From Dioscorea cayenensis subsp. rotundata (Eukaryota; Streptophyta; Magnoliopsida; Dioscoreales; Dioscoreaceae): 64,000 nt of DNA. Below are positions 1 through 64,000 of this stretch, piece after piece. Each line of letters begins with the position of its first letter. Within the stretch, counting starts at the first letter, position 1. Below the pieces are notes generated by a model. That model saw only the letters and a list, made by a program, of their open reading frames with translations. It was not told where the DNA came from and did not search any database. Location: NCBI RefSeq assembly GCF_009730915.1, contig NC_052477.1, forward strand, positions 28,778,420-28,842,419, in the 5' to 3' direction. Position numbers and translations under genes: made by a program.

Positions 1-205
1 TTACTATCAAATCAAGAACTATTCCTGCAAGAGCATCAACTGGGTATCAACATGCTATTCCTTTCATATGGCCACTTCTTGGTAAATATTCTTTATTCTT
101 ATTAATGTTTCTGAGCATCGTCATCTTCATATTAGAATCCTAGTTTTAGATGATCAACTGAACTTTGTGGAAGATGATTCAGTCAAGATTTATGACCTCT
201 TTTCT

Positions 206-237
<32 letters not shown>

Positions 238-746
238 AGCACGCTGTGTCATCCTCATATGTTTAGTGGAATCCAGGAAAAGATAAAGACTTAACTTTTC
301 TGAATTTTCTCTGTTTCCTTCTGCTTTATGACTTCTTGCCTGCTGTTTTAGTAAAAAGTTTAAACAATTATTTTATAATTCATTACTTCTCATTGAATAT
401 GTTTGCTATATTTATGTATATACATGTATAATGAATGGACTGGAAAGTGAAGTTTTTCCTCCATCCTGAATTTGAATTTGACTATCCTGATTTGGACTAA
501 ACCAGGATTGCTCTGTTAATGCATTTGAGTATTAATTTTTTAGAAAACCATCTTCTGTTTTATTAGCATATCTTGACACAAGTATCATGCATTTATTTGT
601 TAAACAAGGTTCTTGCAACTTTCTTGGTTTATACATGCAGACAACAAGCACAACACACCTGAAAACAAACCAAACAAGCTTGAAGACCGGAAAGTTCTGA
701 GGCCTTCTTTATTCTAGACACCACCAACAATAACCGAATTATTTAT
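1..746. other. Left-edge intergenic stretch with a possible partial exon
   Basis: No gene is recognised here. Positions 3-82 on the plus strand stay open in frame 3 and stop at a GTAAAT donor-like site (81-86), so this could be the tail of an exon of a gene that begins outside the window; the roughly 26 residues match nothing I can name. A (TA)n microsatellite lies at about 207-231. The rest is AT-rich and holds the 3' flank of the minus-strand gene that ends at 747. Confidence 0.3.
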
Positions 747-1227
747 TTATATGGCTAGCACAAGTCCTGGCATAGACTTGCCAGCAGTCTCCGGCAGGCG
801 GCTATTCCACACCGTAGTCTCACCGGAGGAGAACGCAACCCTTGTGACGGTAAGACAAGTGTTGAAGTACTCCCTGACTTGTGTGATTACCCCATTTTCA
901 GACACTGACCAGGCATGAACCCAGAATACAGAGCCAGAGTTATCACAACCCTCAACAAGAACAGTGTGATCGAATGGCTCGACAGAGAGTGGGATAAAGT
1001 CGAATGGCAAAGTGCGATGAGACTCCGGTCAGCAGTTTCATCATGTGTTGGAAACCTGGAGGTCCATGGAACCACCACTCTATATCAGGTGCCAGAAGCC
1101 GTTGCACTGCCTCGACGTCTCGTGCGTTCAAGGCTTCATAGAGCGCAAGCACCGTCCACCGGTTTCTTTCTTCTTTGGCTTCCTCCAGTCTCTCTTTTCT
1201 CAGGTTAGCCAGCTTCTGTTCTTTCAC
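747..1227 (-). pseudogene. Wound-induced protein 1-like (SnoaL-like fold), broken
   Basis: Two overlapping minus-strand reading frames together read as one wound-induced protein 1 (WUN1/SAG20-type) protein. The upstream frame (1227 to about 1010) holds TVLALYEALN and EWWFHGPPGFQHMMKLLTG; the downstream frame (about 1010-747) holds VEGCDNSGSVFWVHAWSV, ITQVREYFNT and the family's C-terminal GKSMPGLVLAI. These are hallmark segments of the plant family, a small NTF2/SnoaL-like fold linked to wounding and senescence; no catalytic role is established. The frames join only if one base near 1008-1016 is removed. In addition no ATG occurs in frame ahead of MMKLLTG: the minus strand between the TATA-like box (1315-1324) and 1210 contains no ATG at all, and the two ATGs further in are out of frame. 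An unseen upstream exon could supply a start, but the TATA box argues against it. I call it a pseudogene, or a gene with sequence errors. Confidence 0.75.
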
Positions 1228-1314
1228 TTTCTATGATGTATATGAATGTTTGATATAGGACAATGAAAGGAGAGTAAGAGGAGATGGAGGATAGGGAAGG
1301 AGAGAAAGAGAGGA

Positions 1315-1324
1315 GCTTAAATAG
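1315..1324 (-). promoter_or_regulatory. TATA-like box upstream of the WUN1-like gene
   Basis: Read on the minus strand this is CTCTATTTAAGCTC, a TATA-type box about 90-100 bases upstream of the first recognisable codons of the WUN1-like gene. Spacing would place transcription start near 1285-1290. It is a sequence-only call. Confidence 0.35.
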
Positions 1325-2537
1325 AGATATTTGGGGGTAGGTGGTGAGATTTTAGTGGGTACAATTGATGGTGTGTGTTTTGGATATTCGACCAATGAGG
1401 AAATTGATACGTCGGATTGGAAGACTGTTGTTTTTTTTTCTTTGATAAAATTTAATTATTTAAATAAATATTATTTGATGATCTGTTTTTGAAAGAATTA
1501 TTAATTATAAAACGTATGCATCAGTTTTTTTAAAAAAAAGGAATAAATTGAAGTTTAATAGACTCCACTTGAAGGTTTTCCCATCTGACTGATATATACA
1601 TATAGTTTTTATTTGCTAAAAATAAACTATAGAGAAAATTTTGATTAGATTTTCCACCAGCTTACAATTATATCATTTTCAATGAAAGTATGCCATTGGT
1701 TTTGTAGTGACAGTGCTGTGGTGACAAACTTTATATAAACTAATAAACTTTTAAAGAAAGTAATAAACATAGTTTTGCTCGTTCTAGTCTTTCTATGTTG
1801 TATTGTTTAGTAATTTTATGTTTGTCTGATTGTTCATGGTCACAGAACACACAGCCGATGTAAGTGCTTTGTTTGTCAACATGCATTATTGATTGATTAG
1901 GGATAAAAAGACAAGTTCCATAAAATAAATAATTATTATGATGAAGAAGAGGTTTTTCAAGTGTTCTTCAAGCTTACGCTTGATTAGCATTATATTATAC
2001 TCCAAATGAATCCTATAAAGTTAATCATTCATTGAAAGCTGTAGCCATAAGTGCACAGTTAGATGATATTGGCACCATTTTATCAATGATGTTGATTTAT
2101 GGAAGTGTGTGATATGATGTTATTTGATTGCCAAAAAAACATAGGTGAAAATTTCTTGCCTTTTTGCTTGCTCTTGTGGTTTGAAATACTTATGTGAGAT
2201 ATTTTTTTAATTTCAAGATGATGCTTAATTATCAGTGAATAGTTCATGATTTTATTTTCATTTTCATGAATAGAAAACAGCAGCTATCATCAGTGATGTG
2301 TTAAGCAGTAGTCCTTCTCTCCTGATAATTGGATTGTTAGAGTAAGATATTTTTTAAAGTTATGTGGTTAATTGGAATCGTTATTAGTGCCAAAATAGAG
2401 ATTAAGATAAGTTTATGAACTTATATGATTTAACCGAAGTCATTGTGAAAGGAACACCTGCCCAATTTTATAAGTGAGCATCGCACCACCGAAAGTTACC
2501 ATAATTGTAAAGCAGATGAGCATTTGCTAACAAAGTT
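1325..2537. other. Intergenic, no gene seen
   Basis: AT-rich DNA between the WUN1-like gene's promoter side and the 3' flank of PLAC8 copy A. No reading frame with family resemblance, no tRNA-like structure and no clear transposon ends were seen on either strand. Confidence 0.6.
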
Positions 2538-2836
2538 TAATGACTTATTATCTCATTAGTGGTTGTGAATAATGCAGTTAATTTAATGAGACTCAGCATC
2601 CACTATATTGCTGCAAATCTTAGGGGTGATACCAAACCAAGCAGATAATGTATTGATACATGAATCACAATAGAAGACAGCATATTTTTAATGATTAATT
2701 ATCTCATGAGTGGTTGTTAATAATGCAGTTAATTTAATGAAACTCATCATCCATTATTTTGCTGCAAATCTTAGGTGATACCAAACCAGATAGATGATGC
2801 ATTGATGCATGAATCACAATAGAAGATAACATATTT
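2538..2836. repeat. Two-copy tandem duplication, ~150 bp unit
   Basis: Units 2538-2688 and 2689-2836 share long runs such as AATAATGCAGTTAATTTAAT, GCTGCAAATCTTAGG, GATACCAAACCA and GAATCACAATAGAAGA, with scattered substitutions and a few small indels. The duplication sits just downstream of the PLAC8-A stop codon, so part may be transcribed in its 3' UTR. Confidence 0.85.
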
Positions 2837-2936
2837 ACATTTCCATACTCGCTTACAAAATTCTGTATTATTAATCACATACGTAAAAACCAGAGTTAAC
2901 AAAATCATGCAGAAGTACCCATTAAAATCTTCACTG

Positions 2937-4581
2937 CTAATTCTGTTGCATGTTGATTAGATTCGGAAGAGGAGGCTGCATTACATGAACATGACCATAT
3001 GTTGCTGCTCTCTCAAAGGAAAGAGGCAAAATTTGGTTGACACCATTGCTTGTTCCTAATTTAGGCGGACATGAATGGCTCCGAGGTGTGTATTCGGTGC
3101 CGATCGACATCTCTATGCCGCCTTCTCCGATCACCAGCCTCCCGTCTTCTGGATCAGTCACACGTCTATAAAAACTATCTTCCTCAATGTCGTAAAAATT
3201 CCCTGTCCTGACTTCCTGAGCCAAAGCGCATGACCAACAGAAGAACCATTTTGCACAATCAGTTGCAGATGGATAGCCACAACAGCATGGATTTCCCGGA
3301 AGCTTAAACTTTTTCCTCATCTGAATTCTCCAAAATCCTCCATACAACAAACCAAAGAAACAAAGTAGAATGCCGATTATCCCCATAGCGTACCTTACAG
3401 TATCATCATCGATACTTAAAGCCGTTGCACTGAAGACCAAGAATGGAGCAATGCAGAATAGCATGAATGTGATTACGTGAAGATACATGTTACCGAAGCC
3501 AAGCCTTTCGACGTTCCAACCAAATACACAGAACATGCAGAAAAAGGATAGGCAGGCAACAGTCACGTCATCACAACAATGGAAGAGGCCTCCGATCCAC
3601 TGTGGGCTTGTGACGACAACTCCCTGATTATACAATCTCAGCTCTGTGTCTGCTGCTAATTGAATGGCAGCTTCTTCACCCTGTACTTCTTCATCATTTG
3701 TTTCGGATTCGTATCGCCTGCCTAAAGGACTCTTAACTGTCCAAACAGCAGCTATAATTGGAGCTCCAATTCCGACACCGATGGCTGTGTTTACCGCCCA
3801 GTCTGGTCGGGCTTTTCTTGAGTATCCCCAGTAGAGACCACAGAGCACATACTGAGACACAAAAGTGATCTGCAGTAAAACCACAACAAACAGCAAATGA
3901 GCTCTTTCATGAGGCTTGGGAGTAGTATCTTTGCAGTATGTCTTCCTTAATTCCAACTTATCTTCAGGTCTCCATCGATTCACAATAACCAAGTGATGGA
4001 ATAATTTCGGCTGCTGATAAACACACATTATCATGAAGAGTGCATTGAGTATTTGATTGAGTACTTCTTCCCAATTTTTTCGTCGATCTTCACCATCCGG
4101 AAAAACTCCAAGCATGACAAGTCCGAGAACAATGAGGCCAATTATCACTAAAACTAACCAAATGAACATAGCTATGTTGCTTGGGATCTTTTATCCATTT
4201 CTTGAATGATTTCATCATCGAACTCCAGTTTATCTTCCTGACAAAAGGCACACGAAATCTCCGGCTTCTTTGTTGTTGTTGTTGTTGTTGCGCCACCATC
4301 TCTGTTGTCTCAGTTTGTTCTTGATCACCTGCAGGCTCATTGCCGTGGCCGGCATTGCGATGAAAGAATGATTTAATGAACCAATCTCTGGATGGGGTCG
4401 CTCTCAAGAAGTCAAAAAACCGTTTTTCTTGTCGACTCTGATCGATAAGTCCTCGTTCAACTGCTGGCAGGTAGATCGGTATGAAATCTCCCAGCTTTCT
4501 TTTAACTCCATTTGTGTTCAATTCAATGTCTTGTTCTTCTTGTATTTCATGTTTATATGATCCATTTCCATTCATCATCAT
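2937..4581 (-). CDS. PLAC8/DUF2985 membrane protein, copy A, one-base frameshift
   Basis: Two minus-strand frames, 4581 to about 4180 (N-terminal, starting MMMNGNGSYK) and about 4180 to 2937 (C-terminal), align end to end with copies B and C. The N-terminal part has the basic KINWSSMMKSFKKWIKDP stretch; the C-terminal part has about six hydrophobic segments (first FIWLVLVIIGLIVLGLVMLG), the conserved LGFGNMYLHVITF block, and the PLAC8 signature GNPCCCGYPSATDC followed by CWSCALAQEVRT. Plant members are multi-pass membrane proteins of unknown biochemical role. Copies B and C read K(N)PxNIALF(I/V)W across this point, whereas A carries one extra base in CCCAAGC (4180-4185), which shifts the frame just before the first membrane segment. 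A (TTG)n run at 4270-4287 encodes eight glutamines. If the extra base is real, only a soluble 163-residue fragment would be made. Family assignment is secure; integrity is not. Confidence 0.85.
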
Positions 4582-4810
4582 TATCTTATGTTTTTATCTG
4601 AATTTGTTTGACAGATTTGGAATTGCCTGCAAGAACTCAATCTTAGAATTCATTAATGAAACATTAATAATCTAGTTTAACTAATAAATAACTAAAGCAT
4701 CTTATTCAACTCAGCATTTCATTCAAAACAAGATATTCTAATTAAAATTCTCTTTTTTAATTGTCAATATCTTTGATGGATGAAAACTGGTTAAACATCA
4801 CATTCTGCTT

Positions 4811-4930
4811 TTTTTTTTTTAAGAAAAGTGGACAAATTATATTTTATTACAAAAAAGTACAGGAAACTGGGAGGATTACAACATGAAGAACGAGGGGAAG
4901 GAGAAGAAACAGGACGGTCACCAAAAGTAG
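4811..4930 (-). mobile_element. Short retroposon 3' end (LINE-type tail)
   Basis: Read on the minus strand this ends in TTTTTTGTAATAAAATATAA, then a TTTGTCCACTTTTCTT box and an A-run. The same layout (AATAAA-like core, a GTTTAT(T/C)CACTTT-like box, then A-rich tail) closes the LINE at 32347 and its relative at 41375, so this is probably a strongly 5'-truncated copy. Confidence 0.4.
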
Positions 4931-5332
4931 ACCTGTCCTACCGATGCTTATTTTTGTTGCTATGTTTTTGGTCAAATATGATGAAAAATGTGATTGGTGT
5001 GCCAATAATATATATATTTTTTTTTTGGAATAATGATTTAGAAGAAAGTAATAATATGTACATAATTCTTAATTCTATATCCTTTCAATCTATACCATAT
5101 TTGAGTGATTAAACAACACCTAATTATAATTTCTGATTTTTTTTTTAAACTGTAAAATAGCAAAAAAAAATTTAGCTGGTCTCTTTGCATGAAGAACTTA
5201 AAAACACAAAACTAATAGAACATCAAGAACAACAAACATAAGATAACATCAAAAAAATCATGATGAACCAGCAACAACACTGAAAAGAAATTGTTTTATA
5301 AACTCATAAGAAAAGAACATCAAAATCATCAT

Positions 5333-5363
<31 letters not shown>

Positions 5364-5379
5364 AAAAGATAAATACCTC

Positions 5380-5567
5380 TGAATAAGAGAGAATTTAAAG
5401 ATGCTTGAACTGAGAGCTCATCTCCATGATACTTGATTGAAAATGGAAACTTAGTGCTCTTCTTTGATCTTTTATTTATATGAAGAAGTTGCACACAGAG
5501 ACAAAATAGTGAACAAAGATCAAAGAAGAAAAAAAAAAAAAAAGTATTAGTTTTCAATTCATTCTCA

Positions 5568-5602
<35 letters not shown>

Positions 5603-5660
5603 CTTTCTTGGTTCATATATCTTTCTTGTTGTCCTTTTGGTGGGTGGTTGTTTGGTCATT
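5380..5660 (-). promoter_or_regulatory. Likely 5' non-coding exon and proximal promoter of PLAC8-A
   Basis: On the minus strand a TTCAGAG|GTATTTATC donor-like site lies at about 5379, and an acceptor-like TTCTTGCAG lies about 50 bases upstream of the PLAC8-A start (near 4629). This would make an intron of about 750 bases in the 5' UTR, as copy C also appears to have. A (TC)n run at 5570-5599 (GA repeat on the coding strand) lies upstream, a common feature of plant core promoters. No transcript evidence is available, so this is inferred from splice-like sites only. Confidence 0.35.
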
Positions 5661-6514
5661 TGGGTTAAACTATTTGTATCTTCATGTTTATATATAAATA
5701 TATATATATGTATATATTTGAAAAAAAAAAAAGTCTAGAATGAGAATGAAGACCATTAATTGCAAGTAAAGAGGTTTTGGAGAAAAAGGCTTGTAAATGA
5801 TCATTTAGTTAGGAACGGTCATCTCCCGCCACCTTGAACGCACGCCATGGATTGCCTTCTTAAGTACTAGAATTACCAAAATGCCCATCTTTTCAGACAA
5901 GCTCTGTTCTTACATTGACTATCCTTGAGTTTTTTTTTTTTTTCTAGAGCTTGATTGAGGTGTGTGTGTTAATATGTATTCATAGGGTTGACTTTTATAT
6001 CAATGTATATACTTGAAAAAAGAAAAGATAAAATAAGATGTATTAAGGGGGAAAAAAAAGAATTAAGAGGAGCTGATCCTCCTGGTTATCCTTGTTATCT
6101 CTTTTTCAATAAATCGTTATTTATCTATTTTAAAAAAAAAATTTCAGAAGGGCCAAAATAATCACCAAGAGTGGCATGAGGAAGTATGGTAAATATAAAA
6201 AAAAAAACATTTGACATTTAAAAAGTGTTTTAGTTTGGATTTAAAAATAATAATAATAATTCAAGAATATATTTTTCATGTTCTTATTTTTTTTGTTTAA
6301 AGTATATTTATGCATTTTTTTTTTTATTATAGATGAAAATTAGAGGTAAACTTCAGTATGGCAAAGTGTCTAGATATCCTGGATCACATGCTATGTGACC
6401 AAGTATTTAAGATATCCCGGACCCGGATCACATGCTTTGTGACTTCTAATTTTAAATGATGGTTTGATAACGTACACAATCACATAAAAAATGCTTCTCA
6501 AATAATCAATTTTC

Positions 6515-6556
<42 letters not shown>

Positions 6557-6972
6557 CATTTTTCATCTAGATGATGGACTTCAATATCAAAGTTCGGATG
6601 ACCTACTAAAGCTCCTTAATAATTGTTTATGTAATAGATAAAAGAAGTGATTGTCAATTGTTTTCTTTTAATTTACTTGGAAACCAACATAATAATAATA
6701 ATCCTCCTCAGCCTCCTCCTACACATGTTTTTAGAATTACTATATTTTAAGAATGTTTGATGATAGTCATTAGATCATCATCTAACAGTTATTATTTATA
6801 TAAGAAAATTATATAAAATTACTATTGTTTATTGTATATGATTATTGTTCGATATTATTTAACACTATTTGATATTGTGTATGGAATGATGGTAGCTATT
6901 GGATGCAAATCCAATAGCATTATGGGGCATTCTTACATTTCAAACCTAAAAATGTACCCTAAAAGATATGCC

Positions 6973-7017
<45 letters not shown>

Positions 7018-7379
7018 CATCTTTCACCAACATATATTACTAACCTTTGATAGTCAAATTTTTTTTTATTTAAAATATTTTGAAATTTTTGATAAACCAC
7101 AACTTCAAAGTAGAATTTAGTTTGATATATAATTATATAGTGCATTAATGATAAAAAGGAAAAAGAAATTTTAGATTTCAATTTTGAAATAAAAAGTGAT
7201 TCTCATTAATTTTATAATAATTTAATGCACAATATAATTTTTTAATTTAAAATTGTATTAATTACATCTTTAAGCTAGTACAAGTTTCACTTTAGTCTCT
7301 GAGTTATATAAATATAATAATTATGTCATAAAATAAATATAAAGTGAATTTTTCATATTTTATTTTCAGTCTGTTTGTT

Positions 7380-7490
7380 TTCTTTGTGAGGTTGTTTCTT
7401 CTTCTCTGAGTTTTCCTCTGTAAATTTTTTTTTTTTTTAATAAATTTGTGGTTTATTCACTTTACTTAAAAAAATAAAATAAAATAAAAA
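7380..7490 (+). mobile_element. Short retroposon 3' end (LINE-type tail)
   Basis: The plus strand runs through a T-rich stretch and TAATAAATTTGTGGTTTAT, then TCACTTTACTT and an A-rich tail of AAATA/AAAT units. This matches the terminal layout of the two larger LINE-like elements in the window (GGTTTATTCACTTTTTCAAA at about 41341-41360). Confidence 0.45.
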
Positions 7491-8269
7491 GTTTTCATGA
7501 GAAAAATAAAATATTCAAATATAATTTATAAAACCAATAACATTTAATAAATTCGATTCACTTGCTCCAAGCCTATACTTGTCAAGAAGGGTAGCTACCT
7601 AATTGTCCATTCTAATTACAATATTAAAATGAAGTGATGATAATTTAAAAAAATTAATGGTCATTATCTAATATTTGATAAAAATGATTGTTTTTCTCTT
7701 GAATCCCAAATTGATGGAAAGCATGAAATAGATGGTCAAACTAGAGCAATGAACACGCTAATTGGGTTTATGATGCCTCATTGATTGACCCTCAAATTTA
7801 TTTTTGACCATCTTGTTTAACTTTGATTATTTAATGGAGATCATCATACTTTTCCATTTTTTTATAATTATCAATATTTTTGACTTTATTTATATATGGC
7901 CACTTGGATTTATAATATCGTATATATTACGTTATCATGTTGCATGTGGTTTTTAAGAAATTATATATACATAATATATTTGCAAATATCTATTTATTAT
8001 CTCTAGTTTGTATAAAAGAATTAAAAAAATAAATAATTTTTTTTAAATATATTAAGAGATATATCTAAAAATTTAAGTTTCGGAAACTTTTTTTCCCTTG
8101 TATTTATATGTTCTACCTTGAAGTTTTTTATTTTTAAAGAAATATGTACAATCTTTGGATTCAAAATCCTCAACTTCTTCAAAGTCCTCAACTTCTGATT
8201 AGTTAGAAAAATAAAATACTAATTTTTTTATTGTAATAATGTTCTAATCATCTTCGTGGTTATATATTT

Positions 8270-8340
8270 TTTTAATAAAAAAATAAATAAATCACAATTT
8301 ATTAACCAAAAATCGAAGACAAACTTAAAAACCACAACTA
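8270..8340 (-). mobile_element. Short retroposon 3' end, diverged
   Basis: On the minus strand: TTAATAAATTGTGATTTATT followed by TATTTTTTTATTAAAAAAAT. It follows the same tail pattern as the other small retroposon ends here but is more diverged, so the call is tentative. Confidence 0.3.
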
Positions 8341-9144
8341 TTTTTACTATATGTTCTTTCACAATTTATGCACTTGTGTTGATATTTATTCTTAATATAT
8401 TTTGAGTAATTTATCTTTTTTTTTTAAATATTAACATTCATTATTGTCAAAAGAAATAAATAAATAATATTTTTCCAAGTTATTTTCCTCAAGTGTCCAA
8501 GTAAACTTGAATAAATTTCATAGCAAAGACATGTAAATATATTTCCAATCCGAAGTTGTGCAATAATTATCTTGTGACCAAAGTGATTAGGTTCAAGTTT
8601 CAAGAAGACCTTCTAGAAATACTTAAGAGCACAATTTACGCTTGAAAATTTTTTATATTTAAAGATAGAAATTTTGTAGAAAAAATGAGATCAAATGTAG
8701 ATATAGTTGCCATTTTAATCTCATTATTATTCATAGAATTTCATGCACAATGATTCTCTACAAAGTCTTCACAGTCTCTAGAATTATTAACATGATATAT
8801 ACGCTTTCAATATTTTTCTTTTTCAATTGTTTTTAAATCATTGATCAAACTTGTACAAATTTGACCAGATTAGAAATTTTCCAAAGTTCAAATTATTTCT
8901 GCATTTTATATTTAAGTAATTTGTTTTTCCTCATTGCTGACGAAACTGCATTAATTTTTCCATTAAAGCAACAATGTCAAACTTTCATGGCTTCTCTAAA
9001 CTAATTAATCACGTTCATAAACATAGTTATAATATATGAAATCAAAATAAAAAAAATTTATATCAACAATTTATTATGAACAAACACACAAAATCAGAAA
9101 TCTTGCCTTTGATATTTTACTGAAGAATAATTACTAACAGTAAT

Positions 9145-10791
9145 TCACAAAGTATCTGTTTTGTCTGTTGCTTCTTTTTGTATCAATTGTGAATCATGAA
9201 CAATTTCATTTGTTTCTTGTAACTGCATTGAAGGTTGAGTTGGCGGTGCCATTGGATCACTGAGAGGTAATTCACAGGACTCTTCTGATTCACTTGAAGA
9301 TGAAGGATTTAATGGTTGCAGAATAGAATCGAATTCTTCGTCGTCATCACTATCGGTATTACCAATATTATCATCGATGATATCGATAAATTCCTTCCTG
9401 TAAAGATTGCCATCTTCAATGTCATACAAATTTGCTGTTCTTACTTCTTGAGCCAATGAACAAGACCAACAAAACATCCATTGAAGGTAGTCGGTAAGAG
9501 ATTCGGAGCCACAGCAGTGAGTGTTACCCGGAAGCTTAAACCTTTTCCGCATTTCGATCCTCCAGTAGCCACCGTAGAGCAAACCAAACACGGAAATGAC
9601 TCTTCCGGTGATGCCAACGACATCAGCGATAACGTCATTGTGAATATTCAACGCCGAGACGTTGAAAATGAAGAAAGGGGCAATGCAGAGAAGGAGGAAA
9701 AGTACCATATGAACATACATGTTTCCAAATCCAAGTCTCTCCATGTTCCATCCCAAAACACAGCATGTGCAGAAGAATGACAGAGAGCAAGCGGTAACAT
9801 CGTCGCCACAATCAAACAGTCCTCCTGCCCATTCTGGTCTGCTTGCTTCCGCTTTCCTACTATACAATTTTAATCCGGTTTTATTCAATTGCTTCGTGGA
9901 AGATTCCTCTTCATTGGAATCATTCGAATTGGACTCGTACTCTTTTCCAAGAGGACTGTAAACAGTGTAAATTCCGGCAATAACTGGTGTTGCTGTGCCT
10001 AATATGACTAACAGAGTTTCAGGAATCTCCGGCCGATCACTGTTTCTGTATTCCCAGTAGAGAGCACACAAGAAATACTGTGAAAAACAAGCGATGTTAA
10101 GGAGGACAACAACAACCGTCATATGAGCCCATTCGTGAGGCCGGTAAGCTCCATTCTTGCAGTAAATCTTTCTAAGTTCAGTTATATCTTCCGATCTCCA
10201 TCGGCAAAGTAAAACCATGTGGTGAAATAGATTTGGGTGCTGATACAAACTCATTAGAGTGAAGAGAGCATTGAGGACTTGGTTGTTGATCTCAATCCAG
10301 TAGTTTTGCAAGGCTTGTGATGGAAATGCTTGGTCTAATAAGCCGAGAAGGAGTAGTGCAAGCATTACAAGGGAAACTGCGACACAGATTAACCAGATAA
10401 ATAGAGCAATGTTCATTGGATTCTTCATCCAGTCCTTGAGAACATTTAAAGTTGTAGACCAGTTGATTTTCCTTATGAATTGGACGTGAAACCGGCGAGC
10501 ACCAGCAGGAGTCGGGACTGAGAGGGAGACCTCTTCGTGTTCTTTTACAGCTTCCCGACATGCGGTGAAAGGTGATGAGAACTTGAATTTCTTGAGCCAT
10601 GCTCGAGAAGGTCGAGCTTTCAATATATCAAGTAGTCTCCTTCTCTTGCTTCTGTGATCTGAATCTTTTGTTTTAATCGAAGGAACACGGATCAAAACAT
10701 ATTCTGTAAGTTTTGGAGTGCTTGCATCTAAAATCTGTTGATCTTCACCATTTGCTTCTTCAATGCAATCATCAACCTCATTTGAAACCAT
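9145..10791 (-). CDS. PLAC8/DUF2985 membrane protein, copy B (intact)
   Basis: An uninterrupted 548-residue frame starting MVSNEVDDCIEE. Residues 1-110 are polar with a basic patch (KTKDSDHRSKRRRLLDILKA). The juxtamembrane FIRKINWSTTLNVLKDWMKN leads into a first membrane segment (ALFIWLICVAVSLVMLALLL), then about five more hydrophobic segments, including one after CRWRSEDITELRKIYCKNG and the block GFGNMYVHMVLFLLLCIAPF. The Cys-rich PLAC8 signature GNTHCCGSESLTDYLQWMFC is followed by CSLAQEVRT near residues 430-465. The C-terminal tail is acidic and serine rich (DSDDDEEFDS). Function in plants is unknown; related PLAC8 proteins act in organ-size or metal/calcium handling, but that should not be transferred to this DUF2985 branch. 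It sits head to tail between copies A and C. Confidence 0.92.
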   Translation of the reverse strand: MVSNEVDDCIEEANGEDQQILDASTPKLTEYVLIRVPSIKTKDSDHRSKRRRLLDILKARPSRAWLKKFKFSSPFTACREAVKEHEEVSLSVPTPAGARRFHVQFIRKINWSTTLNVLKDWMKNPMNIALFIWLICVAVSLVMLALLLLGLLDQAFPSQALQNYWIEINNQVLNALFTLMSLYQHPNLFHHMVLLCRWRSEDITELRKIYCKNGAYRPHEWAHMTVVVVLLNIACFSQYFLCALYWEYRNSDRPEIPETLLVILGTATPVIAGIYTVYSPLGKEYESNSNDSNEEESSTKQLNKTGLKLYSRKAEASRPEWAGGLFDCGDDVTACSLSFFCTCCVLGWNMERLGFGNMYVHMVLFLLLCIAPFFIFNVSALNIHNDVIADVVGITGRVISVFGLLYGGYWRIEMRKRFKLPGNTHCCGSESLTDYLQWMFCWSCSLAQEVRTANLYDIEDGNLYRKEFIDIIDDNIGNTDSDDDEEFDSILQPLNPSSSSESEESCELPLSDPMAPPTQPSMQLQETNEIVHDSQLIQKEATDKTDTL

Positions 10792-12055
10792 TTGCGCAAT
10801 CCAACAAAATCGATTCCGAAATAAAACTCGAAGTTTATAACAAAGGATAAACCAGAAAGAAAGAATCAGTGTTACCTGAATGATGACGAGAAGTTCATTT
10901 TAATTTCAACAAGGCTTTGCAATTCCTCATCTTTGCTTCTGAGATCAATTAAATAAAATGTTTGATACTTTAAGTTTCTTTGAAGCCATTGATGAAGAAA
11001 AAACGCGCAAAAGACTCAGATTTTCTCAATTGTTTTTTCCCCCTTTTTTTTCCTTTAATGTAAAGAGAAAGAAAATGGCGGGTGGGGACCAACCACTTAC
11101 CGAACATTCAAAGCTGCTTTGACTAAACTAGCCTCCAAACCAGTGAAATGACAAGAATGACCTGCAACAAAGCAGAGGAGAAAAGATGTCAGAAAGTGAG
11201 AATGGATGGTCAAACAAGGAATTGCAAATCTAAAGTCAATTGGTGCAGTCTGTGGCCGAAGTTTATGCCAAGTATGTAGATATAAATATCGAATAAATTA
11301 AACAATAAATCTCACAACGCCAATTGGTTAAAGAATAACATCACAGCAATCCATTGTTGACTATGTAACAGCTTGAAGCATGGATTCACATGAATGGTAG
11401 CTCTCCTTTTGAAGGACTATACTTGCTTGACATGCAGAATTAAATCCACAATGTCTGCAAAGAAAAAATAAGATAAAATAATTCGCTTATATCAGTTATT
11501 GATCAACAAAAAATTCAAACAGATTTAAATTTGTTTCTTCTTTTTAGCAGGATAAGTCTTGATACAGATGTAATTCACATGTCTGATGAAATTGTCAATC
11601 CTTCCAAATTTCAACACCAAACTTCATTGAAAGAACAGTATGAAACAAATAACCATTCTCATTTAAAGCCAGTTCTTCAATACAACATGGTATCAATTTG
11701 GTGAAAAATATATCCCCTTTTTCAAACACCTATACTCATTTCCTAAGTGTCATGCAGAGCATAATCTTTATCTTTTTTGAACAGAGTAAGACGAGAAAGT
11801 TTTTATCAACATTCATTGCCATACAAAACCAATGAACTTAACAGAAACCATAAAGACAAGAACACAAACATTACTGAAATGCATGTCAGCTACAAGATCT
11901 TGTATTGACATAAAGATTAGATCTATGTAACCAGAAAACAATCAACAAAGCCCAGAAGATCATTCATCGAAAAACTGAATAAAGAATATGAATATATGTT
12001 AATCAGTAAAAATCTAAGAGACATTCATATGTAACCAGAAAACAATCTGCAAAAT
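10792..12055. other. Intergenic between PLAC8 copies B and C
   Basis: This holds the 5' flank of copy B and the 3' flank of copy C, both minus strand. A donor-like CATTCAG|GTAACACTG on the minus strand near 10875 might mark a 5' UTR exon of copy B, but the nearest plausible acceptor is too close, so I do not annotate an intron. No other gene or transposon end was seen. Confidence 0.5.
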
Positions 12056-13810
12056 CTATGGTGAGAGGTTGTCTTCCTTTCGTATAACAGACAACACTGG
12101 TGGCTTCATTGTATGATCTTTGTCCCCCACAGCCGCCGACGGATGTTCCTCAACAACGGGCAAATGACCGTCAGATATATACCCGCCCATTGATCTATTT
12201 GGAGATGCTGTATTATTTGTTTTAAACATAAATTGACTAGCATTGCTGTGGAAAGGAGAACTCGGTCCTGACTTGAACAAAGCAGATCCATCTTCACGAG
12301 GTAATGGAGACAACATAAGTTGCGCATCATCCCAAGTTTGCTTCAAGTAAAATTTATTTTCTGCGACATCATAATAGTCCGCTGTCCTCACCTCTTGAGC
12401 AAGTGAACATGGGCAACAACAAAGCCACTGGAAGCAATCCGTCACAGCAGGTTTGCCACAACAGAAATCATTTCCAGGGAGGTTATATCTCTTTCTCATT
12501 TGAATCCTCCAAAATCCACCATAGAGCAGACCAAAAATACAAAGTATAAAGCCAGAAATTCCCAGTGCCTCCCTAACACCCTCATCATCGATATTGACGG
12601 CAGCCAAATTGAAGATAAAGAAAGGAGCCAAGCAGAACAGGAGGAATGTCACAATGTGCACATACATGTTCCCAAATCCGAGTCTATCCATATTCCATCC
12701 GAAGACACAGCAGCTGCAGAACAAAGAAAGGTAGGCAAGAGAAATATCGTCCCACAAATCAAACAAGCCTCCTACCCATTGAGGATTACTTTCTGCAATT
12801 CTGTTGTCTTCCCTTGACATGAAAGAGTACTTCTTTACGACTGAAGGAGAGTGAGTATGACTTCGTTTACTACGACTACCACCAACAGAGGTCTGATCCT
12901 GAGCTTCTTGATCAATTTCAACCTCATAATCCCTCCCTAGAGGACAAAGAATATTATACACACTTGCAATAGCCGGAGAAGCCATAGAGACTGAAACACA
13001 TAGTCCAACTCCAACTGCAGGACGCTTAGATCGGGGATATCCCAAGTTAAGACCACACAGAGCGTACTGAGCAAAACAATTCAGGTGGAGAAAGAACAAC
13101 ACAATCATCATATGCATCCGCTCGTTAGGCTTGTATGTTCCATTTTTGCAGTAAATTTTCCTGAGCCTTAAGATATCTTCCGGTCTCCATCGGCACAAAA
13201 GCACAAGATGATGAAATCGCTTGGGATGTTGATAGAGGCACATAAGAGTAAACAACGCATTCAAGATTTGGTTGTTAACTTCAAACCAGGTGTCTCTTTG
13301 TGATTTCTTTGTCAAAACACCATTCAACATTCCAGTCATGACGAGGAATAAGATAGCCCCAGAAATGGCAACAAAAGTCACCCAAACAAAGAGTGCCATG
13401 TTAAAAGGATTTCTTATCCATTCTTTGCATAATACCCACAGTGAAGCCCAATCAATTTTCTTAAAAAAAGGCACATGAAAATTCTTAGAAGAACTTCCAT
13501 TGGCAGGAGAAGAAACTGAAACTGAAAATGATATCTCATCTCTTTCATTGGCAACCCGCTGGAACTTGGAAGAAGGGGGAGATTGCTTACCCTGAGATCC
13601 AAATTTCATATGTTTAGCTCTACCACTGAAGGCTGTGGCAATGTTCTTAAATTTACTTGTCTGGATTTTTTTCTCACTAAGCAATCCTCTCTGAGATGTT
13701 CGAACATAAAACGGGATCTCACCATTGCTTCCATCATTATTTGGTCCTTTCGGAGATTTTGAATCTTCCTGAATTTCATCCGCGCACCTTTTATCACTAG
13801 CTGCAACCAT
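12056..13810 (-). CDS. PLAC8/DUF2985 membrane protein, copy C (intact)
   Basis: An uninterrupted 584-residue frame starting MVAASDKRCADEIQ, the longest of the three tandem copies. The order matches copies A and B: a polar N-terminal region, FFKKIDWASLWVLCKEWIRN next to the first membrane segment (NMALFVWVTFVAISGAILFL), the conserved CRWRPEDILRLRKIYCKNGT loop, further hydrophobic segments, the DRLGFGNMYVHIVTFLLF block, and the PLAC8 signature GNDFCCGKPAVTDCFQWLCC with CPCSLAQEVRTADYYD. A tail of about 110 residues rich in Ser and Pro (SPLPREDGSALFKSGPSSPF) follows and could carry regulatory phosphosites, which is inference. The central loop is longer than in A and B (SRSKRSHTHSPSVVKKYS). Confidence 0.93.
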   Translation of the reverse strand: MVAASDKRCADEIQEDSKSPKGPNNDGSNGEIPFYVRTSQRGLLSEKKIQTSKFKNIATAFSGRAKHMKFGSQGKQSPPSSKFQRVANERDEISFSVSVSSPANGSSSKNFHVPFFKKIDWASLWVLCKEWIRNPFNMALFVWVTFVAISGAILFLVMTGMLNGVLTKKSQRDTWFEVNNQILNALFTLMCLYQHPKRFHHLVLLCRWRPEDILRLRKIYCKNGTYKPNERMHMMIVLFFLHLNCFAQYALCGLNLGYPRSKRPAVGVGLCVSVSMASPAIASVYNILCPLGRDYEVEIDQEAQDQTSVGGSRSKRSHTHSPSVVKKYSFMSREDNRIAESNPQWVGGLFDLWDDISLAYLSLFCSCCVFGWNMDRLGFGNMYVHIVTFLLFCLAPFFIFNLAAVNIDDEGVREALGISGFILCIFGLLYGGFWRIQMRKRYNLPGNDFCCGKPAVTDCFQWLCCCPCSLAQEVRTADYYDVAENKFYLKQTWDDAQLMLSPLPREDGSALFKSGPSSPFHSNASQFMFKTNNTASPNRSMGGYISDGHLPVVEEHPSAAVGDKDHTMKPPVLSVIRKEDNLSP

Positions 13811-13864
13811 TATCTTGTCTGCTATGCCTAAGCTTCTTTGAATCTATGCAACCTTCAGTGGATT

Positions 13865-14669
13865 CTATTAAACAAAAAGAAAAACAGGGAACTTATAGCA
13901 TCTGCCTATACATGGATATGCTGAAAATTTTCATTTAAGATTAAAAAAAAAAAGATTTTCCTGATTTGTAATTCAAAGAGAACAAAATACAATGCTTAAA
14001 CATGTCAATAAAACAAGCATATCTTTTATTCAAATAAAAAAAAACTAATCACATAAATCCACTATTAATCATCCTTGTCTACTTACAACCTTCAGTGGAT
14101 TCTAAGAAACAGAATAAACCAATAACATTGTATTAATTTTTCCAAGATACTGCATCATTTTATCTATACTAAATACACTGAAAATCATCATTCAAGATAT
14201 AAAAAAATGAACATTTTGCTGGTTTGTAATTTAAAGAAAACAAAAACCTTAAAAATCATCAATACAAAGGTGAACATATTCATGCCACAAACATAGTTTC
14301 TGATTCAAATAAAGTAAACTTAATCAGTGTGAGACATTATAAAAATTCACATAAACCCACTGTTAATGTTTCCAGGTCTCCTTACAACCCATTATTCTCA
14401 AGAAAGGACTATCCTTTCCATTAGTTTCTATTCCATTAATCATCTTCCAAATCTTCAGGCCTAAATTTAATACATGATAACTTAAAGCAGGCAAAAAAAT
14501 ACCACAACTTTTCATCCTAATTAATAGCAACAAACAAACAACAAAACAAAAAAACTACTGAGAAAAAGGAGGGCAAAAACAAACCCAAAGAAAACACTGA
14601 TTCATTGTCAATACCAACACAAACAACCAACAAAACCACACTAAAAGAACAGCAAGCAAAGATCTTTAC
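13865..14669 (-). other. Probable 5' UTR intron of PLAC8 copy C
   Basis: On the minus strand a GAG|GTAAAGATC donor at 14669 and a TTTAATAG|AATCCACTG acceptor at 13865 frame an ~805-base intron ending 54 bases before the ATG. The exon upstream would run to about 14760, where the sequence becomes GA-rich and promoter-like. Inside the intron (about 14090-14170) is a second copy of the acceptor-side sequence (ACCTTCAGTGGATTCTA on the plus strand, also at about 13851-13868), which offers an alternative acceptor and shows a local duplication. Confidence 0.5.
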
Positions 14670-14769
14670 CTCAAAAACAGCAAGAACAAGATGAAAACAA
14701 CACACGAGAAAGCAACCGCGGTCTCAAGAGGCTGCTAAAGAAGAGAACCGGAAGGAGAGAGTTATAAAG

Positions 14770-15171
14770 GTGGAAGCTTTTCATTGTTTTCATGGTCTCT
14801 CTCTCTTTATTCGCAACTGGACGCGTCGAAAAAATATAAATAAATTATTTTGGTGGGGGTATCTGAAAATGTGGGAAACGCTCGGATTTACCAGACTTTC
14901 TAGAAACCTCACGTTTCCTTCAAACGGGCTTTGGACCGAACCCAACTGTTTCCAGCTAAGTTTGGTCTCTAATCTTCTTTGAAGATTTTTTATATATAAG
15001 TTTGGTTTTCATTAATTTTCTCTTTGTAATTGTATCCTAATTGTAATCTCAATATTCTATTTCCAGTTTGTTTGTTCAGTTTTTAGATTTATTAAATAAA
15101 TCTATGGTTTATCCAATTTATTCAAATACATACCTATAGACATTTATAGATAAAAAATTTCCATTATCCAT
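14770..15171. other. Upstream flank of PLAC8-C with a small retroposon tail
   Basis: The promoter side of copy C. At about 15060-15125 (plus strand) the sequence TTAAATAAATCTATGGTTTA followed by TCCAATTTATTCAAA resembles the tails of the LINE-type elements in this window. The open frame at 14770-14982 resembles no family and is not annotated as a gene. Confidence 0.4.
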
Positions 15172-15310
15172 CGTTGGATCTTGATCCAATGAACAATAGT
15201 GATAAACAGTAATTACCACAATAACAAATACAGTAATTCCTATTTAAAAATAGTGCATCATACAATAATACTGTTTATCAATGTCGGCTTATTGGATCGC
15301 GATCTAACGG
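15172..15310. mobile_element. Small inverted-repeat element (MITE-like)
   Basis: The left arm CGTTGGATCTTGATCCAATG ... TGATAAACAGTA (15172-15210) is mirrored by the right arm, whose complement reads CGTTAGATCGCGATCCAATA ... TTGATAAACAGTA (15270-15309). Half-copies with the same GATAAA.AGTA and GGATTGAAATCCAATGACG elements occur in the NPF-2 intron at about 28968-29042, at 30300-30350, and in the duplicated NPF copy at about 49010-49075. The arrangement fits a non-autonomous element family; I cannot name it. Confidence 0.55.
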
Positions 15311-15653
15311 CTGATATTATCTATGCACTGCATAGATGATGTTTTGCCTATATATATATATATATATATTATTCATGAATTTTATTTTATAATGTTAACA
15401 TAATTATCATTGTTTTGGATCTTGAAACATTATAATCTCAATTAATCCGTGGTTTATGTGTTACAAATAATAATAAAAAAGAAACAACTGATACACAGCA
15501 ATGGATGTACAAAATAATTTTACACAACATTCATCCCAAACTGGTACATTGCTATTTCCAGAGCTCATAGTAATTACCGACGAAAAAGATGAGGCTCGTC
15601 GGGTCTGCGTGTTGATTTACAAGTGCCGGAACAATTCATAATGCTCGAAGTTT
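15311..15653. other. 3' flank of the LURP-one-related gene
   Basis: AT-rich sequence with a (TA)n tract at about 15351-15370 and no reading frame of note. The right half is likely the 3' UTR of the minus-strand gene whose stop codon is at 15654. Confidence 0.5.
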
Positions 15654-17659
15654 TCAGTATCCTCCAAAAAATATTATAAGCATAGCAAGGACAAGAACAT
15701 GATCCACTTCAGGATAAACTGTGAGTCGAAATTTCTGCCGTGAATAGATCACCTTCTTGAGCTTGTACAGAAGGTTAGTCTGCAGAAATCGAAAAGTTTT
15801 AATGGGTTCATTTGTTATGGAAACTCATAGAGTTTAATAGGAATTCGGAGATTATAAGAATTTACCTGAGCTACAATGGAATTTTCCTGATAAATTGTGC
15901 ATGATCTAAAAAATGGGCTGCCGATTAGTCTGTATGTCAATTTAGGATCTTCAACACTTCCATCAGCCATGGAAATGATAATCTCAGTTTTGAATGCAGA
16001 GTATACAGATTTTTGCGCTGTAAAAACTAAGTCTTTTGAGTCCCAACTATTTCCTTTGAAGCCTTGCCACCCACTCTGCGATGACGACATTAGATAACTT
16101 CGATAAATGCATGCAGAACCATAAAATACAACAGGGAAACTGTAACCATTTAAGCCAACAACAATAGAAAGAATACAAATCAAGTGAGTATAAACTAGAA
16201 GGATTCTCTACTGCATCAAAAGCCATGTTTTTCATTGGAGTTCTTATCTAAATTATTGTAATTTCACTTTGCCCAGTTTGCAGCTTTGAATTTAGGAAAG
16301 AATACTAAATCAGGATTATGATAAGAAATACATTCACTACATCAAACTAAACACATGTTTCCAAATTCAGGTTTACAAATCCCTTCAGCCAAACACAAAA
16401 TCTTATAATGCAAATCTAACCAAACACTAGATTTGATTCTATTGCATTTTAAAATCCAAGTATTTCAAAATACATTGTAACTGGAAATGTAATGCATTTG
16501 CTTTTGGTTCCAAACAAACACTACATACGAGCTAACAAGAAACAAGAAGGATTTTCCCTTCTAATTTTGAAGGGTAAAAATACATCAAAGCATGCTTTCT
16601 ATAATTGGGATTCACAGTCTCATCTAATTACAGTAATTTCACTTTGCTCAGATCGAATCTAAGAATATGAAATCAGAGTCTGACCAGAAACTAGAAGGAC
16701 TATCTAATTCTGAAAGGTAAAATACATCAAAATCCATGCTTTTCAATTGAAGTTAGTGTATGAGGATTCCAATTAGGGAAAAAAAGCATGGATTTTGATG
16801 TATTAAAACTAGAAGGACTATCTAATTCTGAAAGGTAAAATACATCAAAATCCATGCTTTTTAATTGGAGTTCTAATCTTAGTTACAATACTTTCACTTT
16901 GTTCAATGTGAAGCTCTGTGTTTAGGAAAGAATGCCAAATCACAGTGTGATCAGAAACTTTAAGGATCCTCTAATTTTAATACATCAAAATTCCATGCTT
17001 GTTTTCCCTAATTGGAATCCTCATACACTAATTTCACTTATACTCAGCTTGAAGCCTTGAGTTCTCATTAAATTTGCAACTTTGAGTTTCAAAACCAATA
17101 CAATGTTGATTCCATACCCAAGAAACTGAAGAAATAGAAACAATTTTATTCATTGTTAACTTAAACAAAATCATAAAATACCAAAATTCAAAATCTATTA
17201 AGAACAAAGAAATTCTAACTTATAACACAGAATCAACCAAATTCACTTGATCATCATTTCACTATCTAATTTCACTAAAACAGTAATTAATTAGGTAAAT
17301 AAACAGCCATTTAAACCAACAAAAAAATGGAAATCTGTTTCCTTTCTTATCTCATCCCAATTCACAAACACACGCATTCAAAGAAAAGATAGAAAAAAGC
17401 TCACATCTAGGAAAGCAGCGGAGATCAACGGAGTGCCAGAGGCATCAAAGAGGGTCTTAATGGAGCGCGGAGAGGAGCTGAAAGAGCGGCCGGAGACCCG
17501 GTAAACCAGGTTCCCATACGCATCGTTAACAGTCAGATCGCCGCCCAACCGCCCCTTATACACCTTGTAGTCCACCGGGATCTTCCACGCCGACATCAAC
17601 AACGACGCATCGTAATCCACTCCCTTCTCTCTCTTCTCCTCCCCCTCCTCCTCCCCCAT
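15654..17659 (-). CDS. LURP-one-related (LOR, DUF567) protein
   Basis: Three exons join in phase 0: exon 1 17659-17405, exon 2 16075-15866, exon 3 15779-15654 (TGA). Borders are CTAGAT|GTGAGC, TCATCGCAG|AGTGGG, GCTCAG|GTAAAT and TTTCTGCAG|ACTAAC. The product is 196 residues, the usual length for this family. Exon 1 gives the first half of the Tubby-like beta-barrel fold (DLTVNDAYGNLVYRVSG, then IKTLFDASGTPLISA); exon 2 gives GWQGFKGNSW, DLVFTAQKS and TYRLIGSPFFRSC; exon 3 gives the closing strands and a hydrophobic C-terminus (VLVLAMLIIFFGG). The Arabidopsis founder LURP1 is needed for basal defence against oomycetes; most relatives are uncharacterised and may bind membrane lipid, so the role here is inferred. 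The start MGEEEGEEKRE is chosen because an upstream ATG opens only a three-codon uORF (MAA, stop) about 20 bases before it. The 1.3 kb first intron holds a local inverted repeat. Confidence 0.85.
16690..17031. repeat. Direct and inverted repeats inside the LOR first intron
   Basis: A direct repeat (16690-16742 and 16808-16860) shares CTAGAAGGACTATCTAATTC, TGAAAGGTAAAATACATC and AAAATCCATGC. Between the two copies, 16753-16804 (TTAGTGTATGAGGATTCCAA ...) is the reverse complement of 16979-17031 over about 52 bases with very few differences. The result can fold into a long intronic hairpin with a loop of about 175 bases. Confidence 0.85.
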
Positions 17660-20010
17660 TCCTCTCGCTCAAGCCGCCATGGAAGCAAAGCTCGAGAAAA
17701 ATATAAAAAGGTGGCCTTTTTTTGTTTGTAATTTGTTTGATTGGTTAAGGGTATAACAGACATTTTGAAGTAGCCGGCCTTGTTTGAGCGTGAAAGACTC
17801 GGTTGAATCAAATGACCAAATTACCCTTACCTTATTTAAACCAGAAATTAAAAATTATTAAATTAAAATTTAATTATATATATATATATAAATCATGTCA
17901 TTAGGGGAAGATGAGTTTGATCAAAGGTTAATTAAAATAATAAATTGTTTGTTTATGTTTGTTTGGGTGGCAGGAATGTGTAATATTTAATTCTATTTTA
18001 TGGAAAAGAATGATATCAATTAAATTTTAATATAGTGTTTGCTTTTTTTAAGTGTTATTTTTAAGTGTTTATTATGTGTTTGCACTAATGTCCAAATGTT
18101 GATGCACATACTAAAAACATATGATCAAATGAAGGCTACTATTTTTTTTTCTTATCCTATTTGGAGCCATGAATAACTTGTGGACCTTGGAGCTTGTTAG
18201 ATTTAATTTGGAATTTTTTATGAGAAAAAAATAATACTAAAAAAGTGTTTTTTTAATCTTTAGTAGACAAATCATATAATCATTTTTGAAAAACTAAGAT
18301 AAATACAAGTGGTTAAACAACCTTACTAGAGAGTGTTAGTTTGTATTTTTTTATAAAAAAATAAAAAAATAAAAAGCACAAAAATATTTTTTTGAATTAT
18401 TATTTAATTTATTTTATGATTGAATATCCTTTTGATGTGACTCCAAGTTGTGAATGTTAAAAAAATTTACGAGAAAAGATCTCTAGAGCCCACCCAATTT
18501 TACAATTGGCTTTAAAATCTTTGTAACTTTGCAAGTGACCTCAAAGATCCTGTTTTATAAAATATTTTTTTTTAAAAAAAAGACAAATAGCTAATAAGTG
18601 AAGTATGAAAAAAATTGCACTACTACTCATATCTTTTTATATATAAACAAGTTAAATGCATTGAATATTGAGCCATGACCTACTTATCTTCTTCACTATC
18701 TTTTTCTTTTTCTCGTTTGATTTTTCTTTTATATAAAATACAATTTTTCTTTTTATTATTGTTCTTCTCTTTCTTAGTCATGTCATTAATCATTATTGTT
18801 GTTATTTCTCCTCCTTAGTTACATCTTTACTATACCACAAGAGTTGGGAGAAGAAAAAAAATTAATAATTTATAATTAAAAAAATGAGAGTAATACTAAA
18901 ATAAAATTGCTCCACTACTTTGCAATAGCAGTTTGGTAAACTTCAGTGATTTATTATATGGTAAACCGCTTGTGAGAATTTGAACTATGACCAATGAGTT
19001 GCAATACAATACCTTAACTACTAAGCTATGCTATATGATTTATTTAAATTTAAATTTATGTATATTTGGATCTAAATTTTTTGTAAATTAGCTCAATTAT
19101 TTAACAATTTGATGAACTTCAATGATTTATTGCTTTGTACACTAGTATTATTGTCTAGTAGGTTGGCACTTTAATTTAGCAATTGGGTGGTGGCGCAAAA
19201 GATGACGATGGCGAATGAGAATGACCATAATAATAGATGAGAGTGATGGTGTTGCTGGTGATGTGGGATAGTAACAATGATAAATGAAAATGGCAATGGT
19301 GATGAATAAAGAGTGGTGATAATGAAATAAAAAAATATGACTAAAAATTGTGAGAAAAAATGGAAGATGAAGAAAAAGAAAAAAAAGATTACAGTTAATT
19401 TTACTTTTATGTTTAATGAAAAATAGTTAAAATTATGATTTGTTGTCTTCAAAGAATTGAAGAGTTAACTATAAAAAATAAGGTTTTTTATCATTTAAAA
19501 AAAAAAAATTGGAGGTTTTTTTTTACCATTTTAAAACTGGTGCTGTGCAGTAATTTTCGGCAAAAATTTACCCACTTTATTATTTAAAAAAAAATTAGAC
19601 TAGCACTTATATTTCCCAAAAAAAAAACAATGACTATGTCTATATATTTATTTTGAGGAAAATTATTTCAATATAATGAAACAGTAGACTAGCGTTGACT
19701 CAATAATAAGAATTCCAAGCAAAGGTGAGGGGTATTTACGTCAATTGGCTCCCAATTGAAACTTTGACAACTCGCGACAATGAAACCCACCTTCCGATGA
19801 GCGTACCGAATAACAAATCAACGGCTGAGATTTCATACACGATTTCTTTAATTAATTAATTTATTTATTAAAATAAGAGAACCAAAAAAAGAAGAAAAGG
19901 ACCTGAAATTTGGGAAGGTTGGTTTCAATTCTCTCTGTTTTGCGTTTTCGATGATTTCTTGACGGATTGTTGTTGGTTTCTAAGAAAGCTTGGATTTTTA
20001 GGGTTTCGAG
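17660..20010. other. Divergent promoter region of the LOR and TOM1-like genes
   Basis: The LOR gene reads left and the TOM1-like gene reads right from here. A TTTTTATATTT box on the minus strand at about 17699-17709 is a plausible TATA element for LOR. The middle part (17850-19700) is AT-rich with (TA) tracts and T-runs; I see no coding sequence or complete transposon. Positions about 19900-20010 are likely the 5' UTR of the TOM1-like gene. Confidence 0.5.
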
Positions 20011-23000
20011 ATGGCCTCGTTTGCTGGAGCGATGACGTCGTCGCTGTCGCCGACGTCGGGGTCAGCGACGGTGAGGGTGGAGAAGGCTACAAGCGATCTT
20101 TTGATCGGGCCCGATTGGACTTTGAACATGGATATCTGCGATTCTATTAATTCTGATCACTGGTGAGTTTCTTCTAAGAATTCCGCAAAAAGCTTTGATT
20201 TTGGCAAGGGATGTTTGATTTTCAGTGTTTTGGTAAGGTTTTTGGTGCTTTCGCGGTTTTGAGCGGTTGTTTTTGTTTTTCTTTTTTTTTTGGTGAATAG
20301 TTTTGATCGCTGAGAGTTTTTGGGATTTGGAACCTTCTTTTTTTTCTTTTTTTTTGGGAATTTTGTGAATTATTTGGCGGAAAAGTAGTCATCTTTTATT
20401 CTTTCATGTGTTTTGTCCGAAAAGGAGGTGTTTTGAGATAAGATTCTAGATGTTTATTTGGATTTTGTGTTCAAATGAGTTATTGAGTTGATGTTAACTT
20501 GAGATTTTGGTCGTATGGGATAGCTTTTCTTTTGGTAATTGAGAGTAGCCGTGGAGAACGTGCCACTCATATTTCGTTGTTAGATTGCTAGCGTTTAGAA
20601 ACATCGTTCTTTTTTTTTTTGGTGTGTGAAATTTGATGCTGTATGTTTTCTTGGAGCATGGCACGCTTGACTTGATTTTGTAGAATGATTCAAGTTTGAA
20701 AAGTTGTATTTTGAGTTGATGGGTTGCTATGTAATCCACTAGGAAGAGTGAAGTTTGACAAACATGGTGCCTCTTTTACTGGAAAATTTTTGTGGCACAT
20801 TCCTGCTCTTTATTAACCATTACTCTCCTTCTAAAACTATTGTTTAATGTTTTCATCACTTTTCTTGGTGTCCTATGGAGCTATGTGTTTGTAGAGTATC
20901 AAATCCTAATATGCCTTTCTAGTCTAGCCTTGTGCTTTGTCTTTCTTTTCTTAATTCCTGGCAGGCTGGCACTCCTTTTCTTTTCTTTTCTTTTTTTCTT
21001 TTTTTATTTTAATAATTTAACTTAACTTTGAATACTCGATGTAGCACTGTGTAAAGATTTTGATCAGGATTGAGTTGCATTTAGTATTAATGTTTCATAG
21101 TACCGGACAAGTCTTCAATGAAACTGTACAAGAGACTACTTATTCTCTCAAGGCATCGAGAAAAGTGATAATCAACTTCCAAATTTTGTTATTCCAAGTG
21201 AATGAATATCAACTCTAGCATGATTATGGATTGGTTTTTAGCTGCATGCTTATGCTGTTTTGTTTGATTAACACAGTTCAGTTTGAGGTGGTTATGATGA
21301 TGCTTACCATAATATCTTTTTTATGTATTCTATGTACCTTTTTGACACATGATTAATGCACATCACTGACAATTGTGGATTCTCTGGTCATGATGAGTAT
21401 CTTATTTGCACTGGTGTTTCCTTCATTTGTTTTGTTTGTTCAAATTGTTTTAATTGAGATAATCTCATTTTTATTGATTTCCATTGAAGAACATCTAGAA
21501 ATATAGGTGAAATCTCATTTGGTTAGCTAAATAACTCAGGCAAGCAAAGGATGTGGTCAAAGCTGTGAAGAAGCGACTACAGCATAAAAATCCAAAGGTT
21601 CAATTTCTTGCCTTAACGGTAAGCACAAAAATTGGCTGTATGCTACTTTCACAAGATTGATGGGTTGAAACTATACGGCTTCTAATTTCACTAATATTTA
21701 TTTTTAGCAACTGCATCAAGAAGTATGTTTGTCTCACGACCAAGTTCTTGTGTTGGCAGACCTTAGTTATCTTGCAACTGAATGAGTTTTGTATGTTTTT
21801 CTTATTTACTATTCATAAATATAATTTACCAAGCAAAAGTCAAGGCTGAACTGCCTTTGTGTAGTTTCCACTCCAATCTGTTATGCTTTAATCTGTACAT
21901 TGCTTGAAGCATATGAGAACAAATGATTTCTGAACTGAAAGCATGTGAGTTTTCTTCTTGAACTAAATTAGAGTTCATATTGACACTCTTGTCTTTTCTG
22001 CTTTTTACCATAGCCATCTTTGGTCTTTGCAGCTATTGGAGACAATGATCAAGAATTGTGGTGATTTTGTGCATCTTCAAGTTGTTGAACGTGATATCCT
22101 ACAAGAGATGATTAGAATTGTCAAGAAAAAGGTTCGATTTCTTTACAATTCTTGCATATATTGGCAATTGATCACAATATGATCATAGTGCATAGCCAAA
22201 TTATGTCTACTTATTATAGAATCCATTTTATTTGATGGGCTTGTTTTTTGGACGTTGAAGGACAGAGAAGTTTCCTGTGTATATTTTTATTCGATCTATA
22301 ACTTCTTATGTTTTTTTGAGTCTTTTATCTTTGTGTTAGTTAACTTAGTTTATTTAATAACTGAAACCAATATTTGGGCATTTGATTTGAATAAATTTAC
22401 AAGGCGATGAATTAAAAAAATGGTCAGAATGAAGTATTCTTCTAATATTTTTCTTTGTTTATGTTAGAAAAATTTTCCCTCATTTTTATGCTTTACCAAA
22501 ACTTTCTTTAATACTTCCATGCTACAAGAAAATCGCTGCTATAACATAAAAATAAGATATGTGAAATGCTGTTATTTGAAAGTGTGGCAAATTCAGAACC
22601 ATCTACACGTTCATTTCATTCATCACTTCTACTTTCAGTACTCTTACTAATCTTGCAGGCTGCTTTAATTACGTGCAAAATCAGATAGCTTTTGAGCCCA
22701 TGCACATCCTGTGTTAGGAAGTTAATCATGCCATGGTTCATGTGCATTCCATTTGTTAGTAAAAATAGGAATTGGTTTACCAACTAAGTGAATGTCTTCA
22801 TTCTGCCTCTTCTAATCGGATACATATATGAACTCAAATGATAAATTCTTCACATAAAAGTAGGTGGATTTTGTAATATGCATATCCTAATGTCCTTTGT
22901 GTGGTATTCTTGTGTTTACTCTTCTTCATAACTACGCTATGTACTAATATGTGAATAATCTGGCAGACAGATATGGAAGTGAGAGATAAAATTTTGGTTC

Positions 23001-25403
23001 TGCTGGATTCCTGGCAAGAAGCTTTTGGAGGACCTGGAGGAAAATACCCACAATATTACTGGGCATATGCTGAGCTAAAGGTATGAGATTTGCTATCATT
23101 GTAAAAGGGCTACATTTTTTTATTTTTGTTTTTTTGTTATTTATTTTTTGTGCACACACATATATGAAATTGATTCTCTGTGATTGCTGACAAATAACTT
23201 AATAATGAAGTCAAGTGCTTGATGCTCTGGCAGTTTTTATGGTAGTTTATTCTTCAGTAGTAACTAATCAAATTAGTTCACGCACTGATCTGTTCTTGAA
23301 GAGGATTATCATTTACCACCGTGGGATTTCATAAAACTGTAATTTTCGAGCTTGAGGAATGAAGATGGGTGCTTGTTTGAAACCAATCTTGTCCATCTGA
23401 TTTTGCTACAAGTGTGTTTATCAGTGATTTTATTGGGAGTTTTTTTGTAGAGATCTGGTGTTGCTTTTCCTCCACGCTCTGCTGACTCTGCTCTAATATT
23501 TACACCCCCTGGCGGACATCCAATATCAATCCCTGGACATCCTCAAGCAAATTATGGAATGCCCAACAATTCTTCAGTAAGGCTTGATGAAGCAATGGCG
23601 TCAGAGATGGCAAATTTGAGGTGAAACATTGGCCCATTTTAAGCAATTTTGAATCAACTGTCTTTTGTAGTTCAAATTAGTTCAAGTTAATATTTGCACT
23701 TTCCCTTGCTTTACTTCTTCTGATTGGTTCTTATACTATCTTTTTCAGTTTGTCAGACTTGGATAGCATCCGGAGTGTTATGGCATTGTTAAGTGAGATG
23801 CTACGTGCTGTGGACCCAAATGATCGTGGGGTATGCTTCTTTGTTTTTTAGTACACATGTTTCCGCTGTTAAAATAGTTTTTAACTTCATATGGATTAAT
23901 TATTGGAAATACTTAATTGGTTGTTTCTCGCTCTTAAAACATGTTGCTTGAACACATAAATGTTCTTATGGTGTACGCTACTAAAGTTGCATATGCTATA
24001 ATTCATTAGGCTGTGAAAGATGAAGTGATCACTGACCTGGTCTCCCAATGCCGCTCCAACCAAAAGAAGCTCATGAAATTGGTGAATTCTACTGGGTAAG
24101 TGTGATTAATATGAGTGCTTTAACCTGAAGATTATAATATGATGTTATGTTCTGACTTTGATAAGTATTCGGCATCCAAATAAATTCAGGATTTATTATG
24201 AAATGTTGCTTCTAGTTCTGAATGATGTCTTGCATCTTGCTTAAATATCCGGACCATAACATGCATGACTTCTTGCACTTATTATATGTGCAGAGATGAG
24301 GAGCTTCTAGGACAAGGTCTTACATTGAATGATAGCCTACAAGCTGTGCTTGCAAAACACGATGCCATTGCCTCTGGTTCTCCCCTTCCATCTGAAGCAT
24401 CAGGACATCTTTCTGGGCCTAGCACACCTGCTGCTCCTGTCCCTGCCCCCGCCCCCTCCCCCACCAATGCAGTAGCAAACCAGTATGAAGACGAGGATGA
24501 AGACGATGATGAATTTGCTCAATTAGCTCGCAGGTCTTCAAATGCTCTTCACCCACTTGCGATTCTTTTGAAAGATAATTTTCTTTGTGGAAAAATCTTC
24601 TTGTTTCTTGTTACAGGAACTCAAAATTTAAAGCAGCAACTTCTGAGAACGAGCATTCTGAAGCTGCCGAACAGCAGGGTTCAAAAAACATCAGTGAGGG
24701 ATCAATCATCACCACAATGTCAGCCACTACAGAAGCATCATCCTCGGTGGCAAGCAATGAACTAGCCTTATCCTTGCCTGATCCTCCTGCTCCTGTTAGG
24801 ACAACGAAAGAGCAAGACATGATAGATCTTCTGAGTATCACGTTGTCGACAAATCCTTCCCCGCCTCACACTCCTTTGACCCCTCCTATTACTTCTAATC
24901 AGAGCGGATCTCCATTATCAGCTTCCCCCACTGGACAAAGTTACCCTTACAATGCTCAGGCCTTCACCGGTAATCTGCCTTACAACAGCTATGCTGTGCC
25001 GTGGGCTCAATCTGCACCAACTTATCCTCAGGCTCAATACTCATCAAGTTACCCACCACCACCATGGGCTAATTCAAGCCCCAACCCTTTCACATCAACT
25101 GGCTACCAAGTTCCCACGGCTCCAGCAAATACTGCAGCAACCCCTTATATAATGCCAAGACAGGACGCAAGTTCCTTTGGTTCAAGAATTGGCAACGCAC
25201 CAGCTACAGCTGACAAAATTTCGCATGCGAATGCCAACCCAAGGCAGGCTGCATCAAGCAGTTCTAAACCCTACGTGCCTTCATACAGACTATTTGAAGA
25301 TCTGATCGAATTGAGAAATGCAGATGGTAGTCTTAAGGTGAGTGGCGCTTCAGCCAATATGTCAAGCACAACCAACCAAAGTATGATCGGCAGACGGAAA
25401 TAA
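20011..25403 (+). CDS. TOM1-like protein (VHS-GAT ubiquitin-sorting adaptor)
   Basis: Nine exons: 20011-20162, 21540-21618, 22033-22131, 22967-23080, 23451-23620, 23749-23830, 24010-24095, 24294-24533, 24617-25403. All introns have GT-AG borders and the frame closes over 1809 bases (602 residues, TAA). The VHS domain (about residues 20-150) reads [64 protein letters not shown] and YYWAYAELK. The GAT domain (about 190-290) includes [33 protein letters not shown] and [13 protein letters not shown]. The C-terminal half is low complexity: an acidic run ([11 protein letters not shown]), a clathrin-box-like DMIDLLSI near residue 410, and Pro/Ser/Tyr-rich sequence. Plant TOM1-like (TOL) proteins act as ESCRT-0-type adaptors that bind ubiquitinated plasma-membrane cargo and carry it towards the vacuole. 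The length and long tail resemble the TOL6/TOL9 type more than the short TOLs. The predicted protein is intact. Confidence 0.95.
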
Positions 25404-25722
25404 GACTGGTTTTCATGAAATTATTGGATTACTATCTGCCGGGTGAGTGGAGCTCCCCGCAAACTAATTCATATATGTGGAAGTGCTTATATTTATACTA
25501 CAGCTTCTGCAGGCATAAGTAATGAAACACAAAACACATCTGTAAGTTTGTATTACAAGATTGAGGTGTGTGGCCTCGGTGATGTCGTAACTTGTTGATT
25601 GCCATCATACTGTAAGCAATCATTCAAGACATGTTTGTCACCTGTGTTCAGGGGGAATGAATTGTCTGCCTTATTTATAGATTCATAATAACGTTATATA
25701 AAGACATGAGACCATTGTTAGA
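25404..25722. other. Convergent 3' ends of TOM1-like and NPF-1 genes
   Basis: Only 319 bases separate the TOM1-like stop codon (plus) from the NPF-1 stop codon (minus), so the two 3' UTRs probably meet or overlap here. No other feature is seen. Confidence 0.6.
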
Positions 25723-27717
25723 TCAAAAAGAGGCTTCTTTATTATTATCAATGTCTCCAGGTTGTTCAGAGCTCTGTTCTACTTGGCTCTGGCGTTTGTA
25801 GAGCTTAGCACACAAGATGAAGTATCCGTAGTTGATGGCCGCTAACGCCGCCAGCAACCAGTACACGTTGTCAACCCTTGCACTGTTGATATTGTTTGGT
25901 AGCCATGTGGTGGTTCGTCGAATGAGGTTGATCACCGCGGTGCTGATATAGAATCCTGTGGCAATGATCAGCGCAATCAGCCCTGTTGCTGTGCTCTTCA
26001 ATGACTTGGGGAACTCCTGGTAGTAGAATGCTATTTGTCCAGGGAAGTGGAAGGCTTCTCCCAGTCCGGTGAGTGCAAAGGGTAGCACCAGCCACAATAC
26101 TGGCATTGGCACCGTCCACAGAGGGTCACCGGTAGCATGGTGAGCTCTTACTATATCAGCTCTTCTTTTCTCAACCATCCCTGATGCCATCATACTTACC
26201 ACGTTAAGCAGGCAACCAATGCCGATACGCTGGAGCGGTGTCGGATTGAGGCCAGCTAGCTTTTGCAATGCAGGGTAGATTATGCGATCGAGGAGGGACA
26301 GTGCGACAGCATTGGCAGCAAGGGCGATGACTATCAGTGATGCAGGGTGGGATGGAGAATCTGGCGCTGAGTCTGCGGTTCATGGTAAGACCCTGAAGGA
26401 TTGAGAGGTTCATCTGGATGGCAATGCACACGGTAATGAAGATGGTGGAAGTCCACAATGGTATGATTTTGATCAAAGTCTTGAGATCTTCCACTTGTTG
26501 TACTGTACAGAGTCTCCATTTCTTCGCAACAGAGCCATCGGCATTGCCATCCCTTTCAGTGACCAATGCAGCTTTGTTCAAGAAGCTGCAAAGTAGTCAG
26601 AGGTATGAATGTATAAACATGAGTTTCTCATCCTATCAATTTAAGTTTTTACTCCATCATACCTGAAGAAATTTGTAGGAAGCGCAGGTGAAACCGGATG
26701 CGCACTATTGCTTTTTGCCTGATAATATGCAGAGCTGTCTTTGGCTGGGGCTAGCTTCCTCTTCTTCAATGCCGCGATGACAACTTGAGCCATGCTGGTG
26801 AATGGACTGCCCTTTATCCTGGTCTGCCGGTAGTATCGGGAGCCAAGAAGAAGAGTGGCCACAGCCACGGCACTCGCTGCTGTGCATATGCTGAATCCCA
26901 TAGTCCAACTCACACTGTCTTCAATGTAGACGATCACGGTCGCTCCAATGATTGAGGAGATTGAGAGCAACACCAGATACCAGTTAAAGAACACATTCTG
27001 ATCCCGGGGTTCATCGAACTGGTTAGCCCCCATTGCCATACTGTTAAACCGTGTTCCTCCCGTGCCTATTGACATCAATGCGACGGCCCCATAGAGAACA
27101 GCCAGCTGCCCTGATGATGCCGGCTTGCAGTCGCTCCCTCCAGGAGCACATCGTGGCGGCTGGAGCCCAGGTACGGTGGCTGTCAGCGTGAACATGATCA
27201 TCGACTGCAATTACAAACAATTATATCATATTAAAAAACACAAAAACAAATGAAACATAAAATGCCTGATCAGTGATATAATTACAATGAGTGAGATGAT
27301 GGAAGAGTAAACGACGACACGGTAAGAGCCGAAGTAAGAGTCAGAGAGTATGGCACCGAAGAGTGGGGCGACGCTGGTGCAGCCATTGATGATGCCGGAG
27401 ATTTGAGCAGCATCAATAGGCTTGACGTTGAAGTGCTGGATGAGGTACACTATGATGTTGTTCACCGCACCACTGAGCGCAATTGATAACCAAAAGATGT
27501 TCCCTGTGTTTAGTGTATTTAGTAGTGATCAATAAGGTTTATGAATGGCATACATGCATGCATGGATTGATGTATAGAAAGGTTGAGAAAGAGAGAAACC
27601 TGAGATGAAGGGGAAGGTGATCCAGCCACCACGTTTGCCTTGGAGTTGAGATTCACCGTCGTGGATTGCAACCTCTTCTTCTCCCTCTTCCTCCATTTCT
27701 TCTCTTGGTGGAATCAT
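25723..27717 (-). CDS. NRT1/PTR family transporter NPF-1 (NPF2-like), one-base frameshift
   Basis: Four exons: 27717-27600, 27503-27286, 27204-26663, 26585-25723, with phases equal to those of the two other NPF genes here. Exon 1 carries GKRGGWITFPFIS; exon 2 DAAQISGIINGCTSVAPLFG and AILSDSYFGSYR; exon 3 GTGGTRFNSMAMGANQFDEP, FFNWYLVLLS and YIEDSVSWTMGF; exon 4 WRLCTVQQVEDLKTLIKIIP, GEAFHFPGQIAFYYQEFP and DNVYWLLAALAAINYGYF. These are signatures of the plant NPF (PTR2) branch of the major facilitator superfamily, about 12 membrane helices; order and sequence best fit subfamily NPF2. NPF2 members move nitrate, chloride, glucosinolates or hormones, and the substrate cannot be read from sequence. 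The ExxE[K/R] proton-coupling motif is absent. Exon 4 has one extra base in a CCC run (plus positions 26345-26347), breaking the frame in the middle of helix 8 or so. Translation could start at either of two in-frame Met codons (27717 or 27693); a more upstream ATG at 27801 would add a low-complexity leader and is less likely. Confidence 0.88.
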
Positions 27718-28032
27718 GGAGGAGGGAGAAAGAAAGAGAGAGAGAGAGAGACTTGAAAGGTGAAACAATGGAGGGAGACAGAGGAGACAGAGGGAGGACA
27801 TTTAGTTACATTTCAAGAGGTTGAATTGTTCTTAGGAGACCGTCTTTGTCGGAACACTTAGAAAATAGAATTACTATTTATTGTTACAAGCCCACATGTT
27901 TTTACCACACATTAATACAATAAAACAGGGGAAGAAAACAAAACAAAAGAAAACGAGGAGCATCTCACAACCACAAGAACTGAAAGTCCAATACTGCAAT
28001 TCAGAGTTTCCAACAACTGCATATATGCACTG
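27718..28032. other. Spacer between tandem NPF genes
   Basis: Promoter and 5' UTR side of NPF-1 and the 3' flank of NPF-2, both minus strand. A GA-rich run at about 27731-27752 (CT repeat on the coding strand) sits directly upstream of the NPF-1 start, as often seen in plant 5' UTRs. No separate gene is visible. Confidence 0.5.
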
Positions 28033-30675
28033 TTATGTAACTCTCTTGTTCTTATAAAGCTTAGCACACAAAATATAGTAAGCAAAGTTGATACTAGCCA
28101 TCACTGTCAACAACCAATAGACATTCTCTAATCTGGATGAGTTCAAGTTATCTGGCAGCCAACTGGTGGTTTGCCGGACCACCGCCACCAGCCCTGTGCT
28201 GGTATAATACCCTATAGACAAAATGAGGGCAATTATCCCGGTTGCAGTGCTTTTCAAAGATTCAGGAAACTCCTGGTAGTAAAATGCTATCTGTCCCGGA
28301 AAATGAAAGGCATCTCCGAAGCCGGTGAACACATAAGGCAGCACAAGCCAAAATGCCGACATTGGCGCAATCCAGTTAGGTTGGTTTTCAGCTTGGTGTT
28401 CATGAACAATGATTGAACGCCGGTGCTCGACGAGAGCGGAGGCAGCCATGGCGGCGATGTTGAAAACTTGGCCAATGCCGACACGTTGGAGGGACGTGGG
28501 AGTATAAGAGGTGAGACGGTGACAGAGAGGATAGATGACACGGTCAAGAATGAAGAGAGTGAGGCAAGTGGCGATGAAGGTGGTGACGGAAAAGGAACCG
28601 GCGGGGACAGAGAAATGGGCGCCAAGGGAACGATCCATGTTTAGAGCTTGGAGGATGGAGAAGCTGGTTTGCGTGGCGATGCAGACACTGATGAAGATGG
28701 TGGAGGTCCAGAGTGGAACAATGCGGATTAGTGTTTTTAGATCCTCTACTTCTTCAACAGTGCACAAGCTCCATGGCCGGGCTATGCTGCCGTCTATGGC
28801 TACGTCCCCTTCTTGTATCACCGCAGCTCTGTTCATGCACCTGCATGCATGCGTAGATTCATGCTTTGAAATTCAGTTGACTAAAATTTAATCAACGAGG
28901 AACTTTACATATATCTATATTTGGATATATATATCTCTAGAAAGGCAAAACATGAGTGATCGGATTATGATAAATAGTAATATTGTGTGTTGCACTGTTT
29001 TACTGTTTATTAATGTTGAGGTTGGATTGAAATCCAATGACGTTCATAAAAAAATGATTCCTTGATTTATTTGATTTTTAATGCATAATAAATGTGTACT
29101 TGATTTATGTGGATATTTGGATAATGATAAGAGTAATGTGGAAGAAAATTTATATAACTAACCATAAATAGTTCTCACTTGTTAGTGTATAAATGGATTT
29201 ATATATTTCTATAAGATTTTTTGTTGTGCCTATATATATTTTTTTGTATATTTGTATATGTATATATTACTTCCATTAGAAGGCTGTGGTGGGGGCTCAT
29301 GATGGAAAAACTTGACATCTCAGTAGACAGTGATGGTCCATTCCCACAAACAGAGATGAGTTGCTATAATTGGAGATTATCATGCACGACCTCCCCACCA
29401 CCATCATGTATGAGTCATAAGGCACTTACCATTCTTTTATTAATAAAAACTAGTTCTCTATGGTAACATGTTGAACAATGGTGCAAAACCTATATACATC
29501 TAGAATTAAAAGCTCATGTTAATTTATCAACCTTTGCCAAACCTCTATATTTTACTTAATTTTTTAAATTATACTTAAAGATGTCATCTGTCCACAAATC
29601 AAGAAATCTCAATGGTATTTTAAGAAGAAACCAAGATAACAATAATCTCGCCTGAAAGTTTGAGAAGGTGGTTGATCAGCTTTCTCCGATGGCCGGTGGT
29701 AGTAAGTCACCGTCTCTGTCTCCGCGGGCAATGCAAGCTTTCTCTTCCTAATCCCAGCCACAATGACACGTACAATTGCCGTAAATGGGTTTCTCTTTCG
29801 TCCCCGGCCGACGATAATACTTCACTCCAAGAAGCATAAACAGAACAGCCAGCGCATTCACTGCTGAACAAATCCCATATCCAAGCTCCCAGCTGATGCT
29901 ATCTTCAATGTAGATAATAACAGTATTTCCAATGACCCCTCCCATGTAGAAAACTATAAAATACCAATTGAAGAAGACGCTTTGGTCATCCACATTGCTC
30001 AACTGGTCAGCTCCCATGGTCATTGTGTTGAACCGTGCGCCACCAGTCCCCACAATAAGCAAGGCTAAGGCTGTGTATAAAAGTGCTAGTTGGCCACTGC
30101 TCGCCGCAGTGTGCGAGTTTGTTGGTCTAAATGCTTTGATTCCGGCTGTGAGTGTGAGTAAGATCATACTCTATATGTTTACACAAACAAACAAACAAAG
30201 AAGAATAATTAGAGCATTTGGGGATGAAATATATATATATATATATATATATGAGGCTGTGTAGTCTAATAATGTCTGTAGGTTCAAAATTTAGCACGAC
30301 CTTGTGGACCGTTGGATTTCAATCCAACAATTTTGAGATATGAATAAATAGTAATCACTTGTTATAAATAATAGTTCAATTTTTTTTAGTACTGTAACTC
30401 AACAAAACACAATTATTCAAATCTATTTCTATAGTTGCAGAAATCCTTTATATATATATATTAAAAAAAGAAATGTTTTTGAAACGCAAGAATTTTTAAA
30501 ATTTACTAAAACCGTAGTAGGAACTATATGCCCTTTTATGATGTGTATTTTTTATACATAACATTTTTAAAATATTGACCATCACATATAGGATTTGGTC
30601 ATCTGCTTTTAATTAAATACCAACGTACCAACAACCTTATTGTATGATGATTTTGTAATATATGTATACACAATA

Positions 30676-30712
<37 letters not shown>

Positions 30713-31581
30713 TAGATCTATGGGAAAGAGATTGAGTAGTTGTGTTTGTTCTGTTTATTTTTTTTTAATAAATTTGATGATTAATTTAAAAAAAAACCAA
30801 GATTAGGGATTTGAATTTATGATCTTTACTATTCTCGATTGGATCATAAAAAAACAAAAAAAGCTTTTTAGGAATAAGACTTTATGCCTAAACATTAGCT
30901 AGAGATATAGTCTGTGATATTTTTTTTTCCGCCTAGCTGTTAAGGGAGTAAGGGGTGTGTATGGCCTCAGCTATAGCTTATGAGAGAACTCAAGCGCCAG
31001 TTGGCCTAAAGTCTAGTGGTAATTATTATGATATATATATTGAAATACCGAACTTATTTTGACCATAAAACGTACAAAGTCCACCTTTATAAAAAATATA
31101 AATAAAATAAATAAATTAAACCGTACAAAGAGAGACGCTACTGTAGAGAAGGTGATGACGGGGAGGCAGCCGAAGAAGGAGTCGGAGATGATGGCGCCGA
31201 GCAAAGGAGAGAAGCTGGAGAAGCCAGTGATGATATTGAAGAGCTGAGCTGCGTCTATGCTCTTGAAGTTGTAGTATTTTATCAGATATACTATGAAGTT
31301 CCCCATGGCTCCACTGAATATCAATGACATCCCAAATACATTCCCTTGCAATCAAATTATAATACAAATATAATTAATATCAGAAGAATATATATATAGT
31401 TTCATTTAAGCTTCCAATTTAATTGAATATATATAGAGAAAATTAACTATATATATATATCTATAGATGTACCTATGATGAAGGGAAATGTGATCCAACC
31501 TCCTTGTTTTGGAGTTGTTTGTGATTCATGATCATGAGCAACATCTGATTGAGACTGATCATCTTGTTCCTTGCTAGCCAT
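28033..31581 (-). CDS. NRT1/PTR family transporter NPF-2 (NPF2-like), one-base frameshift and GC splice donor
   Basis: Four exons: 31581-31473, 31344-31127, 30170-29652, 28840-28033. Exon 1 encodes MASKEQDDQSQSD to KQGGWITFPFII; exon 2 GNVFGMSLIFSGAMGNFIVY to FGCLPVITFSTVASLF; exon 3 LTLTAGIKAFRP, GTGGARFNTMTMGADQLSN and YIEDSISWELGYGICSAV; exon 4 CMNRAAVIQEGDVAIDGSIA, WSLCTVEEVEDLKTLIRIVP, HFPGQIAFYYQEFPESLKST and the closing KLYKNKRVT. It is a multi-pass transporter with the same layout as NPF-1 and NPF-3, and close to NPF-3 (both have HAA/VAHDHES near the N-terminus). Exon 3 has one extra base in a four-base homopolymer (plus CCCC, 29802-29805); removing it would bring back the reading frame that matches NPF-3. 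The donor of intron 3 is TTTCAG|GCGAGA instead of the GTATG seen at the same site in NPF-1 and NPF-3. Without the extra base the product is about 550 residues. ExxE[K/R] is absent. Confidence 0.88.
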
Positions 31582-31864
31582 TCACAACAACTTGTTTTAG
31601 GGTGGAAGAGGATGACAAGATTCAGAACTGGAGTAGTAGAAATCAATGGAAGCATTTGAAACTTTAAAAGCCACAGAAAAAGTTTGAATTAGTGTTATAG
31701 AAAAATGATAAGACAATGATAGCGCAACGCACATGAGGACATCTTGATAGTGATAATTAGAATGCAATGAAGTCAATATGAAAAGAATTGTGACAAAAAA
31801 TATATATAAAGAAATTAATATGAGCCTGAAATTCACACCAACCCCCAAGATTGATCACATAGGA
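31582..31864. promoter_or_regulatory. Proximal promoter side of NPF-2
   Basis: AT-rich flank upstream of the minus-strand NPF-2 start. No clear TATA box stands out near the ATG. The next unit upstream is the tandem repeat array interrupted by the LINE. Confidence 0.3.
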
Positions 31865-32346
31865 GAGACTTGAAAATGATTTTATAATTGGCTTCTTAGC
31901 CTAACTTGTATCTTTTATATTGAAATATCATTTTTTTAAGGAATCAGTACAATTATTTATTGTAAATTGAATTTTGAACTCCCAATGAGATGCATTAACT
32001 TACAGATTTTTTTGTAAAAATAAAAATTAAAAATCAGATTGATCGTACAAGAGATACTAATTAACTTGTAAAGAGATTTGATTGAATACTTCACATAACT
32101 TGTATCCCTTATTGAACTACTATTCTTAATTACTTAATAAAATTATTTAATATAAATTAACCTTAGATCCTAATGAAGTGCATAAACTTATATATTTGGT
32201 AGAAGAAAACAAAACAAAACAGATTGATCACCTGCAGAGATACAAATCGGAAAAATGGGTTTGATTGGCTTCTTGGCCTAGTTTGTATAACTTGTTGAAA
32301 TACTAGTTAACTAATTAATAAAAATTGTTTACTGTAAATTTACTTT
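31865..32346. repeat. Diverged tandem repeats, left part of a split array
   Basis: About three units of roughly 180-195 bases start with TTGATTGGCTTCTT(A/G)GCCTA or a variant (near 31885, 32078, 32258) and continue with AACTTGTATCCCTTATTGAA, then AATAAAATTATTTAATATAA, then AGATCCTAATGAAGTGCATA. The array resumes at 37446 on the other side of the LINE, showing it was one array before the insertion. Confidence 0.7.
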
Positions 32347-32557
32347 TTAAAAGTGGATAAACCATTTCAAATTAAAATAAGAAGGTACAAGAGACACCAA
32401 CCACTAGATGTGGTAAAATACGACAAAAGTGGAACAACAAAATGGGCAACAGCCCTCAAAGCACTAACACCTCAGAACCTAGTCAGTGCCTAGAACATGC
32501 GTCTCCTCAGAGGTCCAAGTCTCGCCAAAGTCCTGAACACGAGGACCAAAATAAACT

Positions 32558-33001
32558 CTAGACTTCTTCTAACAATGCTGATGTCATCTTCCATCTTTGC
32601 TCTAGGACCCTCTGCGAAAGAAGATCACTAAGATACAAGCATATTTTCACTATGAGACAATGAGCAAGCAAAACATTGGTATTGAAAATACAATCATTTT
32701 TAGCAAGCCAGATATTCCAAATTATTGCTTTTGCAACTAAGTCTCCAAAAGCCCTTCTATTATGATGCATACATGTTCGCCACCGGCCCCAAAGATCCTC
32801 AAGTGAATACGGTGTCGAGGGTAGCTGCAGAATTCTAGCAAAGTAATCCCATAATTGTTTTGCAACAACACAGTGAATGAACAAGTGGTCAGTCGACTCA
32901 GGACCGTCGTGACACAAGACACAGGTATTTGTAGGCAACTTGTTACATCTTCTTCTAGCCAGATTTTCCAAAGTCAGGATTTGTTTTTCCACGCAAGCCA
33001 A
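32558..33001 (-). pseudogene. LINE zf-RVT (zinc-binding, RT-associated) segment
   Basis: A 147-residue frame with NLARRRCNKLPTNTCVLCHD and STDHLFIHCVVAKQLWDYFA, the Cys/His pattern of the zf-RVT domain that follows the reverse transcriptase in plant LINEs, and IIWNIWLAKNDCIFN near the end. It is part of the 32347-37445 element. Upstream RT segments lie in other frames. Confidence 0.85.
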
Positions 33002-33553
33002 TTGAAAAGGTTGATTTTTTTAGGACACCCATCACTCTAAAAGAAACGCGAAATTAGGCATCGGAGCCCCCCGTCAATTAAGAAATTATAAAAGGACTTC
33101 ACCGAGAAAATCCCATTCCCGTTACATCTCCACCATTTTTTATCCACCAACATACTTTCTAATGTCTGTATACACACACGAACCTGGCTGATCAATTCAT
33201 TACAGGTAAAAGGAAACTTGTCCAAAAGGTGGATAAGCTCTTGAACCGTACCATTAGGGCAGTGGCTGGCTTTGAACTCCTCAGACCACAAATTCATTGG
33301 AGCACAGCCATCTAGCCAACCATCTTTCCAAAAAAGTGTTTCCTTTCCCGTAACAACTTCGTGTGTAAAGCAGCTCCTAAGAGCCTGCAAGCAGGTCATG
33401 ACCCTTTTTCAAAAGAAGGAAATCCTATTAGCCTGATTATGCCACAACTTAGACCGAGATGAGCCATAGTTGAATTGAATAACCTTAGCACCATCCAAAT
33501 CAAGATCCGTCATGTATTTCTACCACCATTTCCCCAAAACTGGTTGATTGAAT

Positions 33554-34873
33554 TTAGGTAGATCCAGAATACCCTAATCCCCCCTGGTCCCGAGGTCTAC
33601 AAAGATATTTCCAACTAACCAAGCTGCAACCCGGGTGATCAATATCAGGTCTAGACCAAAGGAAATCCCTTCTAATGCGGCCGATGTCTTTGATGACCCA
33701 ACCCGATAAATGAAAAATGGACATCCAAAAAGTTGGGATAGCCGACAACACAGAGTTTACAAGAGTAAGTCGACCTCCTAAAGATATATGTTGCAATTTC
33801 TAGGACGCGAATCTACGCCCCACCTTGTGAATAATCCTTTCCCAATCTTGCCTACGTGGTCTTTTCCCTGAAATTGGGATGCCCAGGTAGGTGACATGTA
33901 GCAAACCTCTATTGCACTGCAGAGTCTCCGCCGCCGCCCAATCTGGGTGCTCACCAACTCTGCTCGAGTAAAGGCAAGTTTTAGAGTAATTTGTTTCAAG
34001 CCTTGTTATACCTTCAAATAAGTACAGAATCAGTTTGATAATCCTAAGATCCTCAAGTCCCCCAGACGTTAGAATTAACAGATCATCCGTGTAATGTAGA
34101 TTGCATTTACTTCCAAAATCCCCCAAAGGAACCCCGATTAAAATTTTAGAGTTTAGAGCGTGCATGGGAAAATATTGAGCTTCGGACATCGGTCACCAGA
34201 GCAAAATGTAGTGGTGACAGAGGATCACCTTGCCTCAGCCCTTTTTTATACCAAATGTACCTATTTAGAGTTTCCGTTAACAAGGATAGATGCTTTTGAT
34301 GAGATCAGAATACATTTAATCCAACCAACCCATCTTTCCCCAAAACCTCTTGCTTGCAGGAGATCAAGAAGGAAATCCCAATCCACTAGATCAAAAGCCT
34401 TGGCAAAATCCACTTTTAAAATATACCTCTATAGTGGCAATGTTATCAAGGATGCACCTCCCTTTCAAAAATGTTAATTGGTCTGAATCAACCAATGCAT
34501 TCATAATCGCACTAAGTCAAGTCGCTAAAATTTTTGATGAAATTTTTAACTTGGAGTTGATTAAACTGATGGGGCGGAAATCCCCAGGCGACTTCAGAGT
34601 CTCCACCTTGGGGATTAGAGCAATATTCGCCCAATTAATATGTTTTAAGTTTGTTTTCCCCTAATAGAAGTCTTCACAGAGTTGTATCAAGTCCGTTTTG
34701 ATTAACTCCCAAAATTGTCTGAAGAACTGCAAGGGGAAACCATCAGGACCCAGTGCCTTATCTTTGGCAAGGTCAAAGACAACAGACTTAACTTCCTCCA
34801 ACAAGAATGTTCTTTCCAACTGCAACAAGTCGACAAAATTTTTATTCGCAAGCAATTTTTGGAAATCAATCAA
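33554..34873 (-). pseudogene. LINE reverse transcriptase, frame-broken
   Basis: Segments in several minus-strand frames appear in the normal RT order. ALGPDGFPLQFFRQFWELIK (34873-34661) is the finger region; KVDFAKAFDLVDW (near 34380-34420) is motif A with its catalytic Asp; LHYTDDLLIL (about 34090, frame 34189-33800) is motif C, YxDD; SLGGRLTLVNSVLSAIPTFW (33796-33554) is the thumb. At least three frame changes and stops mean no active enzyme can be made. Confidence 0.85.
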
Positions 34874-35171
34874 GAAATGATTCGAACACTAAGAACCAAA
34901 TTGCTGTTGAAAGCGAGCAACAAACACCTTCCCAATCTCCTTAGGTTCCGTCACTGTGTCACTATTATGAGTGACACATGGTATGCAATTTTTGTTCTTA
35001 CGACCATTAGCCACCGCATAGAAAAAACTTGTATTATCGTCGTCCTCTTTCAACCACTGCATCCTAGAGTGCTGCTTCCAATATACTTCTTCTTGCTTAC
35101 GAATAAGAAATAACTTTGTCCTGATATTCTCCTCTTATTTGAACTCCGCGGCTAACAGAGGCCTGTTCTCC

Positions 35172-36188
35172 TTAGCTGAATCTAGCTTTTCCAATTTCAT
35201 GTAGTAGAGCAAGTTTTTTGAATTTGATGGAGCCAAATGAAAACTTTGCCCAGTGACGCAGTTGAACTTTGAGTGCAATCAAATTTTTTGCTAGAACGAA
35301 AGCGCCACAACCCTGAGGAGAACAATCCTCCCACCATTTTTTGACAAGGTCCCCAAAACCCTCCACCGTGGACCAAGCTAACTCGTACCTAAAAGATCGC
35401 AGTTTAGTGCAGTGGTTCCCTAACTCAAACCCGATGGGGACATGATCAGATCCCAATCATGGCAGACTATTTTGGAAAATCTTGGGGAAAAAATTTGCAC
35501 ATTCGCCATTGACAATGAATCTATTCAACTTAACCCAGATCGGATCGGATTGATAATTAGTCCACAAAAATCTACGCCTAACCACCGAAGGCTCCTGCAA
35601 CTTGAGTTCTTAGAGGAAAGAATTTGCCTTTCTAATGTCCTCCAGATTGGGTGGCCCACTGTTTTTATCCTCCACATTAAAAGTAGCATTGAAGTTACTG
35701 CATATTATCCAAGGCATCCCTAGAGGTCCCACATTAGCACGCAGCTCTTCCCAGAAAGCATGCTTTAGTGATCGAGCGTTAGGCCCATAGACCGTAGTGC
35801 ATCGCTAAGTTAAATTCATGTTCTTGGAATAGAACTCAACCGTTAACGTGAAAGTGCCCTTCCACACAGGTGTACCAGTCACTACTGCATTATTCCACCC
35901 AATTATAATTCCCCGAGCAGAGCCGCGTGCCGGAACAAAACAGAACTTGTTAAGACGATTCCCACCAATTTCCCTCCAAGTCACAAAAGAGATCTCTTCA
36001 AGCTTGGATTCTGGGAGACAAAAAATATCCACAAAATGCATGTTTGAAAAGTCCTTCACTAGACCCCTAACATTCCAAGTTAAAATATTCATGGACAAAA
36101 CTACATTACTCGCTCCTCCAAAGAGGAAGCCGACTCCCTCAACGGGGACAAACGTGAAAGTTCTAACTGACGAAGGTGATTCAAGCAT
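35172..36188 (-). pseudogene. LINE apurinic/apyrimidinic-type endonuclease, frame-broken
   Basis: The start MNILTWNVRGL (about 36091) and LPESKLEE mark the N-terminal catalytic part of the exonuclease-endonuclease-phosphatase fold. The C-terminal SDHVPIGFEL segment (35456-35172) holds the SDH catalytic motif. The two halves lie in different frames and the middle is degenerate. Confidence 0.8.
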
Positions 36189-36299
36189 GCACTCTCAGCA
36201 TTAATAAAAGAAATATCACAAGCATCGCAATACTTAGCAAGTTGAGCATTATTCCAATCAGAAATTAAACAAGGTTTAGAAGATGTACCTTCCCCATCG

Positions 36300-37200
36300 A
36301 TGCCTCACATGACCTTTTTCTTGGATGATCTTAGGGGTTCAACAATGAAGTTGGCCTCCTCATTGAAATGTGAGGATGGTTTTTTCTTCCTCTCACTTTT
36401 TCGGGTGCTTCGGGACTGCTCCCCTACAACAAACTCAGATCCCCCATGCAAATCTGGCAATAGCACCTTGAGTTTCCTCTCAAACTCCGAGATCGAATCA
36501 TCTGATTCATAATTACTGCCAAAGGTTGAGATCATGACTGATGAAGACTGCAAGTCAACCAAGGATAAGGACCCAAAGCCCTCCTCAATAACCGGTTGAC
36601 AACACTGGGCCGTAATGCCCACCCTCCTGCTAGGTATTCCCAGGTGAACCCCACCGGTGGAGATAAATTCGGTCTTGACACTTTATCTCAAAAATTTATC
36701 TTCTCCAAATCATAGCCTTCAGTCCAATTAGAACTCGATGCGCCTCCCTTCTCGGTATCACTCCCCGGAATTTTGACTGTTTGCTCCTTCCTCAGCCCAG
36801 TGACCATCTCGGACTCACCTTGAAGATCCTCCCTTGCTTTCTCCACTTGAGTATCAGTCATTTGCCCACAGCCCATTTCACGACCCATATCACAGCTCAT
36901 GTCACTCTCCTTGTTAATCAATTGTAACTCCCCACTAAGTTCCTCAACCGGCCCAATAGACAAACAAGACCCACCCTCCTTATCCTCACCCTCCTGCTGT
37001 TTTGTTTGAGAAATCTCCGTCCAGATCGCATCCCACCTCGCATAATAAGAGTGGGTCACATAGTGCATTATTGTTAATTGGGTCCAGCATACCAGACCCA
37101 TAAGGCCCCACAATAGGCCCAACATTGTCCCCACAGTTGTCCAAGCTAACCTGATCATTACATGAGACATTATGTGTCCCTCTCTTCAATAATCTCACAT
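36300..37200 (-). pseudogene. LINE ORF1-like remnant
   Basis: Minus-strand open stretches (36622-36305, 37170-36688 and 37198-36986) are rich in Gly, Ser, Glu and Asp and sit where ORF1 (the nucleic-acid-binding protein) lies in plant LINEs. I see no intact zinc knuckle, so this rests on position inside the element. Confidence 0.45.
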
Positions 37201-37445
37201 GTTTCTCAAACCTATAACCTTGTACATGCTAGATGTGCCACCTGTCCCCTTATTGTCTTTGATCTTTCACAATTCGACATGACGAAGCCTCGGTTCCTGC
37301 ACCGACCTAACATCAGGTCGAGTCTGTTGACGTCGCTCGGAGATCCGAGCGTGCTCACGACCTCCGGTCCTCTCTCGTGTTGTCAATGGACCAGCGGTCC
37401 GAACCCTCGACGTTCTTGGGCGAAGGTTCGCCGCCGGTGCAACTA

Positions 37446-38100
37446 TAAATTTACTTTAGATCTCTTCATTAGGTGCATAAACTTAGAAATTTTATAATAT
37501 ATACATATATATATATATAAGAAGAAGATTGATCACGAGCGATACCATCTTTGTTTTTTTTTTGATAAAGAAAGATACCAACTTGGAAAATGATATATAT
37601 TGATTGCCTACTTTCAAGCAATTAATAAAATTAGTTAATGTAAATTGATTTTAGATCCTAATGCATTGCATCATGAACTTCTAGATTTTGTAAAAGAAAA
37701 AAGAAATAGCAAAAAAAGGATTGATCACCAAGAGATATAGACTTGAGAAATTATATATATATATATATATATATATCCACTTCACTTAACTTGTTCCCCT
37801 TATTGAAATATTATTCTTAGAAGATCAATAAAATTGTTTGATTACAGATTAAATTAAGATCTCCTAATGAAGTGCATAAGCATGTAGATTTTGTAATCTA
37901 TTGTGAAAATGATTATTTTTCTGCCACCAATTTTTTGCATATGGTTATAAAGCAGGGGGAAAAAAGAAAAACAAACAAATCACTTTTGTCTACCTTTGAA
38001 AGCAAGCTTGACTCCATGTGGGCCAAACACTATCAATTGCTTCTATCCCAATATATAAAGGATTCATTCACTAAAGTAACTCTTGAATCTTTAGATTGAG
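37446..38100. repeat. Diverged tandem repeats, right part of the array split by the LINE
   Basis: Units at about 37446-37500, 37590-37770 and 37780-37960 contain ATTTACTTTAGATCTCTTCA, then AATAAAATTAGTTAATGTAA, then GATCCTAATGCATTGCATCA, then TAGATTTTGTAAAAG, matching the units left of the LINE. A (TA)n tract lies at about 37753-37775. The open frame at 37872-38099 falls inside the array and is not a gene. Confidence 0.65.
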
Positions 38101-38860
38101 TCAAATGATTTGATTCACATTTAATACGTACGGCAGTTTAATTTGTGAACACTAGGGTGGTCATTCATTTCATGCAAATTAAGTTACTTAGCACTTAGTA
38201 AATGCTCTTTACCTGTGGGCAGCAACAACATTGCAACAATGAACAGAAACACATTGGAAAGTGATTTCAAATTGTGCTTGAATTGAAAATGGTGTAAATT
38301 GATTGCTGTGATTGTGTCATCCCACTCACGCTAGCTAGCTGATAGTGATATAAATTATATATTTTTTTAAATAAAATAGATAAATCATTATTTTATTACA
38401 AAAAAATAAATATAAATCAAAGTAAAAAGCAATACAAATTAGAGCATGAGGTGATAAATAATCACCTGAGGTGAAGATTTGAATTAAATTCTATTTTATT
38501 TTTTTTTATTAATAGGCAACAAACGCCTTCTACTTAAGGGATTATCAAAAAGACAAACAAGTAAAGAGGTGCATTAATTACGGTGGCTTACAAACTTTCA
38601 AAAAAAATCTCCAAGTCATATAACTTTAGAGGGTGAAATCACTATTTTTTTCTGCCCACTAGTGTGTTTAAAAAAAAAACACTACAATACAAATGTAATA
38701 AACCTATGCTCCTCCATGAATATTGGGTATAACCGTACAACCTTTGGCTTATTAAGCCCTTTACATCAATGAACCTAAATGCTAGCCAGCTTGTCAACTA
38801 GAGGTGACTACAAATCTCAAGATTAAAGGGATGGGGAATCTTGATCTTCACATATTTTAA
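38101..38860. other. Intergenic with a small retroposon tail
   Basis: No gene is supported. At about 38360-38425 (minus strand) there is a tail reading TTTTTTGTAATAAAATAATG, then ATTTATCTATTTTATTTAAA, similar to the other LINE-type ends. The remaining bases are AT-rich and unremarkable. Confidence 0.45.
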
Positions 38861-38972
38861 TAACACTCTCCAAGATATGTATTGGTGGAATATTGTGACC
38901 AAATACTAATGGAGTGTAACACTCTCCAAGATATGTATTGGTGGAAAATTGTGACCAAATACTAATGGAGTG
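38861..38972. repeat. Near-perfect two-copy tandem repeat, 56 bp
   Basis: Positions 38861-38916 and 38917-38972 both read TAACACTCTCCAAGATATGT, then ATTGGTGGAA(T/A)ATTGTGACC, then AAATACTAATGGAGTG. Only one base differs between the copies, so the duplication is recent. Confidence 0.95.
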
Positions 38973-39358
38973 TTGCTCAAGCCATTAAAGTCAGCTACTA
39001 TTAGAGTAGTTATATATGAAACAATATTTAATTACCTAAAAAAGAATGTGTTTCTTTTTTAATGAGATCTTGACCTATCTCTGCTATGTGGACTTGCATT
39101 TCTCTTATAATCAAGCATGGTGCATCCGCACTATTTTAGCAAAACTGCTAGATAAACCGGTGTGCGCCCATGAGTAGCTGGCCTAATTAAGTCTTCTAGT
39201 GATTCATAGAATTGGCTCTATGAGCAATGTTGGAGCTCTTCTTCCTGTCCTCCTAATTTTTTCTCCTTGCCCAATCGACCCTTCTATCTATAATGTTAGT
39301 TTACGGAGAATCTTTTTTTAATAGTGGCTTCTATGTTTAGGGGTTTGTTTAAAAATTA

Positions 39359-41375
39359 ATGGAGGACGACGAGGAAGACTGGGCCCCTCCCGGTTTCATC
39401 GAGGAAGATGATGTTTTTGTGGGTGATGAGCTTGACGATGATGCTGGTTACTACTTGCAATCTCCACCAGCTTTCTTGAATATAAGACTTGTGTTCACAG
39501 CGGATGGAGTTTCTGTCTACAAACCTTTTTCTTTCATTGGGAGCGGGGAAGAATTGGTAAACCGAGTGAGATGCTCTCAGGTGCACTTTGAATCACTTAA
39601 TCCGAGTAACTACCGACAGTCAGTTCCCAGCTCTAGGAAGCAACCTACGATACACCCATGAGAGTCCTCAAGGGCTGAAGGAAAAGAGGGTGATAGAGGA
39701 CGATGTTCGTATGATAGATAAGTCAGAGACTTCCTGCCTTGAGTGCCCCTCGAAGGTGATTTCAAACTCCCACGACGAGATGAGATGTGACGTCAGGGAG
39801 TGAAGAAGTCAAGACCGCAACCGTAATTGACCCGTCTAACGAGCTTTGCTCCCGGGGTCGTGATTAGCTTAGAAGAGATGACTAGGCTGATGAGCAGAGC
39901 TCCTGGGATCTCTCTGGTGATGGTAAAAAAGACTCGATCAGTGAGCAGAGCTCCCGGGGTCTCTTTGACGATGGTAAAGGAGACTCGGCCGATGAGCTCT
40001 ACTACTGAGGTCTTGTCGAGAAGGTCGTGGGTGGAGCTCTCTCATGACTCAGTTGCCGGCGACCGTTATTGAGGTGATGGGGTTCTAGGATCGGAGAAAA
40101 TTCGGACCGTTGGTTATTCACCGCTAGTTCAGTCCGATAATCAAATTGGGAAAACCACTGTTTCTTCAACATTGTATGTTTCGGGGTTCGTGCATGATGG
40201 GTCTATAGCTAATCGTCGCATTATCAAGCAACCATTGATCGAGGATGTTGCATCTCAGGGAGATATGCGAAATGTGCTAGAAATTGTAGCCAATATTCAG
40301 TCGACATGTGGCAAGCATGGAATGTCTCATGTTGTTGGCCTTATGGACCAAATAACATGTGATACCTCACTTGGAACACATGAGAGTGTTGAGCCCAAGG
40401 GACCTTATGGGCTTCAACCAGTGGGCCATTTTGTGTTTGATGGGCAAAAGGAAATGGGCAAAGCTAGAGAAGTTGGGCCACCCATTTAGGATTCATTCAT
40501 TATGAGTACTTCTGAGCCCACTATGCTTGATTTTCCAATTGAAAGGTAGCAAGCCCATGATAATCCATTGGAACTTTCAGTGGTGGTAGAGCATGGCTCC
40601 CATGCAAATGGTGGAGATGCTGGGCTGTACTTGGGTTTGGGACTAGAGGATGCCTATGGGAGTTTCCTAGAAATAATTGATGACCTATTGGTGTTGTGTG
40701 AAATGGGCTAGCAATTGGGGCCCAAGTTGCATAATGAGTCTAAAGAAGGAAGGGTGGGTATTGGGCCGGATTATGAGGAATAAAAGAAAGAAGGGCAATG
40801 AGATGGTAGAGTCTTTTGTTGGGCCAGATTTGGTGTTTGAAGAAGAAAGGGGATAGTATGATGGCTAAGGAAGACCAATTGAGTGTTGGGTTGGGGACGG
40901 ATCTTTCAGAGGTTAATTACAGTGATGGCTCAGGATTTCCTTCTGTTGGCCAGCAATTTGTTCTTCATTGCCATTTCATGGCATTTTTCTGGTTTTTGTT
41001 ACAAATCAAGCATACTTTGGTGAAAATGGTGACTCGTGGCAACACTTCTAATGTCTATGATGGTAAGAGATTGAAGTTTGAAGATTTCAGTAGTACCATT
41101 CGACGCAACATGGAGTTCATTGGACCTTGCTCTTATGATGCTTTTGGGGCATCATTGAGTGAGGAGGCTTTGGATTATTTCACAGGCTAGTTTCTTTTTC
41201 TTTTGAGGGGCTTGGAGGAGACTCATTGTTTCTCTCATTGTGTTTTTTTTTCATTGTTGTTCCATGGCTAGTGGACTTTGTTTTGTCGGGCTTTTTGGCT
41301 CATTGCTCATTTTGTTCTTTTTTTGGGTTTTTAATTGAAGTGGTTTATTCACTTTTTCAAAAATAAAAAAAAGTT
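39359..41375 (+). mobile_element. Internally deleted LINE-type element (ORF1-like region plus 3' tail)
   Basis: The plus strand has a run of GC-richer, broken reading frames: an acidic start (MEDDEEDWAPPGFIEEDD, 39359-39661), a repeat-bearing frame (39827-40072), 40172-40489 with GPYGLQPVGHFVFDGQKE, and 40816-41190 ending SEEALDYFTG. No endonuclease or RT is present. The 3' end (GTTTTTAATTGAAGTGGTTT, then ATTCACTTTTTCAAAAATAA and an A-run ending near 41375) matches the 3' end of the 32347-37445 LINE, so I read this as a non-autonomous or deleted relative. The true 5' end and a target duplication were not found. Confidence 0.55.
39830..39982 (+). repeat. Three 51-bp (17-residue) tandem coding repeats
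   Basis: Units 39830-39880, 39881-39931 and 39932-39982 encode TRLTSFAPGVVISLEEM, TRLMSRAPGISLVMVKK and TRSVSRAPGVSLTMVKE, followed by a degenerate fourth start (TRPMSSTTEV). The nucleotide core GAGCAGAGCTCC(C/T)GGG repeats. It lies in the ORF1-like region of the element at 39359-41375. Confidence 0.85.
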
Positions 41376-42265
41376 TATGGTTTAAATCCTATAGATATTC
41401 TTAGTCAAATCATTCTTTCTCTATATATATATACACTTTAAAGAAAGGTGGTCGCTTGTATTGTCTTTTGCCAGAATTATTTGGAAAGTATTTTGCTTTG
41501 AAAAATTAATATTTTCAATTGATTTTTTTTTTATTATAATAAGATTCTCACAATCTTGCCATTTGGAGGTGCAACAGCTTTATGTGTTCTTTTTTATTAG
41601 GTAATTGTGTATCTTAGGCTTTTTTTTTTTTATATCCACTCTAGAATATAGAATATAGAAGTATTTTGGAGGTTTGACCTTGAGGCTTTGCTTATGGACA
41701 TTTTTTTAAATTTTTTTGGATGAAATGACACTATCATGCATATTTTTAATTTTAAATCATTTATGTTAGTTAAAAAATTGTTATAAAAACTAATCACATA
41801 TTTTTTCTAAGTTTTGTAGCTCTTGAGGATGAACTCGAGGATTTGATCTCTATTGTTAATAGATGTCTTGGGTTCTTGGATCCCAACGTAAATGATTCTA
41901 TGAACATGATAATAATTAATCCAAGTTATGGTTAAGCTCCATTTTAGCTCTGGCTTAACTTAAATGGAACATCCTCTCACATATTATTGTTTGGCAATTA
42001 CTATTTCTCTTTTTATAAGATAGTTTGTAAGTATCCATAACTAATGGATTTTGTATTATGGTTCCTCTTTTTTATAATTATATTTTTAATAAATTTATTC
42101 TTCATCCACTGCACCTTTATTAAAAAAAAAATTATGCTCTCCGATGTTTCTAATATATTCTGAAAATAAAGAAAATAGAACAAAATAATTATTTTCAGAT
42201 ATTTGATAATAATTAAGCAGCATAAATTTTCAAATACTAAATATTTTGGAACATGAAAAAAGATT
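41376..42265. other. AT-rich spacer between two transposons
   Basis: No coding sequence or terminal repeat seen between the LINE-type tail and the left MULE terminus. Two T-runs near 41526-41540 and 41621-41632 may be further small retroposon remnants. Confidence 0.45.
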
Positions 42266-42758
42266 GGTTTAATTGCCGTACAGGTCCCTGTAATTATGTA
42301 CTTTCGACCCTTTTTAGTCCCCTCGCAATATTTTTTTCGAGTACAACTAGATCCTCCTATTTGATCGATTTGGGCCTTTTTCGATCCGAGGCGAGATGGC
42401 GTTAACTTCACTATTTCTTTTTGTAGTGACGTGGCTTTTTATTACAAAAATAAGGTGTAAAAGATCTTTCGACTAGGTGATAAGGTGGCAATCGGATCCG
42501 GATCCTAAACTGGATCCGAATTGCAAAAAGTGAAATTTGTTATCAAACCAGCTGAAGAACCCACACCTCCATCTCCCACCCTCAGCGCCGTTGGAGAACA
42601 CTTGTCGTCCGTACGAAACCCTCCTTCCCCTCAACTCAGGTGAAGCCCACCCACCTCTAACCGGTTGACAGCCTCCACTCCAAGCCCTCGTTAGTGCAAC
42701 CAGGGTTTTGCAAACCCTCAATCACTCCAAGGTGTCGTCGGTGCAGCAAAGGTTTTGC
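42266..42758 (+). repeat. Left terminal inverted repeat of the MULE
   Basis: This pairs with the reverse complement of about 47343-47826. Shared landmarks read inward: GCCGTACAGGTCCCT, AATTATGTACTTTCG, CGATTTGGGCC, GACTAGGTGA, GGATCCGGATCC, GGTGAAGCCCACCCA and AAGGTGTCGTCGGTGCAGC. The arms differ by scattered substitutions and short indels, so the insertion is not very recent. Confidence 0.88.
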
Positions 42759-42950
42759 AAACCCCCCTCCATTCCAAGCCGTCGTCGGTGCAGCCAGGGT
42801 TTGCTTCATTCCAAGCCGTCGTCTGTGCAGCCGAGGTTTTGCAAAACCCTCTTTCATTCCAAGCTGTCGTAGGTGCAACATGGTTTTGCAAACACTCCTG
42901 AACTCTAAGCCATCGTTAACGTAGCCAGGGTTTTGCAAACCCCTCTAGAT
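42665..42950 (+). repeat. Subterminal minisatellite, ~40-45 bp units
   Basis: About six imperfect units built around AAGCCGTCGTCGGTGCAGCC followed by AGGGTTTTGCAAACCC. The left end carries more units than the right (where only two remain near 47345-47420), so the array has expanded at one terminus. Both strands stay open by chance because the unit is GC-rich, giving spurious frames. Confidence 0.8.
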
Positions 42951-43380
42951 AGCCATAAAGAATCTGGTAATGCCCCTATCTTGCACTCTTTTCTCCTTTT
43001 TTAGTGAATTTAGCCGTTGCTTGTGTTCACTTGTAAGTGTGCCAACAATAGCTGGTTAGGTCTTTTTTGTGGCCCTACAATGAAAGTGACTGATCTTATT
43101 TAGATGATTTAGAAAGGCATATATTGGCTTCATTGATGGCTTGTTTCTATGTGTGGGCCACCTCCTTGATATATATTTATAACTTTGGTGTCAGATTGGT
43201 TATTTTTATTATTCAGATTTGTGGCATCTCATGGTTCTATTGTGTAATACTTTTTTTTCATCATAATATTGAATGTGTTCTAATTCTTGTGTTGTGTTCC
43301 TTATTAGTTTGTTGTAGTGGTATAGTTAGTTTCTTTTAAAATTAGTAACTAGTTTGCATTTATGTGTTGTTTAGTTTATC

Positions 43381-46300
43381 ATGGCTGCTGAGAAAAAATA
43401 TACTATTAAGTACCACCATGGAGGAACTTTATTAAAGGAAGGGGAGATTAAATATGTCAATGGTTTTATTGATGAAGTTACTGTTGATCCAGAGAAGACT
43501 TGTTACTGGGATTTGTTAGGAGACTTAAAAGAATTAGGCCATGATATTACAAATTCAGTCAATTTGTTCTTTATGGATGCTTCTGGGGCATTGAAGGTTA
43601 TTAGTGATGATGAGGGAATTATGGTATTAGTTGACCATTTAATGAGGCACTGGACAACAGACATTTACGTTGAATTTTCAAGTGTTAAACACAACAAGAC
43701 TATACCAGAAAGTTTAATGGTTGAATCTGAAATGGCTGAAGCTGAAAGTGATATGGAATTGAACATGAATGATGATATGGAACATGAGAATGGATCTGAT
43801 TCAGCTGAAGATGATGAAGAGAGGATTGTAGATGATCAACTATTTAATAACAACTCAGATGAAGATGAAGAAAGAGAGGAAACCATGAAGAAAGTGAACA
43901 AATATGTCAAATTGAAAAAAAGAGTACAGGAAGTTGCATACGAAAGGGATAATTTAGAGTCTTATGCTATGAACAGGGAACCACAAGGAAGTGAGTTTGG
44001 GAAAGTTGGTGGGTATGAAAGTGACTACTTTGAGTCATTAGACCCTGGCAGTAACAGTGATAATAGTAGTGGATCGGAAGCTGATGATGCTGTCAGACAC
44101 AAATCAAGCAGAAAAATCCATTACCCTGCTATCCCATTGGAGGAATTCAGATTGGATCTTAGGTTTTTAGATTTAAAAGAATTCAAGAATACACTTGTTG
44201 ATTTCTCCACAAGGAAAGGTTTTGAGTTTAAGTATATAAAGAATGATACTTCGAGGGTAAGGGCCAAGTGTTCTGCCAAAGATTACAGTTGGTTAATTCT
44301 CTGCTCATGGTGTAGTACCAAAAAGATATATGTGGTGAAGCATTATGTCTCTACACATTCATGCCTTTTGGGTGTTACAAAGAACAAAAGAGTTACAACA
44401 CAAGTAGTGGTGAAGAAATTTGATGATGTGATAGTTCCATGCCCGTCATTAAGCCAAGGCATTTAAAAGCACTAGTTAGGAAGAAGACTGGTGTGTTCGT
44501 TACTGACAGGGTCTGTAAAAATGCCAAGGTATTGGTTCTTAAGAAAGTTGAATAACAATTTATCGAAGATTTCAAGGTATTGAATAGTTATGCATTACAA
44601 TTAAAAGCATCAAACCCTAGAAGCAATGTGGTAATTATTTCTGAAAGATTGAGCCCAAATGCATTACCAACCTTCCAAAAGATGTATATCTCTCTTACAG
44701 CTGCTAGAGAAGGTTTTTTGGCTGGCTGCAGGAGGATCATAGGTCTCGATGGGTGCTTTTTAAAAGGTCTAATGAAAGGGCAATTACTAGGGGAAGTAGG
44801 GAGGGACAGGAACAACCAGATGTTCCCTATAGCTTGGGCAATTGTGGAGAAAGAAACCACTGAAAGCTGGAGTTGGTTTCTTAAGCTGTTGCAATTAGAT
44901 CTGTGTATTGAAGATGGTCTCGGATGGTCACTTGTTAGTGACATGCAGAAAGTAAGAAAAATTTATGATTGGCTTTTTATTTGATTGTATTTGAATTTGT
45001 TTGATTCATTAAATGTTTTACCTTTCTTCCAGGGATTAATTCATGCAGTTAAAGAACTTCTACCATTAATCGAGCACAGGATGTGTGCAAGGCATATATA
45101 TGCTAGATGGGGGAAGCCACACCAAGGGAAAGAGTTTCAAATCTAATTTTGGAAATATTGCTAGGGCTACAAATATACCTGAGTTTCAAAAGAAGCTACA
45201 GCAGATGAGGAATTTGAATGGAGGAGAGAAGGTAGTAGAGGAGTTATTAGAGAAATGGCCTGCCAATGGTTGGTGTTGGGCTTTCTTCAATGATGTTGTC
45301 AAGTGCGATGTTATCGACAACAATATGTGCGAGACATTCAATGGAGTGATGGTAGAAGCTAGGAGCAAACCAGTAATAACAATGCTTCAAGAAATAAGAA
45401 GGTATGTCAAGGATAGTTGTTAAGAAGTGCTATACCATTAAATGGAAAGTTAATTTTGGACCAAACATAGTTAGGAAGCTTGAGAAAGAGAGGACCAAAA
45501 GCTCAAAATGGCATGTTGACTGGAATGGGGCTGCAGAGCATGAAGTGTTCTGGGATGATATGTTGTTGTTAGAGAGGGAAAGTTATGTTGTTAGGTTGGA
45601 GAATAAGAGTTGTTCCTGTGGGAAATGGGACAAGAGTGGTATTCCCTGCCAGCATGCTTTGGCAAAAATTGCTTTTCAAAGAGGAGATCCGCTTAATTAT
45701 TTATCAGTATGGCTCACCAAGGAGAAATACCTACAAGCATACCAATTTCCAGTGAGTCCACTAAGAGGCAGGATGTTCTGGCCCCCATGTGAGGAAGGTC
45801 CTCTGCTGCCTCCTATAAGCAAGAGGATGCCTGGAAAACCTACAAAGAAAAGGAGAAGGGAACCATTGGAAAAAAAAAAGCAATACAAAAATTTCAAGAT
45901 TTGGTAGGATCTTCAAATGTGGAATTTGTGGAGTTCAAGGTCACAACAAGCTGACTTGTCAGAAAAAACCTAGCAGAGTAAATATTTTTTACTATTAATA
46001 TGTTAACTGCTTATTTATTCCCATTGTGAATTCATTGTTCTCAAAACAAATTTACAATGAATGTGTAGGACACAACTGCAAATGTTGGCTCAAGTATCCA
46101 AGGAAGAAAAAAGGCTGATGCTGCATCAAGGCCACTAAGACAAGTAGGCGATGATGTATCTCTGCTCAAATTTTGATAGTAAAGTAAAAATTTATGCTAT
46201 TTTCAACCTAATGTTTATCAATACTCAGTGTTTGCTTATTGAATTCTAATGAACTGTTTGTGACTTACAATGAAATGCAATATCTAATTACTTGATTTTT

Positions 46301-46609
46301 GCGAGGGGTGCTCACGAGTGGAGAAATTATTGTTGGAGCGAAAATGATGCATGACACATCATATATTACGCTAGTGAACTAATGGTATTTTTTTGTTATG
46401 TTACGCATATCATACACAACTTAGGGCATCATTAACTCTTTAGAGGATTAACACAATTTTTTGGGTTATGATATTTAGGCTAGGAGGGATGCAAGGCTTG
46501 CTGCACAAGCAAAACTAAGTAAAGAAAGTGCTCAACAGACATATACAACAATTGATCAAAACTTAGATCTCCCAACACAACAGAGTATAACAACAGAGCA
46601 TAACAACTG
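43381..46609 (+). pseudogene. MULE transposase, decayed
   Basis: Domains are in normal MULE order but in several frames. 43381-44466: PB1-like start (KKYTIKYHHGGTLL ... YVNGF), an acidic linker, and the MuDR domain (EFKYIKNDTSRVRAKCSAKD, then CLLGVTKNKR). 44580-44984: the DDE catalytic core (RIIGLDGCFLKGLMKGQLLG, AWAIVEKETTESWSWFLKLL, GWSLVSDMQK). 45085-45423: WCWAFFNDVVKCDVIDNNMC and ETFNGVM. 45404-45907: the SWIM zinc finger (CSCGKWDKSGIPCQHALAKI) and a basic tail. Further on, a CCHC-like CGICGVQGHNKLTC (about 45918-45960) and a last exon-like piece ending at 46609. Frame changes near 44440, 45110 and 45410 and an in-frame TAA near 44553 disrupt it. An intron (about 44951-45032) appears spliceable. 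It is related to plant MULE transposases, cut-and-paste enzymes; this copy is inactive. Confidence 0.88.
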
Positions 46610-47342
46610 AAGCAAGGAAACACTTCTCAGCCTACCTCCTTTTTCTTTTGTATTTTTGACTCAACCTTGGATAGTGGATGTTTTGTAAATTGCCTGTCAA
46701 AACTGATGATATGTAGTACTGTAATTTTCTTGTCTACTGACAACAGCAATGGCATTTGGTGTGGTGTTGTTTATGCATAAATCTATGTGGTTTAATATGT
46801 ATGACAGATGTGAAATTTCAACTATGCCAATGAAATATTGTTTGCAGTGTAGTCAATGTTTGCAGCTACTCTTTACTTTAATTAATGTTATGACAGATGT
46901 GAAATTTCAAAAATGGCTTTTCATCAACATGCACACCAGGTTGCTTTTGAAAAGTCTAATTTGCTCTTTATCTGTTTATTGAGACCTTTGTCAAACCAAA
47001 TTGAAGTGTATGGACTAGAAATACAAACTGCTAAGGTAATACGACAGTAATATTTAAGTCTTCAAGACCTTTTCTCTCTTCAATCTTCTTTATTTATTAG
47101 CTAAATGTAATTGTCATTGAGAGTTGGAAAGACACTTTCAAGATCACCAGTTTGTTATCAAAATTAAATGTTCATTTTCCATGCTATGTTGCAGCGGATA
47201 CCTGTTGCTGAATTCATTGAACAACCTTGCATTCAAGATGACAACATGTTTAAGAAAATCATTGACATTTACATGGCATGTCTCAAAATTTGATGGAAAA
47301 TCATCTTGTTTGTACTACAATGTGATTGATCAACCACAAGAT

Positions 47343-47826
47343 TTAAAAAACCTTGGCTGCACCGACGACACCTTGGAGTGATTGAGGGTTTGCAAAACCC
47401 TGGTTGCACTAACGAGGGCTTGGAGTAGAGGCTGTCGGCTGGTTGGAGATGGGTGGGCTTCACCTGAGTTGAGGGGAAGAAGGGTTTCGTATGGACGGCA
47501 AGTGTTCTCCACTGGCGCCGAGGGTGGGAGATGGAGGTGTGGGTTCTTCGGCCGGTTTGATAACAAATTCCCCATTTTGCAATTCGGATCCGATTTAGGA
47601 TCCGGATCCGGTTGCCACCTTCTCACCTAGTCAGCATCTTTAAACCTTATTTTGTAATAAAAAAAGCCACGTTAATACAAAGAAACGACGAAATTAACGC
47701 CATATGCGCCTCGGACTGAAAAGGCCCAAATCGATTAAATAGAAGGATTTAGTTGTACCAAAAAATATTGCAGGGACTAAAAGGGCCGAAAGTACATAAT
47801 TATAGGGACCTGTACGGCAATTAAAC
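47343..47826 (-). repeat. Right terminal inverted repeat of the MULE
   Basis: Mirror of 42266-42758. The end reads GGGACCTGTACGGCAATTAA AC at 47806-47826. Its inner boundary falls at the TTTAAAAAACCTTGGCTGCA segment, where similarity to the left arm stops. Confidence 0.88.
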
Positions 47827-48009
47827 AAAAAAATTTCACTAATGGTTTTCTCTCCACCTTACAGTATTTATGTAATTAACTTACATATTTATAATATTGT
47901 TTTAATATCCTAACATAGGGTAATAAATATAAATAAAAAAAGAAATCATTATTCACTCGGGTCTTTGAGAATAAAATTTTCATAATATGAACTACAACAT
48001 CAACAACAA
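47827..48009. other. Short spacer between MULE and the NPF copy
   Basis: AT-rich, no feature seen. Confidence 0.4.
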
Positions 48010-49466
48010 CACCCAGAGAAGTCTACAGGCATTACTATTCAGAGTTTGCAGCAACAACTACGTTCTTGTCTCTCTTGTACTTATGAAGCTTAGCGCACAA
48101 AATATAGTAAGCGAAGTTGATACTAGTCATCACTGTCAACAACCAATAGACATTCTCTAATCTGGATGAGTTCAAGTTATCCGACAGCTCAACCGGTGGT
48201 TTCGTCGGACCACCGCCACCAAACTGTCGTCGGCATAATACCCTATAGACAAAATGACGGCAATTATCCCGGTTGCTGTGCTTTTCAAAGATTCAAGAAA
48301 CTCCCCGGTAGTAAAAATGCTATCTCGTCCCGGATAATGAAAGGCTTCTCCGAAGCCGGTGAACACATAAGGCAGCACAAGCCAAAATGCCAACATTGGC
48401 GCAATCCAGTTAATTTGGCTTTCAGCTTGGTGTTCATGAACAATGATTGAACGCCGTTGCTTGACGAGAGCGGAGGCAGCCATGGCGGCGATGTTGAAAA
48501 CTTGGCCAATGCCGACGCGTTGGAGAGACGTGGGAGTATAGGAGGTGAGACGGTGACAGAGAGGATAGATGACACGGTCGAGGATGAAGAGAGTGAGGCA
48601 AGTGGCGATGGAGGCGGTGACGGAAAAGGAGCCGGCGGGGACAGAGAAATGGGCGCCAAGGGAACGATCCATGTTTAGAGCTTGGAGGATGGAGAGGTCG
48701 GCTTGGGTGGCGGCGCGATACATCGATGAAGATGGTGGAGGTCCGGAGAGGAACAATGCGGATTAGTGTTTTTAGATCCTCTACTTCTTCAACGAGTGCA
48801 CAAAGCTCCATGGCTGAGCTATCTGCCGCTCTATGGCTACGTCCCCTTCTTTTATCACCGCAGCTCTGTTCATGTACCTGCATGCATGCTTAGATTATAC
48901 TTTGAAATTCAGTTGACTAAAATTTAATAAATGAAGAATTTTACATATATATTATATTTGGAGAGGCAAAATATGACGTCAAATTATCAGTTGTTGCATT
49001 ATGATAAACATTAGTACTATATGTGTTGTACTGTTTCACTGTTTATCAATGTTGAGAGGTGAATTGTCAGTAATGACGTCTATAAGAAAAATTTGATACT
49101 GTTGGTTTCTCAAATCTTTTAATGCATAATAAGTCCGTACTTGATTTATGTGGATGTTTGGATAATGATAAAAGTAACATGGAAGAAAAATTTATATAAC
49201 CAACCATAAATAGTTCTCACCTGATAGTGTATAAATTGATTTATATATTTCTGTATAATTTTTTGTTGTGCGTATATATATATATATATGCATATTTGTT
49301 TATGTATATATTACTTCCATTAGAAGGCTGTGGTGGGGGCTCATGATGGAAAATACTTGACATCTCAGTAGACAGTGATGGTCCATTCCCACAAACAGAG
49401 ATGAATTGCTATTATTGGAGAATATCATGCACGAGCTCCCCACCACCATCATGTATGAGTCATAAG
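48010..49466 (-). repeat. Segmental copy of the 3' half of NPF-2
   Basis: This stretch aligns in the same orientation with about 28005-29435, covering the NPF-2 3' end, exon 4 and most of intron 3. Landmarks outside coding sequence confirm it: GTTGCACTGTTT-type segments, ACTTGATTTATGTGGAT, CCATTCCCACAAACAGAGAT and CACCACCATCATGTATGAGT. Similarity stops right after GAGTCATAAG at 49466, about 40 bases before the assembly gap. The copy lacks exons 1-3, at least up to the gap. Confidence 0.9.
48035..48877 (-). pseudogene. NPF exon-4 pseudogene (copy of NPF-2 exon 4)
   Basis: Matches NPF-2 exon 4 but is split over frames. It preserves NMDRSLGAHFSVPAGSFSVT, DRVIYPLCHRLTSYTPTSLQ, RVGIGQVFNIAAMAASALV and AFWLVLPYVFTGFGEAFH, then becomes PGRDSIFTTGEFLESLKS (compare PGQIAFYYQEFPESLKS in NPF-2), a pair of compensating indels. 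Frame breaks also fall near 48210-48240, 48700-48760 and 48795-48830. The acceptor CATGCAG and the stop (TAG, 48035-48037) are kept, and the C-terminus KYKRDKNVVVAANSE is longer than in NPF-2. Without upstream exons it cannot encode a transporter. Confidence 0.9.
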
Positions 49467-49503
49467 TGTTGGGGTTCAGCCCATTTGTTGGGTTGGATGA
49501 TTA

Positions 49504-50503
49504 NNNNNNNNNNNNNNNNNNNNNNNNNNNNNNNNNNNNNNNNNNNNNNNNNNNNNNNNNNNNNNNNNNNNNNNNNNNNNNNNNNNNNNNNNNNNNNNNN
49601 NNNNNNNNNNNNNNNNNNNNNNNNNNNNNNNNNNNNNNNNNNNNNNNNNNNNNNNNNNNNNNNNNNNNNNNNNNNNNNNNNNNNNNNNNNNNNNNNNNNN
49701 NNNNNNNNNNNNNNNNNNNNNNNNNNNNNNNNNNNNNNNNNNNNNNNNNNNNNNNNNNNNNNNNNNNNNNNNNNNNNNNNNNNNNNNNNNNNNNNNNNNN
49801 NNNNNNNNNNNNNNNNNNNNNNNNNNNNNNNNNNNNNNNNNNNNNNNNNNNNNNNNNNNNNNNNNNNNNNNNNNNNNNNNNNNNNNNNNNNNNNNNNNNN
49901 NNNNNNNNNNNNNNNNNNNNNNNNNNNNNNNNNNNNNNNNNNNNNNNNNNNNNNNNNNNNNNNNNNNNNNNNNNNNNNNNNNNNNNNNNNNNNNNNNNNN
50001 NNNNNNNNNNNNNNNNNNNNNNNNNNNNNNNNNNNNNNNNNNNNNNNNNNNNNNNNNNNNNNNNNNNNNNNNNNNNNNNNNNNNNNNNNNNNNNNNNNNN
50101 NNNNNNNNNNNNNNNNNNNNNNNNNNNNNNNNNNNNNNNNNNNNNNNNNNNNNNNNNNNNNNNNNNNNNNNNNNNNNNNNNNNNNNNNNNNNNNNNNNNN
50201 NNNNNNNNNNNNNNNNNNNNNNNNNNNNNNNNNNNNNNNNNNNNNNNNNNNNNNNNNNNNNNNNNNNNNNNNNNNNNNNNNNNNNNNNNNNNNNNNNNNN
50301 NNNNNNNNNNNNNNNNNNNNNNNNNNNNNNNNNNNNNNNNNNNNNNNNNNNNNNNNNNNNNNNNNNNNNNNNNNNNNNNNNNNNNNNNNNNNNNNNNNNN
50401 NNNNNNNNNNNNNNNNNNNNNNNNNNNNNNNNNNNNNNNNNNNNNNNNNNNNNNNNNNNNNNNNNNNNNNNNNNNNNNNNNNNNNNNNNNNNNNNNNNNN
50501 NNN
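49504..50503. other. Assembly gap, exactly 1000 Ns
   Basis: A placeholder of unknown true size. Long open frames reported across it are artefacts of the N run. It lies between the NPF copy and the CACTA element, so the 5' end of the latter and possibly more NPF sequence are missing. Confidence 0.99.
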
Positions 50504-51025
50504 ATGGTTTTATTAAGTAACATCTAGAGTTTGTGTATTCTTGTCTGTTCACAATATAGATGAAATTGAATGTTATTGGCATTGAGACAAATCCGAGGAT
50601 AGTTGGATTGTATTGTTGACATACTAAAAATAGAATTAGAGATCATCGTCAATTATTCAGAAGAAGCACTATTTGACCTTTCCAAGCTGTGAAGATGCAA
50701 AAAGGAAGAAACCCAATGAGTTTATTACTCAAGAGAGAGTGGGAGGATTTATGTGATTATTGGAACAATGATAAAAACTAAGGATGCGTGTATTTTATTA
50801 TTAATGATTACAAATAATGGATTTATATTTTTATGTCAATGAATCTATTAAACTTTTGTTTTTAAAGGAAAAAGGGTGAGCAAAAGATTAGTAGATCATA
50901 TATGAAAACACCTCACAATCAAGGATCTAAATCCTTACGTTGTTGTTCGTCATGAGCTCGTGAGAAACTTGAACTTAATCTTTAATCTTATTTAATGTGT
51001 AATTTATACATAATCACTTCATATA

Positions 51026-51663
51026 AAATAGATGAGGAAAGATGATGAAACCGAGAGCAAACAACATGAGTGTCATAGGATTGAATTGTACAAAAAGCAC
51101 ACACTATAAAGAAGGAAAAGGATGGACTTCACCGGAAGCAAACGCTAATTATGTGAGTTTTTCATCTTATTTATTTGGATTTTCATTTAAATTTTTTTGA
51201 AATTTTTATGTGCACTCATTATTATAATTTCAGTGTGCAATGCAACAAAAAGTTACAAAAAGGCAATTGATGAAAAATCAAGATGATGTTGACAAAATTT
51301 GTGATGAGGTTCTAGGCAATCGATCCGGTTATGTTAAGGGATTAGGTTATGGTCCAAAAACCAAATGCTTCAAGATGTGGATATGCTAAATCCATTAAAG
51401 ATCTTGAAGAAGAAAAAAATATGTGGAAAGAAAGATATGAATCTGAAGCTCGTGAAAATGAAAGGAATCGAGCTCAGTTGTCAAAACATGACAAAATGTT
51501 AAGGCAAATAATGGGAGCTAAATATGATGAGTATGATGAAAATAGTCAAAGGTATTATTATGTAATTACATTTATTACAATGTGTTGTAACTAAGTAAAG
51601 GTTTTTGACATTCATTTTCCTTATTGTGCAGTGAAGATGAACAAGGAGATCATTCAGCTTGAG
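51026..51663 (+). pseudogene. Plant En/Spm-family transposase fragment (Transposase_24-like)
   Basis: Open stretches separated by a probable intron (GTGAGT at about 51154 to TTTCAG near 51233) encode THYKEGKGWTSPEANANY, then [20 protein letters not shown], then [18 protein letters not shown], then a coiled-coil-like KSIKDLEEEKNMWKERYESE (from 51349). The [15 protein letters not shown] motif is typical of this family of CACTA accessory proteins. A frame change falls right after GYGPK, so it is broken. Confidence 0.65.
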
Positions 51664-52129
51664 TATTATATGGTTGTTGGATTCTTTCAGGTTTGTCATA
51701 TTTGATATTTATCAATTTATTTGTGCATAACAAAATTGTTTTGAAAGTAACATTTGAATAGAGAGTTAAGGCTTCAAATTTCTAACTTAAAAATCTAATA
51801 CGGTTGGTAACCTTTTTTAATTTCTAATTTTATTGCAGGAAGTTAGGTGTTGTTAATGAAGAAGTAGTTCACCAATTGGCATGGGTTATTCTCTTTTATG
51901 ATACAAGTGATGGAGATCTTGTTTGACATTAATACTTTTGTTTTTGATACTTGGCATTAATGATTTTGGAAATAGTTTTTGTGGAGAAATGGTTTGGTTG
52001 ATATTGTTCAATTAAATATTTTCAAACAAATGGTTGAATGAAACATTTAATTCTTCAATTGAGTATTCGTAGGTATTTGTATGGATTCGAACTTTTTGAA
52101 ATGAATATTTATAGGCACACATTTGGGTC

Positions 52130-52814
52130 CAATGTTGCTACGATTTTTGATATTGTAGAGAAAATAGAGAAAAGTTAAATCTTTTACTACGCAAATAATC
52201 ATGGCTAAAAAGTTAAAAAAAGCATGAAAAAATCACTACGACATTGAAAATTGTAGACAAACATCACTATTTTCTACGGCAAAAGTTGTAGCTAAATTTC
52301 AAATTTGCTACGTTTTGAATACGTAGACAATGAACACTTATTTGCTACAATAACATAATCGTAGGAAAAGGTCAATCATTACCTATGATTAAATACTCGT
52401 AGAGAAAAGATTATTCATTATCTACAATTAAGTAATCGTTGTAAAAGATCATTCATTACCTACTGATTCAATAATCGTAGGTGAGGATCATTCATTACCT
52501 ACAATTATACTAATCAGTCGGGAAAAGAAAGGAACCATAGCCTACAATTTTATTCATAGCCAAAATGTTTTTTCCTCTACAATTTCTCTACTTTAACAAC
52601 GAAATTCCATCCATTTTTCTACGAAAACAAACGTTGAGAAAGAAGTTACTTTTGGCGACGAAAACATAAATTCGTAGAAAAAACCTTTTACCTACATGGC
52701 GTTATCTACGATTTGGTCTACGAGTTAGTTTCGTAGAAAATAATTTTTTCCTACGATTACATTATATTTCGCTACGAATTGCTTTTGTAGATATTGGTCA
52801 CATTTCTTGTAGTG
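52130..52814 (+). repeat. CACTA subterminal repeat region and 3' terminal inverted repeat
   Basis: Dozens of short motifs in both orientations: CTACG/CGTAG, TTGTAG, and a longer block (ATCATTCATTACCTAC about 52445-52505 and similar blocks at about 52370-52440). Such dense subterminal motifs are the transposase-binding sites of CACTA elements. The region ends with the terminal TTTCTTGTAGTG. Confidence 0.8.
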
Positions 52815-54219
52815 TATGGGTACACTAAAAAAATGTAATGCTTAAAAGAATCACCTTCTCAAAAGCACAAATTAAAATAGTCAAAATAAATCTTTCTTCA
52901 TGGATTCAACCTATATCCATAGCTGAACTAGTATTACGTTTTCTTCACCAAAAAAAAATCTAGGATTTATGATACAGTCCATAGACTATAGCAAAAATGC
53001 AAAAACTACCACAACCACACCCTCAGACTTTTGTAAGCAATTATGTGGCCAAGGTATCACCTTGGCAAACATCAAACTTCGGATACTCAACACACACATA
53101 TATATATAGATGCACATGCTCAAACAAGAGAATTACACTACCATGCACCATTTTTGCATGTAATAAAGACCACCATATTGGTATTGTCATCTAGAAATGG
53201 CAGTAATGCTCTACGAATGCTCAAGCTAATAACAAGGCTCCAAAACCCTGTTTGGTCTAATAATACCTAGGGATTTTAAAGAAAAAATCAAGAAAGATCT
53301 CAAGGGAAAATTTTAAACATCAATAATCAATTCTCAACCCTAAAAATCAATTCTATGAGTTCAAATAAAACTTTTGAAGTGGAAGGAAGTGAGTTTTTAT
53401 ATATTGGCTCACCCCCCTACTTTAATAAAAAAAATACTTAAATGGATTTAGTTCAAAATCCACTTCAGTCAGAAGTAGGGGAAATATCACTTTCCCCACT
53501 TCAGCACAAATGAACGCCAAAAGTAGGGGAAATCAGACCACTTGCCCCCCATTTCCCCGAAATGAATGCCCCCTGAGTTTTGATGTCCTGTTTTTCCATT
53601 GATGTAGGTCTATAAATCACCAAAACTAAAAACTTTGATGTCCAATAGTCGTTATAAATCAATCCCCCTTTTTTAAAATGTATTTACATTTAAATTTTTT
53701 GGTCCCTAGAATTTGGTGTTAAGATCCACAGTTGCTTCTGTCCTACTTTGTTTTATTTATTTAAAATAAATAAATCACCAATTTACTAGAAATCAAGCAA
53801 ACAACGGACAAGAATTCTATCCCACTTCTCAAGAGGTACAAGTTTGCTCGTTAATGTGTCCCGCATCAAATGCCCACTTTATGCTCTTTGCATGACGATT
53901 AGTATCTGATGCTCTTTGGATGATGATCGTTATAATCAGTCAAATCTCCAGTCAAGTTAAAAGCACCTGATGCTGTACGTACCCATGATCAATACTTGTC
54001 AGTAAAAACTTTCAACTGATCTTACTTCATTGTTCAGCATCTCTGATGCTATCTGATGATATCATGACCAATAATTTGGACTCAACCAATATCAAATTTA
54101 AGTTGATATATATATATATATATAAGATCTATGACCAAGATTAATTTGTGTATTCAAACCAAAATTTAATATAAAAGAGCTTTGTGTGGGTAGGTGGGTA
54201 GGTGTGAACTACCGAAACA
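52815..54219. other. Intergenic, promoter side of NPF-3
   Basis: No gene is supported. A small LINE-type tail may lie at about 53745-53800 (minus strand: GTAAATTGGTGATTTATTTA, then TTTTAAATAAATA). (TA)n occurs at about 54105-54124. A TATA-like TAATATAAAAG at about 54168-54178 lies 42-52 bases upstream of the NPF-3 ATG, giving a very short 5' UTR if used. Confidence 0.5.
54168..54178 (+). promoter_or_regulatory. TATA-like box of NPF-3
   Basis: TAATATAAAAG about 45 bases upstream of the start codon at 54220. The closeness suggests a 5' UTR of about 20 bases. Sequence-only call. Confidence 0.35.
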
Positions 54220-57216
54220 ATGGCTGGCGAGGAACAAGATGTTCAAACACAACCACATGCTGCTCATGATCATGAATCACGCACACCTGCAAAACAAGGA
54301 GGTTGGATCACAATTCCCTTCATCCTAGGTACATTCATATATATATATACTTAGTTTATTTTCTCCATCTTTTATTCAATAATTAATTAATTAATTTGGA
54401 TGCTTAAATGAAGCTTCTCTTAATCTTAAGGTATGTTTTCAATTCTATATAACTTGGTTGGAAGTAGGGAATGCATTTGGTTTGGCCTTGGTCTTGAGTG
54501 GAGTCATGGGGAACTTCACTGTATATCTCATAAAATGCTACAATTTCAAGAGAATGGACGCTGCTCTGCTAACAAACATCATGTACGGCACCTCCAGCTT
54601 TTTACCCCTCCTCGGCGCCATCCTCTCCGACTCTTTCTTTGGCTGCTTCCTTATCGTCGCATTCTCCACTGTGGCTTCTCTATGTGTAAATCACATAAAC
54701 ATTTGATTTTTTTCCCGTATTGAATATGTTGGAACATTTAAAAAAAACTAGAGAAACTTAATAAAAATAATAAAGAGTACTTGTCAACTGTCTCTTTACC
54801 TATAGACTTCAAGGTCCCCTGCACATAAATAAAGTCATAGATTTGCCTCCCTACTATAGCAGGGTGATTAGGACACGTTATATAATTAAAAACCAGAACA
54901 CATCCCTGACAATAGTGATTTACCCCAAATAATAATAATAATAATAATAGAGTCAATTCTAATAAGTTTTACCGTAAATGATCAATCACACACCATCGCA
55001 TAATTATTTATTTATAATGTATTTATGTAAACCATATATGTTTACTCTAATATGTTCTTAATTTACCATTTGCTAGTTTACATTCATTGGGTATGTTACA
55101 AATAACTTAGGCCCAGTTTGAATTCAAAGTGATCTCCAAAGAACGGGGATCGTTCCACTTTTTGGTAAAAAAAGAATGGGAATAAGTTCGTAGAGGGTTT
55201 GATCTCCTCACAACCTATTCCTCCATTCTCATTCTTATTCGGATTCTCACTCACATTCCACATTCTTATTCTGAGAACCTTTAACTGACTAATTTATAAT
55301 ATAATGTTAATCTAGCCAGCCCTGCATTTTCTGGAATTTATTCAATGCCAAATGTTCGATGACTAAACGAATTATTCTTTCTTTTTCTTAATGAAAATAC
55401 AGTGTATCATCATTCTCACAATCACAGCCGGAATCAAAGCGTTAAGACCACCAAACACTTACACTCAGGCGACCAGTGGCCAACTAGCAGTCTTATACAC
55501 CGGTATAGTCTTGTACACAATTGGGGCAGGTGGTACAAGGTTCAGCATGATGAAATTGGGAGCTGATCAGTTAAGCAATGTGGGTGACCAAGATGTGTTC
55601 TTTAACTGGTCCTTCATAGTTCTTTATGGTGCGGTAGCCATTGGAAGCACTGTTATTGTCTATGTTGAGGATAGCATTAGTTGGGAGCTTGGATTTGGGA
55701 TATGTTTAACTGTGACTGCTCTGGCTGTGCTTTCTTTTCTTCTAGGAATTAAGTATTATCTTATATCAAGGCCGAAAAGAAATCCGTTTATGACGATGGC
55801 ACGCGTTGTCGTTGCTGGGGTTAGGAAAAGGAAGCTTGCATTGCCGGAGGAGGAGGCGGCCTATTACCGTGGGTTATTCGAGAAAACTGATCAACCACTT
55901 TTTTCAAGTTTTAGGTATGTATGTGATTATCCCTAAACGTGAGTTTTACTTGTTTCTAAGTAATAAATAACTAAATATGTAATAGTAGAGTTAAAAGTTT
56001 AATAAGAGACAATGCAAGGTATCAGATTCTGAGATAAAGAAACCAGAATTATCACTTAGAACAAATTAAGAATAATTGCTTATTGTGATAGAGATGGGAA
56101 TTTTTTTTTTTCACTTTGCGCGAGCTTAGAGATTTGATTTTAGATTTTTGTTAATACAAATACTAAATGTAAGAGAACCGATACTAATAGGTAAAAAACT
56201 ATTACCAATGAAATGGGAATTTTTAACTATAATCACCACTTTAATATTTTTTTTTGTTATAAGATAAACTTTCTTTGATCTGTTAAGATCAAGATAAAAT
56301 AATATAACATAAATTAGAACACTGATCTAAACTTTCTAACATAAATATTATTAAACAATTATGTTGAAAACATAATGCATGCAGTTGCATGAACCGAGCT
56401 ACGTTGATTCAACAAGGGGACGTAGCCACAGACGGCAGCATATCCCGGCCATGGAGCTTGTGCTCTGTTGAAGATGTAAATGATCTGAAAACCCTGATCC
56501 GCATTGTCCCTCTCTGGACCTCCAACGTCTTCCTAAGCATCTCCATCGCCACCCAAACCAGCCTCTCCGTCCTCCAAGCCTTAACCATGGACCGTTCCCT
56601 TGGCTCCCATTTCTCCGTCCCTGCCAGCTCTTTCTCCATCGCCACCTTGCTTGCCATTTGCCTAACGCTCTTCATTCTTGACCGTGGCATCTATCCTCTC
56701 TGCCACCGTCTCACCTCCTATACTCCCACACCTCTCCAACGTGTCGGCGTTGGCCAAGCCTTCAACATCGCCGCCATGGTTGCTTCCGCTCTCATCGAGC
56801 ACCGGCGTTCAATCATTGTTCATGAACACCAGGCCGAAAACCAACCTGACTGGATTGTGCCGATGTCGGCGTTCTGGCTTGTGCTGCCTTATGTGTTCAT
56901 CGGCATCGGTGAAGCCTTTCATTTTCCTGGACAGATAGCATTTTACTACCAGGAGTTCCCTAAATCTTTGAAAAGCACGGCCATTGGTATAGTTGCAGTG
57001 CTTATGTCCATTGGGTTTTATTTAAGCATGGCTGTGCTGGCGGTGGTCCGGCGAGCTACCAGTTGGCTTCCGGATAACTTGAACTCATCTAGACTAGAGA
57101 ATGTTTATTGGATGCTGACGTTGGTGGCGAGTATCAACTTTTTTTACTTTATTTTATGTGCAAAGTTTTATAAGAAGCAGAGTGACGACAAGCATGTAGT
57201 TGGTGCTGTAAATTAA
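54220..57216 (+). CDS. NRT1/PTR family transporter NPF-3 (NPF2-like), intact
   Basis: Four exons: 54220-54328, 54468-54685, 55403-55914, 56385-57216, all GT-AG, closing over 1671 bases to 556 residues. Exon 1 gives MAGEEQDVQTQPHAAHDHES and KQGGWITIPFIL; exon 2 GNAFGLALVLSGVMGNFTVY and ILSDSFFGCFLIVAFST; exon 3 CIIILTITAGIKALRPP, GAGGTRFSMMKLGADQLSN and VEDSISWELGFGI; exon 4 CMNRATLIQQGDVATDGSIS, WSLCSVEDVNDLKTLIRIVP, HFPGQIAFYYQEFPKSLKST and ENVYWMLTLVASINFFYF. About 12 membrane helices of the NPF/PTR2 major facilitator fold with a charged central loop in exons 3-4. It is the one undamaged NPF gene in the window. Exon 1 and 2 lengths (109, 218) are identical to NPF-2, its nearest relative. 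ExxE[K/R] is missing in helix 1, a trait reported for NPF2-type exporters, so proton-symport chemistry should not be assumed. Substrate unknown. Confidence 0.95.
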
Positions 57217-58140
57217 TTTCTTGTAGTAGAGCTTTGTATATTTATTTATTTATTCTTTTATTGTGGTTATGTGAATTCGTAAAAAATGTTGCAAAAGATA
57301 TGGAATTTGTTCCATGACTTATTGCTGTGAATGTAGTATATATGACATCGACTGAGAAATTTTATCATGGTCATCGATGCTATGGCTGATTTATTTTTAC
57401 GTCATCGTGTTTTCAATTTGTTTTTGTCGATTTAGATATTAATTTGCTTTTCACCGATTATTCATTGGGATTTTCCGTCAAATTTAGATGACGTGACGGT
57501 AAAAACGCCACGCTCACTCTTTTTGCCGAGTGAGTAGCGTGCTCTCCAGACTGGGATGAGAGAAAATATAAAAAGAGAGTGACGCAGACTTCCGCACCAT
57601 GTCATCTAAATGTACTAAAAATCCCAAAACGACTAACCGTGAAAACAAATTAATATATAATGACCAAAAAGAAACAAATTGAAACAAAAACGACCAAAAT
57701 GAAAAATCACCATAACATGTAATGACTACTGAAAAATTTACCCGACTAATCGCTCACACTTTACCTAGTATGTTTGAGCTATTGTGCAAATCTCAAGAAT
57801 TTGAGCATGGCCTCGGCATGGGGTGCTTATGCCCGAGCTAATCTCAAGAGTTTGAGATTCGGGTGAGTATGACCTCCAAGCACAATGCACAGGCGTGCTC
57901 TTAAGATGGGCACAGTGTATATATGGTGTGCTTATGCGTGTCAATACAAATCTCAGGAATTGTGCTTTTGAAAGAGCACGGTTCTTAGCACGGCCCAAGC
58001 ATGGACGTACTTCGATCAATAAGTTGGAGATCTTAAAAACCCTCATTACATTTTTGTATGATTTTTAAGATTAATTGGCATGGATTAATTGTAACATCTA
58101 TACATACTATTAAATTATATGTATAAACTGCTCTGAGAGT
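57217..58140. other. 3' flank of NPF-3 and a possible LTR fragment
   Basis: The first part is the NPF-3 3' UTR and flank. From about 57765 to 58046 the sequence becomes GC-richer and repeats short self-related words (GTGCTTATGCCCG, GTGCTTATGCGTG, GGCACAGTG, AGCACGGCC). The LTR-like region at 62.9-63.2 kb has a similar CTTATGCCCG vocabulary, so a decayed LTR fragment is plausible but unproven. Confidence 0.35.
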
Positions 58141-58479
58141 GATTCAATGAATATTTTAATATTTTTATTTATATTAAATATGGTATTAATAATTGAAAAT
58201 TTTAATTGCATAATAAGCATTGATTTCATCATGAGTATTAAATCGGTTTTATATTAAATATTTAATAGGATGTTCTAATGGAAACGGATGGTAATCTGAT
58301 TTGAGAGGGGTTTTAAGGAAGATTTTAATTTTAATTTTTTTTTTTTTGCATTTATTTAAGGTGGCATTGATATCATCTTGGCCATTAAATCAGTTTTATA
58401 TTAAATTATTCATGTTTTTTTTTAAGTTTTTAGTTTAAAAAATATTTAACAAAATTTATTTAGTATTATATTAAATATT

Positions 58480-58520
<41 letters not shown>

Positions 58521-58690
58521 CTACTAGATAATATTACTATATTAAATAAGATCTTCTAATAAAAACAGATAATAGTCTGATTGGAGAGGGTTTAATGGAA
58601 TTGATTTCATCATGGGCATTAAATCAATTTTATATTAAACATTTAATACCTACTCATGGAAACGGATGACCTTTGGAAATTGAAAATTTT
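58141..58690. repeat. Diverged direct repeats, about three copies
   Basis: Recurring blocks include TTGATTTCATCATG(A/G)G(T/C)ATTAAATC (58221, 58599), TTTTATATTAAA(T/C)ATTTAATA, GGAAACGGATG and CTGATT(T/G)GAGAGGG (58300, 58577), with a partial copy near 58363. (TA)n at about 58485-58514 separates copies. It may be a decayed transposon. Confidence 0.6.
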
Positions 58691-58779
58691 GCCAAATTTA
58701 TTTGGAATTATTTGTTTAGAAAAGAATAAACAACATTTATTTAGTGTGCGTCCCAACCCTTAATTAAATTCTAGCCGTT

Positions 58780-60480
58780 GATGTTATTTTTAATCCTAGA
58801 CGTTGATTTTGTTTTTAGTTTCAAAACCCTAGCCACCTCTTCACCTCCTTCCAATTTAGATCGCCGTTTATTGTTGAGGTAAGCATTCTCTTCCCCAGAT
58901 CTTTGACCAAATTGTAGAATTGTTATTGGCAGAATTTTGAGGAGAGTAAAATAAGAAACTTGTAGAGTTTACGTTGGCTAAGTACCTCCAAAATTTCAAA
59001 TTTTATACATCTATAGTATGTGAGATATAGCCTGATTAGTATAGCTAACTCGGATGGTATTTCTGTGCAGAACATGAAGATTTATGGGTATTTGTTTGAT
59101 GATCATGGATATTGAATTGGGTGAGGTGAAAAATATGAAAGTTGTTTCTTATTAAGTTATCTGATTATCAATAAAATATCATTGATTTTATAGTTGTAGA
59201 TTGACAGATATGCATGTTTGAAAGAGATATGTCTAAATTATAAGTCTGTAGAAATAATAATAGATTCAATTGAATGTTATAATTTGAGTAATTCTCTAAA
59301 TATTGTGAATTTCGTATATGTTATAGTCTTAGGTGTCTACATTTCTCATAAGCTTAGAAATTTATGATTTGGAAAAGTAAATGTAAAGTTATGAGGGATT
59401 TAGTACTCAATGGTCAATAAAATTGTTCATATGCCCATAGAGTGGATAATTGATATTGCACCCTCGCAATATCCATATTTGGGAGAGTAGTGTGATAGCT
59501 TGATTTTTGTATTTGTTCACTTCTGAAATCTTTATTACAAGCCCATGATTATTGTAAAATTCATATTGTTGGTGTTACTTCCCAATTTTAGGGCATAATG
59601 GAGGAACTTGATTTGCCTTAGAATTCTGGTTGTTTTGGCGTTAATTAGGTAAGTAACACTGCATATAAATGTATATATATATATATAATTTCTAATTATC
59701 AACAATTTTGAATTTATTTAAATTCTTTTAAAGTTTGCTTATATAATATTAAAACATTTGTTGGGCTTTGATACAGTTTTTGTTATTATTTGTTTCCCTG
59801 AAATATTAATTCTTACATTTTGATCATATTTGTTAATCTTTGAACTACTATGTTTGTAAATTGTTTTAAATATATCTAGATTATTTTTACTATAAAGAAA
59901 TGGGATCATGCGTATGTTTGTACATTTGCTCGACAAATTATTCTGTAAATCTTGTTCTGCAAGTCATATTCTGTTTGAAAATCTGATATTTGTATAGTTT
60001 TCAGACAATGAAGTTATTTTGTCATAAAAATGTTTAGTCTCCAATTAACTATGCACTAACCCTATCACCAGGGGTTTAACACTAACCGTGTCGACATGTA
60101 ATTTTGTTAAGAGACTATAGTTTCTCACTATTCCGTCGGTGAAGAATAATGGCCTTTGATATTTTGAGTCGGGTTACTGAGGGCAAACAAATGAACTCTG
60201 ATATTCTGGCTTTGGTCACTAAGGATAAACAAATGCACTTTGATATTCTGGCTCAAGTCACCAAGGATAAACAAATAAACTCTGATATTTTTATTTTAAC
60301 CATGATTATTGGGAGACATAGCTGTATTTATTTGAAAATTAGGCTCTGTTGCATGTTTTGTTTTGTTTCTGAATTGTATTTTTGGAAATTGTCTTGCTAT
60401 ATCATATTACTGATTTTTTAATTGAATTTTTGAGACTTTTTATTATCCCAACGTTTTTAGTGGGTTACTTATTAGGCTGG
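58780..60480 (+). other. Unrecognised, possibly transcribed segment
   Basis: The start resembles a plant promoter and leader: AAAACCCTAGCCACC (telo-box-like AACCCTA, about 58823-58832), then GATCGCCGTTTATTGTTGAG|GTAAGC, a good splice donor at about 58878. An exon-like segment after a TGTGCAG acceptor (about 59064-59070) contains ATGAAGATTTATGGG. No frame continues for long, and I recognise no product. It may be the remains of a gene or a non-coding transcript. A small repeat-coding frame at 60149-60421 is listed separately. Confidence 0.3.
60155..60280 (+). repeat. Three 42-bp tandem repeats encoding 14-residue units
   Basis: Units 60155-60196, 60197-60238 and 60239-60280 encode FDILSRVTEGKQMN, SDILALVTKDKQMH and FDILAQVTKDKQIN, with a broken fourth start (SDIF). 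They sit in a 90-residue plus-strand frame starting MAFDILSR at 60149. The repeats keep the reading frame and amino-acid pattern better than random drift would, but the rest of the frame is not protein-like and I do not call a gene. Confidence 0.7.
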
Positions 60481-61299
60481 CAAGCTCATAATCTAGTTGT
60501 TAATTTTTTTTAGATCAAGACTATAAAAGCTTACTAGGAGTGAGTAAGTAGCAGACTTGTCCCTTGTCTATTTCAGATCAAATCTTTGTTTGTTTTGTAA
60601 ACCCTAAGATCTGTGTTATGGAAGTTTTGTATTTTTTTCGAAACTTGACTTTGGAAACTTAAAGTATCATTTGATTGCATGTTTTGTTTTGTAATAGGTT
60701 CTAAGGCCTTACATGCCTATTGTGTTATGCACTAAGTTTGGCGAGCGGGTTTGGTGCGTGATATTTGGTATTACATAAAATATGAAAAATAAAAAAAATT
60801 GTGTTATTAATAAAAAAAATTATAATTAAATAATACAAAAATTAGTGACATTTTGGTATTACATTAAATTGCAACATGGGTTTTATTTTTTTTATTTTTT
60901 TTGAAATTACCAATAGTTTCATATATATTAAATGATATAAATTGGGTTTATAGGAAGATGAATAGATAATTGTAGAAGAAGATGAAAAATCTAAAATAAA
61001 AGAAATTAAATGATGGTGTTAGTATATATTGCCCATATTCTAATGAAGATGAATAACAATTCCCTTTTTTGGTATAGGTTTGTTTTTCACATAAGTGTCT
61101 ATACAGTTACTATTTAGGTTATCATAGTTTTTTTATTTTTTTTAATTTGATTGTTCAATCATTTGTTGTTTGTTTTGCAAAATATCACAATTGTCTCGAT
61201 ATGTTCTTATTTGGATTAATTCTGGAGGATAGTGAAAGCCAAGTGTTCTGCCAAAAGTTTTTTAAATCTATTTTTTCAAATTGTGTATACATACTATTA

Positions 61300-62389
61300 G
61301 GGGCCGTTTGGTTGGCGGTAATGTGAAAACATTACTCGCTGATTCATCAGTAATCAAAAAGATTACCACGTTTGGTTAGGAGACAATGGTAATGTGGATA
61401 GTAATCTAAGATTACCAACATTAGAATATTACCAAGAAACTTGATAATCTCGCATTACCACCAAATTAGGTGGCTATCCGAGATTACCAAGTTACTTGAT
61501 AATCTAATAAATTTTAGGGTCAAATATACCCTTGTTTTTAAAAATAATTTTTAAACATAATACTAGGGTCTAATATGCGAAAATTTGTTTTCATATGGTG
61601 TTTCGTTCTCCGATAGGGTTTCGGAGCGCTTTTAGGTTTTCCTCGGAAGCAAAAAGCAACCCGATTTTAGACAACCATTTAACTTCCTTTCAATCCCGGT
61701 TTGTTCCCAAATACCCATCATCATCTTTCCTATGTTTATTTGATTCGATTCTTTTTCTTTTTTTTTTTGATAATTTTTTTTTGATAAAATATTTGATTTG
61801 AATCTTGCTTCATTGTATTCTTTCTTGTTGAGAAGATGGCCTTTGATTGATGGAGATAGAATATAGCCCTTTTATATTTTCATGAATCAATCTCCTTTAC
61901 CATACATCATGGTTCGCATAGCCATATAATTGTATACATTGCTCCTATATCTTTCCATCAATCTCCTTTCGAGTTTGATGAAACATTCTTGTTCAGGGAG
62001 GCATTTGCTATTCAATCCCCCTATATATCATGATAATCACATGACTATGAAATCTAATCTTCAAACTTGTTATGTTTTGCAGAAATTATTGCATAGAACT
62101 CCATTTTTGTATGTTATTGGGTGGTGCTAGGTTTTATTAGAAAATTAATTCAGGTTAAGAAGAAAAACCCTTATTAATGAGGGTATTTTCGGTATTTTTT
62201 ATATTTTACCCATTGATTACCATGGCGAACCAAACACAGTAATGAATTATTCCCAGTTATAAAACTTTCTAACCAAACGTGGTTATATCAGATTACTACA
62301 ATATTCCCAGTCATATAATATTCCCATCCATATTACCATGGTAATCTCGTTACGTGGTAATATGTCATTACCACGAACCAAACGGCCCC
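61300..62389. mobile_element. PIF/Harbinger-like (Tourist-type) element
   Basis: The ends are inverted: GGGGCCGTTTGGTT at 61300 and AACCAAACGGCCCC ending at 62389, with further inward similarity (GGTAATG, CCACGTTTGGTTAG). Flanking trinucleotides are TTA on the left and TAA on the right, near the TWA target site of PIF/Harbinger transposons but not identical. Length about 1.09 kb. The interior (61595-61801 open frame with GTTTCGGAGCG...) shows no transposase, so it is a non-autonomous copy. Confidence 0.7.
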
Positions 62390-62432
62390 TAAAAGTAGAT
62401 ATATAATCTGCACCTTGAGTGATTCCAGGAAC

Positions 62433-62730
62433 AAATTTAAATTTTTTATTACATTTAAGTTTTTATTTATATTACTTATGATATTAATAATTTAAAAACT
62501 TTAATTGCACTTATTTATTTATGCAATAAATGTTTATATATAAAACCTTTGAAATGGAAAGTATACAATAGTTTCCATTATATGAATTGTTTAATTATAT
62601 TTTTTTAATAATTTGCTCCCATAGTGTTTCAAAGAAAAAATTTAAATTTTTTATTACATTTAAGTTTTTATTTATATTACTTATGATATTAATAATTGAA
62701 AAAAATTTGAATTGCACTTATTTATTTATG
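62433..62730. repeat. Direct repeat pair, ~91 bp
   Basis: Positions 62433-62523 and 62638-62730 share AAATTTAAATTTTTTATTAC, then ATTTAAGTTTTTATTTATAT, then TACTTATGATATTAATAATT and TTGCACTTATTTATTTATG. A weaker relative occurs at about 58153-58215. Confidence 0.85.
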
Positions 62731-62794
62731 TAAAACTCCAATGGGAAGCTGGAGAGAATGCCTAGTTCATTTGGAAGAAGATAGTTAACATGGT

Positions 62795-64000
62795 GTAAAA
62801 ATTGATTATAAATCACGGGCAATGCACAATAAAAAAGAGGAAGCTACAAGAAGCAATTTCGAAGCAAACAAATAAGAAAGAGCTTCCTTGGACATCAAGA
62901 ATAAGAGAACAGGCCAAACAGGTCTCCTTACGGTTGTAAGCCTCACCCATAGAACCTTGCGGACAACCTTATACCCATAAGCAGGAGTACAAATGCCAGA
63001 CTGAAGGGCTTACAGGCATGACTTACACATGTAAGCAGGGGCATAAGGTTTATCTAGCGGAGTTTATTGATAGGACATATGCCCGTAAAGAAGGTCACAA
63101 GTACTGTCCAGAGAAGGATACGGTCCAACACTTATGGCCATAAGCTAGATGATAACACTAAGACAGAAGACCTTATAGGAGGAGCTTATAACCTTGTTCT
63201 TATGCCCGTAAGTGACCCGTAACGAGTTAGGTATAAAAGATTTTATTGAGGGTTTTGGGGGAGACTTTTGGCGGTCGAGTAAATGAAGGAGTGAAGAAAG
63301 AATCCGAGGCTTTTCTCAAGCAATCCAAAGACTTGGAGGGCTTCATCCATGGCCTAGGGTATTATAGTAGCCATCGAGGCGAGTTCTCAGTGGCGATTGT
63401 GGAAGATTTGTGGAAGATTCACTGGCACTCCAAAGCAACAAAGTTTAGAGATACTTTTAATGTTTTCATTTACTTCCACCATATTGATTGAATTGTATGA
63501 TTGTCCTCCCCTAATGGAGAACTAAACTTCATGGTGTTAATTTGGACATAGATCGAATGTAGGGTTTACTTTTTGATGACAGAAACTATAGACTTTAAAG
63601 CTTGTATCGAATGGTTTATTGAAATACTTTGTTTTAGAATTCAATTATGCTTTTTTTCTTGTCTTGAACTATATTGTTGTGAAAACCAAGAGTTTCATGA
63701 TTGATATACTTGTGTAAAAAATTGAGAGATCCACTTAGTATAAACATACCACAGTTGAAGAGAACCACAAGTAGTTCGCCTAAAAAGTGGGTACTTCAGG
63801 ATTGAGATTTCTCTCCTCATGGTTCTTTCAAGTGAGTTGACAGTAAATTCCAATCGTAGTGAAAACATAGAGAGTGAGTACGTATTAGGAAGAGATTCCA
63901 ATATTGCTATGTATGGGAATGGGATTAGGGTCAATGGCCTGGAGAGAAAATGCTAATGTACAATGTTCCATTATTTTATATCATTTTGTACACTCATTGG
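62795..64000 (+). mobile_element. LTR of a Ty3/gypsy-type retrotransposon, running off the right edge
   Basis: A TATA box with a leader (GTATAAAAGATTTTATTGAG, from 63231) is followed by GGGTTTTGGGGGAGACTTTT, CTCCCCTAATGGAGAACTAA and ACTTCATGGTGTTAATTTGG, the layout of the R/U5 part of Athila/Tat-type LTRs. The U3 part (about 62900-63230) is GC-richer and crowded with CTTATGCCCG/GGCATAAG words in both orientations. No gag or pol and no primer-binding site are in view, so it is an incomplete or solo LTR; its exact 5' end is uncertain. The open frame at 63246-63491 is LTR sequence, not a gene. Confidence 0.55.
63231..63240 (+). promoter_or_regulatory. TATA box of the LTR
   Basis: GTATAAAAGA followed about 25 bases later by a G-rich leader, as in active LTR promoters. 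It would drive transcription off the right edge of the window. Confidence 0.45.

Follow-up and report, generated by a model that had tools for sequence, protein, structure and literature searches.

Gene content of the window and the frame breaks

The window, that is, the whole 64,000-nt stretch of DNA analysed, looks like plant nuclear DNA, judged by its gene families. It contains three genes of the PLAC8/DUF2985 type, a cluster of NPF (PTR2) genes, one WUN1-like (WI12) gene, a LOR gene, a TOM1-like gene and transposon remains (Table 1). PLAC8 (PF04749) and DUF2985 (PF11204) both scored above the gathering score in the PLAC8 genes, as did PTR2 (PF00854) in exons 3 and 4 of NPF-1 and NPF-2. Exon 4 of NPF-3 is related to the structures of NRT1.1/NPF6.3 and NPF2.10. 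A start ATG is visible in NPF-1, NPF-2, NPF-3 and PLAC8-A. Usable splice sites flank all nine introns of the three NPF genes as drawn by eye, GT-AG in 8 of them and GC-AG in 1; the GC donor, CAG|GCGAGA at position 29650, belongs to intron 3 of NPF-2 and is matched by GT-AG in both paralogs. At its 3' end (28033-28060), NPF-2 stops about 8 or 9 residues before NPF-3 and the copy at 48 kb.

Table 1. Features of the window, with positions counted from its first letter.
Feature	Position	Strand	Structure	Reading frame
WUN1-like (WI12)	747-1230	(-)	open frames and Pfam	two frames; switch about 1008-1016
PLAC8-A (DUF2985 + PLAC8)	2937-4593	(-)	first Met 4581	two frames; switch about 4179-4190, where DUF2985 starts
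PLAC8-B	9145-10899	(-)	reference	single open frame, stop to stop
PLAC8-C	12056-13843	(-)	reference	single open frame, stop to stop
NPF-1	25723-27717	(-)	4 exons; ATG 27717 or 27696; GT-AG introns	switch in exon 4, about 26345-26352
NPF-2	28033-31581	(-)	4 exons; intron 3 GC-AG	switch in exon 3, about 29787-29805
MULE element	42264-47829		inverted ends 88% identical, flanking broken MuDR transposase pieces (DBD, MULE, SWIM domains)
Fifth copy	48035-49466	(-)	duplicate of NPF-2 exon 4 (exon part 48035-48887) and part of intron 3; 89% identity over 48070-49466; adjoins N gap	several frame changes
1000-N gap	49504-50503	.
NPF-3	54220-57216	(+)	4 exons; GT-AG introns; reference	unbroken

A first-pass annotation had described frame breaks in WUN1-like, PLAC8-A, NPF-1 and NPF-2, each as one extra base compared with the paralogs. 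All four breaks were present at or next to the proposed sites, and both flanks were readable in each. We observed no further stop or shift in the parts of these four genes that were read. The sign of the breaks was less uniform in its support. In NPF-1, tblastn with the intact proteins of the window gave two frames meeting at 26345-26352, and the two pieces of exon 4 matched PTR2 profile positions 177-243 and 257-384 (Pfam). The exon 4 alignment holds one single-base column that is absent from NPF-2, NPF-3 and the fifth copy, a few bases from the run to which the break had been assigned, and this column bears out the +1 sign. The breaks in NPF-2 and PLAC8-A fit +1 by the coordinates of their tblastn pieces. 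Those of NPF-2 exon 3 lie in two frames and overlap at 29787-29797, with the later frame open back beyond the run at 29802-29805. Queries with the intact paralogs of PLAC8-A gave two pieces in different frames overlapping at 4183-4190, and its DUF2985 match starts at profile position 6, compared to position 1 in PLAC8-B and PLAC8-C (Pfam). In these three genes the flanks match the paralogs in order.

The sign of the WUN1-like break is the least secure. The downstream piece matched positions 8-104 of the WI12 (PF07107) profile (E = 3.9e-32, 111 bits against a gathering cut-off of 27), and the upstream piece matched positions 1-33 of SnoaL_2 in a different frame (8e-06, 26.8 bits, just below the cut-off of 27). 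Because no paralog of this gene was found among the self-matches of the window, the comparison with paralogs does not extend to it, and its +1 sign, with which the data are consistent, is presumed. The first-pass annotation had treated this gene as an exception for want of a start. An ATG is indeed absent from the open frame 952-1230, which is weak ground for an exception, as a 5' exon upstream of this frame is possible.

The long genes reported as unbroken largely were so: PLAC8-B, PLAC8-C and NPF-3 are intact, and the change of frame in the TOM1-like gene appears by eye to be an ordinary GT-AG intron; LOR was inspected as two Pfam-matched exons only. The list of broken genes was incomplete, since it had overlooked the heavily broken NPF copy at 48 kb.

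Constraint on the broken genes and decay of the fifth copy

We calculated dN/dS from NG86 counts, with exon 3 of NPF-2 and PLAC8-A each split at the break. Between NPF-2 and NPF-3, dN/dS was 0.29 in exon 2 and 0.30 in exon 4; in exon 3 it was 0.35 for the part before the break and 0.32 for the part after it. After its break, PLAC8-A gave 0.24 and 0.22 against PLAC8-B and PLAC8-C, compared to 0.25-0.28 between the two intact genes; before the break, where the N-terminus is poorly conserved, the values were 0.27 and 0.54. NPF-1 exon 4 gave 0.14-0.20 where dN/dS was defined, with dS near-saturated or infinite. In the NPF-1 and PLAC8 comparisons dS ran from 1 to saturated, so these are little informative.

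Protein relative-rate tests (n = 9, of which 8 set an intact copy against NPF-2 or PLAC8-A, NPF-1 serving as outgroup only) showed no significant excess of changes in the broken copy. The broken copy was ahead in one of the eight, PLAC8-A before its break (18 versus 13 unique changes, P = 0.47). The lowest P value was 0.077, and the faster copy in that test was the intact NPF-3.

To polarise the changes in the fifth copy we used NPF-3 as outgroup over 806 bases; the counts exclude 3 positions with three different bases and 1 deletion at the edge of the alignment. After the two copies parted, NPF-2 acquired 10 specific substitutions, 7 of them silent (neutral expectation 0.26, P = 0.004), which indicates that purifying selection acted on NPF-2 during much of the period that followed the duplication. 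In the fifth copy, 8 of the 37 specific substitutions were silent, in line with the neutral expectation of 0.259 and different from the share in NPF-2 (P = 0.007, Fisher's exact test). Exons 1-3 of this copy are absent, or were lost within the adjoining gap.

The indels of the fifth copy were uneven. In its exon we counted 10 insertions and 2 deletions, each of a single base. They are clustered, the longest indel-free stretch being 390 bases (P = 0.003), and substitutions are denser near them (16/217 versus 21/589, P = 0.035). The duplicated intron, compared without an outgroup, has 13 gaps at which the fifth copy is the longer and 5 at which it is the shorter. We considered PacBio-style insertion noise as the source of these indels, and perhaps sequence errors lie on top of real decay. 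Outside the noisy patches 5 of 21 substitutions were silent; the substitutions look neutral even there, and the fifth copy is thus a real, neutrally evolving pseudogene whatever its indels are. It provides a local yardstick for genuine decay.

Measured against it, the four broken genes differ. Relaxed selection or further lesions, the marks of a pseudogene, are found in the fifth copy and were not seen in NPF-2 or PLAC8-A, each of which has a lone break with constraint on both flanks, as a consensus error would leave it. For NPF-1 and the WUN1-like gene it is mainly the lack of further breaks that sets them apart from pseudogenes.

Origin of the four breaks

These data suggest that the four breaks are probably residual single-base insertion errors in the draft consensus, which is itself probably of long-read type, and that the genes are probably intact in the plant. 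The consensus of the draft plant assembly would have kept single added bases at four sites, and WUN1-like, PLAC8-A, NPF-1 and NPF-2 would each read in one frame in the actual plant. What we infer is that the consensus is in error, that it was built from long reads, and that the same holds for NPF-1 (saturated dN/dS) and the WUN1-like gene. Draft error is preferred to fourfold pseudogenisation because no signs of decay were seen where these could be tested. The first-pass annotation had leaned the same way; its preference is supported, and its attribution to systematic homopolymer error finds no support in the short runs involved.

Four breaks in 12,070 coding bases (hand-drawn gene boundaries that omit exon 1 of NPF-2 and some of LOR; gene lengths approximate) correspond to about Q35 (Poisson range Q31-Q40). 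This is near the quality published for a polished nanopore plant assembly (PMC8389630). A sorghum nanopore paper notes that leftover indels might give falsely truncated genes (PMC6242865), and a barley paper describes indels as common in long-read assemblies (PMC8290290). As with residual long-read indel errors, lone one-base breaks interrupt genes that are otherwise conserved, and their rate is near Q35; the present case differs in that each of the four sites is compatible with an added base and none lies in a long run. The PLAC8/DUF2985 and WI12 families are recognisable by Pfam domain matches on the downstream pieces, the difference here being a frame interrupted once.

We weighed whether all or some of the breaks are instead genuine frameshifts of very recent date, either fixed or still segregating, that cost each gene its C-terminal part; the loss would begin within exon 4 in NPF-1, late in exon 3 in NPF-2, at the start of DUF2985 in PLAC8-A and in mid-domain in WUN1-like. 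With frameshifts of that age the constraint signal would look no different. Tandem NPF copies do die here: NPF-2 has a neutrally evolving relic at 48-49.5 kb, with 8/37 silent changes (neutral expectation 0.26), comparable to tandem-duplicate NPF (NRT1/PTR, Pfam PTR2) pseudogenes. Two marks also speak against intactness, the GC donor of NPF-2, in the very exon that carries its break, and the missing ATG of the WUN1-like gene. However, none of the four genes shows a second lesion, NPF-1 and NPF-2 have one break each, and constraint is kept in NPF-2 and not relaxed in PLAC8-A. With the indel rate of the fifth copy taken as neutral, the lack of any additional indel across about 5,528 bases would place inactivation within less than 4% of the age of that copy if all 12 of its indels are believed, or less than 22% if only 2 are. 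Four independent recent losses would be required in one short window, and we regard recent frameshifts as unlikely. Restoration of the frame by programmed frameshifting, or by a short intron that escaped recognition, is extremely improbable: nothing was found in its favour beyond readings open on both sides, the paralogs of three of the four genes are unbroken at the same place, and it would have to occur in three unrelated families.

A special case of draft error, whose odds overlap with it, is systematic over-calling in homopolymers. Three of the four sites do coincide with C/G runs (3, 3 and 4 bases), and all four breaks are +1 or consistent with +1. The runs are short, however, and the WUN1-like site (TTTGCC) cannot be clearly assigned to a single run. 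No break was seen in the 33 coding runs of at least 5 bases, including 8 A/T runs of 6-7. This comparison has low power, as the probability that all four breaks fall in runs of at most 4 is 0.59 even with an error weight of (L-1)^2. Taken together, over-calling specific to homopolymers seems quite doubtful. As for direction, four breaks of the same sign give P = 0.125 (two-sided) alone, and the value for insertions versus deletions pooled with the fifth copy (14 versus 2, P = 0.002) draws on 12 indels that are clustered and probably of other origin than the four breaks. With residual consensus error as the preferred reading, the four genes should not be annotated as pseudogenes or losses from the draft.

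Changes at CAG/CTG sites in the fifth copy

Between 48150 and 48830 the changes in the fifth copy are concentrated at CAG/CTG and gain CG. The motif was picked after the data had been seen. In the exon of this copy, CAG/CTG was the most altered of 32 trinucleotide classes, with 14 of 27 sites changed, 10 of them with a new CG; NPF-3 also differs from NPF-2 at some of the 14, and at site 28154 it shares CGG with the fifth copy, so that the change there may be NPF-2's own. Where the motif is common to NPF-2 and NPF-3 (11 sites), the fifth copy is altered at 6, all 6 with CG. Half of its insertions (5/10) fall strictly inside CAG/CTG, which offers 54 of 805 slots (P = 0.0003). CG dinucleotides number 33 in NPF-2, 48 in the fifth copy and 37 in NPF-3. 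Methylated CG is normally lost, the opposite direction to the gain seen here.

Tentatively, the patchy, insertion-heavy noise in the fifth copy may be non-random and could reflect a base-calling artefact linked to methylation at CHG sites of plants, with 5mC read as if in CG, or unusual insertion-biased mutation in a silenced duplicate. That such mis-calls would take the form of CG is our own inference. A paper on plant nanopore base-calling states that methylation differences between lineages likely reduce accuracy (PMC9749173), and a search of its main text for CHG gave nothing. If the artefact reading is true, the damage in silenced plant duplicates would be systematically overstated, and the pattern would be relevant to plant assemblies if it recurred genome-wide.

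At the four main breaks, CAG/CTG sites, checked by eye, were not found as a rule. The pattern was not repeated in the duplicated intron, where 0 of 7 NPF-2 sites were changed and 5 of the 12 CAG/CTG sites of the fifth copy itself differ, none with a new CG. Between the ends of the MULE element (unpolarised), 5 of 10 CAG/CTG sites in one end differ, 4 with CG, and 5 of 10 in the other, 5 with CG. Several of these cases are plain CAG/CGG or CTG/CCG exchanges and can be explained by ordinary methylated-CG decay. Two further differences between the MULE ends, a CTG/CTCG gap of one base and a CAG/CGA swap, are of the kind seen in the fifth copy.
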